NCBI GenBank assembly: GCA_025352825.1
Contig: JANXSG010000037.1
Location: forward strand, 1 to 55,959
From: Chthonomonadaceae bacterium
Lineage (GTDB): Bacteria > Armatimonadota > Chthonomonadetes > Chthonomonadales > Chthonomonadaceae
Direction: 5' to 3'
Length of the DNA stretch: 55,959 nt
Below the pieces are notes generated by a model that saw only the letters and a list, made by a program, of their open reading frames with translations, ran no database searches and was not told the origin of the DNA. Below are positions 1 to 55,959 of the stretch, piece after piece. Position 1 is the first letter of the stretch, and every line of letters begins with the position of its first letter. The translations under genes were made by a program, and so were the position numbers.

Positions 1-346
1 TGTCCACCACTGGCACCACACGTTCGCCTGCAGCTACACGAGCCATGGCAGCAGGTATAAAATCGTGTGGCAGTACGGACTGCTGTTTGACAGCCGCATG
101 GCCAAATGTTGGCGCAACTCCTGTTAGAAGTTTGGGCGCAGATAGTCCAAATTTCTTGAGAGCAAAAATTGCCTGTTCGCCTGGCTGGCCTGCACGTGCC
201 GCCAGAATATTTTTCTGTCCGATGTTGGTGAGGTACCAGGCATAACCAAGTGCCGAAGCAATAGAATCAGTATCCGGCCTCTGATGACCGATTACATAAG
301 TCATCTCTGGGTTCCAACGGTCGTATTTATCGGAGGACTTGAGCAT
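1..346 (-). CDS. Family II (DHH) manganese-dependent inorganic pyrophosphatase, N-terminal part, runs off the window
   Basis: Translating the minus strand from the ATG at 346 gives 115 codons that stay open to the window edge. Residues 18-32 read VIGHQRPDTDSIASA, the first metal motif of DHH phosphoesterases (H21, D25 and D27 as predicted Mn ligands). A segment resembling the start of the CBS/DRTGG regulatory insert follows (ARAGQPGEQA, then a stretch like F-G-L-x-x-P-x-L-L-T). Family II PPases hydrolyse PPi to phosphate in the cytosol; forms with a CBS insert are regulated by adenine nucleotides. A TGA lies directly before the ATG, so the start is this ATG or the ATG at 304. The DHH motif and C-terminal domain lie outside the window, so activity cannot be judged. 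A nearby DHH exopolyphosphatase or RecJ-like call is less likely because of the PDTDS spacing. Confidence 0.8.
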   Translation of the reverse strand, partial: MLKSSDKYDRWNPEMTYVIGHQRPDTDSIASALGYAWYLTNIGQKNILAARAGQPGEQAIFALKKFGLSAPKLLTGVAPTFGHAAVKQQSVLPHDFIPAAMARVAAGERVVPVVD

Positions 347-686
347 TCACTCTGCTTTCTGAGGTATCTATACACTATGTGCTTGCCACTGCAAATTCCA
401 ACCTTGGGGAAGGCACAGCATTTCATCACTCAACGACGGACTGATAACTCTTCAATTTGACGAGATAAAATACATTCGATTAAAATGTTAATTACAGTTT
501 ACCTTCTATCCACCCTAGCTTCATCGAGCCGGAAGGCATTCTTAAGAATTGTATTATTTTATTATGTGCATTACTCTATTTATCAAAGAGGTGAATATGT
601 TCTATTCAAAGTTAGGAAGTAAATAAATTCCTGGCTGGCAGTGAAATAACTTTTTATGGCACATGATTTCCGAGTCTTATGAGGAG

Positions 687-894
687 ATTGCAAAACCTAG
701 GGAAATGCAATTTATTGCTTAACCCCCTGACCCCTTCCCTGATTACCTTGTTCTTTGGAGAGAAAGGGGAATCTTTATCGTTGATTCTCCCCCTTCCTTA
801 ACACAAACAGCTTTATCGTCTGAGTGTGCAGGGAAGGGGGCCGAGGGGTTAGGCAAAGCAGTAATCAAATATGAAATATTTTTAGTTTTGCAAT
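687..894. repeat. MITE-like palindromic element of about 208 bp
   Basis: The ends are a perfect 10-bp inverted repeat (ATTGCAAAAC at 687-696, GTTTTGCAAT at 885-894). Inside, a second G/C-rich arm pair faces each other: TGCTTAACCCC then CCCCTTCCCT near 717-740, against AGGGAAGGGG then GGGGTTAGGCA near 830-856. There is no reading frame. The whole unit can fold into one long imperfect hairpin, the typical form of a non-autonomous miniature element. The 13-mer GGTAATTGCAAAA from its right end (read on the minus strand) recurs at 39928-39940 beside another palindromic element. Confidence 0.6.
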
Positions 895-1280
895 TACCCG
901 ATATACTATTGAAAGTGGACTGTTATAAATAAATGGAAAATTTTATTTCAAATATTGGGAACAAAAATTACGCTTTTCTCGTCGAACAATCAGCCCCGTT
1001 GCTGCTGTATGCACCCCTTGTGCGACAAAGTGCGAGGAAGATATTGCAGCGATTAGTATCACACTCATCGTATCTACCTACATCCTATCAAAACATAGGA
1101 AATCCTCCCCAGCATATCTAGTTCTGAGCACCGTATTTCCAGCTTGATGCCAGTACCCACATAACTGCACATTTTCATGCGTGGTGGCGCCTATTCAACA
1201 TTGCTATGCTTAGCAGATGGAAGGCAATGCCTGACTTCTCTCTGCTAGCGGCAGCGTTCTGCTTTGAGGAGTAAAATATC
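895..1280. other. Intergenic stretch without a supported gene
   Basis: Only short frames occur here, and none has a ribosome binding site or a recognisable protein motif. The last 15 bases (TTTGAGGAG plus nine spacer bases) are the Shine-Dalgarno region of the gene starting at 1281. Confidence 0.5.
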
Positions 1281-3398
1281 ATGTCTTCACCCCGTTTGAT
1301 GTGCCAATTGAGCATTCCCGGCCGATTTGACGCAAGAAATATAAGAAAAAGAACAATTTCAGGCTTGTTACTGATTTGTATGATGTCCTACCAGGGAATG
1401 GCGCACGGAGCTGTCATTCCCAAAATCACCACTTCCTCGACTGCAAAATCTACTCTCATGACCATAAGAAGATCGACCCAGTCGCCAGTTCCCGTTAGCC
1501 CTATTTCTGCGCCAACGAACGTAGCGGTACATGGTGCCTGGGTGCTTGGAGCATCCACGGATAAGCTGACATGGGATGCTGTTCCAGGGGCAGTCTCCTA
1601 TAATGTCTACTTTACCACTAACTACGATCCGATACTTACTGGAGTAACCACTAACTCCTGCTCCGTCCCTGCAAATCTCTGGCACAGCTACAGATACACT
1701 ATCACAGCCATAGCCTCCAGTGGACAGGAGAGTATTCCAAGTACCCCTATAAGTTCTTTGGGTGCTAATGACCCTGCTATTCAGCCAGCAAATCCTACAC
1801 CTTTTCCGAAAGGAGCTCCAAAAATTGTTTACACTCGCGTGGAGTGGAATCTCAACAGTCCACGGGTGGTTATAAGCTGGCAGGGACATAGCGGATATAA
1901 CTATTTTAAGATATATCGTGATACCAGACTAATTGGAACTGGAATAACGCCGGTTACTTTCATAGATATCAATGTGCTCCCTGGTGAAACTCATAAATAT
2001 GCCGTCAGTGAAGTAAGTATTGGTTGGCCTAATATCGAGCAGGAAACAGAAAAAACAATTTCATCACTTGTTACTATTCCCGCCTCGCAGCCAACTGCAC
2101 CTTCGGCTCAAGTTCTGAGTGTAACTGACATTGTGCCGAATGATGACGGTGCAAAAATATATTTTACAGCAGTTTTAGGTGCATTAGATTATAGGGCCTA
2201 TAAAGTGAGTCATCCTGGTTCGGTTAAATATAGTGGCGGCGGACTTAGTATCGAAATGAACGGTCTCGATCCTGTGGCCGGTGATGATGTCATCGTCGAA
2301 GCTGTAGATAAACTCGGCCCTTTCCAGACTTTAGATGGCATGTTCTCGCCAGGGATGCAGCAGATGGATGGCAGCGTAATTACGGCAATAAATGGGCAGG
2401 GTGATCCATCAAATATTCCCAATGTTATAGCGACTTCTGCTGTTATCCATCCTGTGCCTGTGCCAATTGCACTGAATGGTACTCAAGTCTTCCTCGATAA
2501 TTTTAGAAACGAACAGCCGCTAGTTGACACACCCTATTCTCAGATTGATAGTGGAGTAACAGGGAATCCAAAACTAACGAGAGATGTAACAGAAGGGCAA
2601 AACGATAAATGGATTATGCGTACGTATGATGCCCACCCAGGTAAATCCCATCTATTCTTTATGGGTTCACACTTCATGGATACACTGTATGATAGGAACC
2701 ACATTCTTAGAGGAAAGACAATTGTTATTCCAAAAGCAAATCCTATCATCGTGCCTGGCCATGTCCTGCATGTTACATTTGAAGTCGATGCCCACCTCTC
2801 ATTAAGACGAGCGCTCGGAGTGATTATAGGTCGGGCGAATGATCCCCTTATAATGCCAACAGCTGGTGGACCGCCAACGAAATCAGGCTATTCCTTCGAC
2901 TGGCAGATACGTGCAGACACCCACAAAGCAGAGGTATTCAATAACCTGCTGCCTTACAATGTAGGACGAGATACCCATATGACGAATCCATATCAGCCAT
3001 TGCGTGGCAACATCAGTGGCAACTTCTATCCCGGAGGGCTCAACGGCAGTATGGAATCGCTGGATAACAGGCATAAATTCGACTTGTACATTTCCAGCGT
3101 TCGGTTCGTTGCCATTGAAGCAGGAGTTCTTGTGAAAGATGAAGATCTCACTCAAATAGTAAATCGAGATACCCAGTTGGTTGAGAATCAAACTTTGAAC
3201 TGGTTCAACAACACCCCGCTGGCTTTGAATTTCTATCACTCGATATATCACTCAGATGCAGATCATATCGATCTGCTTTCTGGTGAGCAGGTACCTTATG
3301 CATTCTATTGGCTCAACTACCGCCCATACGCAGATGAGCGACATTGGGACAATATGGGATTTGAAGTGCTGAATTCATTTCCACCAAGCGTTAACTAA
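1281..3398 (+). CDS. Exported fibronectin type III-like protein, paralogue A
   Basis: This 705-residue protein begins with a basic stretch (RNIRKR) and a hydrophobic segment ending near AHG around residues 25-43, consistent with a Sec signal. Two FnIII-like beta domains follow (about 77-150 and 165-270; cues are LGASTDKLTWDAVPGAVSYN and YFKIYRD). A third beta-rich segment covers about 283-370. A conserved module of unknown fold covers about 395-700 and contains DNFRNE, WIMRTYDAHPGKSH and HIDLLSG. The start is supported by GAGGAG nine bases upstream, an arrangement identical to that of the paralogue at 4021. Similarity to that paralogue spans the full length. I do not recognise the C-terminal module. 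A surface or secreted carbohydrate-binding or adhesive role is possible, but that is inference. Confidence 0.8.
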   Translation: MSSPRLMCQLSIPGRFDARNIRKRTISGLLLICMMSYQGMAHGAVIPKITTSSTAKSTLMTIRRSTQSPVPVSPISAPTNVAVHGAWVLGASTDKLTWDAVPGAVSYNVYFTTNYDPILTGVTTNSCSVPANLWHSYRYTITAIASSGQESIPSTPISSLGANDPAIQPANPTPFPKGAPKIVYTRVEWNLNSPRVVISWQGHSGYNYFKIYRDTRLIGTGITPVTFIDINVLPGETHKYAVSEVSIGWPNIEQETEKTISSLVTIPASQPTAPSAQVLSVTDIVPNDDGAKIYFTAVLGALDYRAYKVSHPGSVKYSGGGLSIEMNGLDPVAGDDVIVEAVDKLGPFQTLDGMFSPGMQQMDGSVITAINGQGDPSNIPNVIATSAVIHPVPVPIALNGTQVFLDNFRNEQPLVDTPYSQIDSGVTGNPKLTRDVTEGQNDKWIMRTYDAHPGKSHLFFMGSHFMDTLYDRNHILRGKTIVIPKANPIIVPGHVLHVTFEVDAHLSLRRALGVIIGRANDPLIMPTAGGPPTKSGYSFDWQIRADTHKAEVFNNLLPYNVGRDTHMTNPYQPLRGNISGNFYPGGLNGSMESLDNRHKFDLYISSVRFVAIEAGVLVKDEDLTQIVNRDTQLVENQTLNWFNNTPLALNFYHSIYHSDADHIDLLSGEQVPYAFYWLNYRPYADERHWDNMGFEVLNSFPPSVN

Positions 3399-3438
3399 GA
3401 ATAAGGGGCATACACATCCGTGTATGCCCCTTATTCTT
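3397..3438 (+). terminator. Strong intrinsic terminator of paralogue A
   Basis: A perfect 19-bp stem (AAGAATAAGGGGCATACAC at 3397-3415, its complement at 3420-3438) has a 4-base loop and ends in a T-rich run. It overlaps the stop codon at 3396-3398. Confidence 0.85.
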
Positions 3439-3552
3439 TTATGCAATTTTTATTGTAACTATTCAGCATGACTATTCGCCACAATCGAATACGTTGTGAC
3501 TTCACTTTCAAATCGTCGGAGCTGTAGACTAATTGAACTTCAAGACAAATTA

Positions 3553-3663
3553 TTAGCCGCAAAAATGCACAAAAAAACAATCTAGAATTTCTAGCATTAT
3601 AAATTCTCCAACAAGTATGTAAGCAATAGTTACTTTGCGCAGTATGTGCTTTTTTGCGGCTAA
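3553..3663. repeat. Short terminal-inverted-repeat element, copy A
   Basis: The element is 111 bp long. It opens with TTAGCCGCAAAAATGCAC and closes with GTGCTTTTTTGCGGCTAA, which are near-perfect inverted complements. The A/T-rich core has no reading frame. Related ends occur at 32324-32440 and 42400-42513. It sits between the two FnIII paralogues. Confidence 0.75.
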
Positions 3664-4020
3664 TCTATCCTCACTAATATTGGTTATAAAACTTATTTCG
3701 ATTTGAGTGCACATGAAAATGACTGTGATTTGATTATTCCGAATAGTTATTTTTTATTAATTGTAAGTTAGATGAATACTTCCTAAATTACGAACTTTTT
3801 TTATCCCTCGATACCTCTTAGTGAATTCTTTCATACAGCCGATAATAGTGCAGTATTGACCTCGAAGTTGATTTAACGATTCCCGCAAATGTTTTATTTA
3901 GTTCTCACCGAGAATATATTTTCATGATGAACATTTTACTATAAATTTTTTGTTTTGTAGCATCGAGTAGTTTTGAACCGCAGGGAAACTGACTATGGAA
4001 AGTTTGAGGAGCACAAAGTT

Positions 4021-6129
4021 ATGCACAAGATTCGTGGAAACACCACTTCATCGATTTCCAGATCAAAATTAGGAATCAATCGAACTTTATCTGGTCTATT
4101 TTTGCTCTTTCTGTTTTACGGTTCGGCCTTTGCGCATAGCGCTATTCTAATATCTTCATCCAAATTGAGTACTGGAAAAACATCTCATCATGCACTATAT
4201 GGACTTTATCAAGCACCTGTAATACTAAATACGATTGTAGCGCCAACCAATCTATCAGTACGGGGAGTTTGGACATTAGGTGCCTCGACCGATAAACTAA
4301 CCTGGGATGCCGCACGAGGGGCAGCTTCCTATAACGTATATTTCACCACTAATTACGACCCGATCTTGACGGGAGTATTTTCGACGACATGTGTGTTGCC
4401 GACAAATTCCTGGCACAGCTATCGATATACAGTAACAGCTGTGGCGAGTAACGGACAGGAGAGTATGCCAAGTGCGCCTGTAAACTCATTAGGTGCCGAG
4501 AATCCTAAGAAAACTCCTGCAAAACTACGTGCCGCTCCCAAAGGACCGCCGAAAATAGTATATACCAGTGTCGATTGGAATCTTGGCTTACCGAGAGTAG
4601 AACTAAGCTGGCAGGCGCACAGCGGCTTCGATTATTTTAAAATATATAGGGATAGCAAACTGATCAGGACTGGGATTACTCCGGTGAGTTTCATTGATAT
4701 GAATGTTCGCCCAGGGGAAACCCACAGCTATGCTGTCAGCGAAGTGAGTGTGGGCTGGCCGGCTTTTGAGCAGGAGACAGCCAAAACGAACTCTTCTCTC
4801 GTAACTATCCCTATGGTTCCGCCTCAATATAAATCTCCAAATACACTACACATTACTGATATCGTGCCTAACGATGATGGAGCAAAGATATATTTCGCTG
4901 CAATTCCCGGGGCGGTAGATTACAGAGCATTCAAAATCACTCATCCAAACTCAGTAAAATATAGCGGAGGGGGTCTTAGCATTGAGTTAAACGGACTAGA
5001 TCCCGTTGCTGGAGACGATGTGATTGTGGAGGCAGTTGACAAGCTCGGGCCGTTTCAAACATCTGATGGCATGTATTCGCCAGGTATGCATCAGCTAAAT
5101 GGAAATATTATTTCAGCTATAAACGGACAAGGTGATCCCTCCAACGTTCCGAATGTCATTGCTGCGTCCGCGATTATTCATCCGGTTCCAGCGCCATTTG
5201 TTTTGAATGGGGAACAGGTATTTCTGGATAACTTCAGAAACGAACATCCTCTTGTCAGCGTACCCTATGCTCAGATTGACTCAGGTGTCACTGGCAATTC
5301 AAAACAGAAGAGAGACATCACCGAAGATCAGAACGATAAATGGATTATGCGTACTTACGATGCACATCCGGGTAAATCGCACCTATTTTTCATGGGATCC
5401 CACTTCATGGATACCCTGTACGATAGGAATCATGTTCTTTTGGGGAAGACGATTGTTATCCCCAAGGCGAACCCCGTGATAACGCCAGGACAAGTGCTTC
5501 ATGTAACCTTTGAAGTGGACGCTCATCTCTCCCTGCGCCGATCACTTGGACTCATCATTTCCACAGCGAATGATTCTCTGATTATGCCTACTGGAGGCGG
5601 CCCGCCTACCAGATCAGGATATTCATTCGAATGGAAAATCCGTCCAGATTTCCACGAAGCACTAGTTTACAGAAATCGAATTCCTTTCAAAGTGAACAGA
5701 GATACCCATACTCATAATTACAGGCAATCATCACGCGGAAATAGCAGCGGGAGTCTATATCCTGGAGGCCTAAATGGCGGCATGGATTCTCTAGATTCCA
5801 GGCATAAATTTGATCTGTTTATTTCCAACACACACTATGTGGCGCTGGAAGAGGGAATAGTCGTAAAGGATGAGGATCTCACTCAAATAGTAAATCCAGA
5901 TTCTATGATGGTAGAGAATCAAACCTTAAATTGGCTTATCAACGCACCGTTGGCTATAAATTTCTACCATTCTATCTATCATTCAGATGCTGATCATATT
6001 GACCTTTTGTCTGGAGCTGTAGAACCCTACCCATTCTATTGGCTAAACTATCGCCCTTATGGAGATGAACGGCACTGGGACAACATGGGTTTTGAAGTTC
6101 TAAACTCATTTCCCATTAAATTCAAATAA
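4021..6129 (+). CDS. Exported fibronectin type III-like protein, paralogue B
   Basis: This 702-residue product is closely similar to the protein at 1281-3398 along its whole length and is almost certainly a tandem duplicate. The frame stays open upstream to a TTG at 3973, but GAGGAG nine bases before the ATG at 4021 matches the paralogue exactly, so 4021 is preferred. The N-terminus has basic residues and then a hydrophobic stretch (LSGLFLLFLFYGSAFA, residues about 23-38) ending in an AFA signal-peptidase-like site. Two FnIII-like domains, a third beta segment and the same C-terminal module (DNFRNE, WIMRTYDAHPGKSH, HIDLLSG) follow. Divergence is greatest in the signal region and in the linker near residue 160. 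Function is unknown. The copies sit about 600 bp apart, each with its own ribosome binding site, and A has its own terminator, so they are probably transcribed separately. Confidence 0.8.
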   Translation: MHKIRGNTTSSISRSKLGINRTLSGLFLLFLFYGSAFAHSAILISSSKLSTGKTSHHALYGLYQAPVILNTIVAPTNLSVRGVWTLGASTDKLTWDAARGAASYNVYFTTNYDPILTGVFSTTCVLPTNSWHSYRYTVTAVASNGQESMPSAPVNSLGAENPKKTPAKLRAAPKGPPKIVYTSVDWNLGLPRVELSWQAHSGFDYFKIYRDSKLIRTGITPVSFIDMNVRPGETHSYAVSEVSVGWPAFEQETAKTNSSLVTIPMVPPQYKSPNTLHITDIVPNDDGAKIYFAAIPGAVDYRAFKITHPNSVKYSGGGLSIELNGLDPVAGDDVIVEAVDKLGPFQTSDGMYSPGMHQLNGNIISAINGQGDPSNVPNVIAASAIIHPVPAPFVLNGEQVFLDNFRNEHPLVSVPYAQIDSGVTGNSKQKRDITEDQNDKWIMRTYDAHPGKSHLFFMGSHFMDTLYDRNHVLLGKTIVIPKANPVITPGQVLHVTFEVDAHLSLRRSLGLIISTANDSLIMPTGGGPPTRSGYSFEWKIRPDFHEALVYRNRIPFKVNRDTHTHNYRQSSRGNSSGSLYPGGLNGGMDSLDSRHKFDLFISNTHYVALEEGIVVKDEDLTQIVNPDSMMVENQTLNWLINAPLAINFYHSIYHSDADHIDLLSGAVEPYPFYWLNYRPYGDERHWDNMGFEVLNSFPIKFK

Positions 6130-6269
6130 GTGGAGAGTTAGTTATAGTTATTTAGCTCCACCTCTCCAGTTTTGGTCAGAAGTGCGGTGGGCATAAACTT
6201 TAGAATATGAGATTTTGTCGGTCAATATCTACAGTGAAACCCTGTAATTTGAACGGGCTACCGGAAAGT

Positions 6270-6430
6270 TTATGCAGCTAGATCGAGTTTGCCCAGGTAG
6301 AATAGTTCGGCAATTCTAAAACTTTCGAAGTTGTAAAAACTGCGGGCATTGGTTTTTATTCGCTAAATTGACCGTTAATGTTCTCGGCAATTGCATTGGT
6401 AACACGGTGACGAATGTAGTTTGTCCATCA
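6270..6430 (-). pseudogene. C-terminal remnant of an ISL3-family transposase
   Basis: On the minus strand one frame gives NYIRHRVTNAIAENING and a shifted frame gives IKTNARSFYNFESFR followed by a segment close to ELFYLGKLDLAA and a stop (TAA at 6272-6270). These are the last conserved blocks of ISL3 (IS204/IS1001-like) transposases, NAIAEG and ARGF-x-NF-x-x-FR. A frameshift separates them and everything upstream is missing. An 11-bp inverted repeat (GCATAAACTTT at 6191-6201, AAAGTTTATGC at 6265-6275) may be an old IS end. Confidence 0.7.
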
Positions 6431-6503
6431 AGACGGAATGAAATGCAAATGCTGGGGAGAAATTACTTAGTAGGAGCTTTTCGAGCGGTGACGAGATGGA
6501 GTA

Positions 6504-7140
6504 CTAGTATCGAAACAAGAATTGCATGAGACTCTCACCCATTGCTGCTTTTGTGTCAACATCAAGAGTACAGACATAGTGAGATCCACTTCTATTAAAT
6601 ACGACCATAGACTTTCGAACTACTTGAATAAGCCGCCAATCGACCGCACCTTCATCTGCCATTGGTTCGTCTGCAGTGAGAAAGAAGTAGTTTCACACTC
6701 TACCTTTCCTAATTAGTCCTGCCAGACCGCTATCACTAGCGCTAAGTCGAACAACGGGCGCTACCAAGAGTGTGCTGCTCTCCAATTCATCGATTTCACA
6801 ACCATGGCTCAAAACGACAATTCTCGCTGGGTGTTGCTTCAATTCGCAATCTGGTTCGCTGCTCGAAGGAACGAAAATATCTACTTTCTTGATTATATCC
6901 CCTTGATCGAGGAGTTCAGCCGGCTGGACGACATGCATTACCAGTCCAGTCCTCCAATCAAAAAGGAACTGGTCCGTCGTAGTATTGTGAGTTGTCTTTA
7001 CTCAGTTTCGCAAATCTTGATCTGAAATCAGCAGTGAGTTCTTCATGAGTGATCGGGTCTACTACATCAAATAATGTTGATATTTCCGTTTCTGCAGAAA
7101 TGGGTCGGTTAAGCTTGGTATCAGAGATATTCGTAGGCAC
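6504..7140 (-). pseudogene. Conserved hypothetical protein (LSHGCEID motif) broken by a frameshift and a stop codon
   Basis: The minus strand reads from a possible GTG at 7140 through SQYYDGPVPF and then hits TGA in a run of five T (about 6957-6962). Removing one T continues as DWRTGLVMHVVQPAELL, then RIVVLSHGCEIDELESSTLL and GLAGLIRKGRV. Next comes a second, in-frame TGA (near 6690-6692). The same frame continues with NYFFLTADEPMADEGAVDWR and ends at TAG (6506-6504). Protein-like sequence on both sides of both lesions shows a gene of about 210 codons that has died. The frame is open further 5' to about 7180 without a clear start. I recall the motif from uncharacterised proteins only and assign no function. 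Confidence 0.7.
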
Positions 7141-7249
7141 AATCGACCGCTTAGAATCAGACTGTTTTGGGTTTTGATTAATTGCGTCATTTTATTTCCC
7201 TAAGCTGGCAAATCCAGAACCAAAGTGGAACCTATTTAAATGAAATACA

Positions 7250-7269
7250 CGACGAAATGAATTTCTTCG
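7250..7269. repeat. Solo terminus of the element at 39944-40066
   Basis: CGACGAAATGAATTTCTTCG here matches the terminal inverted repeat of the 123-bp element at 39944-40066. No partner arm was seen nearby, so this is a truncated copy or a solo end. Confidence 0.55.
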
Positions 7270-7454
7270 TAAATCGATATTGAGTTCATTTTGAACGCAA
7301 TATAACTTCAAAGGTACTATTCACCATCATGTGAATTCTGCTTAACTATACCATGAATACTAATATTGATATTCTCGCAGGGAATGCTGCTTAGTTATGA
7401 GGATATACTTACGTCGGTATACTGATATACAAACTACCTGAAACCACGCTAAGC

Positions 7455-7500
7455 ATCGAGATCATTATTACTCATCTATCGAGATCATTATTACTCATCT
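7455..7500. repeat. Perfect 23-bp tandem duplication
   Basis: The 23-mer beginning ATCGAGATCATTATT and ending ACTCATCT occurs twice back to back (7455-7477 and 7478-7500), shortly before the broken winged-helix gene. This looks like a recent slippage or insertion scar. Confidence 0.9.
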
Positions 7501-7515
7501 AAGGTACCGTACAAA

Positions 7516-7760
7516 ATGTCAAATCCAATAAAATCATCCAAATCTGATGTCCGACGCGCGATGGTGAGTCATCATTTCTCGCCTTGCTCAACACTCACGG
7601 CAGCATTCAATCGACTTCGAAGTGTTCAATATAACCCAATCGCGCCAGTGGGGTGCAACCATTATCTGGTGCTCGAGGCGCGATTGCCAGGCTATACGCA
7701 GTAGGAGACAGGCAGAAAATCATTGGAATCCAGTTCTACATTTTGAAAGAACCCCGGTAA
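7516..7760 (+). pseudogene. Broken N-terminal fragment of a winged-helix DNA-binding protein (YcaQ/HTH_42-like)
   Basis: The frame from ATG 7516 encodes VRRAMVSHHFSPC and then a segment like RLRSVQYNPIAPVGCNHYLV, followed by LEARLPGY. This resembles the start of YcaQ-like winged-helix proteins, whose family pattern is Q-x-D-P-x-x-x-V-x-x-x-H-x-L-V-L-x-x-R-x-P-G-Y. The frame ends at a TAG at 7702. A neighbouring frame continues with AVGDRQK, which fits the family (G-D-W-Q-K), so a frameshift lies near 7698. The remaining 300 or so residues of the family are absent. YcaQ relatives unhook DNA interstrand crosslinks; this fragment cannot. Confidence 0.55.
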
Positions 7761-7855
7761 TTCGATGCCAAGCATTTGTCGATAAAGATCTGTATCATTT
7801 TTAATTGAAAAGTATACCAGAATCACAATTATTCATAGACTTTCTGGTAGTGCCT

Positions 7856-8872
7856 CTAAAACTTCACTTCATTAATTTTTTCCGCATCGAAAACCAACCC
7901 AATACTTCTTCTCCAGGCATCAAGAGCAGCCATATTTCCTAGAGTGTCGTCCCATGTCATACAGGGAGATGGAGCCTCTTTATGTTCGAGATATTGAGCC
8001 ACCGTATCTGCTTCTAAGGAATATAGTCCCCGGCTTCCATGCACTGTTACTACATCCGGATCTTTACCTGCTCGATTTACTAATATCTTATTTTCGCCCT
8101 CTCCTGGAAACCATGGATTAGGTACGCGGATGTTGCCTTCGGATCCCCAGATTCGCAGTTCGCTATCGACACCAACTTGAGTACCGCAGGTTAGGTTTGC
8201 CACCAGGCCGCTGGGAAAAATAAGGGCGGCGGTGGCCTGTTCATCGACTCTTGAGATTGGGCCGATATATCCAACGCCTTTTAATTCGAACGGTTCAGCG
8301 CCCGCAATCAACCTGGCCATGCTGGTGGTGTAGCATCCCACATCCATAATTCCGCCACCCCCAGCCGGATTGGACAATCGGATATTCTCATGTTTCGGTC
8401 CCATGTTGTAACTGAAATGTGCCTGAATCACTCGAACTTCACCAATTACTCGGCTAGTTACCAGCTCCTGTAATTTCGCAGTTTGTGGGTGGCAGCGGTA
8501 CATGAAAGCTTCCATTAAAAATACTCCATGTTTACGGACAGAAGCAATCGTTCGAACTGCTTCTGGATAGTTCAATGTGAATGGTTTTTCACAAAGAATA
8601 TGCTTGCCAGCTTCGGCACATTTCATTGTCCATTCTGCATGAAGATGGTTTGGCAGAGAAATATAGATCGCATCCACCTCAGGATCATCCACCAGAGATT
8701 GATAAGAGGGATGTCGACGAGTCATACTATGCTCGTTTCCAAAAATATCTGCTGCCTCTTGCGTGCGGCTTCCCACCGAGATTAAAATTCCTGTTTCGGA
8801 GAGTGGAACTGCTTTTGCGAAGGTACCAGCTATTTTCCCTGTTCCCATAACTCCCCATCTTAATTTTTTCAT
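7856..8872 (-). CDS. Gfo/Idh/MocA family NAD(P)-dependent oxidoreductase (sugar or dihydrodiol dehydrogenase-like)
   Basis: This 338-residue cytosolic enzyme has the Rossmann motif GVMGTGKIA (residues 7-15), the family signature CEKP with catalytic Lys96 (94-97), MEAFMYRCHP (120-129) and a conserved DVGCYT near 178. The MEAF-x-Y-R-x-H-P block is typical of the D-xylose dehydrogenase / dimeric dihydrodiol dehydrogenase branch. The second domain is the usual beta-sheet dimerisation fold. No signal peptide is present, unlike the paralogue at 38489. The gene stands alone, divergent from the polysaccharide operon, and its substrate cannot be read from the sequence. Confidence 0.85.
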   Translation of the reverse strand: MKKLRWGVMGTGKIAGTFAKAVPLSETGILISVGSRTQEAADIFGNEHSMTRRHPSYQSLVDDPEVDAIYISLPNHLHAEWTMKCAEAGKHILCEKPFTLNYPEAVRTIASVRKHGVFLMEAFMYRCHPQTAKLQELVTSRVIGEVRVIQAHFSYNMGPKHENIRLSNPAGGGGIMDVGCYTTSMARLIAGAEPFELKGVGYIGPISRVDEQATAALIFPSGLVANLTCGTQVGVDSELRIWGSEGNIRVPNPWFPGEGENKILVNRAGKDPDVVTVHGSRGLYSLEADTVAQYLEHKEAPSPCMTWDDTLGNMAALDAWRRSIGLVFDAEKINEVKF

Positions 8873-8997
8873 AATTACCCTTGTCTAAACGTTATATTTG
8901 CTAAATTGCCTGTCCTCAGACTTCTTCAATTACAGTCGTGGTTCCTTCCAAATTCTAGTAGAGGGGTAGTATCATGATGGAAAAAATTTGATATTGC

Positions 8998-9026
8998 TTG
9001 ACTTTGATCGTCAGGATAGCTATAAT
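8998..9026 (+). promoter_or_regulatory. Near-consensus sigma-70 promoter of the polysaccharide operon
   Basis: TTGACT (8998-9003), exactly 17 bases of spacer, then TATAAT (9021-9026). The predicted start near 9033 leaves a leader of about 84 bases before the ATG at 9117. It is the best promoter match I saw in the window. Confidence 0.8.
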
Positions 9027-9116
9027 ACAAGTATAAGTACTGATAGAATCTAACGTTTTTTTATTGTCAGCATTCGTTCACAGGGTTTAAAAAACGTAGA
9101 TTATCCCCTCTTAAAA

Positions 9117-10544
9117 ATGCAGATCCCACTTAATTCAGAATCAGGTCCCGTGACACCTACATCCATTTCAACCAACAACAGTAATGCGCAGTTGCTTCTC
9201 TCCATTTTCAAACGCAGAGGGCGAATATGGATGGTGATGATAGCATTAATTTTCACAGTAATTCTGCTGGGGCTTATGATCCTAATGCCATTGAACTATT
9301 TTTCTGAAACTACTATTTCAGTGCAACAGCCAAGTTCATCATCTGCTTCGCCACTCGCACTGCTAACGGGGCAGTCACAGGCTAAAAAATATTTGGGAAT
9401 TTTGAAAAGCAGACGGCTTGCTGAACAGGTAGAGGGATATGTCAATCTGCAGGATCTCTATAGTCTTCCTACAAAGGCAAAAGCTGTCGAAAAATTGATG
9501 AAATGTTTGAAAGTCGAAGAGAGCCTTACGGATGGGCTTGTCAGCATTCAGATCACTCTGCCCGGATCGCCTCGTTTAAGGGCTCACGGAAAGCTTAAGA
9601 GAGAAATCGTGGCGCAAAAGGCAGCAGATGCTGCCAACTATTTTTACTCTGCACTCAAAGATTACTACATAAATACCGATAATGAACGTGATACTGTACT
9701 TTTGCGCGCTGCAGAACGTGAGTCTCGCAAAGCTGCTGGTGCCTTCGATGCTGCAGCAGAAAACCTGAAACAATTTGTTCGAGATTTGCGTAAGTACAGT
9801 CCGCGTTCGGCTCCATCTTCTTCTAGTACCGCTGAGTCTCAATCAGTAGCTGCGAACGAGTTGCTCACTTTATATACCAGTCTCTCTAAAGTGGATGCTG
9901 ACGTGAAGTCTGCTGAGGCTGGTATGGATACACAAGGCCGCCTGACGGGAGAACAGCTAAATAATCTCCAGATTCTTCCGTCGGAAGATCCGCTTTTGAG
10001 TGAATCTAGAAATGACGTTAAGCAGGCTAAAACTCGATTAGATAGCCTGCGGATACAGCTTGCCGATGACAGCCCTCAAGTGCTATTGGCGCGAAAAAGA
10101 TATGAATTAGCTCAAAAAAATCTTGTGACACAGGCGGCAGGAGTTCGCGAGAAGAAGACATCCGACCAGGTGATTACGAACACCTCCCTCGATAGAGTAA
10201 AAGCAAGAAGGGAAGTTATACTTTCCCAAATCCAACAGGCTGAAGGCCGTCTCCCATTGAAACGAATGCTCGCTTCCGATTTTGAACAGCTTAAGAATGA
10301 GCTGGTCATACGCCTCGAAGTGAGGAAAACGACTGAAACTGAATTTGCCAAACTTCGGCTCTCGACAGTATCCGCCCAGAGCAGGCTGTCTGTAGTCGAT
10401 GTAGCAATTCCCGCTGAGGGCGGAAAGCCAGGCATAATGCTTTTAGCGGCTGCAAGCCTCATTGGCGCTCTGACTTGTGTGTTAGCAGCACTCTCCTTAG
10501 AGTACTCCTCTCTGTTGAGAAAGCGAAATGAAGCCACTGCATAG
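9117..10544 (+). CDS. Polysaccharide co-polymerase / chain-length determinant (Wzz-like)
   Basis: This 475-residue inner-membrane protein has an N-terminal membrane helix (about 37-58, rich in I/L/M), a long extracytoplasmic region and a second helix near 438-462 close to the C-terminus. That is the topology of Wzz/PCP proteins, which set polymer length together with Wzy. The central part (about 195-420) is strongly helical, with heptad-like charged stretches as in PCP-2 proteins. No Walker motifs of a fused tyrosine kinase are present and no separate kinase gene follows. It is the first gene of the operon, directly after a strong promoter. The ribosome binding site is weak. The 3' end overlaps the next gene by 17 bases. 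Confidence 0.8.
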   Translation: MQIPLNSESGPVTPTSISTNNSNAQLLLSIFKRRGRIWMVMIALIFTVILLGLMILMPLNYFSETTISVQQPSSSSASPLALLTGQSQAKKYLGILKSRRLAEQVEGYVNLQDLYSLPTKAKAVEKLMKCLKVEESLTDGLVSIQITLPGSPRLRAHGKLKREIVAQKAADAANYFYSALKDYYINTDNERDTVLLRAAERESRKAAGAFDAAAENLKQFVRDLRKYSPRSAPSSSSTAESQSVAANELLTLYTSLSKVDADVKSAEAGMDTQGRLTGEQLNNLQILPSEDPLLSESRNDVKQAKTRLDSLRIQLADDSPQVLLARKRYELAQKNLVTQAAGVREKKTSDQVITNTSLDRVKARREVILSQIQQAEGRLPLKRMLASDFEQLKNELVIRLEVRKTTETEFAKLRLSTVSAQSRLSVVDVAIPAEGGKPGIMLLAAASLIGALTCVLAALSLEYSSLLRKRNEATA

Positions 10545-12108
10545 TGTTGGTGATACAATTGAAAAAGTCTCAGATAATCAGGCATCCTCACATTTTAGAC
10601 TGGTTAAGAACGCTGTCGCCAATCTTGTTCGTGGCGGCGCTGCCGGGCTTGCAGCTATAATTTTACCGCCATTTCTGGTGCATCATCTTCCGCGTGCTTC
10701 CTACAGCGTCTGGGTGTTGATATTACAGCTCAGTGCGTATGTCGGGCTGCTGGATTTTGGGATACAGACTGCAGTCGGGCGTTTTGTAGCACACACCACC
10801 GAGCTAAATCAGCTGGACCAGAGGAATCGAATTGTCAGCAGCGCTGTGGGAATGCTCATTGGTTCTGCAGCTGCCGCTTGTTTTGGTATAATGCTGGCAG
10901 CATGGCAGCTTCCGCATCTATTTCATGATATGCCTGTCGAATTGCAGAATTCGGCTAGAACAGCGCTCCTAATTGTAGGTATATCCACGGCTTTGTCACT
11001 CCCAGCTTCTGCTTTGATGGGAGCCTTTGTGGGATTTGAAAGATATGAGGTTCCAGCAGCTGTCGCTGCATGCAACAAACTTTTTAGTGCCTTTCTGCTC
11101 ATTTTTACAGTAAGATACACATCGTCACTGGTAGCAATGGCTTGGGTTTTTGGGTTTGTTAATTTCGTTACCATGATTCTGCAGATCGGGTTATTCAGGA
11201 TCGCAGTCTCCACTGTCCAATTAGGCATTCGCTGGCTTTCTAAATCGGCGAGTAAAGAGATTATCGACTACTGTGTAAGCCTGACAATATGGTCTGTAAT
11301 TATGCTGCTGATTTCCGGGCTGGATACAGTGATTGTAGGTGTACTGGATTTTAGGCGAGTTGCCCCCTATACACTTGCCGTCAGCCTACTGACATTTGTT
11401 ATGGGAATACAAAATGCTGTATTTAGCGTAATGATCCCTCGAGCAGCCATACTTGGAGCCCGTGGTGATTCTAACTCATTGGGCAGATTACTCTTGAAAT
11501 CGAGCCGTTATGGGATGCTTCTGCTTTTATTGACAGGGTTGCCACTGATAATATTTGGCCGGCAGATTTTGACTATCTGGGTTGGGCAGGTTTTTGCAGG
11601 CGAGACGCTATTAATTCTGCAGGTACTTATAGTAGCGAATATTGTGCGGCTATCGTCGCTGCCATACTCACTGCTGCTAATTGGTACAGGCCAGCAAAAA
11701 CTTGTGACCGTAAGTCCGATAATCGAGGGGATATCAAATCTGGCGGTGAGTATTACTTGTGGATATATTTTTGGAGCGGTAGGTGTCGCCTTTGGAACTC
11801 TGGTGGGAGCCATTTTTGGTGTGTTGGCGAACGTGATTTATAACATACCTCGTACCACTGCAATCCAAATTGCCAGGAAACAGTATTTAAGTGAGGGCCT
11901 GCTTCGTCCGCTGTTGAGTTTGGCACCTATATGGGCCGTTCTACTCCCAATAGCGCTTATCTCGAAGATATCAAATATTGTATTGCTTGAAATTACTCTG
12001 CCTCTGCTTGTTGTAACATCAGCGATGCTATGGCAATATGGTTTAATCGGGAATGAGCGAGCGAGTATCCTTGCTCAACTGCATCGTCATGCTCCTGGCA
12101 TAATCTAA
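10528..12108 (+). CDS. Lipid-linked oligosaccharide flippase (Wzx-like, MATE/PST superfamily)
   Basis: This 526-residue protein has about 12-14 hydrophobic segments. Its N-terminus (LVKNAVANLVRGGAAGLAAI, then PPFLVHHL) and the early LLDFGIQTAVGRFVA block (G-L-x-D-F-G-I) are hallmarks of Wzx/PST flippases. The family moves undecaprenyl-diphosphate-linked repeat units from the cytosolic to the outer face of the inner membrane. It overlaps the Wzz-like gene by 17 bases and sits in the operon with a Wzy-like polymerase, so a Wzx/Wzy-dependent route is inferred. Confidence 0.85.
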   Translation: MKPLHSVGDTIEKVSDNQASSHFRLVKNAVANLVRGGAAGLAAIILPPFLVHHLPRASYSVWVLILQLSAYVGLLDFGIQTAVGRFVAHTTELNQLDQRNRIVSSAVGMLIGSAAAACFGIMLAAWQLPHLFHDMPVELQNSARTALLIVGISTALSLPASALMGAFVGFERYEVPAAVAACNKLFSAFLLIFTVRYTSSLVAMAWVFGFVNFVTMILQIGLFRIAVSTVQLGIRWLSKSASKEIIDYCVSLTIWSVIMLLISGLDTVIVGVLDFRRVAPYTLAVSLLTFVMGIQNAVFSVMIPRAAILGARGDSNSLGRLLLKSSRYGMLLLLLTGLPLIIFGRQILTIWVGQVFAGETLLILQVLIVANIVRLSSLPYSLLLIGTGQQKLVTVSPIIEGISNLAVSITCGYIFGAVGVAFGTLVGAIFGVLANVIYNIPRTTAIQIARKQYLSEGLLRPLLSLAPIWAVLLPIALISKISNIVLLEITLPLLVVTSAMLWQYGLIGNERASILAQLHRHAPGII

Positions 12109-12123
12109 GAGAGAAGTGTATAT

Positions 12124-12717
12124 TTGATCTATCCTGTAGGGTTAAAACAGTTTCTTAGAAAGATGAAACATGCACCTCCCCGAGAACTGAAAAGTTTTGG
12201 AAAGCAATCGTCCATAGTAAGGCCGTACAAAATCTACGGTGCATCTCATATCGAGATAGGTGAGCATACAACCATTCTTACGAATGCAGTTCTGAACGCT
12301 ATCACAGGTTATGAAAACGAGGTATTCGCTCCCTCCATCCGAATAGGAAATAGTATCTACATAGGGCACTATGTATGCATCGCAGGAGTGGGGGAGATCA
12401 CTATAGGGCATGGGTGCGTACTTAGTGACCACGTCTACATTACCGATGTTGCCCACGGTATCGATCCGGAAGCTGGGCTAATTCTCAAGCAGAAACTTAT
12501 CTGTAAGGGAACTGTTTCTATAGGAGAGAATTCATTCATAGGGTACCGTGCATGTATACTGCCAGGAGTCACTTTGGGTAAACACTGTGTGGTAGGGGCG
12601 AATTCTGTTGTCACGCACTCTTTTTCGGAATATACCATGGTCGCAGGAGCACCGGCAGTGATCATTAAAACTTACTCTCATGAGAAGCATGCGTGGATAC
12701 CTACAAAGCCAGAATGA
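12124..12717 (+). CDS. Hexapeptide-repeat acyltransferase (LbetaH), probably sugar O- or N-acetyltransferase
   Basis: The 197-residue product contains imperfect hexapeptide repeats ([LIV]-G-x-x-x-x) such as IGEHTTI, IGNSIYIGHYVCI, IGENSFIGYRACILPGVTLG and VVGANSVVT (about residues 45-180), the fold of WcaF/CysE-type acetyl-CoA-dependent transferases. A His-containing stretch (ISDVAHG-like, here VYITDVAHG) is the usual active-site loop. The start is a TTG at 12124 preceded by GAGAGAAG; an ATG 13 codons later is an alternative. It is followed by a second member of the same family with a short overlap, so the repeat unit may carry two acyl groups. Confidence 0.85.
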   Translation: MIYPVGLKQFLRKMKHAPPRELKSFGKQSSIVRPYKIYGASHIEIGEHTTILTNAVLNAITGYENEVFAPSIRIGNSIYIGHYVCIAGVGEITIGHGCVLSDHVYITDVAHGIDPEAGLILKQKLICKGTVSIGENSFIGYRACILPGVTLGKHCVVGANSVVTHSFSEYTMVAGAPAVIIKTYSHEKHAWIPTKPE

Positions 12718-12727
12718 ACTATTGGCC

Positions 12728-13327
12728 ATGATTATTTCGATCTTAAACCGGCTTTCGAATCTATACTATCGCTGGAAGACGGCGATGTACTATCGGCCGC
12801 AGTTCGCAGCTATCGGCGCCAGATCGAGTATTCGTAAACCCATCTTGATCACGAATCCTCGATACATCAGTATTGGAAAAAATTCTGGAATAAGAGATGG
12901 TGCTCGGCTGGAAGTCGTTTTATCCAATCCGAAAAGAGTACCTGCACTGAGTATAGGTGACGATACGAATATCGAGCAGAATGTCCATATCGTATGCCAC
13001 AATCGTGTTACGATAGGTTCCCATGTATCTGTCACGGGGGGATGCTCAATAGTTGATGTTTCGCACCCATATATCGATATTCACGATCAAGCAAAAATTG
13101 GTGATCGAATTCTGGATGAAGACTCATTCGTGGAGATAGGGGACGGAAGTTTCATAGGGATGGGCACTGTGATTCTTCCCAACGTTCGAATAGGAAAATA
13201 TGTGATAGTAGGCGCTAATTCTGTAGTCACCAAAAGTATTCCCGACTACTGTGTAACGGCTGGCGTGCCGGCAAGGGTGCTGAAACGCTATCGCCATGAG
13301 GAGAACAGATGGATTCTGGAACCCTAG
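12728..13327 (+). CDS. Hexapeptide-repeat acyltransferase, second copy
   Basis: About 199 residues from the ATG at 12728. The frame is open to 12680, but the peptide from 12728 (MIISILNRLSNLYYRWK) matches the usual start of WcaF/NeuD-neighbour acetyltransferases, whereas the upstream part overlaps the previous gene. Hexapeptide repeats include IGKNSGIRDGARL, IGDDTNIEQNVHI, IGSHVSVTGGCSI and IGKYVIVGANSVVT. The His loop reads SIVDVSHPY. It probably acetylates a sugar nucleotide or a lipid-linked sugar in the cytosol. It resembles the preceding gene in fold but is clearly diverged from it. Confidence 0.8.
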   Translation: MIISILNRLSNLYYRWKTAMYYRPQFAAIGARSSIRKPILITNPRYISIGKNSGIRDGARLEVVLSNPKRVPALSIGDDTNIEQNVHIVCHNRVTIGSHVSVTGGCSIVDVSHPYIDIHDQAKIGDRILDEDSFVEIGDGSFIGMGTVILPNVRIGKYVIVGANSVVTKSIPDYCVTAGVPARVLKRYRHEENRWILEP

Positions 13328-14271
13328 CAGTTGAGGAAAGGACTGGGAATAGAGATGGCTGGATTACACTCACAGCCTGCCCAATCTGTGGTAGTGAATC
13401 ACTGAATAATAGCTACCTTGCTGCGGACAGCCACTACGGCATCAAAGGACTTTTTCAGGAAGTTCAATGTGGAAAGTGCTCCACAGTTTTTCTGAACCCA
13501 ATGCCCACACACGAAACGCTCAGCCAGCTCTACCCAGAGACCTACTACTCCTATCAGGATTTCCTGCAGCAGCAAAGCCCAATTAAAAAGTTTGTAAAAA
13601 CGGCGTTGTTGATGAATGCACATACCAAGGATCCTCACTTCGAAAAGCCGGGACGAGTTGTAGATATTGGATGTGGCAGCGGGCATTTTCTGTATGAACT
13701 CAAGCTCAAAGGGTGGGATACCTACGGCGTTGAAATAAGTGATGCCGCCGCCGATGTAGGTCGTAATGCTGGCCATCTGGATATATTTTCTGGAACGCTG
13801 GAGGATGCTGCTTTTCCGGATGACCACTTCGACTATGTGCGCTCAAACCACTCCTTCGAACATCTTACTAATCCGATTGAAACCCTTAAAGAGATGCGGC
13901 GTATTTTGAAGCCTGATGGAAAGCTGTTCATTGGGATACCCAATTTCGACAGCTGGAACCGAAAGCATTTCAAAGAAAACTGGTGGTATCTTGGCGCTCC
14001 TGTGCATCCCTTCAGCTACTCGGCAGATAGCTTCTGTCGGATTATGCAATCGCAGGGCTTTGTTGTCGAGGCGCTCCAATATAATTCGGTCTATTCGGGA
14101 GGGCTGGGAAGCTGGCAAATGAAGAAGAACAGGGGGACAAACCGGCTTTCTACTGAGGGAAGCTTGTATCATAATACGTTACTCGCGGTGCTCTTTCAAC
14201 GCTATGCCAAACTACTCGACCTTTTCAAAATGGGTGATGCGATTGAGGTGATATGCCACAAAACGAAATGA
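13309..14271 (+). CDS. SAM-dependent class I methyltransferase with N-terminal zinc-ribbon-like segment
   Basis: This 320-residue protein starts with a four-cysteine knuckle (C24-x2-C27 and C54-x2-C57). SAM motif I follows (VVDIGCGSGHF, about 117-127), with a post-I acidic residue in YGVEIS and a later block SFEHLTNPIETLKEMRRIL typical of Methyltransf_11/23. Such proteins in polysaccharide loci methylate sugars or participate in deoxysugar synthesis (C-methyltransferase-like architecture), but the substrate is not evident. It overlaps both neighbours by 18-19 bases, which suggests translational coupling. Confidence 0.8.
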   Translation: MDSGTLAVEERTGNRDGWITLTACPICGSESLNNSYLAADSHYGIKGLFQEVQCGKCSTVFLNPMPTHETLSQLYPETYYSYQDFLQQQSPIKKFVKTALLMNAHTKDPHFEKPGRVVDIGCGSGHFLYELKLKGWDTYGVEISDAAADVGRNAGHLDIFSGTLEDAAFPDDHFDYVRSNHSFEHLTNPIETLKEMRRILKPDGKLFIGIPNFDSWNRKHFKENWWYLGAPVHPFSYSADSFCRIMQSQGFVVEALQYNSVYSGGLGSWQMKKNRGTNRLSTEGSLYHNTLLAVLFQRYAKLLDLFKMGDAIEVICHKTK

Positions 14272-15395
14272 AAATACTGATAACCGGTGGAGCAGGTTTT
14301 ATTGGAACCCATCTGACTCGCCGACTGCTCCGTGAAGGATGCAGTGTGCGGATTCTCGATAGTTTTAGCCCTCAGATCCATGGCAATTCACAGACTCTCC
14401 CCTCAGATATTGCGCCTCATGTAGAGCTTGTGGCAGGGGATGTCAGAGATAGAGACGCAATTAGATCCGCATTGGAGGGGGCTGAAGTAGTTGTGCATCT
14501 GGCTGCAGAGACAGGCACCGGACAGTCGATGTATGAGGTTGTTCAGTATGAACAAGTAAACCTCCTCGGGACGGCACATCTGATGGACTATGTTGTTAAT
14601 AATAAATCAAGCAGAGTTCAAAAGCTGGTGACGGCTTCTTCTAGAGCTATCTACGGCGAAGGTAAATATCACTGCCCAGCTCATGGTACAGTCTATCCAG
14701 GAATGCGATCCGCATCGGATATGGTGTCGGGTCAATTCGAACCAATCTGCCCGAATTGCAGCGCACCTTGTGAGATGCTGGCTACCGACGAACTTTCACG
14801 TCTCTCTCCCACCTCCTTCTATGGGATTACTAAACAAGTTCAAGAGCAGATGACCCTTATTTTTGGGCAGGCGCTCAATCTATCGGCGTTTGCGCTTCGT
14901 TACCAAAATGTCTACGGGCCAGGCCAATCTCTAAAAAATCCGTACACTGGAATACTGGCGATCTTTTCCAACCTGGCTCGAGTAAATCAGTCTATCAATA
15001 TATTTGAAGATGGGAAAGAGAGCCGAGATTTTGTCTATATCGATGATGTGGTGGAATCGTCCTGGCGATGTATACGGACTGATACTCAGGGTGTCGAAGC
15101 GATTAATGTGGGCAGCGGAGAGCGTACCACAGTGCTGCAGGTGGTCCATGAGATAATCCAATATTTCGAAAGTCATTCCGAAATCTCTGTGTCAGGAGCA
15201 TTCCGCATTGGAGATATCCGCCATAATGTCGCCGATCTCACTAAAGCAAGGCAGCTGCTGGACTTCACGCCAAAGTGGAAATTTACTGATGGGATTAGTC
15301 GATTCCTCAACTGGGCATCCCAACAGGAATCTAACGCCTCCACGTATGAAAAATCGTTGTCGGACATGCGTGAGCGTGGGTTAATGCGAGGTTAG
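14253..15395 (+). CDS. NAD-dependent nucleotide-sugar epimerase/dehydratase (extended SDR) with a Cys-rich insert
   Basis: This 380-residue enzyme has the Rossmann motif TGGAGFIG (11-18), a Ser/Tyr/Lys centre (TASSR near 128-131; YGITK with Tyr190 and Lys194) and the late SDR block SRDFVYIDDVV. Between the Ser and the Tyr lies an unusual insert, about 139-175, holding C141, H144, C166, C169 and C173 (CPAH ... CPNCSAPC), probably a zinc site. I recall similar inserts in dTDP-L-rhamnose 4-epimerase-like proteins, so a dTDP-6-deoxyhexose substrate is possible but unproven. Confidence 0.8.
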   Translation: MPQNEMKILITGGAGFIGTHLTRRLLREGCSVRILDSFSPQIHGNSQTLPSDIAPHVELVAGDVRDRDAIRSALEGAEVVVHLAAETGTGQSMYEVVQYEQVNLLGTAHLMDYVVNNKSSRVQKLVTASSRAIYGEGKYHCPAHGTVYPGMRSASDMVSGQFEPICPNCSAPCEMLATDELSRLSPTSFYGITKQVQEQMTLIFGQALNLSAFALRYQNVYGPGQSLKNPYTGILAIFSNLARVNQSINIFEDGKESRDFVYIDDVVESSWRCIRTDTQGVEAINVGSGERTTVLQVVHEIIQYFESHSEISVSGAFRIGDIRHNVADLTKARQLLDFTPKWKFTDGISRFLNWASQQESNASTYEKSLSDMRERGLMRG

Positions 15396-15403
15396 GCAAA
15401 GGG

Positions 15404-16375
15404 TTGATAGATATATTAATGCAAACTGCTGCAGCTGAGAAAACCGAATATCATTGCGATACATGTCATGCCAAGGTTGGTATTGTACTTGTGAATTACA
15501 ATGGCCTTAAGTTTATGCCTGCCTGCCTTGAAACACTGAAAAAAGTCGATTATGCTGAGTTCGAAATAATCATAGTAGATAATGCTTCCTCTGATGGATC
15601 GGCCGAATGGACGGAACAAAATTACCGCGAACTGAACCTGATTCGACTGGAACAGAATACTGGTGTGGTGGGAGGTAACAATGCAGGCATGCAGTGGTGT
15701 ATAGCGAATGGCTGTGACTATGTGCTGTTACTGAACAACGATACGGAGGTAGAACCGGATTTCCTCAGTAAGCTGATGTGTCATGCAGACCAAAACACAC
15801 TGCTGGTTCCAAAAATATACTTTTACGATAATCGGGAGGTTCTGAATAGCCATTTTGGACACTTTGATTTTTGGAATGGAAGAAATGTCGAATGGTTTTA
15901 TGATCAGCCAGATACCGAGAAAAGTTCGCAGCTATGCGTTGGCACAATGTCGAACACCTGTGCTATGCTGATACCGAGGGCAGTGCTTGATAAGATCGGC
16001 ATGATGGATGAAAACTATTTCATGTATTTCGATGATAATGATTTTATTCATAGAGCTGTATTTGCTGGCGCAAGTCTCAAGTTTGTTCCGGATTCCATGA
16101 TCTACCATAAAGAAAGCAGCTCTAGCGGAGGGCAGAGTCTATCGCCATTTACACTCTACTATCTCACCCGCAACCGCTTATACTTCATGTCAAAATTTCA
16201 GAAAAACCCTGTGGCTCTCGCTTATTTTTATAGCCGCTTCTTTATGGGCAGATCGGTTGCTCTGGCAAAATTTTTGGTGCAGGGCGATCGCAAGCTATTC
16301 AAAGCATCCTGCAGTGCGATTGTTGATTTTATGGCGAGGCGTACAGGCGCCGCCCCCTCCGGAAGATACAGTTAA
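15404..16375 (+). CDS. Family 2 glycosyltransferase (rhamnosyltransferase-like)
   Basis: This GT-A enzyme of 323 residues has VGIVLVNYNGLKF at about 25-37, the nucleotide-binding VDNASSDGS, the metal motif in LLLNNDTEVEPDF, and the later MMDENYFMYFDDNDF block typical of rhamnosyltransferase-like GT2 proteins. It has no clear membrane helix, so it probably acts on the cytosolic face. The annotated start is TTG at 15404; an in-frame ATG at 15419 is equally possible. Its stop shares one base with the next start. Confidence 0.85.
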   Translation: MIDILMQTAAAEKTEYHCDTCHAKVGIVLVNYNGLKFMPACLETLKKVDYAEFEIIIVDNASSDGSAEWTEQNYRELNLIRLEQNTGVVGGNNAGMQWCIANGCDYVLLLNNDTEVEPDFLSKLMCHADQNTLLVPKIYFYDNREVLNSHFGHFDFWNGRNVEWFYDQPDTEKSSQLCVGTMSNTCAMLIPRAVLDKIGMMDENYFMYFDDNDFIHRAVFAGASLKFVPDSMIYHKESSSSGGQSLSPFTLYYLTRNRLYFMSKFQKNPVALAYFYSRFFMGRSVALAKFLVQGDRKLFKASCSAIVDFMARRTGAAPSGRYS

Positions 16376-17505
16376 TGCAAGGGGATAGTTCGAAACGTTT
16401 GAAAATTCTTCTGATAGGATTCTGCCCGCCAGAGGGTGTGATCGCAGATTTGATGATTGAGCTTGCAGGAGCATTGAACAAACGGGTGACTCTGGATCTT
16501 CTAGTGCCGAGAAATCTTCCTGTTCCAGAGGGCAGTTTTCGGAAGAACTATACTTTAAACTATTCGAAATCAAAACCGCTGTCTGTGTTCACACCAGAGT
16601 CAGCCAGAATAATGCGCGAAATCCGAAAAAATGACTATGATGTCGCCCTGTTCTATACGCAGCACATTCTGAATGCACCCATTTCGATCATTTTAAAAAA
16701 ACCGCTGCAAGTAATGTGGTGGCACGAACCAGTGCGATCATCGCGACAGGCAATATTAAATAATATCGTTTACTATGGCAGTGATATGGTTCTCACACGC
16801 CGTTCGAAAATGATTATCATAGGCTGTGAAAAAATGATCTCTACTATCCCGGTACATCTGCGAGGTAAACTAAAAGCAGTTCCGCTTCCATTCATCGATG
16901 CCTTTGCTTCTGAAGGTGATATTTTGCCATTGGAGCATTCGCCAGCAGATATCGTTTTTTTTGGAAGTATTTTTGCCTATAAAGGTTTGGATGTGCTGGC
17001 GGAAGCACTGGAAATTCTCCGAAAGCGAGACTCGAGTACATTAAAACTCCTTGTCGTAGGTAAAGGTGATCTTGCATCGATTTGTCCGCGACTGCTGGCG
17101 CTCTCGTATGTTTATCCTGATCAGATCGAGTTTCGTAATCGCTACGAATCTCACAAGGCAGTCTCTTCTGCAATAGCTGCTTGTAAACTACTGGTGCTTC
17201 CCTATCTTTCAGGAACTGCTTCTGCCACGGTGCAGACGGCTTATCGCCAGAGTAAGCCGGTAATAGCTTCGGATGTGGGATGTTTTTCGGAGTATGTGAT
17301 CCATGGAGAGACAGGAATATTAATTCCTGCAGGAGATGCTAACGCACTTGCAGATGCGATAGATAAGATGTGCACTAATGAAAAAGAAGCTGAACGAATG
17401 GGAAATAATGGTTACCGACTTCTTCAAGAAAAGTACACCCTGGATACTGTTTCAGATAAAATGATAGGTCTTTTTACGGAAATGTGCACAAATGGCGTTG
17501 GATGA
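16375..17505 (+). CDS. Family 4 glycosyltransferase (GT-B)
   Basis: The 376-residue protein has an N-terminal donor-independent domain and a C-terminal Glycos_transf_1 domain. Signatures are IVFFGSIFAYKGLDVLAEAL (start of the domain) and the nucleotide-sugar site SDVGCFSEYVIHGETGIL with the E-x7-E pattern, then DANALADAI. An internal WWHEP block is a likely acceptor-domain feature. The family transfers sugars with retention. Start and previous stop overlap (TAATG), so the pair is translationally coupled. Confidence 0.85.
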   Translation: MQGDSSKRLKILLIGFCPPEGVIADLMIELAGALNKRVTLDLLVPRNLPVPEGSFRKNYTLNYSKSKPLSVFTPESARIMREIRKNDYDVALFYTQHILNAPISIILKKPLQVMWWHEPVRSSRQAILNNIVYYGSDMVLTRRSKMIIIGCEKMISTIPVHLRGKLKAVPLPFIDAFASEGDILPLEHSPADIVFFGSIFAYKGLDVLAEALEILRKRDSSTLKLLVVGKGDLASICPRLLALSYVYPDQIEFRNRYESHKAVSSAIAACKLLVLPYLSGTASATVQTAYRQSKPVIASDVGCFSEYVIHGETGILIPAGDANALADAIDKMCTNEKEAERMGNNGYRLLQEKYTLDTVSDKMIGLFTEMCTNGVG

Positions 17506-18751
17506 TACTATTAATAGTAATACTGATAACGTCATCAGAAGAACTGTTTCACCTGAGTTCGGAATATGCTGTGTACTTGGCCTATTTTTTATGCCAATGA
17601 AGGCATTCCATCTCACTATAGGTAACTTTAGTATCTATCTGCCGTATTTCGCCATCTTAATCAGTCTGTTTTTCTCTGGTAGAAAACTTTTTGAAATCTA
17701 TGCTGAACATTTTGCGTTTCCGACGGTAGTGCTATTCGGATTTTCTGTATTTTATTTCTTCAAAACAGGGTTTCAGTTAAATGTCTTCATAACTTTTTTT
17801 AAGCTCATAACGACCTTAATGATGGCCACGGCATACCTTCATATTCTGCAAGAGGATGAAAACCGAGCCATTCGCATGGTGATGTTGGGCATATATGCTT
17901 CACTAATTTTCATGGTTTACCAGGTCATATCGGTGCTTTTTTTTAATATTTCTCTTCCTTTTACAACCACAGCGATCTTAGAAATTGGAAGGGGAATAAG
18001 TCTCCGAAATGGGATTTTGCGGGTCACAGGTTTTACAGAGGAGCCTAGTTTCATCGCTGTTATGCTTATAAGCACTCTTTTTCTTATTTACTCCTATGAA
18101 CGCCGATCGGGAGTAGATATGAAAAGAGCTAAAATATTTATGATGATAGGGCTAGTGTTGTGCACTTCGAACAATCTTTTCGCTACTATCCCGCTGCTCC
18201 TGTTATTTGGGCTATTCTATCGCTGGAAAATTCCGTGGATGTTTTTTCTGGTTTTCTATGCGGCCAATCTGATCATTTTTTCATATTTAATGAATCTCGA
18301 TGCCTCGTTCTTTGCCCGCTTTTCCAGTTACAATATTTTTATCACATTACCTCTTGAACAGAAGATTTTTGGGATCGGTTTGAATCAAGCAGCAGCGGAG
18401 TTAGGACTCGTCAGATTTGTGAATGAAAATGGATTGGAAGGCGATCTATACGATCCGCTGTCCTCGTTATGGGGCGGACTACTGGTGGAGGGCGGCATTC
18501 TGTTTACGGCCTGTTTCTGCCTCTATGTGACAAGACTTACGACGTACGCCAAAGATGGGACTGCATATGCTCTCATGGCCTCTCTGCTGATGTTGGCCAA
18601 CTACTATAGCCCCTGGTGGCCAGTGCTTTCTCTGACCATAGCATACGTTCTTCATTCACGGCATCCCTTTTCTGCTCGAGTAGAAAAGCATTCTTTTACA
18701 AGTAAATTCGATAAGCAGATTGGTGGAGAACCGGTCTTTGAAGGAAGTTAA
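17492..18751 (+). CDS. Polysaccharide polymerase-like integral membrane protein (Wzy / O-antigen ligase superfamily)
   Basis: This 419-residue protein has about 10-11 hydrophobic segments and a larger polar loop in the second half (about residues 290-325, containing LPLEQKIFGIGLNQAAAELG). The block FTEEPSFIAVML near 178-189 resembles the R/E-containing periplasmic loop of Wzy-type polymerases. Sequence conservation in this family is low, so the call rests on topology and on its place between glycosyltransferases in an operon with Wzx and Wzz. It would join repeat units at the periplasmic face. Confidence 0.75.
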   Translation: MALDDTINSNTDNVIRRTVSPEFGICCVLGLFFMPMKAFHLTIGNFSIYLPYFAILISLFFSGRKLFEIYAEHFAFPTVVLFGFSVFYFFKTGFQLNVFITFFKLITTLMMATAYLHILQEDENRAIRMVMLGIYASLIFMVYQVISVLFFNISLPFTTTAILEIGRGISLRNGILRVTGFTEEPSFIAVMLISTLFLIYSYERRSGVDMKRAKIFMMIGLVLCTSNNLFATIPLLLLFGLFYRWKIPWMFFLVFYAANLIIFSYLMNLDASFFARFSSYNIFITLPLEQKIFGIGLNQAAAELGLVRFVNENGLEGDLYDPLSSLWGGLLVEGGILFTACFCLYVTRLTTYAKDGTAYALMASLLMLANYYSPWWPVLSLTIAYVLHSRHPFSARVEKHSFTSKFDKQIGGEPVFEGS

Positions 18752-18814
18752 CTCAGAATGTTCTTTAATATATTTCGCAAGAGAAGATCGCTGAATGGCT
18801 AAGGAGTATCCCAG

Positions 18815-19729
18815 ATGAACCAGGTCGATCTATCTGTCATAATCGCCAGCTACAATACATCGGGACTATTGCAAAGTTGTATCAATTCGATTTTCGAAAC
18901 GACTTCAGGAATAAGTTTCGAAGTAATTGTGGTCGATGACTGTTCTACGGATGGAAGCCCCGAGATGGTGCTTAATCAGTATCCGCAAGTACGACTGATA
19001 AAAAACCCGATGAATATGCGCTATGCGAAAACGAATAACTCAGGCATTAGCGCATCGCAAGGGCGATATGGACTTCTGCTGAATAGCGATACAGTCATTC
19101 AGCAAGGGGCTTTTGAAACGCTGGTCGATTTTATGGATTCTCATCCAGAAGCGGCCGCCGCTGGTCCGAAACTGGTAAATCCTGATGGAAGTGTTCAGCA
19201 CTGTATTCGCAGTTTTCCCAGTGTGATTCCTATGCTGTGCCAGTCCCTCAATCTGCATAAAATCTGGCCAGGAAATCCTATTACAGAGAAATACTACAAC
19301 ACCAAATTCGAGTACGATTTGCCCAAGACGGTACAGAGCCTTGGCACCACCAGTTTCATTATTCGGCGTGAAACATGGGAGAATTATGGCATGCTTGATG
19401 AACGTTTTACTCTGGCATTTGTCGATCTTGCGTACTGCCACATGCTCTGGAGTAATCAAGCCCCTATATACATCGTGCCGCAAGCTGTGGTGATGCATTA
19501 CGGGAGCCAGTCGATTAATCAGCTTGGGGAAAATGAAATCAGCAGAGGGCACGATGCACTGCGTGAATTCTACGAAATCTGTTTCGCCTCTGGGCATAGT
19601 AAAATTACTCAATCTCTCATTCGGCGGGCTATTCGCCTGCGCCAGTTCATGAAAATTTGGGAGTATCGCCTTTCGAAGGATAAACGGATTATTACAGGCC
19701 CTGGCGCTCCATCAGTATCGCGAAAGTAG
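18815..19729 (+). CDS. Family 2 glycosyltransferase
   Basis: The 304-residue GT-A protein has LSVIIASYNTSGLLQSCI at about 6-23, VVDDCSTDGS, and the acidic metal motif in LLLNSDTVIQ, followed by KLVNPDGSVQHCIRSFPS, a block shared by many rhamnosyltransferase-like enzymes. The later MLDERFTLAFVDLAYCHML corresponds to the acceptor region and departs from the usual DED pattern (VDLAYCH), so its specificity may be unusual. A gap of 63 bases separates it from the polymerase gene. Confidence 0.85.
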   Translation: MNQVDLSVIIASYNTSGLLQSCINSIFETTSGISFEVIVVDDCSTDGSPEMVLNQYPQVRLIKNPMNMRYAKTNNSGISASQGRYGLLLNSDTVIQQGAFETLVDFMDSHPEAAAAGPKLVNPDGSVQHCIRSFPSVIPMLCQSLNLHKIWPGNPITEKYYNTKFEYDLPKTVQSLGTTSFIIRRETWENYGMLDERFTLAFVDLAYCHMLWSNQAPIYIVPQAVVMHYGSQSINQLGENEISRGHDALREFYEICFASGHSKITQSLIRRAIRLRQFMKIWEYRLSKDKRIITGPGAPSVSRK

Positions 19730-19746
19730 AGAGGATATGAGTTAGG

Positions 19747-21285
19747 ATGCTGTTCAATTCCACCGTATTCCTTTTTGCATTCCTTCCTATTTCTGTTGTT
19801 GTATTTTTCACGCTTGGCAGATTTCTGAGCGCCAGGGCCGCTCTTGTCTGGCTGACCTTAGCATCCTTCTTTTTCTATCTCTGGTGGAAGCCTTCTGACA
19901 TTCTGCTCCTGCTGTTCTCTATCGTAGTGAACTATTTGATTGGTAATAGATTATGCAGACTTGCGGCATCCAGCTCTGCTACAAAGAATGTGCTGACTGC
20001 TGGGCTAGTTTTTAATTTGGTTCTGTTGGGCTGGTTCAAATATGCCCACTTCATCGGAAACATATTTGGCTCACTGACCTCGTTTCATCTTCATCTTTCT
20101 GAAATCCCACTGCCCCTCGCGATCTCTTTCTTCACGTTCAACCAGATCGCTTTTCTTGTGGATTGCAGCCAGGGCAAAGTGGCTGAAAGCAGCTTCCTGA
20201 ACTACAGCCTGTTTGTGAGCTTCTATCCGCACCTAATTGCCGGGCCAATTGTGCACCACAAAGAGATGATGCCTCAGTTCGAAAAATTGAAGTGTCGTTT
20301 CAATGTGGATGATCTTTCTGTAGGGCTCACCTGGTTTACTTTCGGACTGCTGGAAAAATCACTTTTTGCGGATTCACTTGCTTCCTTTGCGAATCCAGTA
20401 TTTGCAGCAGCCTCACGAGGTACTTCTATCTCGATGGTAGATGCATGGTTTGGGGCTTTCGCGTATGCTCTTCAGATATACTACGATTTTGCGGGATACT
20501 CAAATATGGCAATAGGGCTGGCAAGAATATTCGGAATCCACTTTCCCCTCAATTTTAACTCGCCCTACAGGGCGTGCAATATCTCCGATTTTTGGCGGCG
20601 ATGGCATATGACTTTATCGAGGTTTTTACGCGACTACCTCTATATCCCGTTGGGGGGCAGCCATCATGGAACCATTATACGCTACAGAAATCTTATGCTC
20701 ACCATGCTCATTGGCGGTCTATGGCACGGTGCAGCCTGGACATACGTACTCTGGGGAGGCGTGCATGGATTGTTGCTAGCACTGCATCAGACCTGGAGAT
20801 CATTTATAGAGGGCAAAGAAAGTTTAAAGTTGATGATGGGGTCGAGATCATTTCAAGGAATTTCTCGCATTGTTACCATGATATCGGTCATTCTCTGTTG
20901 GGTACTATTTCGTGCAGATTCATGGCAGCAAGCAGACGCCGTATTTCGTGGGATGATTGGGGTAAATGGACTAGTCACAAACCATACTGGGCTCGGGATA
21001 GTGGGTATTGTAAAAAGTATCTTATTCGTTCCATCGCTCTTGTTTCAAATACCTGGGCTTGCCATGTTCGCAATAGTCGCTGCTCTGTTTTGGGCAATCT
21101 ACGTCCCTAATATTCAGGAGATTATGACGGAATCGCCAGCGGAACCCGATTCAAACCTGACTATTATTCGTTTACGATGGAAAAATAGCCTCTCCTATGC
21201 TGTGGTTACTGGAGTGCTGCTATTCACTGCACTGCATGAAGCGTTGTCGGGCCCGCCTTCACCATTTCTATACTTCCACTTTTAG
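19747..21285 (+). CDS. MBOAT-family O-acyltransferase (AlgI-like)
   Basis: This 512-residue multi-pass membrane protein has the AlgI signatures SFYPHLIAGPIVHHKEM, a YYDFAGYSNMAIGLARIFG block, NISDFWRRWHMTLSRFLRDY and the active-site segment IGGLWHGAAWTYVLWGG, with the conserved His near residue 326. AlgI-type proteins carry acetyl groups across the membrane for polysaccharide O-acetylation. The next gene is spaced 8 bases away and encodes an SGNH-like protein, matching the usual AlgI plus AlgJ/X or PatA plus PatB pairing. Confidence 0.9.
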   Translation: MLFNSTVFLFAFLPISVVVFFTLGRFLSARAALVWLTLASFFFYLWWKPSDILLLLFSIVVNYLIGNRLCRLAASSSATKNVLTAGLVFNLVLLGWFKYAHFIGNIFGSLTSFHLHLSEIPLPLAISFFTFNQIAFLVDCSQGKVAESSFLNYSLFVSFYPHLIAGPIVHHKEMMPQFEKLKCRFNVDDLSVGLTWFTFGLLEKSLFADSLASFANPVFAAASRGTSISMVDAWFGAFAYALQIYYDFAGYSNMAIGLARIFGIHFPLNFNSPYRACNISDFWRRWHMTLSRFLRDYLYIPLGGSHHGTIIRYRNLMLTMLIGGLWHGAAWTYVLWGGVHGLLLALHQTWRSFIEGKESLKLMMGSRSFQGISRIVTMISVILCWVLFRADSWQQADAVFRGMIGVNGLVTNHTGLGIVGIVKSILFVPSLLFQIPGLAMFAIVAALFWAIYVPNIQEIMTESPAEPDSNLTIIRLRWKNSLSYAVVTGVLLFTALHEALSGPPSPFLYFHF

Positions 21286-21293
21286 GAGTCGCG

Positions 21294-22301
21294 TTGAAAT
21301 TCGGTCGTAATCGTACAAAATTCTACCCAATAATCATGCTCATCACATGTGTTGTATCGGCATGTCTGTGGATAGCGCTTTTCAAAGTTAAAGTCTCCAG
21401 TTTGAATGCCGAAGCGCTTTTTGTGCAGGATCTTTACGCCTATAAGACTCCACTAGCTAAAAAGACTGCATCGCCGAAAATAGTATTGGTGGGAGGATCA
21501 GGAACACTTTTTAGCCTCAGGGCAGCGAGTATCTCTAAGCGAACGGAGATGCCTGTTTTCAACTACGGCACACATGCAGGTGTAGGACTGAGATACATGG
21601 TACACAAGTGCCGAGAAGTGATCTGGGAAGGTGATATCGTTGTATTGATTCCGGAGTACCAGCTCTACTTCGATTCAAGTGTTCCGTCGGAAACGATGAT
21701 AGCCTACACTCAAGCGAGCGATCCAGAATATTTTAATCAGATCAGCCTGCGCGATAAACTTTCCACAGCATTCTCAATGAGCATGGTTGATATGGGGCGT
21801 GGGATAGTAAAGAAAATCGTGTCACACAATGGTAAAGATGCACCTCCTGGATCTGCATATACCATGGATGCTTTGAACTCATTTGGCGATGAAACGCTTA
21901 ACAAGCGCGCGGAAAGGTCTGAAATTAACACAGGCAAAGTGAAATCTTTTGGACCTCAATTCTGCCTTCTTGATCAGCCGAACGAATACAGTTTGGGAGT
22001 TATCGCCGAATTTGCAAACTGGTGTAAAATACATCATGTAAAACTGTTTGCCGCATATAGCAGTACCATAGGTTTTCCTGAGTACAAATCTATATCGTAT
22101 AAATTATCGCTTCAGAAAATAAAAGAGTTTTATCAGAGGATAGGGGTTCCAGTATTAGGAAATCCAGAAGATTTTTTCTTTCCAGTCGATCTATTTCTGG
22201 ATTCGCCATACCACGGTACAGACATTCTTGCCGAATCAGCTTCGGCTAAACTTTCTGATCTTCTGCAGCCTTATATTGGCTTCAAGTCGCAGACAAATTA
22301 G
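21294..22301 (+). CDS. SGNH/AlgJ-like membrane-anchored partner of the MBOAT acyltransferase
   Basis: The 335-residue protein starts at TTG 21294 behind a good AGGAG. One N-terminal membrane helix lies at about 12-30, and the rest should face outward. VLVGGSGTLFS (about 64-74) is a degenerate version of the GDS nucleophile block, with Ser retained and Gly in place of Asp. Near the C-terminus, LFLDSPYHGTD contains a D-x-x-H pair expected of SGNH transferases (about 302-306). It probably moves acetyl groups from the MBOAT protein to the polymer. It is the last gene of the operon. Confidence 0.65.
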   Translation: MKFGRNRTKFYPIIMLITCVVSACLWIALFKVKVSSLNAEALFVQDLYAYKTPLAKKTASPKIVLVGGSGTLFSLRAASISKRTEMPVFNYGTHAGVGLRYMVHKCREVIWEGDIVVLIPEYQLYFDSSVPSETMIAYTQASDPEYFNQISLRDKLSTAFSMSMVDMGRGIVKKIVSHNGKDAPPGSAYTMDALNSFGDETLNKRAERSEINTGKVKSFGPQFCLLDQPNEYSLGVIAEFANWCKIHHVKLFAAYSSTIGFPEYKSISYKLSLQKIKEFYQRIGVPVLGNPEDFFFPVDLFLDSPYHGTDILAESASAKLSDLLQPYIGFKSQTN

Positions 22302-22302
22302 T

Positions 22303-22338
22303 AAGCCCTTTGAATAGCAATATTCAAAGGGCTTTTGC
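22303..22338 (+). terminator. Intrinsic terminator closing the polysaccharide operon
   Basis: A perfect 14-bp stem (AAGCCCTTTGAATA at 22303-22316, complement at 22321-22334) with loop GCAA is followed by TTTTGC. It separates convergent operons. Confidence 0.85.
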
Positions 22339-22363
22339 ATAGGCTAAAGTATTTCTGAAGCTA

Positions 22364-23167
22364 TCACTCCGTCCCCGTTGCTACGACTTCAGGTTCCTCA
22401 CTAGGCTCCGTTCGAGGATGGGTGTATTTTGCTGTGAGAGCATAACTGAATTGCGGCTGGAGCTCTGATCTGCTGCTTCTGCCTAAAACTCCGTTCAAAA
22501 ATATTCCGATTGTCTTGAATAGAATATGGACATCGTAACTAAAATTACGATTTTCAACATAGTCGACATCCATTTTACATTTTACTGGAAGCAGATTGCA
22601 GATATAGTACGCTTCTCGATCCTCGATACCCGCGAGCATCTCTTCTTCATTTCTGAATCGAAGCTGGGTCGGCCCAGTAATTCCAGGGCGTACATGGAGA
22701 ATAATATCGTGGTTATCTCCACCAAATTGATCTGTGAATTTTGGAACTTGCGGTCTTGGACCGACCAAACTCATATCACCTTTGAGGACGTTGAAAAGCT
22801 GAGGCAGCTCGTCCATTTTGGTTCGGCGGAGAATACGACCGAAAGGTGTAATTCTGGCGTCATCCCCTGAAGTGATCAATGGCCCGCAGTTTTCAGAATC
22901 CTTAAGCATTGTTCGAAACTTATAAATTCTAAACTGATGGTTATTTCTTCCTGTGCGAACCTGACTGAAGAATACTCCTCCATGTGAACTCACTTTGATC
23001 CATATTGCTACAATAATCAGAAGTGGGCTGGCGATAAGCAGTAGCAGCAGACTCGCAAATATGTCGCCAAGTCGTTTTATTAGGGGATAACATATCTGGA
23101 ATGGAGAATATCTGTTTCTATTCATCATGCTGTTAGTTAATCCGTTAGTTGGCGTTTTCAATGGCAT
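22364..23167 (-). CDS. Initiating phosphoglycosyl transferase (PglC/WbaP-type sugar transferase)
   Basis: This 267-residue monotopic membrane protein has KRLGDIFAS followed by the re-entrant hydrophobic helix (about 37-57), FFSQVRTG, YKFRTM, the catalytic Asp119-Glu120 dyad in RRTKMDELPQLFNVLKG and DMSLVGPRPQVPKF. The family transfers a sugar-1-phosphate from a nucleotide sugar to undecaprenyl phosphate, starting each repeat unit. It is the small form without the four-helix N-terminal half of WbaP. An ATG at residue 14 or 15 is an alternative start. It is encoded convergent to the operon it is expected to serve. Confidence 0.9.
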   Translation of the reverse strand: MPLKTPTNGLTNSMMNRNRYSPFQICYPLIKRLGDIFASLLLLLIASPLLIIVAIWIKVSSHGGVFFSQVRTGRNNHQFRIYKFRTMLKDSENCGPLITSGDDARITPFGRILRRTKMDELPQLFNVLKGDMSLVGPRPQVPKFTDQFGGDNHDIILHVRPGITGPTQLRFRNEEEMLAGIEDREAYYICNLLPVKCKMDVDYVENRNFSYDVHILFKTIGIFLNGVLGRSSRSELQPQFSYALTAKYTHPRTEPSEEPEVVATGTE

Positions 23168-23337
23168 AAGGTCGATGCCGTTACGCTGAGTTCAGATTCC
23201 TTCTTAGATGAGCAGATGAGGGGGTTCTGCTGGTTGAAGCACTTTGCAGGTTCAACATTCTGAAAGTTTCATTTAGGATTGATCACATTCAGGTATTTAT
23301 ACTAGTATTATAGACCTATTGAGAGACAAAATCAAGA

Positions 23338-24966
23338 TCAATTTCTTGCTTTCTCGTTTAATTCTTCTCTGAAGTGAGAACCACGGTCATGCTTGGGGTT
23401 CAAAATAAGTGCTTCTTTGCGGTTTGAACGTTCACTATGGGCAAGAATTATCACGATTGTGCTGGCGATTATAAGCATCAACATAGAAAAAATCACAGAA
23501 ATGAAATAACGTACGGAGCCAGGAGGAACTGTGCCAGATCGTATTCCGTAGGATAACCATGCATTCGATTCATCAAGGCCATGAAGTGATACAGAGTGGT
23601 GATTATAGTTCCAATTCAATGAGCCATTTCCGGTCTGAGCAGATAGTGATGAAATAAATGCTGCCCATTCGATTACGACAGGCTGTACCCGGGGATTGAA
23701 ACTGAAATAGTTCAGTTCATTCTGAATTTCGACATCCTCATGAATGCGGCAAGCTATAGACGGCTTTGTAAACCAGGCTGGAAATTGAACCACTATTCCT
23801 AGTACGGCTGCAGCCAAAAGTATCCTTCTGGCAAATAGTACTGAACTCAGCTGATCTATCCAAACCATTGCGCAGATGATGAGCGCTGGCAGGCACGGCA
23901 TCAAATATCTCGTACCCCAGGCACCGTCTCCATGCCAGAACGTGAGGGGCGCATGTATAAGGGTGATCAAGGCACACACGATTGCGGCGCGTAATTTTAG
24001 AGGAGAGTAGGCCGACGGAAGCTTTATAATCGCGGCTAAGCCGATAAGCGCAATGGGTGCATAGATGATGATTGCTTTCGTGGGACTCAGCCATAGCCCT
24101 GCTATTCCACGCAGAAAACCGTATGGATTGAGGACATAGTAGGCCAAAGGATTTTCATTGAGTGAATAGGCAGGCCGTAACTGATGAAACCGAATCCAGT
24201 TGAATGCTAGATCTATGGCAACCACTACAATAAGAGGAATGGCATAACCCAGTATCTGTTTAGCGATGCCCGGCGTTTTTTTCCATATGCCAGGAAAATA
24301 GTCCACTGCAAGGAGCACAGCTGAGAGAGGAAGATAGGCAAACTTTACCAGTGGAAGCAAACCGATCGCTAAAGCAGAAATCAATCCTGCATATTTCGAG
24401 CCAAGCATATCAATTTTGGCAAAGAAGTAGAGAGAGATCAGGAGCACCAGCAGAGACTCACTCATCGCTTCTCTGGCGTACACAGAGAATGGGGAAGCGA
24501 ACCAGAACAGCACAACTGCCGCCAAGCCTAGCTGTGGATTGGTCAGACGTTTGACGGTGGAGTAGATCAGGAAAATCGTAAATACGGAGGCGAGAGGCAT
24601 TGCTAGCATGGTGGTGACAAACATAATCCCATACGATCTCATGGGCTCGTGGAGAGGAATAGCAACAAATCTTCCTATCGTATAAAAAGGAACAAGGTAT
24701 AACGCCAATCCCAGCTCCTGCCTACAGTACTTGCCTCCTACACGGCCATCAGCACCCAGGAAAAGCGGGCTGCTGTATTGCGCTGGCCAGTCGTGCTTTT
24801 GATTCGATATATCAAAATCATGGTCGACCACGATGCTCTCAGCAGTAAGATATGTTTGAAATGCGTCGGTTCCCATCACGCCATGCGATATAGTGAAGGC
24901 CATGCAGAGTACGAGTGCACAAAAAAGAGTTAAGCGATTTTGATTGGATGGGGAGGGTAACTTCAA
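23338..24966 (-). CDS. GT39/ArnT-like integral membrane glycosyltransferase
   Basis: This 542-residue protein has about 11 hydrophobic segments. An N-terminal helix is followed by a polar loop with acidic residues (GTDAFQTYLTAES, VVDHDFDIS), the position of the catalytic acidic loop in polyprenol-phosphate-sugar-dependent GT-C enzymes. A later stretch near residue 340 (WHGDGAWGTRYLMPCLPALI) is a block I have seen in bacterial GT39-like proteins. Such enzymes take a sugar from a polyprenyl phosphate on the outer side of the membrane. It lies 8 bases downstream of the GT2 gene likely to make that donor. Confidence 0.7.
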   Translation of the reverse strand: MKLPSPSNQNRLTLFCALVLCMAFTISHGVMGTDAFQTYLTAESIVVDHDFDISNQKHDWPAQYSSPLFLGADGRVGGKYCRQELGLALYLVPFYTIGRFVAIPLHEPMRSYGIMFVTTMLAMPLASVFTIFLIYSTVKRLTNPQLGLAAVVLFWFASPFSVYAREAMSESLLVLLISLYFFAKIDMLGSKYAGLISALAIGLLPLVKFAYLPLSAVLLAVDYFPGIWKKTPGIAKQILGYAIPLIVVVAIDLAFNWIRFHQLRPAYSLNENPLAYYVLNPYGFLRGIAGLWLSPTKAIIIYAPIALIGLAAIIKLPSAYSPLKLRAAIVCALITLIHAPLTFWHGDGAWGTRYLMPCLPALIICAMVWIDQLSSVLFARRILLAAAVLGIVVQFPAWFTKPSIACRIHEDVEIQNELNYFSFNPRVQPVVIEWAAFISSLSAQTGNGSLNWNYNHHSVSLHGLDESNAWLSYGIRSGTVPPGSVRYFISVIFSMLMLIIASTIVIILAHSERSNRKEALILNPKHDRGSHFREELNEKARN

Positions 24967-24974
24967 GTTGATGG

Positions 24975-25853
24975 TTATCCTCGTTCCGTTCCAGGAGTAG
25001 TTGTAGGTGTGTGCGATGCAGAAACTATGGTTGGCTCCTGCTGGCGAACCACTGCAGTTTCCAACCTAGAGGAAGATGCTTGATTTAGAATGTTTACCGC
25101 AGCACTATCTTTAGCTATAGGACTTGAATACAGTCCACCAGAATTTCGTCGTGTTTTCATGTAAACTGCGATGGTTGTACAGATCGTATTCAGAAATGTG
25201 GAGAAAGCTGAAAAAATATTCGGATAGATAGTACTATGTTCCGCTTCGTGAAAGAGGCCTTGCACTTCATTCACAGATAGCCCGCTTGCTAACGCCCAGG
25301 CGATGAAAGTTGTATCCATAAATAGTTCTGGACGGGCGATAGGGGCAAGTTTCAGTAGAGTGTTACGATCCATCCCGATATTTCCTGATGTAGGATCTTG
25401 GCATGTATAACCTACTAAAAATCTTAGCAGTATGCGATAAAATAGCCTTCCGATACGCTTTGAGAACTCCATGTGATATTGCGATGCACTTCCAAATCGA
25501 GAAACTATTACGATATTCGATCCTAGCGCCAAATTAGAAATTATTGCAGGTAGATTGGAGGGATCGTGCTGTCCGTCGGCATCCATGAAAATAATCTGAT
25601 CATAGCCTCTGTCTGCTGCGGTGATGACGGCTCGCTGAATATTTTGCCAGTAACCGCCTCTTAGCGAGCTGGTTTCCACGGTTGCAAGACCAGATCCATT
25701 TACTAGCGCTGCTGTATTGTCTGTAGAAAGATCGTCGAAAACGATGATATCTGCTTCGTATTCTGCCTGGAGAAGTATGGAACTGACCTCAGAAATCACT
25801 TTGCGGATGCTATTTTGTTCATTATATGCTGGTATAGCAATTAGTCGTTTCAT
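24975..25853 (-). CDS. Family 2 glycosyltransferase, dolichol-phosphate mannosyltransferase-like
   Basis: The 292-residue protein begins with RLIAIPAYNEQNSI and has IIVFDDLSTDNT, the metal motif MDADGQHDPSNL and DPTSGN, the set seen in DPM1-like enzymes that make polyprenyl-phosphate sugars. A weakly hydrophobic C-terminal stretch (about 207-225) may touch the membrane; the tail after residue 235 is Ser/Thr-rich and probably disordered. With the GT39-like gene directly downstream it forms a plausible donor-synthesis and transfer pair. Confidence 0.85.
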   Translation of the reverse strand: MKRLIAIPAYNEQNSIRKVISEVSSILLQAEYEADIIVFDDLSTDNTAALVNGSGLATVETSSLRGGYWQNIQRAVITAADRGYDQIIFMDADGQHDPSNLPAIISNLALGSNIVIVSRFGSASQYHMEFSKRIGRLFYRILLRFLVGYTCQDPTSGNIGMDRNTLLKLAPIARPELFMDTTFIAWALASGLSVNEVQGLFHEAEHSTIYPNIFSAFSTFLNTICTTIAVYMKTRRNSGGLYSSPIAKDSAAVNILNQASSSRLETAVVRQQEPTIVSASHTPTTTPGTERG

Positions 25854-26243
25854 AGTGCTGCTATGGTCTTCTTAGAAAGTGTTTAAATTTTTGCCAGGTT
25901 TTCGATTTATTACCATAATTTGAAATGGTGCCCTGTTATGGATGGTGGGGGATATTGCCAGACATCTAATCTTTGAATCACGCACGCTAACCTTTTTAGA
26001 TGCTGATCCTGCAGATTATACCTGCATAACAGTATTATTAGTATTTACAGCGTGAAAGTGAAGAGTGATTTGTAACTATCCCTCGTTCATTTCGGGATTG
26101 AACTGTAGTCGATTGATGGGAGAGCGAAGTTTGATCTCATGTATTTGTTCGAAAAAGAGGAAATAATCTCTTATTCATCGTACATATACTTTAGGCTATT
26201 ACGATTTCAAGTATAAATTACCACAATTCAGGAGATCATTTAG
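25854..26243. other. Intergenic region between divergent genes
   Basis: No reading frame, tRNA fold or strong hairpin was seen. It must hold promoters for both directions, but none matches consensus well. CAGGAGATC eleven bases or so before 26244 is a good ribosome binding site for the GH4 gene. Confidence 0.5.
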
Positions 26244-27746
26244 ATGCCGGTAAAAGTTGCATTTATAGGCGCAGGGAGTGTCGGGTTTACACGAGGATTG
26301 GTTAGGGATATTCTGTGTGTCCCAGAACTTCAGGATACTCAGTTTTCTTTCACAGATATCAATGCCCACAATATGGATATGGTCTATCAGCTCTGTAAAA
26401 GGGATATATCTTTTGCAGGACTCAAAGCTACAATAAGCGCTACTTTGGATCGACGCGAAGCGTTGAAGGAGGCTAACTATGTAATTTCGTGCGTTCGCGT
26501 CGGCGGTCTTGAAGGATTCCAGACAGACATCGATATCCCACTTCGTTATGGAATTGATCAATGTGTAGGAGATACTCTATGTGCTGGCGGGATTATGTAT
26601 GGACAGCGAACTATAGCAGCGCTTCTTGGCTTTTGCAAAGATATATCGGAGGTGAGTGCACCTGGCTGCCTCTTCCTGAACTACTCCAACCCCATGGCGA
26701 TGAATGTATGGGCTTGCGATAAATATGGATATGGCGTGAAGACAGTAGGACTCTGCCACGGGATAGAGGGTGGTATCTATCAGATTGGGAAAGTCTTAGG
26801 CCTGCCCCAAAATGAACTGGATATCATCTGTGCCGGAATTAACCATCAGACCTGGTACGTGGGCGTGAAGCACAAAGGGATAGAGCTTACGGGGCAGCTA
26901 TTGGAAGCGTTTGAAAGGCACCCGGAGTACAGCAAAACCGAGAAAGTCCGTATCGATATGCTGCGCAGATTTGGCTACTACAGCACGGAATCGAATGGCC
27001 ATCTCAGTGAGTATGTCTCCTGGTATCGAAAACGATCTGAAGAGATAAACGAGTGGATCGATCTTAGCAGTTGGATAAATGGGGAGACAGGAGGCTATCT
27101 CCGGGTATGTACGGAAGGAAGAAACTGGTTTGAACACGATTTTCCTAACTGGATGCAAGGCCCTCCGCACACTTTCCGCCCCGAAGATCGAGGGCACGAA
27201 CGAGGTTCCTATATCATCGAGGCGCTGGAGACAGGTCGGGTGTGGAGAGGGCACTTCAATGTTATCAACAATGGCACGATTACGAATCTGCCAGAGGATG
27301 CTTGTGTGGAAGTACCAGGCTACGTAGATGGAAATGGAATCAGCATTCCCAGGGTAGGGGATCTGCCATTGGGGTGTGCCGCAGTATGCAGTTCCAGCAT
27401 CAGCGTGCAACGCTTATCAGTAGAAGCTGCTGTTCATGGGGATGATACATTGCTGCGACAGGCAATGATGATGGATCCGCTCACAGGCACGATGTGTAAT
27501 CCACCCGAGATATGGCAGATGGTAGATGAGATGCTGGTGGCGCAAGCCGAATGGCTGCCCCAGTATTCTAAATCCATCGAAGAGGCGCAGCAGCGTCTTT
27601 CCAAAGGCAAGCTAATTCCGACAAGAGAGTACAGGGGAGCCGCGCGCCTGCACACGAAAAGCGTAGAAGAGATGGCTACAGCGAAAGAAGAGTCTCGTCG
27701 AAATGCCCAGGATGCCGATAAAGGGAAACTGCTAAAGACGCAATGA
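26244..27746 (+). CDS. Glycoside hydrolase family 4 (alpha-galactosidase / alpha-glucosidase / galacturonidase type)
   Basis: This 500-residue enzyme has an N-terminal NAD-binding motif (FIGAGSVGFTRGLVRDI, 7-23), FLNYSNPM at 144-151 and the metal-binding pair Cys171-His172 in VGLCHGIEGG with His201 in GINHQTW. GH4 enzymes use NAD+ and Mn2+ in a redox-assisted elimination and are cytosolic; no signal peptide is seen. The protein is longer than the 430-450 residues usual for the family, the extra part being a charged C-terminal tail (LHTKSVEEMATAKEESRR). The CHG rather than CHS or CN motif fits the MelA-like and galacturonidase-like branches, but the substrate cannot be settled. Confidence 0.88.
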   Translation: MPVKVAFIGAGSVGFTRGLVRDILCVPELQDTQFSFTDINAHNMDMVYQLCKRDISFAGLKATISATLDRREALKEANYVISCVRVGGLEGFQTDIDIPLRYGIDQCVGDTLCAGGIMYGQRTIAALLGFCKDISEVSAPGCLFLNYSNPMAMNVWACDKYGYGVKTVGLCHGIEGGIYQIGKVLGLPQNELDIICAGINHQTWYVGVKHKGIELTGQLLEAFERHPEYSKTEKVRIDMLRRFGYYSTESNGHLSEYVSWYRKRSEEINEWIDLSSWINGETGGYLRVCTEGRNWFEHDFPNWMQGPPHTFRPEDRGHERGSYIIEALETGRVWRGHFNVINNGTITNLPEDACVEVPGYVDGNGISIPRVGDLPLGCAAVCSSSISVQRLSVEAAVHGDDTLLRQAMMMDPLTGTMCNPPEIWQMVDEMLVAQAEWLPQYSKSIEEAQQRLSKGKLIPTREYRGAARLHTKSVEEMATAKEESRRNAQDADKGKLLKTQ

Positions 27747-28264
27747 AGGCTACATGGAGTGAGCTTACTTTGAAGAAATATTTCAGTATTTTCTTTTTGA
27801 TGTTCTTCATCTGCTTATATACACTGCGTGGTTTCGGTGAAGTAAACCATGTAAAATACAGTTAAGGCAGCCATGAGATCAAGCTTGTATGGAAAAGCTT
27901 CTACGCAGGGGATCACGAACCTGAGTTGGAAGATCCGCTGATTGATGCCGGGAAGAAAATGACCACCTCGATTTGTTCCGCAATTCGCCACCGAGATATG
28001 AAATACAGACGATATGCTATCGGTGCATTGGGATTTATCGCGGACAGACGATCTATCCCTGCGGTGTTAAGTATTTCAAAGGATACTGGTGAAAAGGATT
28101 CTTTTAGAGGGGATGCACTTCAGTCGCTGTACCAGATAAATGCAAAAATCGGAAACAAATATGCTAAATGGTATGCTGGCCGAACTGACTACCTCGGTCA
28201 AATAGCAAAACGGATATTAAAGATAGATCCTGAGTTAACTGAACGATCAATGGAACACGATTGA
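27743..28264 (+). pseudogene. Small exported HEAT-like repeat protein interrupted by an in-frame TAA
   Basis: ATG 27743 overlaps the GH4 stop (ATGA). It opens a frame with a basic start and one hydrophobic segment (FSIFFLMFFICLY), and TAA stops it at codon 41 (27863-27865). The same frame continues without interruption as SHEIKLVWKSFYAGDHEPE, then YAIGALGFIADRRSIPAVL, a HEAT-like helical pair, and ends at 28264. The match of frame on both sides argues that a single base change made the stop. A 112-residue product from TTG 27926 would lack the export signal. Readthrough cannot be excluded. Confidence 0.65.
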
Positions 28265-28322
28265 AGTATTTTGAGAATTCGATTCTATCAGCGAAGTCAT
28301 TAAGGATGAAAGGTAGAAATCA

Positions 28323-28552
28323 ATGACTCAGGTTACGTTGGAAGAGGCTTGCAGTCGTTTGCCGGAACTCATAGCTGAAGTCGAAGCTGGGAGTGAAGTT
28401 GTTTTGATGCGTGAAAATCTGCCAGTGGCAAAACTGATTGCGACAACTTAGAGCCGATCATCACAATGCGAGGAAGTATGAAAGGACGGCTGCTATACAT
28501 GGCACCAGATTTTGATTCTATACAAGATGAATTTCAGGAATACATCAAATGA
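28323..28552 (+). pseudogene. Phd/YefM-type antitoxin, frameshifted
   Basis: ATG 28323 opens with MTQVTLEEACSRLPELIAEV and VVLMRENLPVAKLIATT, the DNA-binding half of Phd/YefM antitoxins, then stops at TAG (28449-28451). A shifted frame from about 28450 continues as LEPIITMRGSMKGRLLYMAP, then DFDSIQDEFQEYIK, the standard toxin-neutralising tail (G-S-x-K-G and DFD-x-x-x-x-x-F-x-x-Y). A single-base deletion near 28446 explains both. The stop overlaps the toxin start (ATGA), the usual module layout. Confidence 0.75.
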
Positions 28553-28935
28553 AAATCCTGCTCGAGAGCCATGCTGCTCTTTGGTTTTCTGATGATGCTG
28601 TGCAAATGCCCGACGCTGTCAAGAAAATAATCGAGGACACGGAGAACGAGAAGTATCTAAGTCTTGCTAGCATATGGGAACTTGCTATCAAGTTTTCAAC
28701 CGGAAAATTGGCTTTCACTGATTCACCAGAAATATATCTTGCTGACTTGCTTCGTCTTAACAATTTCCAACTACTGTCTCTGACTTTTGATCATGTGATC
28801 CGTTCTGCGACACTTCCTATGTATCATCGCGATCCGTTTGACAGTATCATTATTGCCCAAAGTCTCATTGAATCGATGCACGTTATCAGTACAGATTCCA
28901 TTTTTGATGACTACGGTGTTACTCGTATTTGGTGA
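28549..28935 (+). CDS. PIN-domain toxin (VapC-like) with an altered first catalytic residue
   Basis: This 128-residue PIN protein keeps Glu44 (SIWELAIK), the HRDPFD block with Asp98 and the late Asp116 (STDSIFDDYGV). VapC ribonucleases normally begin with LLDTHALLW; here residues 4-12 are LLESHAALW, so the first metal-binding Asp is Glu6. An Asp-to-Glu change at this site usually weakens or abolishes Mg2+-dependent RNase activity, though this was not tested here. With the antitoxin frameshifted, an inactive toxin would be the only safe state, so the module looks decayed. Confidence 0.85.
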   Translation: MKILLESHAALWFSDDAVQMPDAVKKIIEDTENEKYLSLASIWELAIKFSTGKLAFTDSPEIYLADLLRLNNFQLLSLTFDHVIRSATLPMYHRDPFDSIIIAQSLIESMHVISTDSIFDDYGVTRIW

Positions 28936-29009
28936 AAATGCCACGTGCTAGCATTTGCATCAACATACAGCCCTTAACGCACTAGTACCACCTGAAGTTG
29001 CACATTCCC

Positions 29010-29040
29010 AGGTCAATATTTATTGCTTGTATATTGACCT
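29010..29040. repeat. Perfect 10-bp inverted repeat
   Basis: AGGTCAATAT (29010-29019) and ATATTGACCT (29031-29040) flank an 11-base loop in the gap after the PIN gene. It could be a weak terminator or an operator for the following gene. Confidence 0.5.
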
Positions 29041-29116
29041 ATGGCCGTGAAGTACAATGCTATCTTCTTCTGCGCAGACTGATCTAAATTATGTCCAAGG
29101 TATCTTGAGAGTTTAA

Positions 29117-29512
29117 ATGGCAAGTCTTGTTCGTATAACATTTGGAGAACCGCAATCGGGTATGTTACCCATAGTTCTGCTTGGAAGTGGGACTGAAATT
29201 TCATTTACGGGTTCCTTCATCTACCCAAGTCTTTATAATCTCGTTGTCTCACTTCACACTTTGCTTATCGCAGATGGTACCCGGATTATCGTGTGGCTTG
29301 ATGAACCATTCGAATACGAAATGCAATTCAGCCGCGCCGGTGATCAGATTTCGTTGATAGTCCAAGAGTTTCCTGATAATCGACGAATAATGACCAATAT
29401 ACACTCAATACTAAGTTTATCGGGGAGCTACGAACAGGTAGCTCTACCTTTTTGGCGTGCGATGCGGTGCCTTCAAGGTCGATACAACGAAATAAAATGG
29501 AAGCAAAAATAA
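29117..29512 (+). CDS. Small hypothetical protein
   Basis: The 131-residue product (start MASLVRITFGEPQSGMLPI) has mixed alpha/beta character without a signal peptide or membrane helix. Blocks such as FSRAGDQISLIVQEFPD read like genuine protein. I do not recognise the family. It lies among toxin-antitoxin remnants, so an accessory or immunity-type role is conceivable but unsupported. No Shine-Dalgarno is obvious before the ATG. Confidence 0.5.
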   Translation: MASLVRITFGEPQSGMLPIVLLGSGTEISFTGSFIYPSLYNLVVSLHTLLIADGTRIIVWLDEPFEYEMQFSRAGDQISLIVQEFPDNRRIMTNIHSILSLSGSYEQVALPFWRAMRCLQGRYNEIKWKQK

Positions 29513-29629
29513 TATAACGATTTCCCCACTGACAATTTAAGCAAATGGACTGCTGATCTCCAACATATTGGACTATTGGCGAATAACGCGCAAAGTGATC
29601 AGAATTAACAGAATATTTATTTGTCAGTT

Positions 29630-29722
29630 ATGTTGAGCTTGAGGCTGCCATCCTTGATAAGTGCACGGATTACAACTACGCGGGAACGAAAGAAACATGA
29701 AAAAGAAATTAATTTTGGATAA
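29630..29722 (+). pseudogene. C-terminal remnant of a BrnT-like toxin
   Basis: A frame ending at TAA 29720-29722 encodes SLISARITTTRERKKHEKE, which resembles the last conserved block of BrnT toxins (R-I-I-S-A-R-x-A-T-x-x-E-R). Nothing BrnT-like was found upstream. The fragment overlaps the start of the antitoxin-like gene at 29697, as BrnT genes often overlap their partner. Confidence 0.4.
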
Positions 29723-29942
29723 GGATGATCTGCTTCCAGAGTACGACCTGGATTACAGCAAAGCAAAGCCAAACCATTTTTCTGATCGTTTAAAGCGTAA
29801 TACTATTATATTGTATGACGATGTTGCCAACGTTTTCGAAACATCCGAATCAGTTAACCGTGTATTGCGCGCTCTTATTCAATCGCTACCAATGCTTGAA
29901 AATATAAACAAAGAGAAGCAGGTATCAGGTGTTATGCCGTAA
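29697..29942 (+). CDS. Small antitoxin-like protein (D-L-x-P-E-Y-D motif)
   Basis: About 81 residues from ATG 29697, with GAAAGAA just upstream; the frame opens at GTG 29661, but the first 12 codons are not protein-like for the family. The sequence contains DDLLPEYDLDYSKAKPNHF and FETSESVNRVLRALI. I recall this pattern from many short cyanobacterial and Chloroflexi proteins annotated as possible antitoxins (ribbon-helix-helix-like C-terminus). The likely toxin partner upstream is reduced to a fragment. Confidence 0.6.
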   Translation: MKKKLILDKDDLLPEYDLDYSKAKPNHFSDRLKRNTIILYDDVANVFETSESVNRVLRALIQSLPMLENINKEKQVSGVMP

Positions 29943-29993
29943 AGCTGCATGCTCACGTAAGTAAACCCATGCCTTGAACGGCCAACCATCTTA

Positions 29994-30023
29994 TTGACCT
30001 GAAGGTGGAGAAAGGCGTACAAT
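29994..30023 (+). promoter_or_regulatory. Sigma-70 promoter upstream of the ABC-2 permease
   Basis: TTGACC (29994-29999), an 18-base spacer and TACAAT (30018-30023). It would start transcription near 30030, about 50 bases before the preferred start at 30083. Confidence 0.6.
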
Positions 30024-30082
30024 GATGAGTGTGAGGCGCGAGATATTACGTCATTCGTTTGCCATACGGGAGCAAAACACAT

Positions 30083-30967
30083 TTGAAGTCTGCATTTATT
30101 ATTGCTGGTCTAACACTTAAAGAAGCCGTCCGGCGAAAAACGTTTCTGGGCTCCCTGTTGATGGGGGTTATGATACTCGGCATCTCTCTTCTTCTTGTGG
30201 TCATCCACTACAATATGAGGCATGCTGTTACCATTGGCAAAATGAACGAGATGCAGTATGCCATCCGCTATCCCCAGGCAAGAAGCTTCGTCACACAGCT
30301 ATGTCTCTTCTCCATCAAATCCCTGGGTGCACTCTTTGCCGTGCTTATGGCTGGCGGAGCTATCTCCAGTGAGATAGAGCGTGGTGTACTCTCTGTAATA
30401 CTCCCCAAACCGATGACCCGCTGGCAAATACTGCTTGGGAAATGGATAGGATTAAACGTAATCCTCATTGGCAGTGTACTCTTATGGACTACTTTGGTAT
30501 GGGCATCGCTGTTTCTTCAGGTTAAAATCGATCTCACTAAGATACTATTTGCTGGTCCCATAATCGCCATTGCCCCTGTAGTGATATGCACCCTTGCACT
30601 CAGCCTCTCCACTATGACGCAGCGGCTTGCAGGTTCTACAATTGCTTTGACGCTATGCGCATTTTCCTGGTTCGATGGAATATTCAATGCACTGGGAAGT
30701 GCGTTTGATGTGCACTCTCTTAACGTCCTGGCCGATGTAGCGGGCATGGTAGTTCCACAGGGTTATATCGCCTGGTGGGTGGAACACACTACTCAGGAAG
30801 TGATTATACCCAGTCGTGGACAGGGCTGGGCATCCTCTCAATTTGTACAGGAGTGGGGAGCAAATCATCTCCACTTTCAGCATCTGGATGCTATCTATGT
30901 TGTCGTGTATATCTTCGCAGCATTTATTGTAGGAGCCTTCTTCTTTCAAAAGAGAGATGTCGGTTAA
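30083..30967 (+). CDS. ABC-2 type transporter permease
   Basis: About 294 residues from TTG 30083, with GGGAG ten bases upstream; the frame also allows TTG 30059. The N-terminus AGLTLKEAVRRKTF followed by a hydrophobic helix is the elbow and first helix of ABC-2 permeases. GGAISSEIERGVLSVILPKP (about residues 92-111), then MTRWQILLGKW, is the conserved cytosolic loop of the NatB/YhfA-like class. Six or so membrane helices are visible. Such permeases need an ATPase partner, but no ABC ATPase gene lies anywhere in the window, so it must be supplied elsewhere or the permease is orphaned. Confidence 0.85.
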   Translation: MKSAFIIAGLTLKEAVRRKTFLGSLLMGVMILGISLLLVVIHYNMRHAVTIGKMNEMQYAIRYPQARSFVTQLCLFSIKSLGALFAVLMAGGAISSEIERGVLSVILPKPMTRWQILLGKWIGLNVILIGSVLLWTTLVWASLFLQVKIDLTKILFAGPIIAIAPVVICTLALSLSTMTQRLAGSTIALTLCAFSWFDGIFNALGSAFDVHSLNVLADVAGMVVPQGYIAWWVEHTTQEVIIPSRGQGWASSQFVQEWGANHLHFQHLDAIYVVVYIFAAFIVGAFFFQKRDVG

Positions 30968-31000
30968 CTGTTTTAGCTCCACTCTTCATGAATCGACTAA

Positions 31001-32227
31001 GTGACAGACACCAAAGCCCAAAGGATTTTCCAAATGATTTCCATACCGCGTGCCTTTTCGCGTTCACTGATATATACCCTGGTTTTGATCTCAGCGATAT
31101 ATTTTCAGTCGCTCACTCTCATCTCAAATGGCGAGCCTTTACTTCAAGGCAGTGGCACGATAGGCGCTTCTCGTGAGATTAGCCTCTTATTTGATGATGA
31201 ACTGCAGCAGGTGCAGAAAAAAATAAAATGGCACGGTGAGCGATTGACAGAGGACACAGTTTACGCAGCTGCACTTACCGGGCAGTCTTGGTATACTGAA
31301 TGGGAATCCCATCGACTTTTTTCACTGACCTCCGAAAAAGCAGGTAAAAAAGGCGATTTGAACAAATTCGATCAGATTTTAAGGGATGCCGAAACTGACT
31401 ATCAGATTCGACATAGTGCCTGGCAGACAGCAAAACGATCAGGACGACGTAAAGAAGCGATCGTACTGGGGTTATCACTGATTTTTGCATCAGGCGATGA
31501 GAGCATCAGGCACGACAGCTCTCCACTACAGTTTGTCGCAGCTTCAGGAGTAGATGTTGAGAGAGTCTGCCTCGGAATACTTCAGGCACCGGAGGGACTC
31601 AAAGGATTTGTTAATTTCTGGTATTCTGCCGCCAATCTTCTCTCATTGCGAGCAAATCCACGTCTACTGCCTTACCTTCTACATCTTGCCAATAGCGATG
31701 ATACTTTTCTCAGAAGTAGAGCAATACTTGGTTTGGGAGTGGTGGGATACCAATCTCGCCCTGCTGATCCACCAGATTGGGCACGCAGTATTATCTCAGT
31801 CCCACTTCACGAGTATGGACTTTCCGTCGGAGAGAGGAAACTACTCACGAAAGCAATTCTCGAGGCTGCGCGGAGCGACAGGCATCTTATACGCGCTTCC
31901 GCAAGCACAGCACTGGCTCTGGTGGCAGAAGATGAAAGCATGCCTCTGCTGCAAAAGCTTGCTAAAGATCGTGCCTATATCCTCTCCTCAGAAATAGCGG
32001 GAACTAGGGCACGTCGGATATCGTTCCCAGTGAGATCCGCATCCATGATTGGTTTAGAGCGATTCTCTGTGATTTCGAATACTATAGGTGGTGAATATTC
32101 AGGCAAAGCGCTGGAATCGGCCAAAAGGGGAGGTCAGGATGTATCAAACGATCATCACAACCTCAGAAAAGATTCAGATAGTATACTATGCCTTGAGAAT
32201 TCGCAAGGAATGGAATATGCAAAATAG
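31001..32227 (+). CDS. Membrane-anchored HEAT-like repeat protein
   Basis: The 408-residue product from GTG 31001 has one N-terminal hydrophobic segment (SLIYTLVLISAIYFQSLTLI, about 22-41) and is otherwise helical. Segments such as RLLPYLLHLANSDDTFLRSR followed by AILGLGVVG, and RASASTALALVAEDESMPLL, have the HEAT/armadillo pattern. It follows the permease gene by 33 bases and may be cotranscribed. Function is not recognisable; HEAT repeats usually bind partners. The C-terminal 40 residues are polar and probably unstructured. Confidence 0.6.
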   Translation: MTDTKAQRIFQMISIPRAFSRSLIYTLVLISAIYFQSLTLISNGEPLLQGSGTIGASREISLLFDDELQQVQKKIKWHGERLTEDTVYAAALTGQSWYTEWESHRLFSLTSEKAGKKGDLNKFDQILRDAETDYQIRHSAWQTAKRSGRRKEAIVLGLSLIFASGDESIRHDSSPLQFVAASGVDVERVCLGILQAPEGLKGFVNFWYSAANLLSLRANPRLLPYLLHLANSDDTFLRSRAILGLGVVGYQSRPADPPDWARSIISVPLHEYGLSVGERKLLTKAILEAARSDRHLIRASASTALALVAEDESMPLLQKLAKDRAYILSSEIAGTRARRISFPVRSASMIGLERFSVISNTIGGEYSGKALESAKRGGQDVSNDHHNLRKDSDSILCLENSQGMEYAK

Positions 32228-32323
32228 TTAACTATTCATCATCAAGCTAAATACAATCTACTACAGAGTTACTCCACCTTAGCATCAGTGAATCTACAGA
32301 CAGAACTAACCTCAAAACAAATA

Positions 32324-32440
32324 TTAGCCGTAAAAGGCACAAATGCGCAAAAATATAATTACAGAATTCCAATTATAATTGATTGACAAAAAAAACATGT
32401 TTAGTCTATTTTTTGCGTACTTTGAGCTTTTTTGCGGCTA
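32324..32440. repeat. Short terminal-inverted-repeat element, copy B
   Basis: 117 bp, from TTAGCCGTAAAAGGCAC to GCTTTTTTGCGGCTA, with an A/T-rich core. The ends match copies A (3553-3663) and C (42400-42513), while the cores differ. It lies just downstream of the HEAT gene. Confidence 0.65.
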
Positions 32441-32763
32441 TTTTAGATTTGCTGATATTGATCAGAATACCTATTCAGTTATTACTATCCTTGTAAACGA
32501 CCGATAAATGATTATGCTGAATAGCTGCCAAAATATATATATCTCTACTGTACTCACATTCAGCTAGTGGCTAATAAAGGGTTGTGATGGTAAATGCTGC
32601 TATTGTGAAATATTCACATGTGCTGGTATGTAAAAATTCATGGACGCTGCGGCGAAGCCATGTTATAATCAATCATATAGTGTTATTGTGCGGATGGTTT
32701 TACGCACATCAAATTCCGAAATGTTCTATTGTGCTATTGTAATAATTATTCAGAGGAAACGGA
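32441..32763 (+). other. Leader region of the S53 peptidase gene
   Basis: No gene is supported in this stretch. It contains the extended -10 promoter at 32641-32669 and the ribosome binding site AGAGGAAA shortly before ATG 32764. Confidence 0.5.
32641..32669 (+). promoter_or_regulatory. Extended -10 promoter of the S53 peptidase gene
   Basis: A TG dinucleotide one base before TATAAT (32661-32669) forms an extended -10. Seventeen bases upstream, TGGACG (32641-32646) matches the -35 at four of six positions. Confidence 0.55.
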
Positions 32764-35700
32764 ATGAATATGGTTCTAAGAAGAGGCTTTCTCCGCTCGT
32801 GGATCCATGCAGGGCAAATTGTAGGACTGACATTACAGCTTACAAATGCATGTTCGCAGCAAGATCTGAGGGCTCCCATACCTGGAATGGCAGCTTCTGC
32901 TCATGCAGGTTTAAACGAAACGGCAAAACCGCCTCTGAACCATATTCTGCATCTCACTTTGGCTCTTAAAGGAGCACGCAAAGCAGAACTGGAAGATTTC
33001 ATCTCTTCCCAGCATAATCCTAAGTCGGTGAACTATCAGAGATGGCTGAAACCCGAAGAGGTTGGGGCGCGTTTTGGCGCATCCGATGAAGATATCGCTG
33101 CTGTTGTAAAATATAATGCAAAGCATCATCTCAAAGTAACTATATGGCCAAACCATATGTTCGTTAGTGCACAGGGCACACTGGCTAACGTGCAAAATGC
33201 TTTTCATGTCTCCATACACGGATATAATCGAATTCAAGAACCTGGGGCTGCTGGACTTGCAAACACTTTCTTTGCCCCGGAGCAGAATCCAACTATGCCC
33301 CCATCATTGGCAAATAAAGTGGAAGGTATCTACGGCCTCTCCAATTTTACTCAGATGCGATCTGGGTTTGTGAATGCACGCAGAACATCTCAAGATGAGA
33401 ATCCTGACAGTACGACTATAATCACCCCAACATTTCGTCTGATCAATCCACCCTATATTGAGGGAACTGGTTTAGAAGTGTACCAACAATTCACTCATCC
33501 ACTTTCTCCAGCTGATGTTTCGAAGGTTTACAATTTGGATGGTCTACACAGTCTTGGGCTTGATGGTACTGCATATACCATTGGAATTTATTCACCTACC
33601 ACTGTAGCTGATTCTGATATTCAGCATTTCTGTAATACTTTTTCTTTGGGAACTCCTACTATTCAGCATTTCCACATCAACGGCGGTGCGGGCAGTTCGG
33701 CTGGTGCTGGTGAAGCATGTCTGGATGCGGAAGTTATTTTAGGCCAGGCTCCCAAAATCACCATTGTTTTTTACGAGAGTCCGAATGATGGTAATCTTGA
33801 TACCTGGAATCAGATAGCTGCAGATAATAATGCGGTCGTATCCAACAGTTGGAGTATCGACGACTACTATCTTCATGTCAACGGATATGATAGCTATGTA
33901 GCCAGCTGGGATACCATTCTGGCAGTTATGGATGCGCAGGGAATTGCGCACTACAATAGCAGCGGTGATAACGGATCGCACAATCACTTCTCGAATGTGA
34001 ACTCAGTTGGCTTGCCGGGCAGCGATCCCCATGTGACTTGTGTTGGCGGGACATCGTTATTCGGAGACGCGAACGGCTTCTATCAATCCGAAAGCGGTTG
34101 GGGCGGTTCGGGGGGAGGGCTAAGTATCTACTTTTCGAAGCCCTCCTGGCAAATCGGGCCAGGTGTGAGTAACTCACACACGAATGGTATGCGTCAGACG
34201 CCCGATATCTCTGCAATTGCAGACCCTAGCAACCCTGGTTTTTATGTGTATACCGGCGGATCCTGGTGGCAGTATGGCGGCACAAGCGCTTCCACACCAC
34301 TTTGGGCAGCAGCGAATAAACTTCTAAACCAGCGTCTGAACAATATTCTGGGAGCCGGGCATCGAACAGGTCTGCTGAACACCAATTTATATGGTTTGGG
34401 AAGTGCTTACAGTGGCAAGACAGGTTTCTTCCTCCAGCACGATGTTACGACAGGGAACAATGGAGCCTACCCCTGTACAACTGGATGGGATTTCGTCGCT
34501 GGCTGGGGATCGGCCGATTTCACTAAACTCGCACAAGATTACCTGCAGAACTACCAGAACCAATCGTACGTGGATATTGCACCATACAATCCGAATTTGA
34601 ATGGGTTCACATCGCCGATCATGATACATAAGGCGCTGAATGATCTGACTGAACCGTCCGCTTTTGCAAGCTCAGAAACGTACTATCTTACAGTCTGTGT
34701 CTCCAATACTGGATCAGCCGATTCACTGCCAAATAATCAGAATATTCAGATCGATGCTGTAGACGATAAATTTCTGATGGGGCCGTTCGCCAACGGCGGT
34801 TACTACTACTATGTCACTCCGCTCTCGAAGCAGTTCACGGTTGGAACACACACAGTTACCCTGATTGCTAATGCGGACAACACTGTGAGTGAGAGCAGCA
34901 CACTCAACAACACCTATACGCGAACAATCTCTGTGGCAGATATAAATACTTCTGTACTATCTGCTCTAAGCATCACTCCTACAAGTCTGCTTGGAGGTAA
35001 GATAGCGACTGGCAAAGTTACGCTTCTGGCCGCTGCGCCCGTTTCGGGCACCGTCGTTAATCTCTCCAGCAGCTTGCCTGGTACCGCTTCCGTACCAGAT
35101 ACGGTTACAGTTCTTTCCGGGGCAAAGACAGCGACATTTATCATCACGACATCGCCTGTAGCCAGTCTGACTGTACCCGTCATTACGGCAAGCCTCAATT
35201 CGGTCAATAAGAGTGCTAATCTATCTGTAACACCACCTGTACTATCTTCCGTTAGTTCGAGTACTACATCCCTAATTGGTGGAGTGACTACTACCGGGAA
35301 AGTTACTCTAACTGGTAAGGCACCTATAGGAGGGGTTGTTGTTGACCTGAATAGTGCGGATCTAGCCACGGTTACAGTACCTGCAAGTTTAACTATACCT
35401 GCTGGGTCAACCACGATGACATTCCCTGTGACTACTGTCCCAGTATCAGCGAATACCGCGGTTGTCGTCCATGCAGTTTTGGGTTCTGTTACCAAATCGG
35501 TAACACTCACAGTGAAAGCCCCCATAATTACAGCGCTCTCTCTAAGCCCAACTACCGTGATTGGAGGCGTGAAGAACAGCGTAGGCACTATTACTCTCTC
35601 TGGTTACGCGCCAGCGAATGGCGTAGTGGTGAGCCTCAGCAGCAGTAACACGAGTGCAGCCACGGTTCCAGATTCGGTTACGGTTCCTGCAGGTCAGAAA

Positions 35701-35811
35701 AAAGTTACTTTTACCGTCACCAGTCAACCAGTTACAGTACAGTCGAAACCTTCGATTACTGCACTCAACAATACCATCAGTAAGACTGTGATACTGACAG
35801 TAAATCCATAG
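32764..35811 (+). CDS. Secreted S53 peptidase (sedolisin / kumamolisin-like) with Ig-like C-terminal repeats
   Basis: This 1015-residue protein starts with a short basic-hydrophobic leader, possibly lipidated at Cys30 (LTNAC, not a canonical lipobox). A pro-kumamolisin activation domain covers about 55-200 (YQRWLKPEEVGARFGASDED). In the catalytic domain Glu317 and Asp321 (GAGEACLDAEV), Asp402 (NSSGDNGS) and Ser508 (GGTSASTPLW) form the S53 Ser-Glu-Asp set plus oxyanion Asp. A Gly/Asp-rich block near 570 (GWDFVAGWGSADF) fits the calcium site. A CARDB-like domain (about 620-725) and three tandem Ig-like repeats of about 90 residues follow (LGGKIATGKVTL, IGGVTTTGKVTL and IGGVKNSVGTITL mark them). 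It probably works as an acid-active extracellular protease, with the repeats acting as spacers or surface binders. Confidence 0.9.
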   Translation: MNMVLRRGFLRSWIHAGQIVGLTLQLTNACSQQDLRAPIPGMAASAHAGLNETAKPPLNHILHLTLALKGARKAELEDFISSQHNPKSVNYQRWLKPEEVGARFGASDEDIAAVVKYNAKHHLKVTIWPNHMFVSAQGTLANVQNAFHVSIHGYNRIQEPGAAGLANTFFAPEQNPTMPPSLANKVEGIYGLSNFTQMRSGFVNARRTSQDENPDSTTIITPTFRLINPPYIEGTGLEVYQQFTHPLSPADVSKVYNLDGLHSLGLDGTAYTIGIYSPTTVADSDIQHFCNTFSLGTPTIQHFHINGGAGSSAGAGEACLDAEVILGQAPKITIVFYESPNDGNLDTWNQIAADNNAVVSNSWSIDDYYLHVNGYDSYVASWDTILAVMDAQGIAHYNSSGDNGSHNHFSNVNSVGLPGSDPHVTCVGGTSLFGDANGFYQSESGWGGSGGGLSIYFSKPSWQIGPGVSNSHTNGMRQTPDISAIADPSNPGFYVYTGGSWWQYGGTSASTPLWAAANKLLNQRLNNILGAGHRTGLLNTNLYGLGSAYSGKTGFFLQHDVTTGNNGAYPCTTGWDFVAGWGSADFTKLAQDYLQNYQNQSYVDIAPYNPNLNGFTSPIMIHKALNDLTEPSAFASSETYYLTVCVSNTGSADSLPNNQNIQIDAVDDKFLMGPFANGGYYYYVTPLSKQFTVGTHTVTLIANADNTVSESSTLNNTYTRTISVADINTSVLSALSITPTSLLGGKIATGKVTLLAAAPVSGTVVNLSSSLPGTASVPDTVTVLSGAKTATFIITTSPVASLTVPVITASLNSVNKSANLSVTPPVLSSVSSSTTSLIGGVTTTGKVTLTGKAPIGGVVVDLNSADLATVTVPASLTIPAGSTTMTFPVTTVPVSANTAVVVHAVLGSVTKSVTLTVKAPIITALSLSPTTVIGGVKNSVGTITLSGYAPANGVVVSLSSSNTSAATVPDSVTVPAGQKKVTFTVTSQPVTVQSKPSITALNNTISKTVILTVNP

Positions 35812-35862
35812 ATTGGAAAGGCTAGCCCGCACACTGCCGGGCACTGAAGTACCCGTCTGGAA

Positions 35863-35942
35863 GGCCTAAGGCCAACCGCCCTGCGGGCGGGAATTGCGTC
35901 TGTAAGACGCCTGTTATTTGTTGCAGGGAGTTTTCAACTCCC
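35863..35942. repeat. Cluster of four short perfect hairpins
   Basis: Four inverted repeats stand in a row: GGCCTAAGGCC (35863-35873), CCGCCCTGCGGGCGG (35876-35890), GCGTCTGTAAGACGC (35896-35910) and GGGAGTTTTCAACTCCC (35926-35942). None is followed by a clear T-tract. The unit sits between convergent genes and could be a mobile palindromic element, a structured RNA or a composite terminator. Confidence 0.65.
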
Positions 35943-36052
35943 GGCAAACGTCTAATATGGGATTACTTTCACAGCTATTTTAACCCGTCGTTGAAAAAAC
36001 AATCCGGCCGACATTTTGTACTCCGGTTAACATCCCAGACAGTAATAGTAGA

Positions 36053-37396
36053 CTATTTTGCAAAATTGGGATCGGGTAGTCGTAAAGAGAGAAGGCAGCC
36101 CATCCCAACAACTACGCTCGTGATGAGAAACAGTGCTGGCACTCCCCAAAAATTGAGAAATTGATGGCGATTAATTAAGATCCCGCCCAGGAAGGGATAG
36201 ATCGCAGAGGGTGTGTAGAGAAAATTTAAGAGGGCAACATAGAGTGGGCGCTCTTCCTCATCGGTGTGGATTAGTAGATAGTTGTTCGTAGCAATCCACA
36301 TACCCCATCCAAGGCTCCCTCCCATGAGCAGAAACACAAGAGCGAAAAGCCATGGTGATAATAGGCCAATGCTCATCGCAGTGACAGGAGTCAATAGACA
36401 GACGAAAGCCACACCTCGCACTGCATGTGCAGGCCCGTGCTTTTCTGCGAGATAAGCCCACGCAGGCATCAATGCAACCACTCCGATGGCCAGCATCACC
36501 TGATAAGTACCACCCCAGCTATCCTGCAGATGAAAATGACTTGTCCCAAAAAGTACATAGAATGGTGCAGAAGCACTTCCAAAACCTACGAGTAACTGTA
36601 TAGCAGCAAGATATCTGAACTCAGAATTTTTTCGAACCATCCCAGGCAGTCTGCTCAAGAATATCCTGAAATCTGCTCGAGGCGGGAACACCATCCCTGA
36701 AATAGATGGCTCGCGCACCAGCCATAGTCCCAATGATGAGAGCTGCATCATTACAGCCATCGCTCCTGTGAGTACCGCATAGTTCATCGGGTAGGGAAAA
36801 TGCTTTGAGTTTAAGATGTTTCGGACTACGAATGCTGCAATTACAATGCTGAGAGCGCCAGAAAGAAGCTGCGTGAAAGCAAAAAATCTTCCTCTTGTAC
36901 GCGAAGTGAACGCTCTTGCCACGATCTCCATCCAGGGAACATAACCTAATCCATCGCCAATTGCCCAGATGGATAAAACGATAACCAGACCCCACAGCGC
37001 GAAATGACGATCGGGAATTGACCTGTCAGCGTGCCACAGTATAAATGGAGTGAGCAGAAGTGGCGTTCGAGTAATCTGTGCGATACCCGCCATCAAGTTC
37101 TTCTGCCGTTTGCGGCCATGCACCACATAGGCCATGAAAATCTGGAGCCCGCTGAAAAATAGAAATCGGAGGGCGGCAAACCCGCCTATGATGGTTCCAC
37201 TTGCTCCGAGTCGCTCCATGAGTAAAGGCAGTACCGCATTGAGATCGAAGAAAGCCATACCCACAGAGAAACAGGAGACATCAAGGGTGAGTGCACGCAG
37301 GTTCCAGCGCACGTGGTCTCTTTCAATAGTCTGTTCAGCGAGATCAGGATTCACCCGCTCATCTATTGGCTCATCAATGAGATCATTCTCAGTCAT
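36053..37396 (-). CDS. Major facilitator superfamily transporter
   Basis: This 447-residue protein has about 12 hydrophobic segments in two halves, with a cytosolic N-terminal tail of about 45 charged residues. Internal cues are FASRTRGRFFAFTQLLSG (an MFS A-motif-like loop, G-R-x-x-G equivalents being partly lost) and the long central loop (PPRADFRIFLSRLPGMVRKN). Substrate is unknown. It is convergent with the peptidase gene and divergent from the nuclease pseudogene. Confidence 0.75.
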   Translation of the reverse strand: MTENDLIDEPIDERVNPDLAEQTIERDHVRWNLRALTLDVSCFSVGMAFFDLNAVLPLLMERLGASGTIIGGFAALRFLFFSGLQIFMAYVVHGRKRQKNLMAGIAQITRTPLLLTPFILWHADRSIPDRHFALWGLVIVLSIWAIGDGLGYVPWMEIVARAFTSRTRGRFFAFTQLLSGALSIVIAAFVVRNILNSKHFPYPMNYAVLTGAMAVMMQLSSLGLWLVREPSISGMVFPPRADFRIFLSRLPGMVRKNSEFRYLAAIQLLVGFGSASAPFYVLFGTSHFHLQDSWGGTYQVMLAIGVVALMPAWAYLAEKHGPAHAVRGVAFVCLLTPVTAMSIGLLSPWLFALVFLLMGGSLGWGMWIATNNYLLIHTDEEERPLYVALLNFLYTPSAIYPFLGGILINRHQFLNFWGVPALFLITSVVVGMGCLLSLRLPDPNFAK

Positions 37397-37509
37397 TCTA
37401 TTATTGCCTCAAACTCTTCCTCGAATTGAACAGTATAGCATACCCTTCCCGGGGAGAAATCCTTGCATACATTTACAGCGCAAAAGTCGGGTGGGGTATA
37501 ATTCTCATC

Positions 37510-38446
37510 ATGAACCATGACAGGCTTTTCAAAGAGTTGTTAACCTTCTTCTTCGTGGAGTTCGTTGAGCTGTTCCTGCCCGATGTCGCCGCCTATATCG
37601 ATTACGACACTGTTGAATTCCTTGATAGAGAAATTTTTACCGATATAACCGCTGGTGAAACACATGAAGTTGACCTGGTAGTCAAAGCCCGATTTAGGGG
37701 GAAGGACACCTTCTTTCTCATCCACGTGGAAAACCAATCGTCGCCTCAAAGTAGATTTCCGAGACGAATGTTTGACTATTTCGCTCGGCTGCACGAGAAG
37801 TACGATCTGCCGATCTATCCGGTGGTGATCTTCTCGTATGATGCCCCGCATCGTATGGAACCGAAACGTTATCGTGTAGCATTTCCCGATAGAAGTGTGT
37901 TACAATTTGATTATGTAGTCATTCAGCTTAACCGACGCTCATGGCAAGTTTGTAATGATCCAGAATCCTATAGCAAGCGCGCTGATGGCGAAAATGAAGA
38001 TTGCGCCAAAGGACAGGCCGAAGGTGCGGATTGAGTGTCTGAGGCTTCTAGCCACTTTGAAACTCGATACAGCGAAATCCAGACTGATTGGTGGATTCAT
38101 TGAGACGTATTTGCAGTTAAGCGCCGAAGAGTTGAAGCAGTATGAGCGGGAGTTTGCCAGGATGACTCCTGCCGATAAGGAGACGATGATGGAACTGGTG
38201 ACCAGTTGGGAACTCAGGGGCCGAGATGCAGGCAGACAAGAAGGCAGACAAGAAGGGAAAGAGGAGTTCGTTGCGCGTTTGATAAAGCGGCGTTTTGGGA
38301 AAATTTCCTCTTCGATCATCGAACAGTTAGATCATCTTTTCTCCGATCAACTCAATGATCTTGGGGAGGCGATCTTAGACTTCAAGACGAATGCTGAGCT
38401 GGAAACATGGCTCACCCGAACTCACACACCGAACACGGTGGAATGA
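37510..38446 (+). pseudogene. Rpn-family PD-(D/E)XK nuclease with DUF4351-like tail, frameshifted
   Basis: From ATG 37510 the first frame reads NHDRLFKELLTFFFVEFVEL and carries the nuclease core EVDLVVKARFRGKDTFFLIH with HVENQ (D...E-x-Q) and YPVVIFSYD. After VVIQLNRRSWQ the frame is lost. The conserved continuation FVMIQNPIASALMAKMKIAP lies one base off, so a one-base insertion sits at about 37945-37949. The second frame continues to 38446, with a G-R-x-x-G-R-x-E-G-like linker and a DUF4351-type end (LIKRRFGKISSSIIEQLDHL ... LETWL). The family is linked to transposition-like recombination. Both halves are otherwise intact, so the lesion is recent, or is a sequencing error, or a programmed shift. 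Confidence 0.75.
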
Positions 38447-38488
38447 GAAAGTGGAGGCTTCGTGGCCTCGAAGAAGCACTTCTCGTTC

Positions 38489-39871
38489 CTACAGCTTCCA
38501 GCCTTTCCGATAGTGTGGGTCGAGGTAGTCGTTGGCGGCATCATTATTCGTGAACTTAACAGAATGCTCGTTCCATTGAAGGGTCTCACCCGGGAAACGA
38601 ATTGCAATAGCGCCCAGCAGCGCCACCTGTGTCAGACGGCCGCCGTATTCGAAATTGGATCCGGCCTGTCGTTGGTTTCGTATCGCATCAAGCCAATCCC
38701 AGTGATGATTCTTAACACGAGCAATCTTCTTTGCTGGAGCATTCGTGTCGGCGAACTGTTCGCGGACAGATGCAGGCTGCAGGTGTGTGCCGCCTGCTCC
38801 GTGCGATCCATGAACGATCATACCCTTGTCGCCCACAATGATGGCTCCCGTACGTGGTACCTCGTCGTCCGACGGGAAATCCTGCGGCTTTGTGATTGGA
38901 GTTTCGCCATCATGCCAGACAAGCGTGATTGCTCCGCGCCCCTTCTTAGCAGGAAACTCGAATGTAATCTTCGTGGCGGAGGGATAAGTTAATCCCTGGG
39001 TGGTCGGATTGTATCCTCCCGCCACTTCCGCATGAACTGAGGTGGGAGCGCCAAGGTCCAGCGCCCAGAACGACGGGTCGACCACGTGGCAGAACCAGTC
39101 GCCGATAGTCCCTGTTCCAAATGGCAGCCATCCCCGCCAGTTCCAGGGAACCCAGAATGGAGTGTATTCGCGAAACGGAACAGGTCCAACCCACAATTCA
39201 TAATCGAGCCCTTCAGGTACATCGTAGTGCTGATTTACCTTGTCCAGATTGCGGGTCTGTGTGTAGACGTCTTTGAACTCTCCGCATCCGGCGTATATGG
39301 TGTGAACCTGGCCAATGGCTCCCGCCCAAACCCACTCGCAAGTGCGCCGGATAGTGTCGTAGGAGTGGCCCTGGTTGCCTAACTGCGTTATGACCCCATA
39401 CTTTCTGGCCCCCGCCATCAGAGCGCGCACTTCGTGCACGGTATGGGCTAACGGCTTCTCGCAATATACATGCTTGCCATGCTTCATTGCCTCCATAGCG
39501 ATGACCGCGTGTGTGTGATCAGGGGTGCCGATAACCACCGCGTCTATCTCACTTCCCAACTCCTTAAGCATCACGCGGTAATCCTTGAACTTCTTGGCAT
39601 TCGGGTACTGTGCAAACTTCTTTGCGGCGTACTTGCTGTCCACATCACAAAGTGCGACAAGATTTCCGCCCTCCGCTACCACGGCGTCCACATCGCTTCC
39701 ACCCTGGCTCCCGACTCCGATACCAGCAAAGTTCACCTTGGCATCCGGATCAAGTTTTTCCTGCTCCTCTTGCAGTGCCAGGGCTGGATTGACACTCAGC
39801 AGCGTCGCCCCAACTCCAACTCCCGAAAGAAACTGCCTTCTGTCTATTTTTGAAAATTTTTCTTCGCTCAT
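38489..39871 (-). CDS. Tat-exported Gfo/Idh/MocA family oxidoreductase
   Basis: This 460-residue protein carries a twin-arginine signal (DRRQFLSGVGVGATLLS, residues 10-26), the dinucleotide motif GIGVGSQGG (50-58) and the family signature CEKP (137-140) with catalytic Lys139. TPDHTHAVIAMEAMKHGKH precedes it. The later WFCHVVDPSFWALDLG block is typical of the exported oxidoreductases abundant in Planctomycetota, Verrucomicrobiota and Armatimonadota. Tat export implies folding with bound NAD(P) in the cytosol before transport. The substrate is probably a sugar or inositol derivative. It lies upstream of the DUF6785-like gene with the same orientation, 360 bases apart. Confidence 0.88.
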   Translation of the reverse strand: MSEEKFSKIDRRQFLSGVGVGATLLSVNPALALQEEQEKLDPDAKVNFAGIGVGSQGGSDVDAVVAEGGNLVALCDVDSKYAAKKFAQYPNAKKFKDYRVMLKELGSEIDAVVIGTPDHTHAVIAMEAMKHGKHVYCEKPLAHTVHEVRALMAGARKYGVITQLGNQGHSYDTIRRTCEWVWAGAIGQVHTIYAGCGEFKDVYTQTRNLDKVNQHYDVPEGLDYELWVGPVPFREYTPFWVPWNWRGWLPFGTGTIGDWFCHVVDPSFWALDLGAPTSVHAEVAGGYNPTTQGLTYPSATKITFEFPAKKGRGAITLVWHDGETPITKPQDFPSDDEVPRTGAIIVGDKGMIVHGSHGAGGTHLQPASVREQFADTNAPAKKIARVKNHHWDWLDAIRNQRQAGSNFEYGGRLTQVALLGAIAIRFPGETLQWNEHSVKFTNNDAANDYLDPHYRKGWKL

Positions 39872-39943
39872 TTTATCTCCATTCTAAGCCGCAGCCGATG
39901 CAACAATTTAGGAAAATTACTAATAAGGTAATTGCAAAAGTAT

Positions 39944-40066
39944 GCGACGAAATGAATTTCTTAGCTTGTGGCGTGCCGCCGTATGTGCTTCGCACAAATA
40001 ATCTCATAAACCCGTCCGAAGGACGATCAGCCGGAGGCTACCTAGCGAAGAAATTCATTTCGTCGC
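39944..40066. repeat. 123-bp palindromic element with 23-bp terminal inverted repeats
   Basis: GCGACGAAATGAATTTCTTAGCT (39944-39966) and its complement at 40044-40066 differ at one position. The interior holds small hairpins with purine loops: TGTGCTTCGCACA, CGTCCGAAGGACG and AGCCGGAGGCT. There is no reading frame. A solo end occurs at 7250-7269. The element lies between the Tat oxidoreductase gene and the membrane-protein gene. Confidence 0.75.
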
Positions 40067-40231
40067 TTCGAAACCAGAGAATTCTGACTTTTATAACTGT
40101 CTCTATTAATACAACTTTATGTGTGGCTTCATTCGGCTCGGAGTGCGTTTTTTCCTGCTGCCAATTTTCGGTTTTGGCTCTTATCTTCCGAGGGATGGTC
40201 GCAATAATAACTCCGTTTTAATGCGTGTGAA

Positions 40232-42184
40232 TTACTGCCAGAACTGGTATGTAGGTAGTTCACGCGCAATACCGTAGATGTTCCATAGACTGCCTACGAC
40301 AAACTGCCCAAGCATAAGCCCGATGAAAAATGGCAGCGAGCGGTGAAAACCCCCTCTGCCGCCATAACGGAGTATCATCGTTTTGAATATCCAGGCCAGA
40401 AATAGCGGACCCCACACAAGGTTAATCTCCCAGGAGGAGGTCACCGCAAATGCAAGAGGATGCAGCGGCCACCAGGGCAGGCGCACCCGCAAAAACTGAA
40501 GCAGAAATGCAATTCCGAACCCGATCCATAGCGCCACGAACTCGCCGTATTTGCCAAGCTGCGGAGATTTAAGCCAAACGGTAAGCGCATCGTACGCCTC
40601 CGAACCATAAGATCCATGAGATTTCCCCTGAGCTCCATAGTCGTACATCAGATGCAGGATTGCCCAGAAAGCTACAAAAACTGCGAAGCTGCCCAGCAGA
40701 AGCATAGCGGCATTCCACTTTTTATAGTCAGTCTTCGTCTGCTCGGCCAGCTTGTACGCTTCAAGCTGGTGTGGCATTGGATGTCCTCGATAGGCGCGAT
40801 TAAACCAGAAGTATATCCCGAAAACCGTCAGGTTATCCGTATCAAAGGCTCTGCTCCCCGAAACACGAGTCATTATCTGTTCGGGGCCGGTGAAATGCAG
40901 ATCGTGGATTGGCGTTCCAAGTTCTGCGCGCATTCGCGTAATGGCAAGTGCAATCGCGAAATACATCAAAAAGAAAATGATCGCAATCCACCATGTCATT
41001 CCAAGATAAACTGAGAACATCACTAGTCCGGTAACTCCCGCCAAAATGCCAAAAACTGCATTTCGATAACCCATTGGTTCCTGAGAATCGTCCACAGTCG
41101 ATGTCTTATTCAGCACTTTCAACGCAACCTGTTTCAGATAGTTTCTGCTCATCCAGATCGAATAGAGGCAGAATGATATATAGGCTCCAAAAGCCTGGTT
41201 TTCTGTGTAAGGAAATCGCGGATCCTGATCATATGCCATGGCAACCGCCCCTACTTTTTCCAGCTTCCAAAACCAGTAGAAGAAGACACAGGAAAAAAGG
41301 AAATCTACTGGCATAAACATGCCCAGCCCAATCATAAAAGGATAGAACGATAGGGGGGTCCAACCAATTGCATTCCAGGGTTTCTGCGTGAAAAATGGGC
41401 CAATATCCAGATAGCTCTGCCCAAATCCAGGAGTTAGAACGGTGGGAATAGACGGGTAGTAGTAGTTCAGGCTGTTGATGCAGTCGATCGCCCCTGCGAT
41501 GATAAAGCCAAGCCAAAAGATTCTATTTTTGAATAGTCCTCCCGGCTGGAAAGCTTGGTCACTTGTTATTTGGAGAGGAAGCTGAACAATAGGGTAGGTC
41601 AAACGCTCATTCTCTGTCCACTGTTTTCTTAAAATGGCATTCACGCACTGCATAACGAAAAGCAATAGGGTGATGAAGAGTGTCCAGCTGAGAACAACCG
41701 GAAGCCAGGCCTGTATATATCGCATGTGCCAGATGCTGTCATTCCCAATATAGTAACTCGTATAGATGTTTTTATCGGTAACAAAAAGTGATTTGCGAAG
41801 GTGGGGGTTTATCAAAGTACCCCAGCCATTGGAAGAGTCCGCGTGCTGGAAAGACCATGTTAACATCGGCACGAACACTTCAAGCATATCATGCCCAGAA
41901 ACGGCGGATCCGATGGAAAGAATCGAGTAGATTAGTAGCAGTTCCCCTCGCTCAAGAGCCGCTCTTGGAAACTGTTTACCAATCGCTTTGTTAAACATGG
42001 TGAGGCACAAGAGAATAAATACAGTGTTGAAGAAAAGGGAGATGGTGGTGGGATGGGCTGAATATCGAACCACTTCCATTTGCACGAGCCAATACGAGTT
42101 GATGGGCAGAATTATCAGGCAGATCAGCACCGATCTCCAGGTGATAGCTTTGGGGCGAGCGATCTTTTCTGTGGCAATTGACAT
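40232..42184 (-). CDS. Large polytopic membrane protein, DUF6785/DUF6784-like
   Basis: This 650-residue protein has about 14 hydrophobic segments and conserved-looking polar blocks between them: RGELLLIYSILSIGSAVSGHD, WTENERLTYPIVQLPLQI, ARMRAELGTPIHDLHFTGPE (here ITRMRAELGTPIHDLHF) and RFPWWPLHP-like VRLPWWPLHPLAF. I recall this set from DUF6785/DUF6784 proteins of Armatimonadota, Lentisphaerota and Planctomycetota, which look like OPT-type transporters. The transported compound is not known. The ATG at 42184 follows a CAGG x4 tract in the leader (42204-42220). Confidence 0.7.
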   Translation of the reverse strand: MSIATEKIARPKAITWRSVLICLIILPINSYWLVQMEVVRYSAHPTTISLFFNTVFILLCLTMFNKAIGKQFPRAALERGELLLIYSILSIGSAVSGHDMLEVFVPMLTWSFQHADSSNGWGTLINPHLRKSLFVTDKNIYTSYYIGNDSIWHMRYIQAWLPVVLSWTLFITLLLFVMQCVNAILRKQWTENERLTYPIVQLPLQITSDQAFQPGGLFKNRIFWLGFIIAGAIDCINSLNYYYPSIPTVLTPGFGQSYLDIGPFFTQKPWNAIGWTPLSFYPFMIGLGMFMPVDFLFSCVFFYWFWKLEKVGAVAMAYDQDPRFPYTENQAFGAYISFCLYSIWMSRNYLKQVALKVLNKTSTVDDSQEPMGYRNAVFGILAGVTGLVMFSVYLGMTWWIAIIFFLMYFAIALAITRMRAELGTPIHDLHFTGPEQIMTRVSGSRAFDTDNLTVFGIYFWFNRAYRGHPMPHQLEAYKLAEQTKTDYKKWNAAMLLLGSFAVFVAFWAILHLMYDYGAQGKSHGSYGSEAYDALTVWLKSPQLGKYGEFVALWIGFGIAFLLQFLRVRLPWWPLHPLAFAVTSSWEINLVWGPLFLAWIFKTMILRYGGRGGFHRSLPFFIGLMLGQFVVGSLWNIYGIARELPTYQFWQ

Positions 42185-42399
42185 AACCGTGCTAATGTAT
42201 CTCCAGGCAGGCAGGCAGGCGAATACTCGAATTCACTCAAGTAATGAAATAAATCTCGATACGTATTCTGATACGGCGGATTATAGAGGGCGAACTGAAA
42301 TGCAGCCGATCGCATTTAATATGCATTTCAAGTATATTCTGGATTTGAAGTGGGAATTCCTTCACTCATATTTCGGAGTTTAATGTTAGGGAGGACTAA

Positions 42400-42513
42400 T
42401 AGCTGCAAAAAAGCACAAAATGCGGAAACTGCAGAATGTATTTATTTGCTAATATATAGAGGTAATTGCAATTACCTCTATATATTGCGTTTTTTGTGCT
42501 TTTTTGCGGCTAA
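42400..42513. repeat. Short terminal-inverted-repeat element, copy C, with a 36-bp perfect palindrome
   Basis: 114 bp, from ATAGCTGCAAAAAAGCAC to GTGCTTTTTTGCGGCTAA; ends as in copies A and B. The core holds a perfect palindrome at 42451-42486 (half site AATATATAGAGGTAATTG, mirrored). The right end abuts the stop codon of the dehydrogenase gene (42514-42516). Read on the minus strand, the arms give a hairpin with A/T tracts that may terminate that gene. Confidence 0.75.
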
Positions 42514-43545
42514 CTAGAATTCGAAGACCACTTTACCGCACCGACCATCACGCATCAGCTCCATCCCGCGATTGAAATCGGTGTAATGCATCCGGTGCGT
42601 GATGGCTGGTTCAACATTAAGCCTGCCTGAAGCCAGCAGAGCGCGCATGGTGTCCCACGTTTCGTACAGTTTTCTGCCCACAATACAGTTGATGGTTAAC
42701 CCCTTAAAGATCATATCCTCCGCCATTTCCAACTCGACTGGGTGTGTGGGTATGCCCATAAGCGATACACGGCCGCCTGGCCTGCAGATCCGCATTGCCT
42801 GTTGAATAGCGCTCGCCGCACCAGACATTTCTAGTATCACATCTACGCCTTCTCCGTTCGTATACTCCGCTATCTTTTTATCGAGATCGTGGTGCAGCAC
42901 ATTTATCTCGTAGTCAGAGCCGAGTTTTCGGGCGAGGTCCAGACGGTAATCTTGTGTATCGGTCGCAAAAATTGTAGATGCCCCACATGCACGCGCCACA
43001 CCAACCGCAAATATTCCAATCGGCCCGCAACCCAAAACTGCCACGGAACAGCCTATTATCTCACCAGCCAGCGCCGCATGAACGGCATTGCCCAGAGGAT
43101 CCTGAATACAGGCGAGATGAGGGGGAATGGAACGGCTATTCTTCCAGGCGCTCGCTTCCGGCACTACGACATATGGAGCAAAGCAGCCATCTACATCGAC
43201 ACCAAGGATGCGCGTATTCGCACAAACATGCCTGTCGTTCATGCGACACTGCCGGCAGTGCCCGCAGACCCAGTGGCTCTCACCGCTGACATAGTCTCCC
43301 ACTGCCAATCCGGTCACGTCACTGCCAATTTCTACCACTTCCCCAGCAAATTCGTGCCCCATGATACGCGGTGGCTTTACACGGCCTGCTGACCAACGAT
43401 CCCAACTGTAGACATGATAATCCGTGCCGCAAATAGAAGCGGCGATGACTTTTACTAGAATCTGATCTGGTCGGGTTATTCTGGCATCGACCACTTCACA
43501 AATTTCTGCTCCGGGTTCGGCAGACGTCTTAACAATTGCTTTCAT
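42514..43545 (-). CDS. tdh: L-threonine 3-dehydrogenase-like zinc alcohol dehydrogenase
   Basis: This 343-residue medium-chain dehydrogenase has catalytic-zinc ligands Cys39 (SICGTD) and His64-Glu65 (MGHEFAGE), and structural-zinc cysteines 94, 97, 100 and 108 (CGHCRQC ... HVC). The NAD motif is LGCGPIGIF near 171-178. The blocks SWDRWSAGRVKPPRIMGHEF, ILGVDVDGCFAPYVVVPE and IQDPLGNAVHAAL, and the FKGLTINCIVGRKLYETWDT region, are those of Tdh, which oxidises L-threonine to 2-amino-3-ketobutyrate. The partner ligase Kbl is not in the window, and closely related polyol dehydrogenases cannot be excluded. Confidence 0.8.
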   Translation of the reverse strand: MKAIVKTSAEPGAEICEVVDARITRPDQILVKVIAASICGTDYHVYSWDRWSAGRVKPPRIMGHEFAGEVVEIGSDVTGLAVGDYVSGESHWVCGHCRQCRMNDRHVCANTRILGVDVDGCFAPYVVVPEASAWKNSRSIPPHLACIQDPLGNAVHAALAGEIIGCSVAVLGCGPIGIFAVGVARACGASTIFATDTQDYRLDLARKLGSDYEINVLHHDLDKKIAEYTNGEGVDVILEMSGAASAIQQAMRICRPGGRVSLMGIPTHPVELEMAEDMIFKGLTINCIVGRKLYETWDTMRALLASGRLNVEPAITHRMHYTDFNRGMELMRDGRCGKVVFEF

Positions 43546-43595
43546 CGTTAAAAATTAAATTCCTTTAGTACTAGATACGCTTTCTGAGAATGTCA

Positions 43596-44972
43596 TCAGG
43601 AAGTTTTGGTGGATGCGCCTGGCGGTTCTAATAGATGAATCAGAGGGGGTTGCTTTATTTTAGGGAAAAGTGACATCAGTATTACCTGTATGGACGCCGC
43701 TACCGGAACAGCCAGCAGCATCCCCCAGATTCCGAAGAGAGTAGCGCCAGATGCGAGAGCGAAAAAGCTGATAACAGGATGAAGCCCGACCGATTCTCCC
43801 ACGACACGAGGGTAAATTATCTGATCAAATACATTATTCGATATGATCAACGCACAGGCAGCCAAAATGGCGTAGAACAGTGAATTATTATGTATGGACA
43901 TAAAGTACATGGCAGAATGGGCGTCCATAGTATAAGCCATCACACCAACGATAGACGCAGACATAAGCTGGCCAAGATAGGGGATCGCATAGAAAAGACC
44001 AGCCATAATTCCAAGGAAAAGCGCATATTTTACATTCAGAATCAAGAGTAAAAGGAATGTCCATACACCGTATAGCGCACATATTTTTGCCAGGCCACGC
44101 AAGTAAGCGCCAAATACATCGACGATTTCTGTGCTCATTCTATCCAGTTGATCATGGGAGCTATCTGGAAAGAGCGCTATTGCTCGAGCACGTATGACTG
44201 GATAGTCTCGCATTAGGAAAAATCCGGAAACCGGAATGATTATGAGCCAAACTGCTTTTGATGCAATGCCTGTTAAAAAACCGGTCACACTTCCTAGAAA
44301 TGCGTCGATGTACTTTTTGAGCGGACCTGATTTCTCATCAAGGATTTGTGCGATTTTTGTCTGCTTGATCCCCAGGCGATGTACCCAATCTGAGTGCTCC
44401 GTGAGATAATGATCTGCCGTTTTCTGAATTGTTGCTGTGTAACTGGACTGATACTGCCGAATATCGTCCACTTGAATGAGTAGTTTCGGCACTAACACCG
44501 TGAATACCAGTATGAGTGCGAGAAGCCCAAGCAGATAGAAAAGAAAGATAGCATAGACTCGTGAACGCCCTCTCCGTTCCAGATGGCGAATGCTTGGATC
44601 TAGCAGGGCAGAGAGAAAAAGGGCAATCAGAAAAGGCGGCAGAATCACCTGTACCTGAATGAGAAAATAGATGGCAATGACAGCGGTGATGCCGAGTGCG
44701 GTATATCTTTGTAGATGCTGGCGTGTATACCCGAACGGAAACACCGCTCTTTGAGTCATGGGCTCAGGCGGTACAACGTAAGTTCTAGCTTCAGATGCTG
44801 CTATTGAAGAACTGCTTGAATGATCATATGAGTCGTGGCTATCCACGACAACATCCGTCGGAAGTTCGATTGGAACTTCCAACGGATGTTTTGGAATAGA
44901 ATTACTGGTTTGAGAAACCATTTCCGACATGTGATTAGCCGGCTGCGTCTTCGCCATCAAGGTTGGCTTCAC
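43596..44972 (-). CDS. AI-2E family (PerM-like) membrane permease
   Basis: The 458-residue frame from GTG 44972 has a polar N-terminal extension of about 95 residues, then about eight hydrophobic segments with the family pattern: ILPPFLIALFLSALLDPSIR, a long amphipathic region (about 170-250), and FYAIPYLGQLMSASIVG plus IYPRVVGESVGLHPVISFFA. The family is predicted to transport small molecules or ions; AI-2 transport itself is proven for few members. ATG 44957 and ATG 44930 are alternative starts, the last being just past the YtxH-like stop. It is the distal gene of the mnmA-cdd operon. Confidence 0.85.
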   Translation of the reverse strand: MKPTLMAKTQPANHMSEMVSQTSNSIPKHPLEVPIELPTDVVVDSHDSYDHSSSSSIAASEARTYVVPPEPMTQRAVFPFGYTRQHLQRYTALGITAVIAIYFLIQVQVILPPFLIALFLSALLDPSIRHLERRGRSRVYAIFLFYLLGLLALILVFTVLVPKLLIQVDDIRQYQSSYTATIQKTADHYLTEHSDWVHRLGIKQTKIAQILDEKSGPLKKYIDAFLGSVTGFLTGIASKAVWLIIIPVSGFFLMRDYPVIRARAIALFPDSSHDQLDRMSTEIVDVFGAYLRGLAKICALYGVWTFLLLLILNVKYALFLGIMAGLFYAIPYLGQLMSASIVGVMAYTMDAHSAMYFMSIHNNSLFYAILAACALIISNNVFDQIIYPRVVGESVGLHPVISFFALASGATLFGIWGMLLAVPVAASIQVILMSLFPKIKQPPLIHLLEPPGASTKTS

Positions 44973-45216
44973 TCAATTTATGCGCGACAGTTGCTCGAGT
45001 ACGATCAACCGCAGTATTGACCTTGTGAGTGACGGTGCGCCCGAGTTCAGATACCTTATCGCTAAGGTCATTCATCGTTTTCCCGAGATCGTCACGAGTC
45101 TCTTCACCAGATTTTGGCGCAAGCAGCAGTCCTGCGACGGCCCCTACCAGCACTCCAATGCCAATACCCGCAAGTACACTTACTAGCACTCCACGATCCT
45201 CTTCACTATTTGCCAT
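44935..45216 (-). CDS. YtxH-like small membrane protein
   Basis: This 93-residue protein has a short acidic start, a glycine/alanine-rich hydrophobic helix (VLAGIGIGVLVGAVAGLLLA, about 12-31) directly followed by PKSGEETR, the YtxH signature, and a long amphipathic helical tail. A strong AGGAGG lies seven bases before the ATG. YtxH-type proteins are general-stress envelope proteins of unclear function. The neighbouring DUF948-like gene is its usual companion. Confidence 0.85.
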   Translation of the reverse strand: MANSEEDRGVLVSVLAGIGIGVLVGAVAGLLLAPKSGEETRDDLGKTMNDLSDKVSELGRTVTHKVNTAVDRTRATVAHKLSEANLDGEDAAG

Positions 45217-45298
45217 TTCAATATCCTCCTGATAGTTGTAGTGTGAACATTTTATAGAACATGCGACTTGTTACTGAACAATTTAATATTTGTAACAT

Positions 45299-45871
45299 TT
45301 ACGGTCTTTTGACGGATTTATGGACTGCTTTGGTTTCAGCAATCACTACCGAATTACCATTTCTAGCCGCTGCCGGAGGCAGTCTCGGTATATTTTCTGC
45401 TCTCTCATCCTCTTTCTTTTTCGTACTTCTGCGATGCATCACCATTTTTACGCCGGCAGATATCCCGCTGAAAAGCCCGGAAAGCATTCCAGAAGCCGCG
45501 CCTGCCGTCTTTTTAGCTATAAATGTAGCGACGGCGGTACCTGCAGTCGCAAGGTGTTTGGGTTCGATAACTCCTTCTAAACGTGCAACTATCTGTCGTG
45601 CAGCAACTGTCGTATCGGCGATTGCACGAGTGGTAATCTCCACGTTCATGAGGGTTTCTCTAGCTACTTTTATGGTGGGTGTCAGCTCATCTCGGAGCAA
45701 AACTTCCGCCGAATCCAATATTGTATCGACTCGTGTTATGGTTTTGTCAATATCTCTTTGTGTGCTAGTTATCGTCTTCTGAAGATCAGTCAGCACCATA
45801 AACAGTTTTACACTAATCGCAATTAAAGCAACGATTAGAAGGCAAATTAGAACTTGTAACGTTGGGTTCAT
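45299..45871 (-). CDS. DUF948-like membrane protein
   Basis: 190 residues from ATG 45871. The frame is open upstream into the cdd gene, but the 45871 start gives the classic N-terminal helix (LQVLICLLIVALIAISVKLF, about 4-23). A long coiled-coil-like region with TQRDIDKTITRVDTILDSAE follows, as in DUF948 proteins, and then an Ala/Gly-rich segment and a basic tail. DUF948 and YtxH genes commonly occur as a pair; this one ends 82 bases before the YtxH-like start. Confidence 0.75.
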   Translation of the reverse strand: MNPTLQVLICLLIVALIAISVKLFMVLTDLQKTITSTQRDIDKTITRVDTILDSAEVLLRDELTPTIKVARETLMNVEITTRAIADTTVAARQIVARLEGVIEPKHLATAGTAVATFIAKKTAGAASGMLSGLFSGISAGVKMVMHRRSTKKKEDERAENIPRLPPAAARNGNSVVIAETKAVHKSVKRP

Positions 45872-45876
45872 AATGT

Positions 45877-46287
45877 TTATTCCATATTCATTCGAAATGG
45901 CTGCGGCAATAGCTCCGCGAGTAGAAATGTGCCCGCGCCATCGATAATAACCAGTGCAGTGGGTGGCATAAACTGGGCAAGCACCTGTCTGCACGCTCCG
46001 CAAGGCATTTTTGAATCCACTGAATCATCTTCTGCAGCATCGATGCAGCTGACCGCCAAACGAGTAAATATCTGTGCCCCCGCTGACACCGCTGTAAAGA
46101 TTGCAACTCGCTCGGCACACATCGACAGGCCGTAGCTGTCATTTTCGATATTGCATCCTCTAAAAACACCAATTTCTGTTTCGACTGCAGCGCCAACATA
46201 AAAATGTGAGTGCGGACAATACGCCTTTTCGGAGGCTGCCCGAGCCGTTTCCAGAAGATGAAGGTCGTCCTCGGTGAGTACGTTCAT
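45877..46287 (-). CDS. cdd: Cytidine deaminase
   Basis: The 136-residue enzyme has the zinc motif C57-A-E59 (SMCAERVAI) and PCGAC with Cys96 and Cys99, plus the substrate block GCNIENDSYG (44-53). It deaminates cytidine and deoxycytidine to uridine and deoxyuridine in pyrimidine salvage, working as a tetramer of this short form. It overlaps the upstream hypothetical gene by four bases (ATGA) and lies five bases before the DUF948-like gene. Confidence 0.92.
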   Translation of the reverse strand: MNVLTEDDLHLLETARAASEKAYCPHSHFYVGAAVETEIGVFRGCNIENDSYGLSMCAERVAIFTAVSAGAQIFTRLAVSCIDAAEDDSVDSKMPCGACRQVLAQFMPPTALVIIDGAGTFLLAELLPQPFRMNME

Positions 46288-46622
46288 CGCTTACCCTCTG
46301 AAGTGATGCTCTTCTCGTTTTCACCGTATCGCTGTTCGAAGGCCGATATCAACTCCGGCAGAAGTTCCGTTATCCAGTCTGCTCGCCGCCCAGAATGAAC
46401 CTGAAACCAGAGTTTTTGCTGTGATGGCAGCCAGGTTAACTCGCAGGTTCCCTTGCTGCCTTTTTTGATCCAGTGCCAATGTATTGACCCAGGATGCTTT
46501 GCTAAAGTTCCCTTCATCGAGATATCGAGCCCATAATTTCGAAGCGATTCTTCTACCTCACGCTCAATGTCATTATTACGAGCCGTCGATTGTGAGGATA
46601 GAGCAATGTCGAATATCTCCAT
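46284..46622 (-). CDS. Small hypothetical protein in the mnmA-cdd operon
   Basis: The 112-residue product is rich in Trp in its middle part (SIHWHWIKKGSKGTCELTWL, then LWFQVHSGRRADW), which suggests a compact beta-rich domain, and ends in a charged helix. I do not recognise it. Reality is supported by tight packing: 12 bases after mnmA and a four-base ATGA overlap with cdd. Confidence 0.65.
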   Translation of the reverse strand: MEIFDIALSSQSTARNNDIEREVEESLRNYGLDISMKGTLAKHPGSIHWHWIKKGSKGTCELTWLPSQQKLWFQVHSGRRADWITELLPELISAFEQRYGENEKSITSEGKR

Positions 46623-46634
46623 AAGTCACTTTGC

Positions 46635-47750
46635 TTAACAGATGGTACCGCCGCCGATGACTACTTGACCTGCATCTTCTCCGTCGCCACCACCGTAGAA
46701 CACTGCCGATTGACCCGGCGTTATTGCACGCTGTGGTGATTCAAACTCAATATCAGTTCGATCAGAACTGCCACCCGAATAGATTTTCGCTGGTGCAGCC
46801 GTGCCATTGTAACGAATTTTTGCGTTCACCATAAGAGGTGATCCATCCGGATTTAATCCTTCGATTGCACTCCACTGGCAGTTTTCGGCGCTCAAACTGG
46901 TACCGAATAACTCTGCATCAGTCCCAACTACGACTGTATTGGATTCTGCGTCGATCCCTACTACAAATAGCGCTCCATTTGCGCTTGCCGGAAGCCTCTT
47001 GCGCTGACCAATGGTGTAAAACGCGATTCCCTGGTGTTCACCCAGTTCTTTACCTGATGTATCCACTAATCTTCCCGGAGTTCCAAAATCTGCGGATATC
47101 TCTTTCAGGAATGAGACATACCCATCCTTCGGGACAAAACATATCTCCTGGGAGTCGGGCTTGTTAGCTATCGTGAGCCCGAGTTCATTCGCAATTCGCC
47201 TTGTTTCCTGCTTGCTGGATAAATAGCCTAGTGGCATCAATGTTTTTGATAACTGCCTCTGCGATAGAGTATAGAGTGCATAGGACTGATCTTTTTCTTT
47301 ATCCACTGCGCGAAGCAGTTCATGTCTGCCAGAAATCTCGTTGAAACGAACACGGCCATAGTGCCCGGTCGCCAGAAAGTCGGCACCCAGATTTTCTGCA
47401 TGGCGCAGCAGTTCATCGAACTTCACACTGCGATTGCACTCCACGCACGGGTTTGGTGTCCTGCCGCGTTTATATTCGGATACAAAATTGTCTATCACTT
47501 TTTGAGCAAAGTACTCACGAAAATTCAAAACGTAGTGGGGAATCCCGATTTTGGCAGAGGCTCTGCGCGCGTCTTCGACAGCGCCGAGAGAGCAGCACCC
47601 ACCATACTTGCCCTGATCGGTGTGCTCCTGCCAGATCTGCAGAGTGATGCCGATGACTTCGTAACCCTGCTGTTTCAGCAGAGCCGCAGTCACCGCGCTA
47701 TCCACTCCTCCGCTCATCGCGGCCACAACTACTCCCTTAATCGCCGACAC
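46635..47750 (-). CDS. mnmA: tRNA-specific 2-thiouridylase
   Basis: This 371-residue protein has the PP-loop SGGVDS (13-18), catalytic Cys102 in PNPCVECN, and Cys204 in DSQEICFVP, the disulfide-forming pair of MnmA. ATGHYGR and the C-terminal beta-barrel block (TPGQSAVFY) are also present. It adds the 2-thio group at U34 of Lys, Glu and Gln tRNAs using ATP and a sulfur relay. The start is GTG 47750 with GGGAG upstream. It is the first gene of a five- or six-gene minus-strand operon. Confidence 0.93.
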   Translation of the reverse strand: MSAIKGVVVAAMSGGVDSAVTAALLKQQGYEVIGITLQIWQEHTDQGKYGGCCSLGAVEDARRASAKIGIPHYVLNFREYFAQKVIDNFVSEYKRGRTPNPCVECNRSVKFDELLRHAENLGADFLATGHYGRVRFNEISGRHELLRAVDKEKDQSYALYTLSQRQLSKTLMPLGYLSSKQETRRIANELGLTIANKPDSQEICFVPKDGYVSFLKEISADFGTPGRLVDTSGKELGEHQGIAFYTIGQRKRLPASANGALFVVGIDAESNTVVVGTDAELFGTSLSAENCQWSAIEGLNPDGSPLMVNAKIRYNGTAAPAKIYSGGSSDRTDIEFESPQRAITPGQSAVFYGGGDGEDAGQVVIGGGTIC

Positions 47751-47899
47751 AGTTTTCCACTCCCTGCCTACGCTTCGTAATATTCTATATTATCCCATAT
47801 TCTTGCAAGTTAGGTTATAAATATCGACAAATAGTAACACATCGCCAGGCGACTCAGAATCAACGCCACTGTTCGCACAAGTTATACTAGTTAATCAGT

Positions 47900-48115
47900 A
47901 TGTTTATGGCTGCATCTACCATGACTGATCGGTTGTATACTATTCTGCTTCGCAAAAAAATATCTGGTGGTAATATAGATGACGGAGGCAAGAACACGAA
48001 ACAGATTTTTATATTTGCAGCACCAAATGACGCGGGTAGGACAACTTTTACACGAGAGTTTCTACCGTCATCTTCCCTCCAACTCTCCCGACCTAATTCG
48101 AAATTTTTTATCTAG
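47900..48115 (+). pseudogene. Possible zeta-toxin-like P-loop remnant
   Basis: The 71-codon frame contains KQIFIFAAPNDAGRTTFTRE followed by FLPSS. This resembles the N-terminal Walker A block of zeta toxins (I-I-A-G-P-N-G-A-G-K-T-T-F-A-R-E-F-L-P) with Gly, Gly and the key Lys replaced by Ala, Asp and Arg. The downstream sequence no longer fits and stops after 12 codons. It ends just before the groES promoter. Confidence 0.45.
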
Positions 48116-48118
48116 ATG

Positions 48119-48148
48119 TTGAAATACCCGTTAAGGATACGGTATCAT
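48119..48148 (+). promoter_or_regulatory. groESL promoter
   Basis: TTGAAA (48119-48124), an 18-base spacer and TATCAT (48143-48148). The expected start falls at the beginning of the CIRCE element, the standard arrangement for HrcA-repressed groESL. Confidence 0.65.
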
Positions 48149-48151
48149 GTA

Positions 48152-48178
48152 TTAGCGCTCGCAAGCAAAGAGTGCTAA
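48152..48178 (+). promoter_or_regulatory. CIRCE operator (HrcA binding site)
   Basis: TTAGCGCTC, nine bases, GAGTGCTAA: the CIRCE consensus (TTAGCACTC-N9-GAGTGCTAA) with one mismatch in the left arm. It implies heat-shock control of groES-groL by the HrcA repressor, whose gene is outside the window. Confidence 0.92.
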
Positions 48179-48289
48179 TCCTGTGGGTACATCCCTGTTA
48201 AACTGGCTCGGTCGGCATAGCCGGGCGAGTTTCGGATAGACTAGGACATAGTCGTCTAAACTCTCGAATCAATAAAGGAGGTCTAAGAA

Positions 48290-48580
48290 ATGCCAACCCT
48301 TAAGCCATTAAACGACCGTATCGTGGTCAAGGCTCTTTCTGCATTGGAAAAGACTGCTGGCGGAATTATTCTGCCGGACTCAGCTCAGGAAAAACCCCAG
48401 GAAGCGGAAGTAATCGCTGTGGGACCCGGTAAAACACTGGATAACGGTAAGATCGCTACACTCGAAATCAAAGTTGGCGACAAAATCATCTATGGCAAGT
48501 ACAGCGGCACCGAGATCAAACTCGGCAGCGAAGAGTACGTCATTTTACGACAGGACGATGTCCTGGCGATCAAGGAGTAG
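48290..48580 (+). CDS. groES: Co-chaperonin GroES
   Basis: The 96-residue protein begins [20 protein letters not shown], has the mobile-loop region [20 protein letters not shown] (about 21-40) and ends [13 protein letters not shown], all as in GroES (Cpn10). Heptamers cap the GroEL ring. AAGGAGG ten bases before the ATG is an almost perfect ribosome binding site. It is followed by groL after six bases. Confidence 0.97.
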
Positions 48581-50230
<1,650 letters not shown>

Positions 50231-50252
50231 CGGTTATACCCTCACCCCCTGC

Positions 50253-50410
50253 GAGGGCGGGTCAAAAGTCCCTTTTGATTATCAGGAAGGGTAAAAACCA
50301 CCTTTTTTCGGTGGCAAAACAGCCACGGAATATTTTTTGGCGCTTGTACGGGCATCCTAGAGCGATATTTTTTCAGCCGAAATTTCGCCAAAGACTTTTG
50401 ACCCGCCCTC
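50253..50410. repeat. Element bounded by 18-bp perfect inverted repeats, between groL and its terminator
   Basis: GAGGGCGGGTCAAAAGTC (50253-50270) and its exact complement (50393-50410) enclose 122 bases without a reading frame. The interior holds a small hairpin CCACC-N7-GGTGG (50298-50314). It looks like a small insertion in the 3' untranslated region of the groESL transcript. Confidence 0.7.
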
Positions 50411-50413
50411 CTG

Positions 50414-50451
50414 CCCCCACTCCCGAAGCTTCGGGAGTGGGGGTATTTTTT
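50414..50451 (+). terminator. Strong intrinsic terminator of groESL
   Basis: A perfect 15-bp stem (CCCCCACTCCCGAAG at 50414-50428, complement at 50429-50443) followed by TATTTTTT. Confidence 0.88.
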
Positions 50452-50455
50452 GTGC

Positions 50456-50804
50456 CTGAGCCAGGATTAAACGGATTTCAGGATTTACTATGATTTTATC
50501 TCCAATCTACAAGTATATATGGATTATGAACAAATGATGAATTCTCCATAACTCAAAAATTTTCCATGATTTTTTCCGCTTTTTATAAACCAATTTCAGT
50601 ATATTTACAGTAAACAGACGCAGTACATGCAGGTTTGATAGATTAAGCAGGGATTCCATTGCCAGTTGTTTTATTTATATGATTATTCTGACATACACGA
50701 ATGCCAGTAATACTACTGGGTCAGTGACTGTTGGTCAGTAGGGATAATAAATTCACATATCAAGATAAGATATTTTAGCTGGAATACAACATGGAATTCA
50801 TAAA
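50456..50804. other. Intergenic region upstream of the Hsp70-like module
   Basis: A/T-rich without a reading frame. A small cluster of GGTCAGT and CAGTGACTG motifs at about 50717-50743 could be an operator. No clear -35/-10 pair was found. Confidence 0.4.
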
Positions 50805-52646
50805 TTGAGAGAACAATATATAACTGATAATCCATTTCGCTTAGTTGGGGCTGGCTCAGCACTTACACAGCAACAACTACGCCGAAAGGCCGATACTACA
50901 TCTCGTTCTGCACTAGTTGGTTTGAATACTACGCCGCCTTTGGAGGCAGAATTCGGGTCTAAAGATATTGAAAGACTCGTTGCTTTAGTACGATCCCTCG
51001 CAACCGCGCCAAAACGCCGCACTGCTTATCGCATCATGTGGCCGCTTAGCGATAATGCCATTCCATATATTTATGATGAAAATTCATCTACAATTTTACT
51101 CGCACCAGAGGAAGCCATTCAGCTGACATTCTTATCTAGTTGGTATAGATTTCTTCGAGACAAGACCCCTTCAGGATCTACGATAGCTCTAAAAGCCTGG
51201 ATCGAACTTTACAATGAAATTGCTCTGGACGAACGATTGAAAATGCTGATTATGGAGGACGATAATCTTAATGAAGACGATGCCAATCAGCAACTTATAG
51301 AAGCTAAGTATGAGATTGTACAACATCTATTACAAAGAACAGCATCTGTAGCTGCTCAGGAGTGGGAAGCTGGGAATCTGGATTCTGCAATAGGTATAAT
51401 CAAGGCATTATTAAATTCAAAGTTTGATGAAACTATGCAGGAAGAGGCACTCGAACCTTTAATCGGAATTGGTCACAACCTTGCTGTAATAATTGAGCAG
51501 CTTACTGCAGATTTGCCGTCTTACATACTAGGTGCATCAACTGACGCACCGCCCGAACTAATTCACTTAGAAAGGCTTTCAAAAGTTTTATTCAAACGAC
51601 ATCCTATAGCGGGAGGCTGGGATCATATTATAAATCAATGGCACTCAACTTTAGGATGGGCTATGCGTAAAGCGGCTCTCGAATTGAATAAACTGGATGA
51701 CAATAAAGGAGCTCTTACTTTAGCAGATAAGGCACTTAAAGTTGTCCGAGATGCAAAGGTGAAGGAATATCTATTAAAAGACAGGATAACATATAAACAG
51801 AACCTTGCAAATATTGAACGTGATAAGCCCTACGCTGAGATTGAGCCAATTCTTAATACCCCAAGTATGTATACGATTAACGGGATAGGTACCACATTAT
51901 ATGGTGCTAAACCATTTCCGTCAGATCAACGGCTCCAATACTCGATACTGTATTTCGTGTTTTTGTATATTCCGATTTTCCCTTTGAACCGCTATGTTGT
52001 TGAAGCTGTTGGTAATAGACAGTGGAAATTTTATGGTGCTGTCAATTGGACTCTAGAAATGAAAGTTCATCTCGGGATTTCAAGCGTCCTAATTTTATTG
52101 TGCATATTTCTAATGAGACCAACTGAGTATACTGAACCATCATATTCAGCCGACAAAGGTTTATCTAATTCTGCTCCAATTACGATTCCAGTAAATAAGG
52201 GAAGTGTCATAGATAGCGCTTCGCAATCATCTATTGAGCCGAATAAACCTTCTCCATATATGACTGGTTTGGAGATTCCTGTACCTGAAAAGAGTGAAGA
52301 TAGTATACTACTACACCGTAAACAGCATAGACAACATTTAGAGAAAGTATTGAAGGTTTTGAAGTCTTCGATTCAATCAATAAAGGCAGATATTGATACG
52401 GATGACCACGCTATCGACAATGAAAGGTTTGCACTCGAATCTCTTAAAACCACAATCGAAAGTAAAAGACCAGATGATCAAATCCAACAGGAAATAGACG
52501 ATTACAATGCTCTCGTCGAATCCTATGAGGCACAACGTAGAGATTTTAACGCTCACATAGAGCAACATAACTCGAAGTTAGAGGTTTCTCGTGAGGCAGT
52601 GCGGCGTCATAACTCAATCGTCGACGAACTTAACAAGGATAGATAG
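50805..52646 (+). CDS. Membrane-anchored J-domain-like protein of an Hsp70 module
   Basis: This 613-residue protein starts at TTG 50805. Residues 9-80 (NPFRLVGAGSALTQQQLRRK ... SLATAPKRRTAYRIMWPLS) resemble the J-like N-terminal domains of uncharacterised Hsp70-linked proteins (N-P-F-R-x-L-G then R-R-x-x-x-x-L-x-W), but the HPD tripeptide is absent. A helical, TPR-like region covers about 120-345. Next comes GIGTTLYGAKP (360-370) and hydrophobic segments at about 378-396 (YSILYFVFLYIPIFPLNRY) and 421-438. A long charged coiled coil covers about 500-613. It ends two bases before the GrpE-like gene, and the order J-like, GrpE-like, Hsp70-like suggests one complex at the membrane. The J-like call is from pattern memory. 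Confidence 0.6.
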   Translation: MREQYITDNPFRLVGAGSALTQQQLRRKADTTSRSALVGLNTTPPLEAEFGSKDIERLVALVRSLATAPKRRTAYRIMWPLSDNAIPYIYDENSSTILLAPEEAIQLTFLSSWYRFLRDKTPSGSTIALKAWIELYNEIALDERLKMLIMEDDNLNEDDANQQLIEAKYEIVQHLLQRTASVAAQEWEAGNLDSAIGIIKALLNSKFDETMQEEALEPLIGIGHNLAVIIEQLTADLPSYILGASTDAPPELIHLERLSKVLFKRHPIAGGWDHIINQWHSTLGWAMRKAALELNKLDDNKGALTLADKALKVVRDAKVKEYLLKDRITYKQNLANIERDKPYAEIEPILNTPSMYTINGIGTTLYGAKPFPSDQRLQYSILYFVFLYIPIFPLNRYVVEAVGNRQWKFYGAVNWTLEMKVHLGISSVLILLCIFLMRPTEYTEPSYSADKGLSNSAPITIPVNKGSVIDSASQSSIEPNKPSPYMTGLEIPVPEKSEDSILLHRKQHRQHLEKVLKVLKSSIQSIKADIDTDDHAIDNERFALESLKTTIESKRPDDQIQQEIDDYNALVESYEAQRRDFNAHIEQHNSKLEVSREAVRRHNSIVDELNKDR

Positions 52647-52648
52647 CC

Positions 52649-53044
52649 GTGGAAAGTAATAATCAAGATGTTTCGCAGAATATGAACGAAAGCATACAAT
52701 CGCATAAACCACCAATTTTTGAAAACGACGATTCTATGAATGTTCCAGCGCATAAGATTGTCTCATTGGTTATTGACCTGTGGAAAATAACTGAACGCGC
52801 GAAATGTGAACCAGTTTCTGAGAGAGTATTAGCGGCGTGTGAGCGAGCACAAGAACGAATTAAAAAAATTGGATTTGTGATTGACGAGATGTTAGGGCGC
52901 CCATATGAAACAAACATGCGTGCGCGAGTAGTGGGGACTGATGGGGGTGTAGAACCATTTACCATATCGGAGTGTTTGAGCCCTGCAATCTATTATCAAG
53001 GTGTATTAATCTGTGAGGCTGAGGTTATAACGAAGGGAATATAG
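52649..53044 (+). CDS. GrpE-like small protein (putative nucleotide exchange factor)
   Basis: The 131-residue product from GTG 52649 has an acidic disordered start, a helical stretch (VSLVIDLWKITERAKCEPVS ... RVLAACERAQERIKKIG) and a small beta part (MLGRPYETNMRARVVGTDGG, then ISECLSPAIYYQGVLICEAE). A helix followed by a compact beta domain, with the sequence order of a GrpE C-terminal domain (G-x-x-x-D, then V-x-V, then a final A-x-V), is suggestive of GrpE but far from canonical. It sits two bases after the J-like gene and seven before the Hsp70-like gene. It may instead be an unrelated Hsp70 cofactor. Confidence 0.5.
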   Translation: MESNNQDVSQNMNESIQSHKPPIFENDDSMNVPAHKIVSLVIDLWKITERAKCEPVSERVLAACERAQERIKKIGFVIDEMLGRPYETNMRARVVGTDGGVEPFTISECLSPAIYYQGVLICEAEVITKGI

Positions 53045-53051
53045 GTAAATC

Positions 53052-55454
53052 ATGTCAGGTACTGTTGAATATGGGATTGACCTTGGAACTACAAATAGTG
53101 CTATAGCACGCATGACCGTAAAAGGCGCGGAAGTCATCCCTGTGCGCCGTCAGAACTATGTTTCTTCAGTGGTTGCTTTAGACAAACGTGGTGATCTAAA
53201 GATCGGCTCGGATGCGCTCAATCCCCACCTACAAAGCGCTAGGTGGTTTAAGCGACTAATGGGGACAACGAGTACAATCACGCTTGCAGATAATCAGAAG
53301 TGGACGCCTGAGCGCCTTTCTGCAGAAATACTTAAAGCACTTAAAGCAGCCGTGAAGCTCAAGACAAATGAAGATATTGAAGATGTGGTAATCACAGTTC
53401 CAGCCATGTTCACACAACCGCAATGTGTAGCAACGAACGAGGCCGCACATTTGGCGGGTTTGAATGCTGTTACACTCCTCCAAGAGCCCATAGCTGCAGC
53501 GACGGCGTATCTTTCAGAAAATCCTGTTGATGGTTATCATCTCGTGTACGATCTCGGCGGAGGTACTTTTGATGTATCGCTAATCCGCCTGCATGCGGGA
53601 GAAATGAACGTCGTCGAACATGGTGGCGATAACTATCTTGGTGGCGCGGATTTTGACCGAGCCATTTTTGATTGGACTCTACATCAGATCGATCGTAAAG
53701 GCGGTGATACTGAACTATTTAGGGAAGGATCAGGAAGACATCAGCTTCTAACCTCTTGCGAGGATGCGCGCATCTCTCTAAGCGACGCAGACTCTGCAAT
53801 TATCTATCTGGACGAATTTGATCTACCAATGGCAAAACTTGAATTGACTCGAGAACGACTTGAGGACCTCATAGAGAATTACGTTTCACGAACGATCGAG
53901 ATAGCTCGTGACCGGTTGGCTGCCGTCCCTAATGGAGCACAAGGAGTACGTGATATTCTTCTTGTGGGAGGACCAACACAAATGCCTTATATTAGGCGAA
54001 GACTTGGAATGGAATTGGGTATCCCGCTAAACTTTGATCAGGATCCAATGACCGTTGTTGCAAAGGGTGCAGCCTTTCATGCGGGCACAATTCTGAAACG
54101 TGATCATGCAATAGCTGCAATCGCTAAGGTAGGAGAAGCCCAGCTGGACCTGTACTACGATCCTGTTTCACCAGAACCATATACCGCCGTAGCTGGAAAA
54201 ATAATCCAACCGGCCAACTTTCGCGGTGAGATACGTATCGCCTCAGTTCGTGGCGACTGGGAAACTGGATGGACTACACTAATAAACAGCGCGTTCAGTG
54301 CCGAGGTTTCTCTAGGTCAACAACTACTTTCAGAGTTCAATATTGAATTACGGGATTTAAGTGGCAAAATTTTTCCTTGTACACCATCCTCGTTCGCTAT
54401 CCGCGGTGGAGTTCGTGCTGCGCAAGCTGTCACGCCATACAACTACGGGGTAGTTCTGGAGGGAGGGACAAAAGTTGGCATCATCGTCCCCAGGGGACAG
54501 ACACTTCCATCAAGCGGCTTTCAAGAATTTCGTCTAACGAAGACATTAGTTGCAGGTTCTCCTGATGCAGTGAAAATTTACTTCATCGAGGGTCTCAGTA
54601 TCAATGCCACTGAAAACACTCAAGTTGGACATTTCGAAATCAAAGGCACCGACATACGGCGCACCCTAAAGGAGAATGAACGCATAGAGATCAGAATCAG
54701 AATGGATGAAGGTAGGCGGCTGAAAGCTACAGTTCACATACCACTTCTAGATGTAGATCACATAATAGAGTTACATTCAGTTTTAGATGCGCCGGACTAT
54801 ACTGACCTGGAAACTTCCCTCAATGAAGCGCGAATTGCAATCACTGACATTGAAGACCATGTCGATTCCGAAGAGCAAGAATGTGTAATGCGAGCTGTCA
54901 GGCAGATAGAGCAAATCGAAGCTACATTAGAAAGAGCTGAAAAGGGTGAAGCGGGTGAGGGAGAGAGAATTTTAAAGCAGCTCTCAGACACAAAGGCGAG
55001 CATTAGGCCGCTCCGCGATAAATATAGCCTTCGAGCAAGACACTCTTCAATTATAGTACTTATCGGTGAAGCGGAGGATTTATGCCGGCAGTTTAATGAT
55101 CAAATGGGGCTCGCAAAGCTTCAGGACATGCGTGCCGATGCGGATAAATCGCTTCGTCTTGAGCAGGAGAAGACGCTTGATGCAGTCTATGAGAGAGTTC
55201 GGGATGTATTCTGGGAACACTACGGCAAGACTCGTGAATGTTGGGAGTATCAAGTAAACAGGATGAAAGAACGGGCTCATCTGGCAACTGATAGTCTAAC
55301 CTATTATGAAATGGTACGTCGTGCTGAAAAGGCTCTTGCAGAGGAAGACTATGGAGAAGTCAGCATTCAAAGCTTGCGTTCAGCAGAACTACTACCTGAG
55401 CAGGAACGACTCCGAAATCGATTTCACGATGCAGCACTTCGGTCGGGACATTAG
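53052..55454 (+). CDS. Hsp70-family (DnaK-like) ATPase with non-canonical C-terminal region
   Basis: This 800-residue protein has a complete Hsp70 nucleotide-binding domain: phosphate 1 GIDLGTTNSA (8-17), connect 1 VVITVPAMFTQPQCVATNEA (112-131) then LLQEPIAAATAY, phosphate 2 VYDLGGGTFDVSLI (165-178), and adenosine DILLVGGPTQMPYIRRRL (301-318). The linker DVLLLDVTPLSLG of DnaK is missing. Residues about 355-450 form an unfamiliar segment (LDLYYDPVSPEPY, GDWETGWTTL). A beta region follows that resembles a divergent substrate-binding domain (NYGVVLEGGTKVGIIVPRGQ, then FEIKGTDIRR), and then a long helical lid and coiled coil (about 590-790). It is clearly a paralogue of the housekeeping DnaK, with its own neighbouring cofactors. 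Confidence 0.9.
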   Translation: MSGTVEYGIDLGTTNSAIARMTVKGAEVIPVRRQNYVSSVVALDKRGDLKIGSDALNPHLQSARWFKRLMGTTSTITLADNQKWTPERLSAEILKALKAAVKLKTNEDIEDVVITVPAMFTQPQCVATNEAAHLAGLNAVTLLQEPIAAATAYLSENPVDGYHLVYDLGGGTFDVSLIRLHAGEMNVVEHGGDNYLGGADFDRAIFDWTLHQIDRKGGDTELFREGSGRHQLLTSCEDARISLSDADSAIIYLDEFDLPMAKLELTRERLEDLIENYVSRTIEIARDRLAAVPNGAQGVRDILLVGGPTQMPYIRRRLGMELGIPLNFDQDPMTVVAKGAAFHAGTILKRDHAIAAIAKVGEAQLDLYYDPVSPEPYTAVAGKIIQPANFRGEIRIASVRGDWETGWTTLINSAFSAEVSLGQQLLSEFNIELRDLSGKIFPCTPSSFAIRGGVRAAQAVTPYNYGVVLEGGTKVGIIVPRGQTLPSSGFQEFRLTKTLVAGSPDAVKIYFIEGLSINATENTQVGHFEIKGTDIRRTLKENERIEIRIRMDEGRRLKATVHIPLLDVDHIIELHSVLDAPDYTDLETSLNEARIAITDIEDHVDSEEQECVMRAVRQIEQIEATLERAEKGEAGEGERILKQLSDTKASIRPLRDKYSLRARHSSIIVLIGEAEDLCRQFNDQMGLAKLQDMRADADKSLRLEQEKTLDAVYERVRDVFWEHYGKTRECWEYQVNRMKERAHLATDSLTYYEMVRRAEKALAEEDYGEVSIQSLRSAELLPEQERLRNRFHDAALRSGH

Positions 55455-55512
55455 ATACTGTGAAACGAGCAGAGAAATTCACACATGCCATTCCTTCCGA
55501 GAAGGTCCTTAG

Positions 55513-55959
55513 ATGCAGACTAATCAGGTGCAGCAAACTGCTTCGAACAAATTTAGCTTGTCCCTTCTGCTCTACATAGCCCTGCCACTGCTGAGCTGGC
55601 GGGTCCCCGCCGTACGCCCTTTTGGCGCATTAATGGCTGCATGGATAGTTGTAACGCTGGTTCACTTGAGTGGATTTGTTCTTGCCAGCCTGGTATTTAG
55701 TCAAAAGATCGAGGAGTTCAGTCTCTTCTTCGGCAAGTCGATTTTATCTGTTTCATGGCGAGGATGCACATTTTACATTCGGTCAATCCCTATGGGCGGC
55801 TCAGTAATGATTGAAGGAATGGAATACGATGACGACGAAACTTCTGTTTCGACGCCCGTTCACGGCTTCCGGGCGATGCCGACCAGTAAGCGGCTGTTGA
55901 CATTACTTGCAGGGCCGATAACCTGTTTTCTCTTGGCTATTGCCTGCGGAGGCGTAGTT
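55513..55959 (+). CDS. M50 / site-2-protease (RseP)-like protein lacking the HExGH motif, 5' part only
   Basis: From ATG 55513 (GAAGG nine bases upstream) 149 codons stay open to the window edge. Residues 44-75 (WIVVTLVHLSGFVLASLVF and then KIEEFSLFFG) align with the first helix of RseP-type proteases, V-H-E-x-G-H-x-x-x-A-R followed by V-x-E-F-S-I-G-F-G. However, the zinc motif is HLSGF at 51-55, with Glu and the second His replaced. SWRGCTFYIRSIPMGGSVMI (81-100) and SKRLLTLLAGPITCFLLAIA (125-144) match the later family blocks W-x-G-T-x-Y-x-x-x-x-I-P-x-G-G-Y-V and R-x-x-x-x-x-A-G-P. The fold is therefore kept and the catalytic centre lost. It follows the Hsp70-like gene by 58 bases and may belong to the same unit. 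Confidence 0.75.
   Translation, partial: MQTNQVQQTASNKFSLSLLLYIALPLLSWRVPAVRPFGALMAAWIVVTLVHLSGFVLASLVFSQKIEEFSLFFGKSILSVSWRGCTFYIRSIPMGGSVMIEGMEYDDDETSVSTPVHGFRAMPTSKRLLTLLAGPITCFLLAIACGGVV

Follow-up and report, generated by a model that had tools for sequence, protein, structure and literature searches.

A divergent Hsp70 gene of Armatimonadota clustered with genes for a GrpE-like protein and a J-like membrane protein without HPD

Introduction

Do three tightly packed genes of a Chthonomonadaceae bacterium (Armatimonadota), encoding a J-like protein (P1), a small GrpE-like protein (P2) and an Hsp70, specify a chaperone machine of their own, and could such a machine run without the HPD motif? 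The genes lie within a stretch of 55,959 nucleotides (contig JANXSG010000037.1; hereafter the window), for which an initial annotation, made from the sequence alone, had proposed a self-contained, specialised chaperone system tied to the membrane. A natural Hsp70-J-GrpE set devoid of the motif, the docking residues and the linker would make it possible to test directly if these elements are needed for a J protein to drive or hold an Hsp70, and the membrane tie together with the presence of relatives on plasmids points to an undescribed coupling of envelope state to a cytosolic chaperone. A literature search, which left most subscription journals and preprints outside its coverage, returned no recognised description of the three-gene unit.

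Layout and boundaries of the unit

The three ORFs span positions 50805-55454 of the forward strand, with intergenic gaps of 2 and 7 bases, as initially annotated (Table 1). The start of P1 is uncertain, the frame staying open 12 codons further upstream. The groESL genes (identified by sequence) are excluded from the operon by a terminator-like hairpin that separates groEL from the unit. The M50 protease at 55513 was likewise rejected as a member: no matching ORF is found behind the Hsp70 gene in the three related genomes G109, G113 and G229. The contig of the window ends at 55959.

Table 1. Features of the three-gene unit and its upstream boundary (window coordinates).
Feature	Residues	Position	Strand	Remarks
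Intrinsic-terminator-like hairpin		50412..50445	+	between groEL and the three-gene unit
P1		50805..52646	+	613 aa, TTG start; J-like helical membrane protein with charged helical tail
P1, putative divergent J domain	1-85	50805..51059	+	NPFR...RRTxYRxxWP; VGL at about the HPD position
P1, helical region, presumed cytosolic	101-340	51105..51824	+	predicted structure, pLDDT 75-95 by block of 10
P1, first hydrophobic segment	381-399	51945..52001	+	with prolines, read as re-entrant; topology inferred
P1, last membrane segment	419-437	52059..52115	+	hydropathy, flanking charge
P1, charged helical tail, possible coiled coil, presumed outside	506-610	52320..52634	+	weak model matches, heptad test
P2		52649..53044	+	131 aa, GTG start; shortened GrpE-like protein
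P2, GrpE-head match	68-128	52850..53032	+	profile alignments
Hsp70		53052..55454	+	800 aa, ATG start; clade separate from DnaK
Hsp70, ATPase domain	7-348	53070..54095	+	ATP-site residues kept
Hsp70, TLLQEPI	141-147	53472..53492	+	DnaK R167-T173 position, without R167, N170 and T173
Hsp70, segment replacing the DnaK linker	349-455	54096..54416	+	about 100 residues; no confident model
Hsp70, DnaK-type beta substrate-binding domain	455-580	54414..54791	+	structure match
Hsp70, long helical C-terminal part	583-800	54798..55451	+	predicted structure

Occurrence of the unit

At E ≤ 0.001, P1 was detected in 4 of the 291 genomes of the phylum, that of the window included. In G109, G113 and G229, P1 is followed by P2 and by a full-length Hsp70 (64, 62 and 46% identical, respectively), a P2-Hsp70 pair in G089 adjoins the end of its contig, and G231 encodes a divergent set. 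Weak profile matches in G008, G233, G157 and a stretch of G089 (C470) were discarded, no Hsp70-like frame being present in the surrounding sequence.

Among 15 plasmid records found, ten were opened; all ten clusters encode a J-like protein in addition to a GrpE-like ORF that adjoins the Hsp70 gene, the J-like proteins of Pseudomonas and Haliscomenobacter being recognised by alignment only, outside the tblastn list. The gene order is not constant, the J-like gene lying downstream in Polaromonas, Vibrio, Aeromonas and Shewanella. The three genes are thus neighbours elsewhere, as would be expected of a genuine unit, and a chance arrangement is unlikely because the order recurs in other genomes. 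The plasmid relatives are distant, given that P1 of the window matches none of them and the C-terminal part of its Hsp70 only two records, at E 4e-4. Housekeeping DnaK, DnaJ and GrpE are encoded elsewhere in the genome of the window, which bears out the annotated separation of the unit from that set.

The Hsp70: conserved ATP site, missing docking residues and linker

The Hsp70 is matched by the Pfam HSP70 model (E 5.4e-67, best stretch 8-348) and scores 220 bits against the NCBIfam DnaK model, below the cut-off of 822.55. The 14 Hsp70s of the family, two of which are near-copies, form one clade (support 99/98) apart from DnaK; of the 22 comparison loci tried for this tree, 5 (L042-L045 and L047) were dropped because the motif filter missed their Hsp70 frame. 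Residues D10, T13, K67, E145, D167, G170 and T172 are present throughout the family (14/14), and D193 is replaced by isoleucine in six members.

In DnaK-DnaJ, the aspartate of HPD makes contact with R167 and Q378, while linker residue L391 is bound by the histidine (PMC8215388). Residues R167, N170, T173 and Q378 occur in none of the 14 family Hsp70s and in all 25 DnaK controls (the best DnaK-like matches), whereas E171 is retained in all 39 sequences; the columns of L390, L391 and D393, where the alignment is unreliable, were left out. R167 is missing as well from four further Hsp70s of divergent sequence in the phylum (L003, L039, L041 and L049), and its loss may therefore reflect divergence as such and not co-evolution with the J-like protein.

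The DnaK-type linker pattern is likewise absent from all 14 members, although in its strict form the pattern failed to detect 4 of the 25 controls, the sequence of which does show a linker. The distance between the motif at the end of the ATPase domain and the core motif of the substrate-binding domain is 184-197 residues in 8 of the 14 family members, compared to 80-84 in 4 of 5 DnaK controls; the remaining values could not be measured (five members lack the second motif, the Vibrio value came from a wrong motif, and one control gave none). Both observations agree with the initial description of an Hsp70 without the DnaK linker and with an unfamiliar segment between the ATPase and substrate regions. 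The substrate domain itself is of the DnaK type (4ani_C: Z 15.2, rmsd 2.2 over 119 residues).

The GrpE-like protein

P2 of the window, taken alone, has no match in Pfam and no useful one in NCBIfam, PHROGs or the PDB, where the best matches were fluorescent proteins at E 0.18 and worse. The profile of the P2 family (14 rows), by contrast, is related to GrpE with an hhalign probability of 95.5 (P 1.6e-8; none of 200 column shuffles as good), and the window-type P2 is connected to the other P2 rows with a probability of 97.1; the five Armatimonadota rows alone reach P 0.0033 against GrpE. The Pfam GrpE model remains under its cut-off in two P2 relatives (12.2 and 13.5 bits versus 25.8), and the PDB yielded no match up to E 10 to a profile built from 11 P2 rows. 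The alignment begins at GrpE column 59 of 163, leaving P2 without the long N-terminal dimerisation helix, and full-length stand-alone P2 proteins comprise 114-153 aa. The profile evidence supports P2 as a putative shortened GrpE relative, in keeping with its first assignment; the GrpE fold is not demonstrated and nucleotide exchange is inferred.

The J-like domain of P1

No useful match to P1 of the window alone was obtained in Pfam, NCBIfam, PHROGs, the plasmids or the PDB, and a relationship to CFAP141 was rejected (20.6 bits versus a cut-off of 27). The HPD motif is absent from the 85 N-terminal residues of this protein and from all 12 aligned J-like rows, as the initial annotation had stated. 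When the 12-row family was compared with DnaJ, hhalign gave a probability of 46 and P 2.1e-4, with none of 200 column shuffles as good. A profile of 11 rows, searched against 177,635 PDB sequences, produced six matches at E up to 10, five of which are J-domain proteins; only the best of these, 2cug, which we take to be a J domain, has an E value below 1 (0.0061), the other J-domain matches lying at E 1.1-1.7. The four rows closest to the window show no significant match to DnaJ on their own (P 0.19) and are linked to the rest of the J-like family with a probability of 74 (P 2.8e-5). The predicted helices (residues 10-13, 18-37, 52-67 and 69-77) follow the order of a J domain at low confidence (pLDDT 34-67), and no J-domain structure was among the listed matches of the structure searches with P1. 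The designation J-like is accordingly backed by the wider-family profiles, whereas the J fold is not established.

Membrane segments, helical region and tail of P1

The helical region that follows has no structural match better than the helical background; kinship with BamD or TPR proteins is not claimed, despite Z scores of up to 9.8. Two hydrophobic stretches follow, in accord with the membrane segments initially annotated. Net charge is higher in the 15 residues before the last segment than in those after it in all seven proteins measured; in P1 of the window, both flanks have a lysine plus arginine count of two, the difference resting on net charge alone. Hydropathy and flanking charge thus back the proposed membrane tie, the topology being inferred. 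If both hydrophobic segments span the membrane, the tail would be cytosolic.

The C-terminus has the appearance of a charged helix with few prolines and glycines. The long coiled coil reported in the initial annotation is only weakly supported by the heptad contrast in the window, where 32 of 500 shuffles score as high (1/500 in G229 and 0/500 in G231); the charged helix remains. A 19-column alignment (P 0.0027) of the tail to the module that plasmid relatives have behind their membrane segment is a mere lead to homology.

Wall-binding domains, identified by Pfam, are found behind a membrane segment in 5 of the 10 plasmid loci. The domain of Aminobacter is part of the J-like protein itself; a separate protein carries it in Aeromonas, Shewanella and Vibrio (PG_binding) and in Polaromonas (SH3_3), with the Shewanella membrane segment judged by eye. 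In Haliscomenobacter, a membrane segment precedes the GrpE-like part. The membrane segments and these domains suggest that the J-like end of P1 would be cytosolic and the helical tail external.

Comparison with known Hsp70 systems

Like DnaK-DnaJ-GrpE, the unit combines relatives of J-domain proteins and of GrpE with an Hsp70 that has an ATP site and a DnaK-type substrate domain; unlike that set, it lacks HPD, R167, Q378 and the DnaK-type linker pattern, and has an extra segment of about 100 residues, a shortened GrpE and a membrane-tied J-like protein. Pam16-type degenerate J proteins also lack HPD and regulate a membrane-bound Hsp70 motor; they belong to mitochondria and work in a pair with a true J protein, of which the three-gene unit encodes none. 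Djl proteins possess HPD, in contrast to P1, the membrane segments of which are internal rather than terminal. According to a review (PMC8215388), E. coli HscC is a specialised Hsp70 without the GrpE signature that works with the tail-anchored J proteins DjlB and DjlC, encoded nearby; the present unit includes a GrpE-like gene.

A further parallel is the HSP70-GrpE theme of the GAP1-N2 GTPase-centred systems, in which genes for HSP70, GrpE and a DnaJ-fused protein occur together and membrane as well as peptidoglycan-binding parts are present (PMC7159879); the text consulted on these systems mentions neither HPD loss nor linker replacement. No GTPase is annotated in the ten plasmid loci or was found among the scanned neighbours, some neighbours remaining unscanned and the contig of the window ending at 55959.

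Proposed mode of action and alternatives

We consider it probable, with due reserve, that the three genes encode one additional envelope-bound Hsp70 machine, the cycle of which is not started by HPD contact. P1 would be fixed in the membrane, with the J-like domain and the helical region facing the cytosol and the tail outside; the J-like domain, most likely a docking scaffold, would recruit the dedicated Hsp70, and P2 would exchange its nucleotide. Given the joint absence of HPD, of its docking residues on the Hsp70 and of the hydrophobic linker, the usual contact would not start the ATPase cycle; input from a client or a sensor would most likely govern hydrolysis or release by way of the segment replacing the linker. 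Topology, complex formation, trigger and client are all inferred, with no interaction, ATPase or localisation data at hand. The proposal of a self-contained, specialised membrane chaperone system thus stands as regards a separate, conserved unit with membrane segments, but the joint function is still an inference. A bolder extension, which we regard as speculative, would place the unit alongside DnaK, HscA and HscC as a bacterial Hsp70 system of a fourth kind: a plasmid-borne trans-envelope switch in which an HPD-less J protein and an Hsp70 without dock or linker would have co-evolved, and an external helical or wall-bound sensor, not HPD-driven hydrolysis, would set the state of the Hsp70, possibly in the service of envelope surveillance or defence.

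The P1 N-terminus might instead be a small helical bundle that merely resembles a J domain, the genes forming an ordinary quality-control unit. The low model confidence, the missing HPD, the lack of J domains among the listed structure matches and the non-significant result for the four closest rows all fit this reading, but the wider family matches J domains both in the unbiased PDB search and in the profile comparison, and the four rows match that family, which leaves it improbable. It is also rather unlikely that P1 only recruits, with catalysis by ordinary HPD J proteins of the host and the unit serving the general chaperone network as its adaptor at the membrane. Three J proteins above the Pfam cut-off are available in the genome; however, an Hsp70 without the linker pattern and without R167 and Q378, the HPD contacts (PMC8215388), should not be triggered by them, and the unit brings its own GrpE-like gene.

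Somewhat less easily set aside, though still unlikely, is envelope surveillance directed against phages or plasmids, by a system that some Armatimonadota acquired and in which the chaperone cycle serves as sensor or threshold. Defence-type genes occur within about 6 kb in 4 of the 10 opened plasmid loci (ZorA; BrxL, by PADLOC, with an annotated PglZ; GajB with a type IIG restriction enzyme; GajA- and GajB-like genes), and HSP70, GrpE and a DnaJ-fused protein co-occur in predicted conflict systems (PMC7159879). However, 50 kb control stretches from six of the ten plasmids include three with clear defence genes (CRISPR, BREX, Hachiman/AbiE), so enrichment is not shown; these stretches are longer than the test loci, and defence genes were judged by annotation words. 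Moreover, neighbours in two further loci (L132 and L134) have no PADLOC match, with four loci outside the scan; none of the eight scanned neighbours in G109, G113 and G229 is a known defence gene (two have no Pfam match), and the neighbours in the window are groESL and the M50 protease. No PADLOC model matches P1 or P2 at E ≤ 0.01, and the Hsp70 matches one at 13.9 bits. The Pseudomonas Hsp70, compared with 50,697 phage records, matched 24 at E ≤ 1e-30, none of which spans 80% of that protein. A defence role is thus not shown, and an envelope-bound chaperone machine remains the preferred reading. Two observations on the side of the defence reading are consistent with transfer: the Hsp70 of the window pairs with that of G109 inside a genus that also holds G113 (98/85 in the tree), and the GC3 of P1 is 0.32, compared to 0.38-0.54 in 12 hand-picked long forward-strand ORFs of the window.

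The three-gene unit and its surroundings

The non-canonical Hsp70 system proposed in the initial annotation indeed consists of three tightly packed genes, with spacing of 2 and 7 bases, which encode a J-like membrane protein with a charged helical tail (P1), a shortened GrpE-like protein (P2) and an Hsp70. Its separation from the housekeeping chaperones also stands: the genome encodes a separate DnaK (C76), GrpE and J proteins, with 3 J proteins above the Pfam cut-off elsewhere, and the three-gene unit is thus an additional set. A terminator-like hairpin lies between the upstream groESL genes and the unit (z −5.84 for folding of the surrounding 61-base stretch). The CIRCE-like operator in front of groES implies that groESL is probably controlled by HrcA; no second such site was found in the window with up to 3 mismatches allowed, which argues that the Hsp70 unit is not under HrcA control.

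Coordinates of the three-gene unit, its neighbors and the loci of relatives
Feature	Sequence	Position	Remark
CIRCE-like site	window	48152-48178	upstream of groES; 1 mismatch in 18 fixed bases
Terminator-like hairpin	window	50412-50445	15 pairs
P1	window, + strand	50805..52646	613 aa
P2	window, + strand	52649..53044	131 aa
Hsp70	window, + strand	53052..55454	800 aa
M50 protease ORF	window	from 55513	interrupted by contig end at 55959
P1 counterpart, genome G229	L038	3580-5565	middle part exchanged
P1 counterpart, genome G231	L129	7003-8994	middle part exchanged
Kinase ORF, genome G231	L129	2679-4211	overlaps Hsp70 ORF end
groESL locus of another genus	L043 (G003:C467)	2447-11138	same family as the window's genome

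The Hsp70

The Hsp70 combines a clear ATPase domain (residues 7-348) with a DnaK-like substrate domain (residues 455-580; Foldseek E 4.2e-10; Z 15.2 and rmsd 2.2 over 119 residues in structure comparison). In the 14 Hsp70s of the window clade, plasmid relatives included (hereafter, the family), the seven ATP-site residues tested are kept without exception. As annotated initially, the DnaK linker is missing and an unfamiliar segment of approximately 100 residues, alignable in all 14 proteins, replaces it; 12 of the 14 share a [WF]x[ST]G motif within this segment, for which no confident fold prediction was obtained (pLDDT mostly <50).

Four further residues, R167, Q378, N170 and T173 (DnaK numbering), are found in none of the 14 family members compared with 25 of 25 DnaK controls. 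In DnaK, R167 and Q378 bind the aspartate of the HPD motif of the J protein, according to a review (PMC8215388). Another four divergent Hsp70s in this phylum are also without R167, so its loss is not private to the family; distinctive is the loss of R167 together with the loss of HPD in the encoded partner and the replacement of the linker. The same review distinguishes three prokaryotic Hsp70 types, DnaK, HscA and HscC (PMC8215388). On the features tested, the window Hsp70 qualifies neither as DnaK nor as HscC, and the HscA model gives it 239.7 bits, below the cut-off of 708.55.

The J-like and GrpE-like partners

Residues 1-85 of P1 share the motif NPFR...VGL...RT.xR..WP with its counterparts among the four closest sequences, and HPD, whose absence had been noted initially for P1, is missing from all 12 aligned J-like rows. 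Support for a relationship to J domains comes from the wider family: the 12 rows together match DnaJ over the whole domain (P 2.1e-4; none of 200 column shuffles scored as well), whereas the four closest rows alone give no match to the DnaJ profile (P 0.19). These four do match the wider family's J-like parts (probability 74, P 2.8e-5), and a search of all PDB sequences with an 11-row profile returned 6 matches up to E 10, five of them J-domain proteins (best E 0.0061, the rest 1.1-1.7). An AlphaFold2 model built from four sequences has helices at 10-13, 18-37, 52-67 and 69-77, the order of a J domain, but with pLDDT of only 34-67, which leaves the J fold unproven. Helical structure is also predicted across residues 101-340 (pLDDT 75-95), and a structure search with this region found no match over the helical background.

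P1 contains two hydrophobic segments, in agreement with the membrane segments annotated. Net charge before the last segment exceeds that after it in all 7 proteins measured; in the window P1, Lys and Arg total 2 on either side. We infer that the J-like side is inside and the tail outside, from which it follows that the first, proline-rich segment would be re-entrant. Support for the long coiled coil annotated initially is weak in the window protein, the heptad pattern of its tail being equalled by 32 of 500 shuffles, whereas the tails from genomes G229 and G231 are clearly heptad-patterned (1/500 and 0/500, respectively).

P2 alone produced no match. The GrpE assignment nevertheless held for the 14-row P2 family (probability 95.5, P 1.6e-8, GrpE columns 59-161; reversed control 0.2; 0/200 shuffles as good). 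The five Armatimonadota rows alone match the head part of GrpE (P 0.0033) and join the other P2 rows with probability 97.1, and two members have sub-cut-off Pfam GrpE matches to overlapping model parts; nothing was found in PDB with the P2 profile. P2 lacks the long N-terminal helix of GrpE, and on sequence comparison we class it as a shortened GrpE relative.

Relatives in Armatimonadota, plasmids and phages

P1 has matches (E ≤ 0.001) in 4 of the 291 phylum genomes, the window's own included, and the P2 profile in 7 (E ≤ 0.01), of which 6 were counted; the match in G157 (E 0.006) was dropped for want of an Hsp70-like frame nearby. Scanning contigs for the conserved P1 pattern gave 38 stretches, three of which were confirmed, namely the loci already found in G109, G113 and G229. 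In these genomes the three genes adjoin, with spacing of −20 to +6 bases. In G089, a contig start carries the end of a P2 gene as well as an Hsp70 gene. The set in G231 is divergent, with a J-like ORF, an overlapping membrane-protein ORF with the helical tail in a different frame and, after these, P2, Hsp70 and protein kinase ORFs. G229 and G231 retain the J-like and tail ends of P1 but carry different membrane domains in place of its middle part (with a DUF6709 match in G231).

Window P1 as a query matched nothing on plasmids; the C-terminal part of the window Hsp70 gave weak plasmid matches (E 4e-4) in Polaromonas and Pseudomonas, and these Hsp70s as queries led to 15 plasmid records in total, with Sinorhizobium, Aminobacter, Vibrio, Aeromonas, Shewanella and Haliscomenobacter as further hosts. 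Ten of the 15 were opened, and all plasmid-locus counts refer to these. Every one has a GrpE-like ORF adjoining the Hsp70 gene, and its cluster also codes for a J-like protein, the J-like part being weakest in Pseudomonas. Five of the 10 encode a membrane segment followed by a wall-binding domain: in Aminobacter this domain is fused to the J-like protein itself, and in Aeromonas, Shewanella (membrane segment judged by eye), Vibrio and Polaromonas it sits on another protein. In Haliscomenobacter, the GrpE-like part lies behind a membrane segment in one protein, and the S. medicae Hsp70 gene is interrupted by a transposase gene. The Pseudomonas Hsp70 also matched 24 phage records at E ≤ 1e-30; the 20 matches listed cover 44% of the query, its ATPase part.

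An eighth ATP-site residue, D193 (window numbering), is isoleucine in 6 of the 14 Hsp70s, from Polaromonas, Sinorhizobium (2), Aminobacter, Vibrio and Shewanella (loci L131, L134-L137, L139), which may slow hydrolysis in that plasmid branch. In five plasmid loci (L131, L133, L137, L138, L139), the gene behind that of the Hsp70 encodes an ATPase, annotated as AAA or ATP-binding and IetA-like in both examples scanned; in Haliscomenobacter, the ATPase is fused to a protein kinase.

Possible function and evolutionary history

In the simplest reading, the J-like partner would dock an envelope-tethered Hsp70 at the membrane, something other than HPD contact would serve as the trigger, and the GrpE-like partner would reset the Hsp70. 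Given the membrane anchor of P1 and the wall-binding domains of its relatives, envelope state is our first guess for the signal or client. A role in defence, to which defence-type genes near 4 of the 10 plasmid loci could point, remains only possible, because clear defence genes also occur in 3 of 6 control stretches of the same plasmids and none of the Armatimonadota neighbors scanned is a defence gene. The reported detection of phage by bNACHT25 via host DnaJ (PMC12169576) is a precedent for J proteins in defence and is not evidence for P1. Among published arrangements, the closest found is that of GAP1-N2 GTPase systems with an HSP70-GrpE theme (PMC7159879); no GTPase was found among the genes annotated in the 10 plasmid loci or the neighbors scanned.

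A tree built from the ATPase domains of 31 Hsp70s (14 family members, 12 DnaKs and 5 other Hsp70s) puts the family on one side of a branch supported at 99/98, away from the DnaKs and other Hsp70s. The window Hsp70 groups with that of G109, inside a genus that also contains G113 (98/85), and GC3 of P1 is 0.32 vs 0.38-0.54 in 12 hand-picked window ORFs; both observations fit horizontal transfer. At the groESL locus of another genus (genome G003), a different Hsp70-like ORF comes after groESL, 801 aa long and 27% identical to the window Hsp70 over the ATPase part, together with two more long ORFs.

Follow-up and report, generated by a model that had tools for sequence, protein, structure and literature searches.

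A site-2 protease homologue with a lost zinc-binding motif, and a distant orthologue sharing the loss, in the Armatimonadota

The locus and the complete gene

The window, i.e. the whole stretch of DNA analysed here, is an entire contig (G000:C275, 55,959 bp) of the draft genome of a Chthonomonadaceae bacterium. Towards its right-hand end groES-groEL is followed by a hairpin, by genes for a 613-aa protein, a 131-aa protein and an 800-aa Hsp70 and, after 58 bp, by an open reading frame that is cut off by the contig edge (Table 1). The remainder of this gene was found on another contig, C81 (locus L004), whose minus strand shares exactly 141 bp with the end of C275 (L004 1881-1741). This is an assembly k-mer overlap, and its exactness over 141 bp agrees with what de Bruijn assembly is expected to leave at a branch. 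The joined gene encodes a complete protein of 260 aa, and the join is supported because the frame stays open, a single Pfam M50 match spans the junction, and the orthologue described below is colinear across it. The frame is open over all 260 codons, which none of 5000 nucleotide shuffles reproduced.

Immediately 3' of the gene, a near-palindromic repeat (CCGCGAATTACGCTAATTGCGCGAATAG ... CGCGGAATTAGCGTAATTCGCGG) was recognized by eye around the stop codon (L004 about 1300-1430), and rpsO and pnp come after it on C81. The third-position GC content of the gene is 0.53, compared with 0.32-0.39 in its three upstream neighbours, 0.41 in the RseP gene of the same genome and 0.54 in groEL; the high value may hint at a separate acquisition.

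Table 1. Features of the locus and of the candidate pseudoprotease gene (residue numbers are those of E. coli RseP, except I89-M103, which are positions of the window protein)
Feature	Position	Strand	Remarks
Terminator-like hairpin, strong	50412..50445	+	Between groES-groEL and the Hsp70 unit
613-aa protein of the Hsp70 unit	50805..52646	+	NPFR motif at start; predicted to cross the membrane twice
131-aa protein of the Hsp70 unit	52649..53044	+	Putative, GrpE-like by look
800-aa Hsp70 protein	53052..55454	+	Upstream neighbour of the candidate pseudoprotease; conserved partnership not seen
GAAGG, ribosome-binding-like	55501..55505	+	7 nt ahead of the ATG; from sequence
Candidate S2P pseudoprotease gene, 5' part (149 codons)	55513..55959	+	ORF with ATG start at 55513, open to the contig edge; Pfam M50
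HLSGF replacing HExxH	55663..55677	+	His22 present, but Leu at Glu23 and Phe at His26; from alignment
Equivalent of the membrane-reentrant beta-loop, I89-M103, IRSIPMGGSVMIEGM	55777..55821	+	Frame kept, position 69 is Ser; from alignment
Second core transmembrane helix, with AGP	55903..55959	+	Short linker next, where RseP has PDZ domains
Candidate pseudoprotease gene, remaining 111 codons and stop	contig C81 (L004) 1740 down to 1405	minus	

An M50 protein that has lost catalytic and metal-binding residues

The half of the protein encoded in the window matches, taken alone, Peptidase_M50 (E = 3.8e-14), the NCBIfam RseP model (E = 9.5e-11) and solved RseP structures. In the full 260-aa protein a single Peptidase_M50 domain (PF02163) extends over residues 42-229 (E = 1.5e-18; positions 4-202 of the 221 of the profile), with a score of 67.4 bits against a curated cut-off of 27.2, whereas the score for the RseP equivalog model TIGR00054, 51.4 bits, lies below the curated cut-off of 147.55. 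With RseP and other group-I site-2 proteases (S2Ps; PF02163, TIGR00054) the protein shares the M50 core and the transmembrane layout. By sequence it also retains the reentrant beta-loop with Gly67, Gly68 and Val70, and in the alignment the scaffold residues Asn394, Pro397 and Pro399 together with Gly403 and Gly404 of the LxGG. Unlike RseP, which has about 350-450 aa, it possesses neither HExxH, nor the Asp of LDG, nor a PDZ domain (no Pfam match in the 260 aa, and only a short linker joining core helices two and three in the alignment), and it has Lys at the position of Asn389.

For comparison we aligned 34 RsePs, 33 from Armatimonadota and one from E. coli, whose residue numbers are used here. 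HExxH and the Asp of LDG are intact in all 34, including the RseP of the same genome. In the window protein the first motif is HLSGF, as the first-pass annotation had noted in describing a homologue of S2P/RseP whose zinc motif is inactivated, and that description holds. The second metal motif, which could be read only on the complete gene, is NLLPLPILNGG, with LNGG in place of LDGG, so that the ligand Asp402 has become Asn. The annotation was thus right about the loss but not about its extent: three positions and not two have been lost, namely the catalytic Glu23 and the metal ligands His26 and Asp402, and of the four key residues only His22 remains. No HExxH, as a second copy or otherwise, occurs anywhere along the 260 aa. 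A sequencing error was considered and rejected, as the motif (CACTTGAGTGGATTT) differs by several bases from that of the genome's own RseP (CATGAATGGGGTCAT) and the second motif is altered too. Judging from these residues, the protein would be unable to bind zinc or to cut.

The genome also encodes the intact RseP paralogue that the first pass had envisaged: it adjoins dxr and contains HEWGH and LDGG. Two further M50 proteins of this genome have intact motifs. The genome that harbors the orthologue (G108) likewise has an intact RseP, and the other M50 proteins read there have an intact HExxH; no other M50 protein with a broken HExxH was found in either genome. One of the M50 proteins in G108 (L091, on G108:C298), of about 460 aa, combines a short membrane domain, in which HEFGH is intact, with a long region that looks repeat-like, and no obvious LDG motif was seen in it.

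A distant orthologue with the same losses

Among 291 genomes of the phylum, the best relative of the window protein is encoded on contig G108:C372 (JACMJB010000259.1), which belongs to another family of Armatimonadota. It was the single hit (E = 1.8e-27 over residues 38-255) far above the ordinary RsePs, which in the same scan reached E = 4.7e-15 or weaker. The orthologue has 232 aa, a single M50 domain (E = 4.3e-16) and no PDZ domain, and is 30% identical to the window protein, a distance at which silent sites are saturated between the two. Its motifs, HLLGT and NLLPLPALNGG, show the same kind of loss. Neither an orthologue with an intact HExGH nor a later second HExxH, the two findings that by the first-pass annotation would have spoken against the loss, was found. 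The two members also have in common several states that RsePs show rarely or never. These are Leu in place of Glu23, Asn in place of Asp402, Lys at 389 (Lys199 of the window protein; Ser or Asn in RsePs), Ser at 69 (Ser97 of the window protein; Tyr or Phe in RsePs), Leu at 398, residues of the linker and, in the numbering of the window protein, Pro169, Gln174 and others. His51, Lys199 and Asn212 are present in both. With the six motif columns removed, the two proteins form a sister group at 99/99, although this grouping could partly be a long-branch artefact, the two known members both being long branches.

Because a distant orthologue shares both the losses and the new residues, we infer that the loss is old and has been kept, and is neither an error nor a recent decay. 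The same loss in a distant relative of the phylum makes it appear that the dead form is useful to the bacterium. The distribution is sporadic, with two of 397 genomes in two families of one phylum; no third member was found among these 397 genomes (about 100 beyond the 291 of the phylum), in which the next matches are ordinary RsePs. A scan of the contig collection gave no match with the window protein and only the G108 contig with the two-member alignment, and plasmid searches yielded no full-length relative. The AlphaFold model of the orthologue (mean pLDDT 40) is too poor to test the fold or the geometry of the site; the order of elements in this low-confidence model (a helix, three strands, helices) fits an S2P but is no evidence for one.

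Possible function, genomic neighbours and significance

The reading of the protein as a pseudoprotease is well supported by the sequences. The function that we favor, with a probability of roughly 0.6, is that it binds a membrane partner without cleaving it. Without Glu23, His26 and Asp402 zinc would not be held and water would not be activated, hence no cutting would take place, while the retained membrane fold and reentrant beta-loop could hold a membrane segment of the partner uncleaved. In E. coli RseP the reentrant beta-loop binds the substrate, proposedly as an extended strand, residues 69 and 71 contact the substrate, and N389L abolishes co-immunoprecipitation, i.e. stable substrate binding (PMC4597795). 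Since both members carry changes at positions 69 and 389, what is bound is probably not the normal set of RseP substrates but a dedicated client or a different membrane protein, which the pseudoprotease would sequester or stabilise or for which it would serve as an adaptor. The protein may thus be a substrate-binding scaffold, as suggested at first pass, but the changes at these two positions speak against a simple binding of RseP's own substrates. A more specific version is tentative: the two proteins may represent a PDZ-less bacterial family of S2P pseudoproteases whose cleft stays folded as a peptide-binding groove because a buried Lys, at the position of Asn389 and together with His51 and Asn212, replaces the charge of the zinc. 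That a Lys of the former active-site helix might substitute for the metal charge is speculation.

A regulatory role toward the intact RseP of the same cell, by pairing or by competition for substrates, seems unlikely. Both genomes with a pseudoprotease carry an intact RseP, and the fold and the frame of the beta-loop are retained; however, RseP is nearly universal, so that its co-occurrence is little informative, and the substrate-binding positions 69 and 389 are altered.

Slightly less probable still is that the protein is a functional part of the Hsp70 unit, presenting membrane clients to Hsp70 or anchoring it, the tie that the first-pass annotation had raised. The gene does lie on the Hsp70 strand with no terminator-like site of the + strand in the intervening gap, and the first protein of the unit is membrane-linked. 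However, the unit recurs in the same gene order in G136 and G140, which are of one genus, and in G237, which is of another family. In a fifth genome, G117, a related Hsp70 begins a contig; no S2P gene stands beside the unit in the former three or beside the Hsp70 in the last. The loci of the unit or the Hsp70 are 50805-55454 of the window, L108:3448-8135, L109:3425-8198, L110:3580-8303 and L111:167-2536, and the Hsp70s of these relatives are 41-64% identical over their full length. In these other genomes the pseudoprotease profile found nothing beyond ordinary RseP-level matches. Conversely, the orthologue is flanked by genes that by eye resemble a beta-hydroxylase and a P-loop kinase and has no Hsp70 neighbour, and G108 gave no match to the 613-aa or 131-aa protein. 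The Hsp70 unit is thus conserved on its own, with the pseudoprotease not a conserved part of it. The two may be cotranscribed in this genome, but their neighbourhood is not conserved and is probably incidental.

No family name was found for the three-gene unit, which is present in four genomes from three families of Armatimonadota and whose Hsp70, of about 800 aa, has a long C-terminal region. Its 131-aa protein had no match in a Pfam search; against GrpE (PF01025), hhalign aligns the expected region but weakly (probability 1.6%, E = 0.032), and the AlphaFold model is poor (mean pLDDT 51). As a J-domain candidate the 613-aa protein shows the NPFR motif but no profile match, and PADLOC returned nothing convincing. 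Ahead of groES, a short ORF at 47900-48115 of the window (FIFAAPNDAGRTTFTREFLPSSS) resembles the start of a zeta-toxin-like kinase with its P-loop broken; G136 has what looks like an intact kinase of this type next to its Hsp70 unit (L108:8400-8912).

It is very improbable that the gene is a decaying duplicate without function, as its sporadic occurrence and missing catalytic residues might suggest, since the frame of 260 codons is complete in spite of deep divergence, the start codon and ribosome-binding-like site are in place, and the orthologue has lost the same residues and gained the same new ones. The least probable alternative is that the protein is still enzymatic through a different metal site or chemistry that uses, for example, the shared His51, Lys199 and Asn212, given that none of Glu23, His26 and Asp402 is left and that window-protein positions 52 and 55 carry Leu and either Phe or Thr, respectively.

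As a probable pseudoprotease, the window protein has a close parallel in EGY3 of plant chloroplasts, a protein of the thylakoid that belongs to a different branch of the S2Ps. EGY3 too is an S2P homologue without HExxH whose loss is conserved among orthologues, as that of the catalytic motif is in our two members (HLSGF and LNGG, HLLGT and LNGG), but the window protein differs in being bacterial, RseP-like and only 260 aa long. EGY3 is reported to help to stabilise other chloroplast proteins (PMC10978774). The iRhoms and other rhomboid pseudoproteases follow the same principle, in that the fold of an intramembrane protease persists although catalysis is gone (PMC3149277), but they belong to an unrelated family of serine proteases and are eukaryotic. 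HExxH and LDG have been described as present in all S2Ps (PMC10202637), and plant EGY3 has been named as the one pseudoenzyme among homologues of the S2P family (PMC9355673). In the open-licence literature we found no S2P pseudoprotease named besides EGY3. Protease databases do include M50 homologues that lack the motif and are unstudied, so that any claim to a first bacterial case concerns described proteins only.

If the reading is true, no S2P pseudoprotease would have been described before from organisms other than plants. The protein also carries a warning for annotation, since the closest automatic label for it would be RseP protease. Pseudoproteases show which roles a protease fold can have besides cutting, and a small, PDZ-less bacterial member, with three positions lost in two families, would offer a minimal natural model for binding by the membrane core of the S2Ps.
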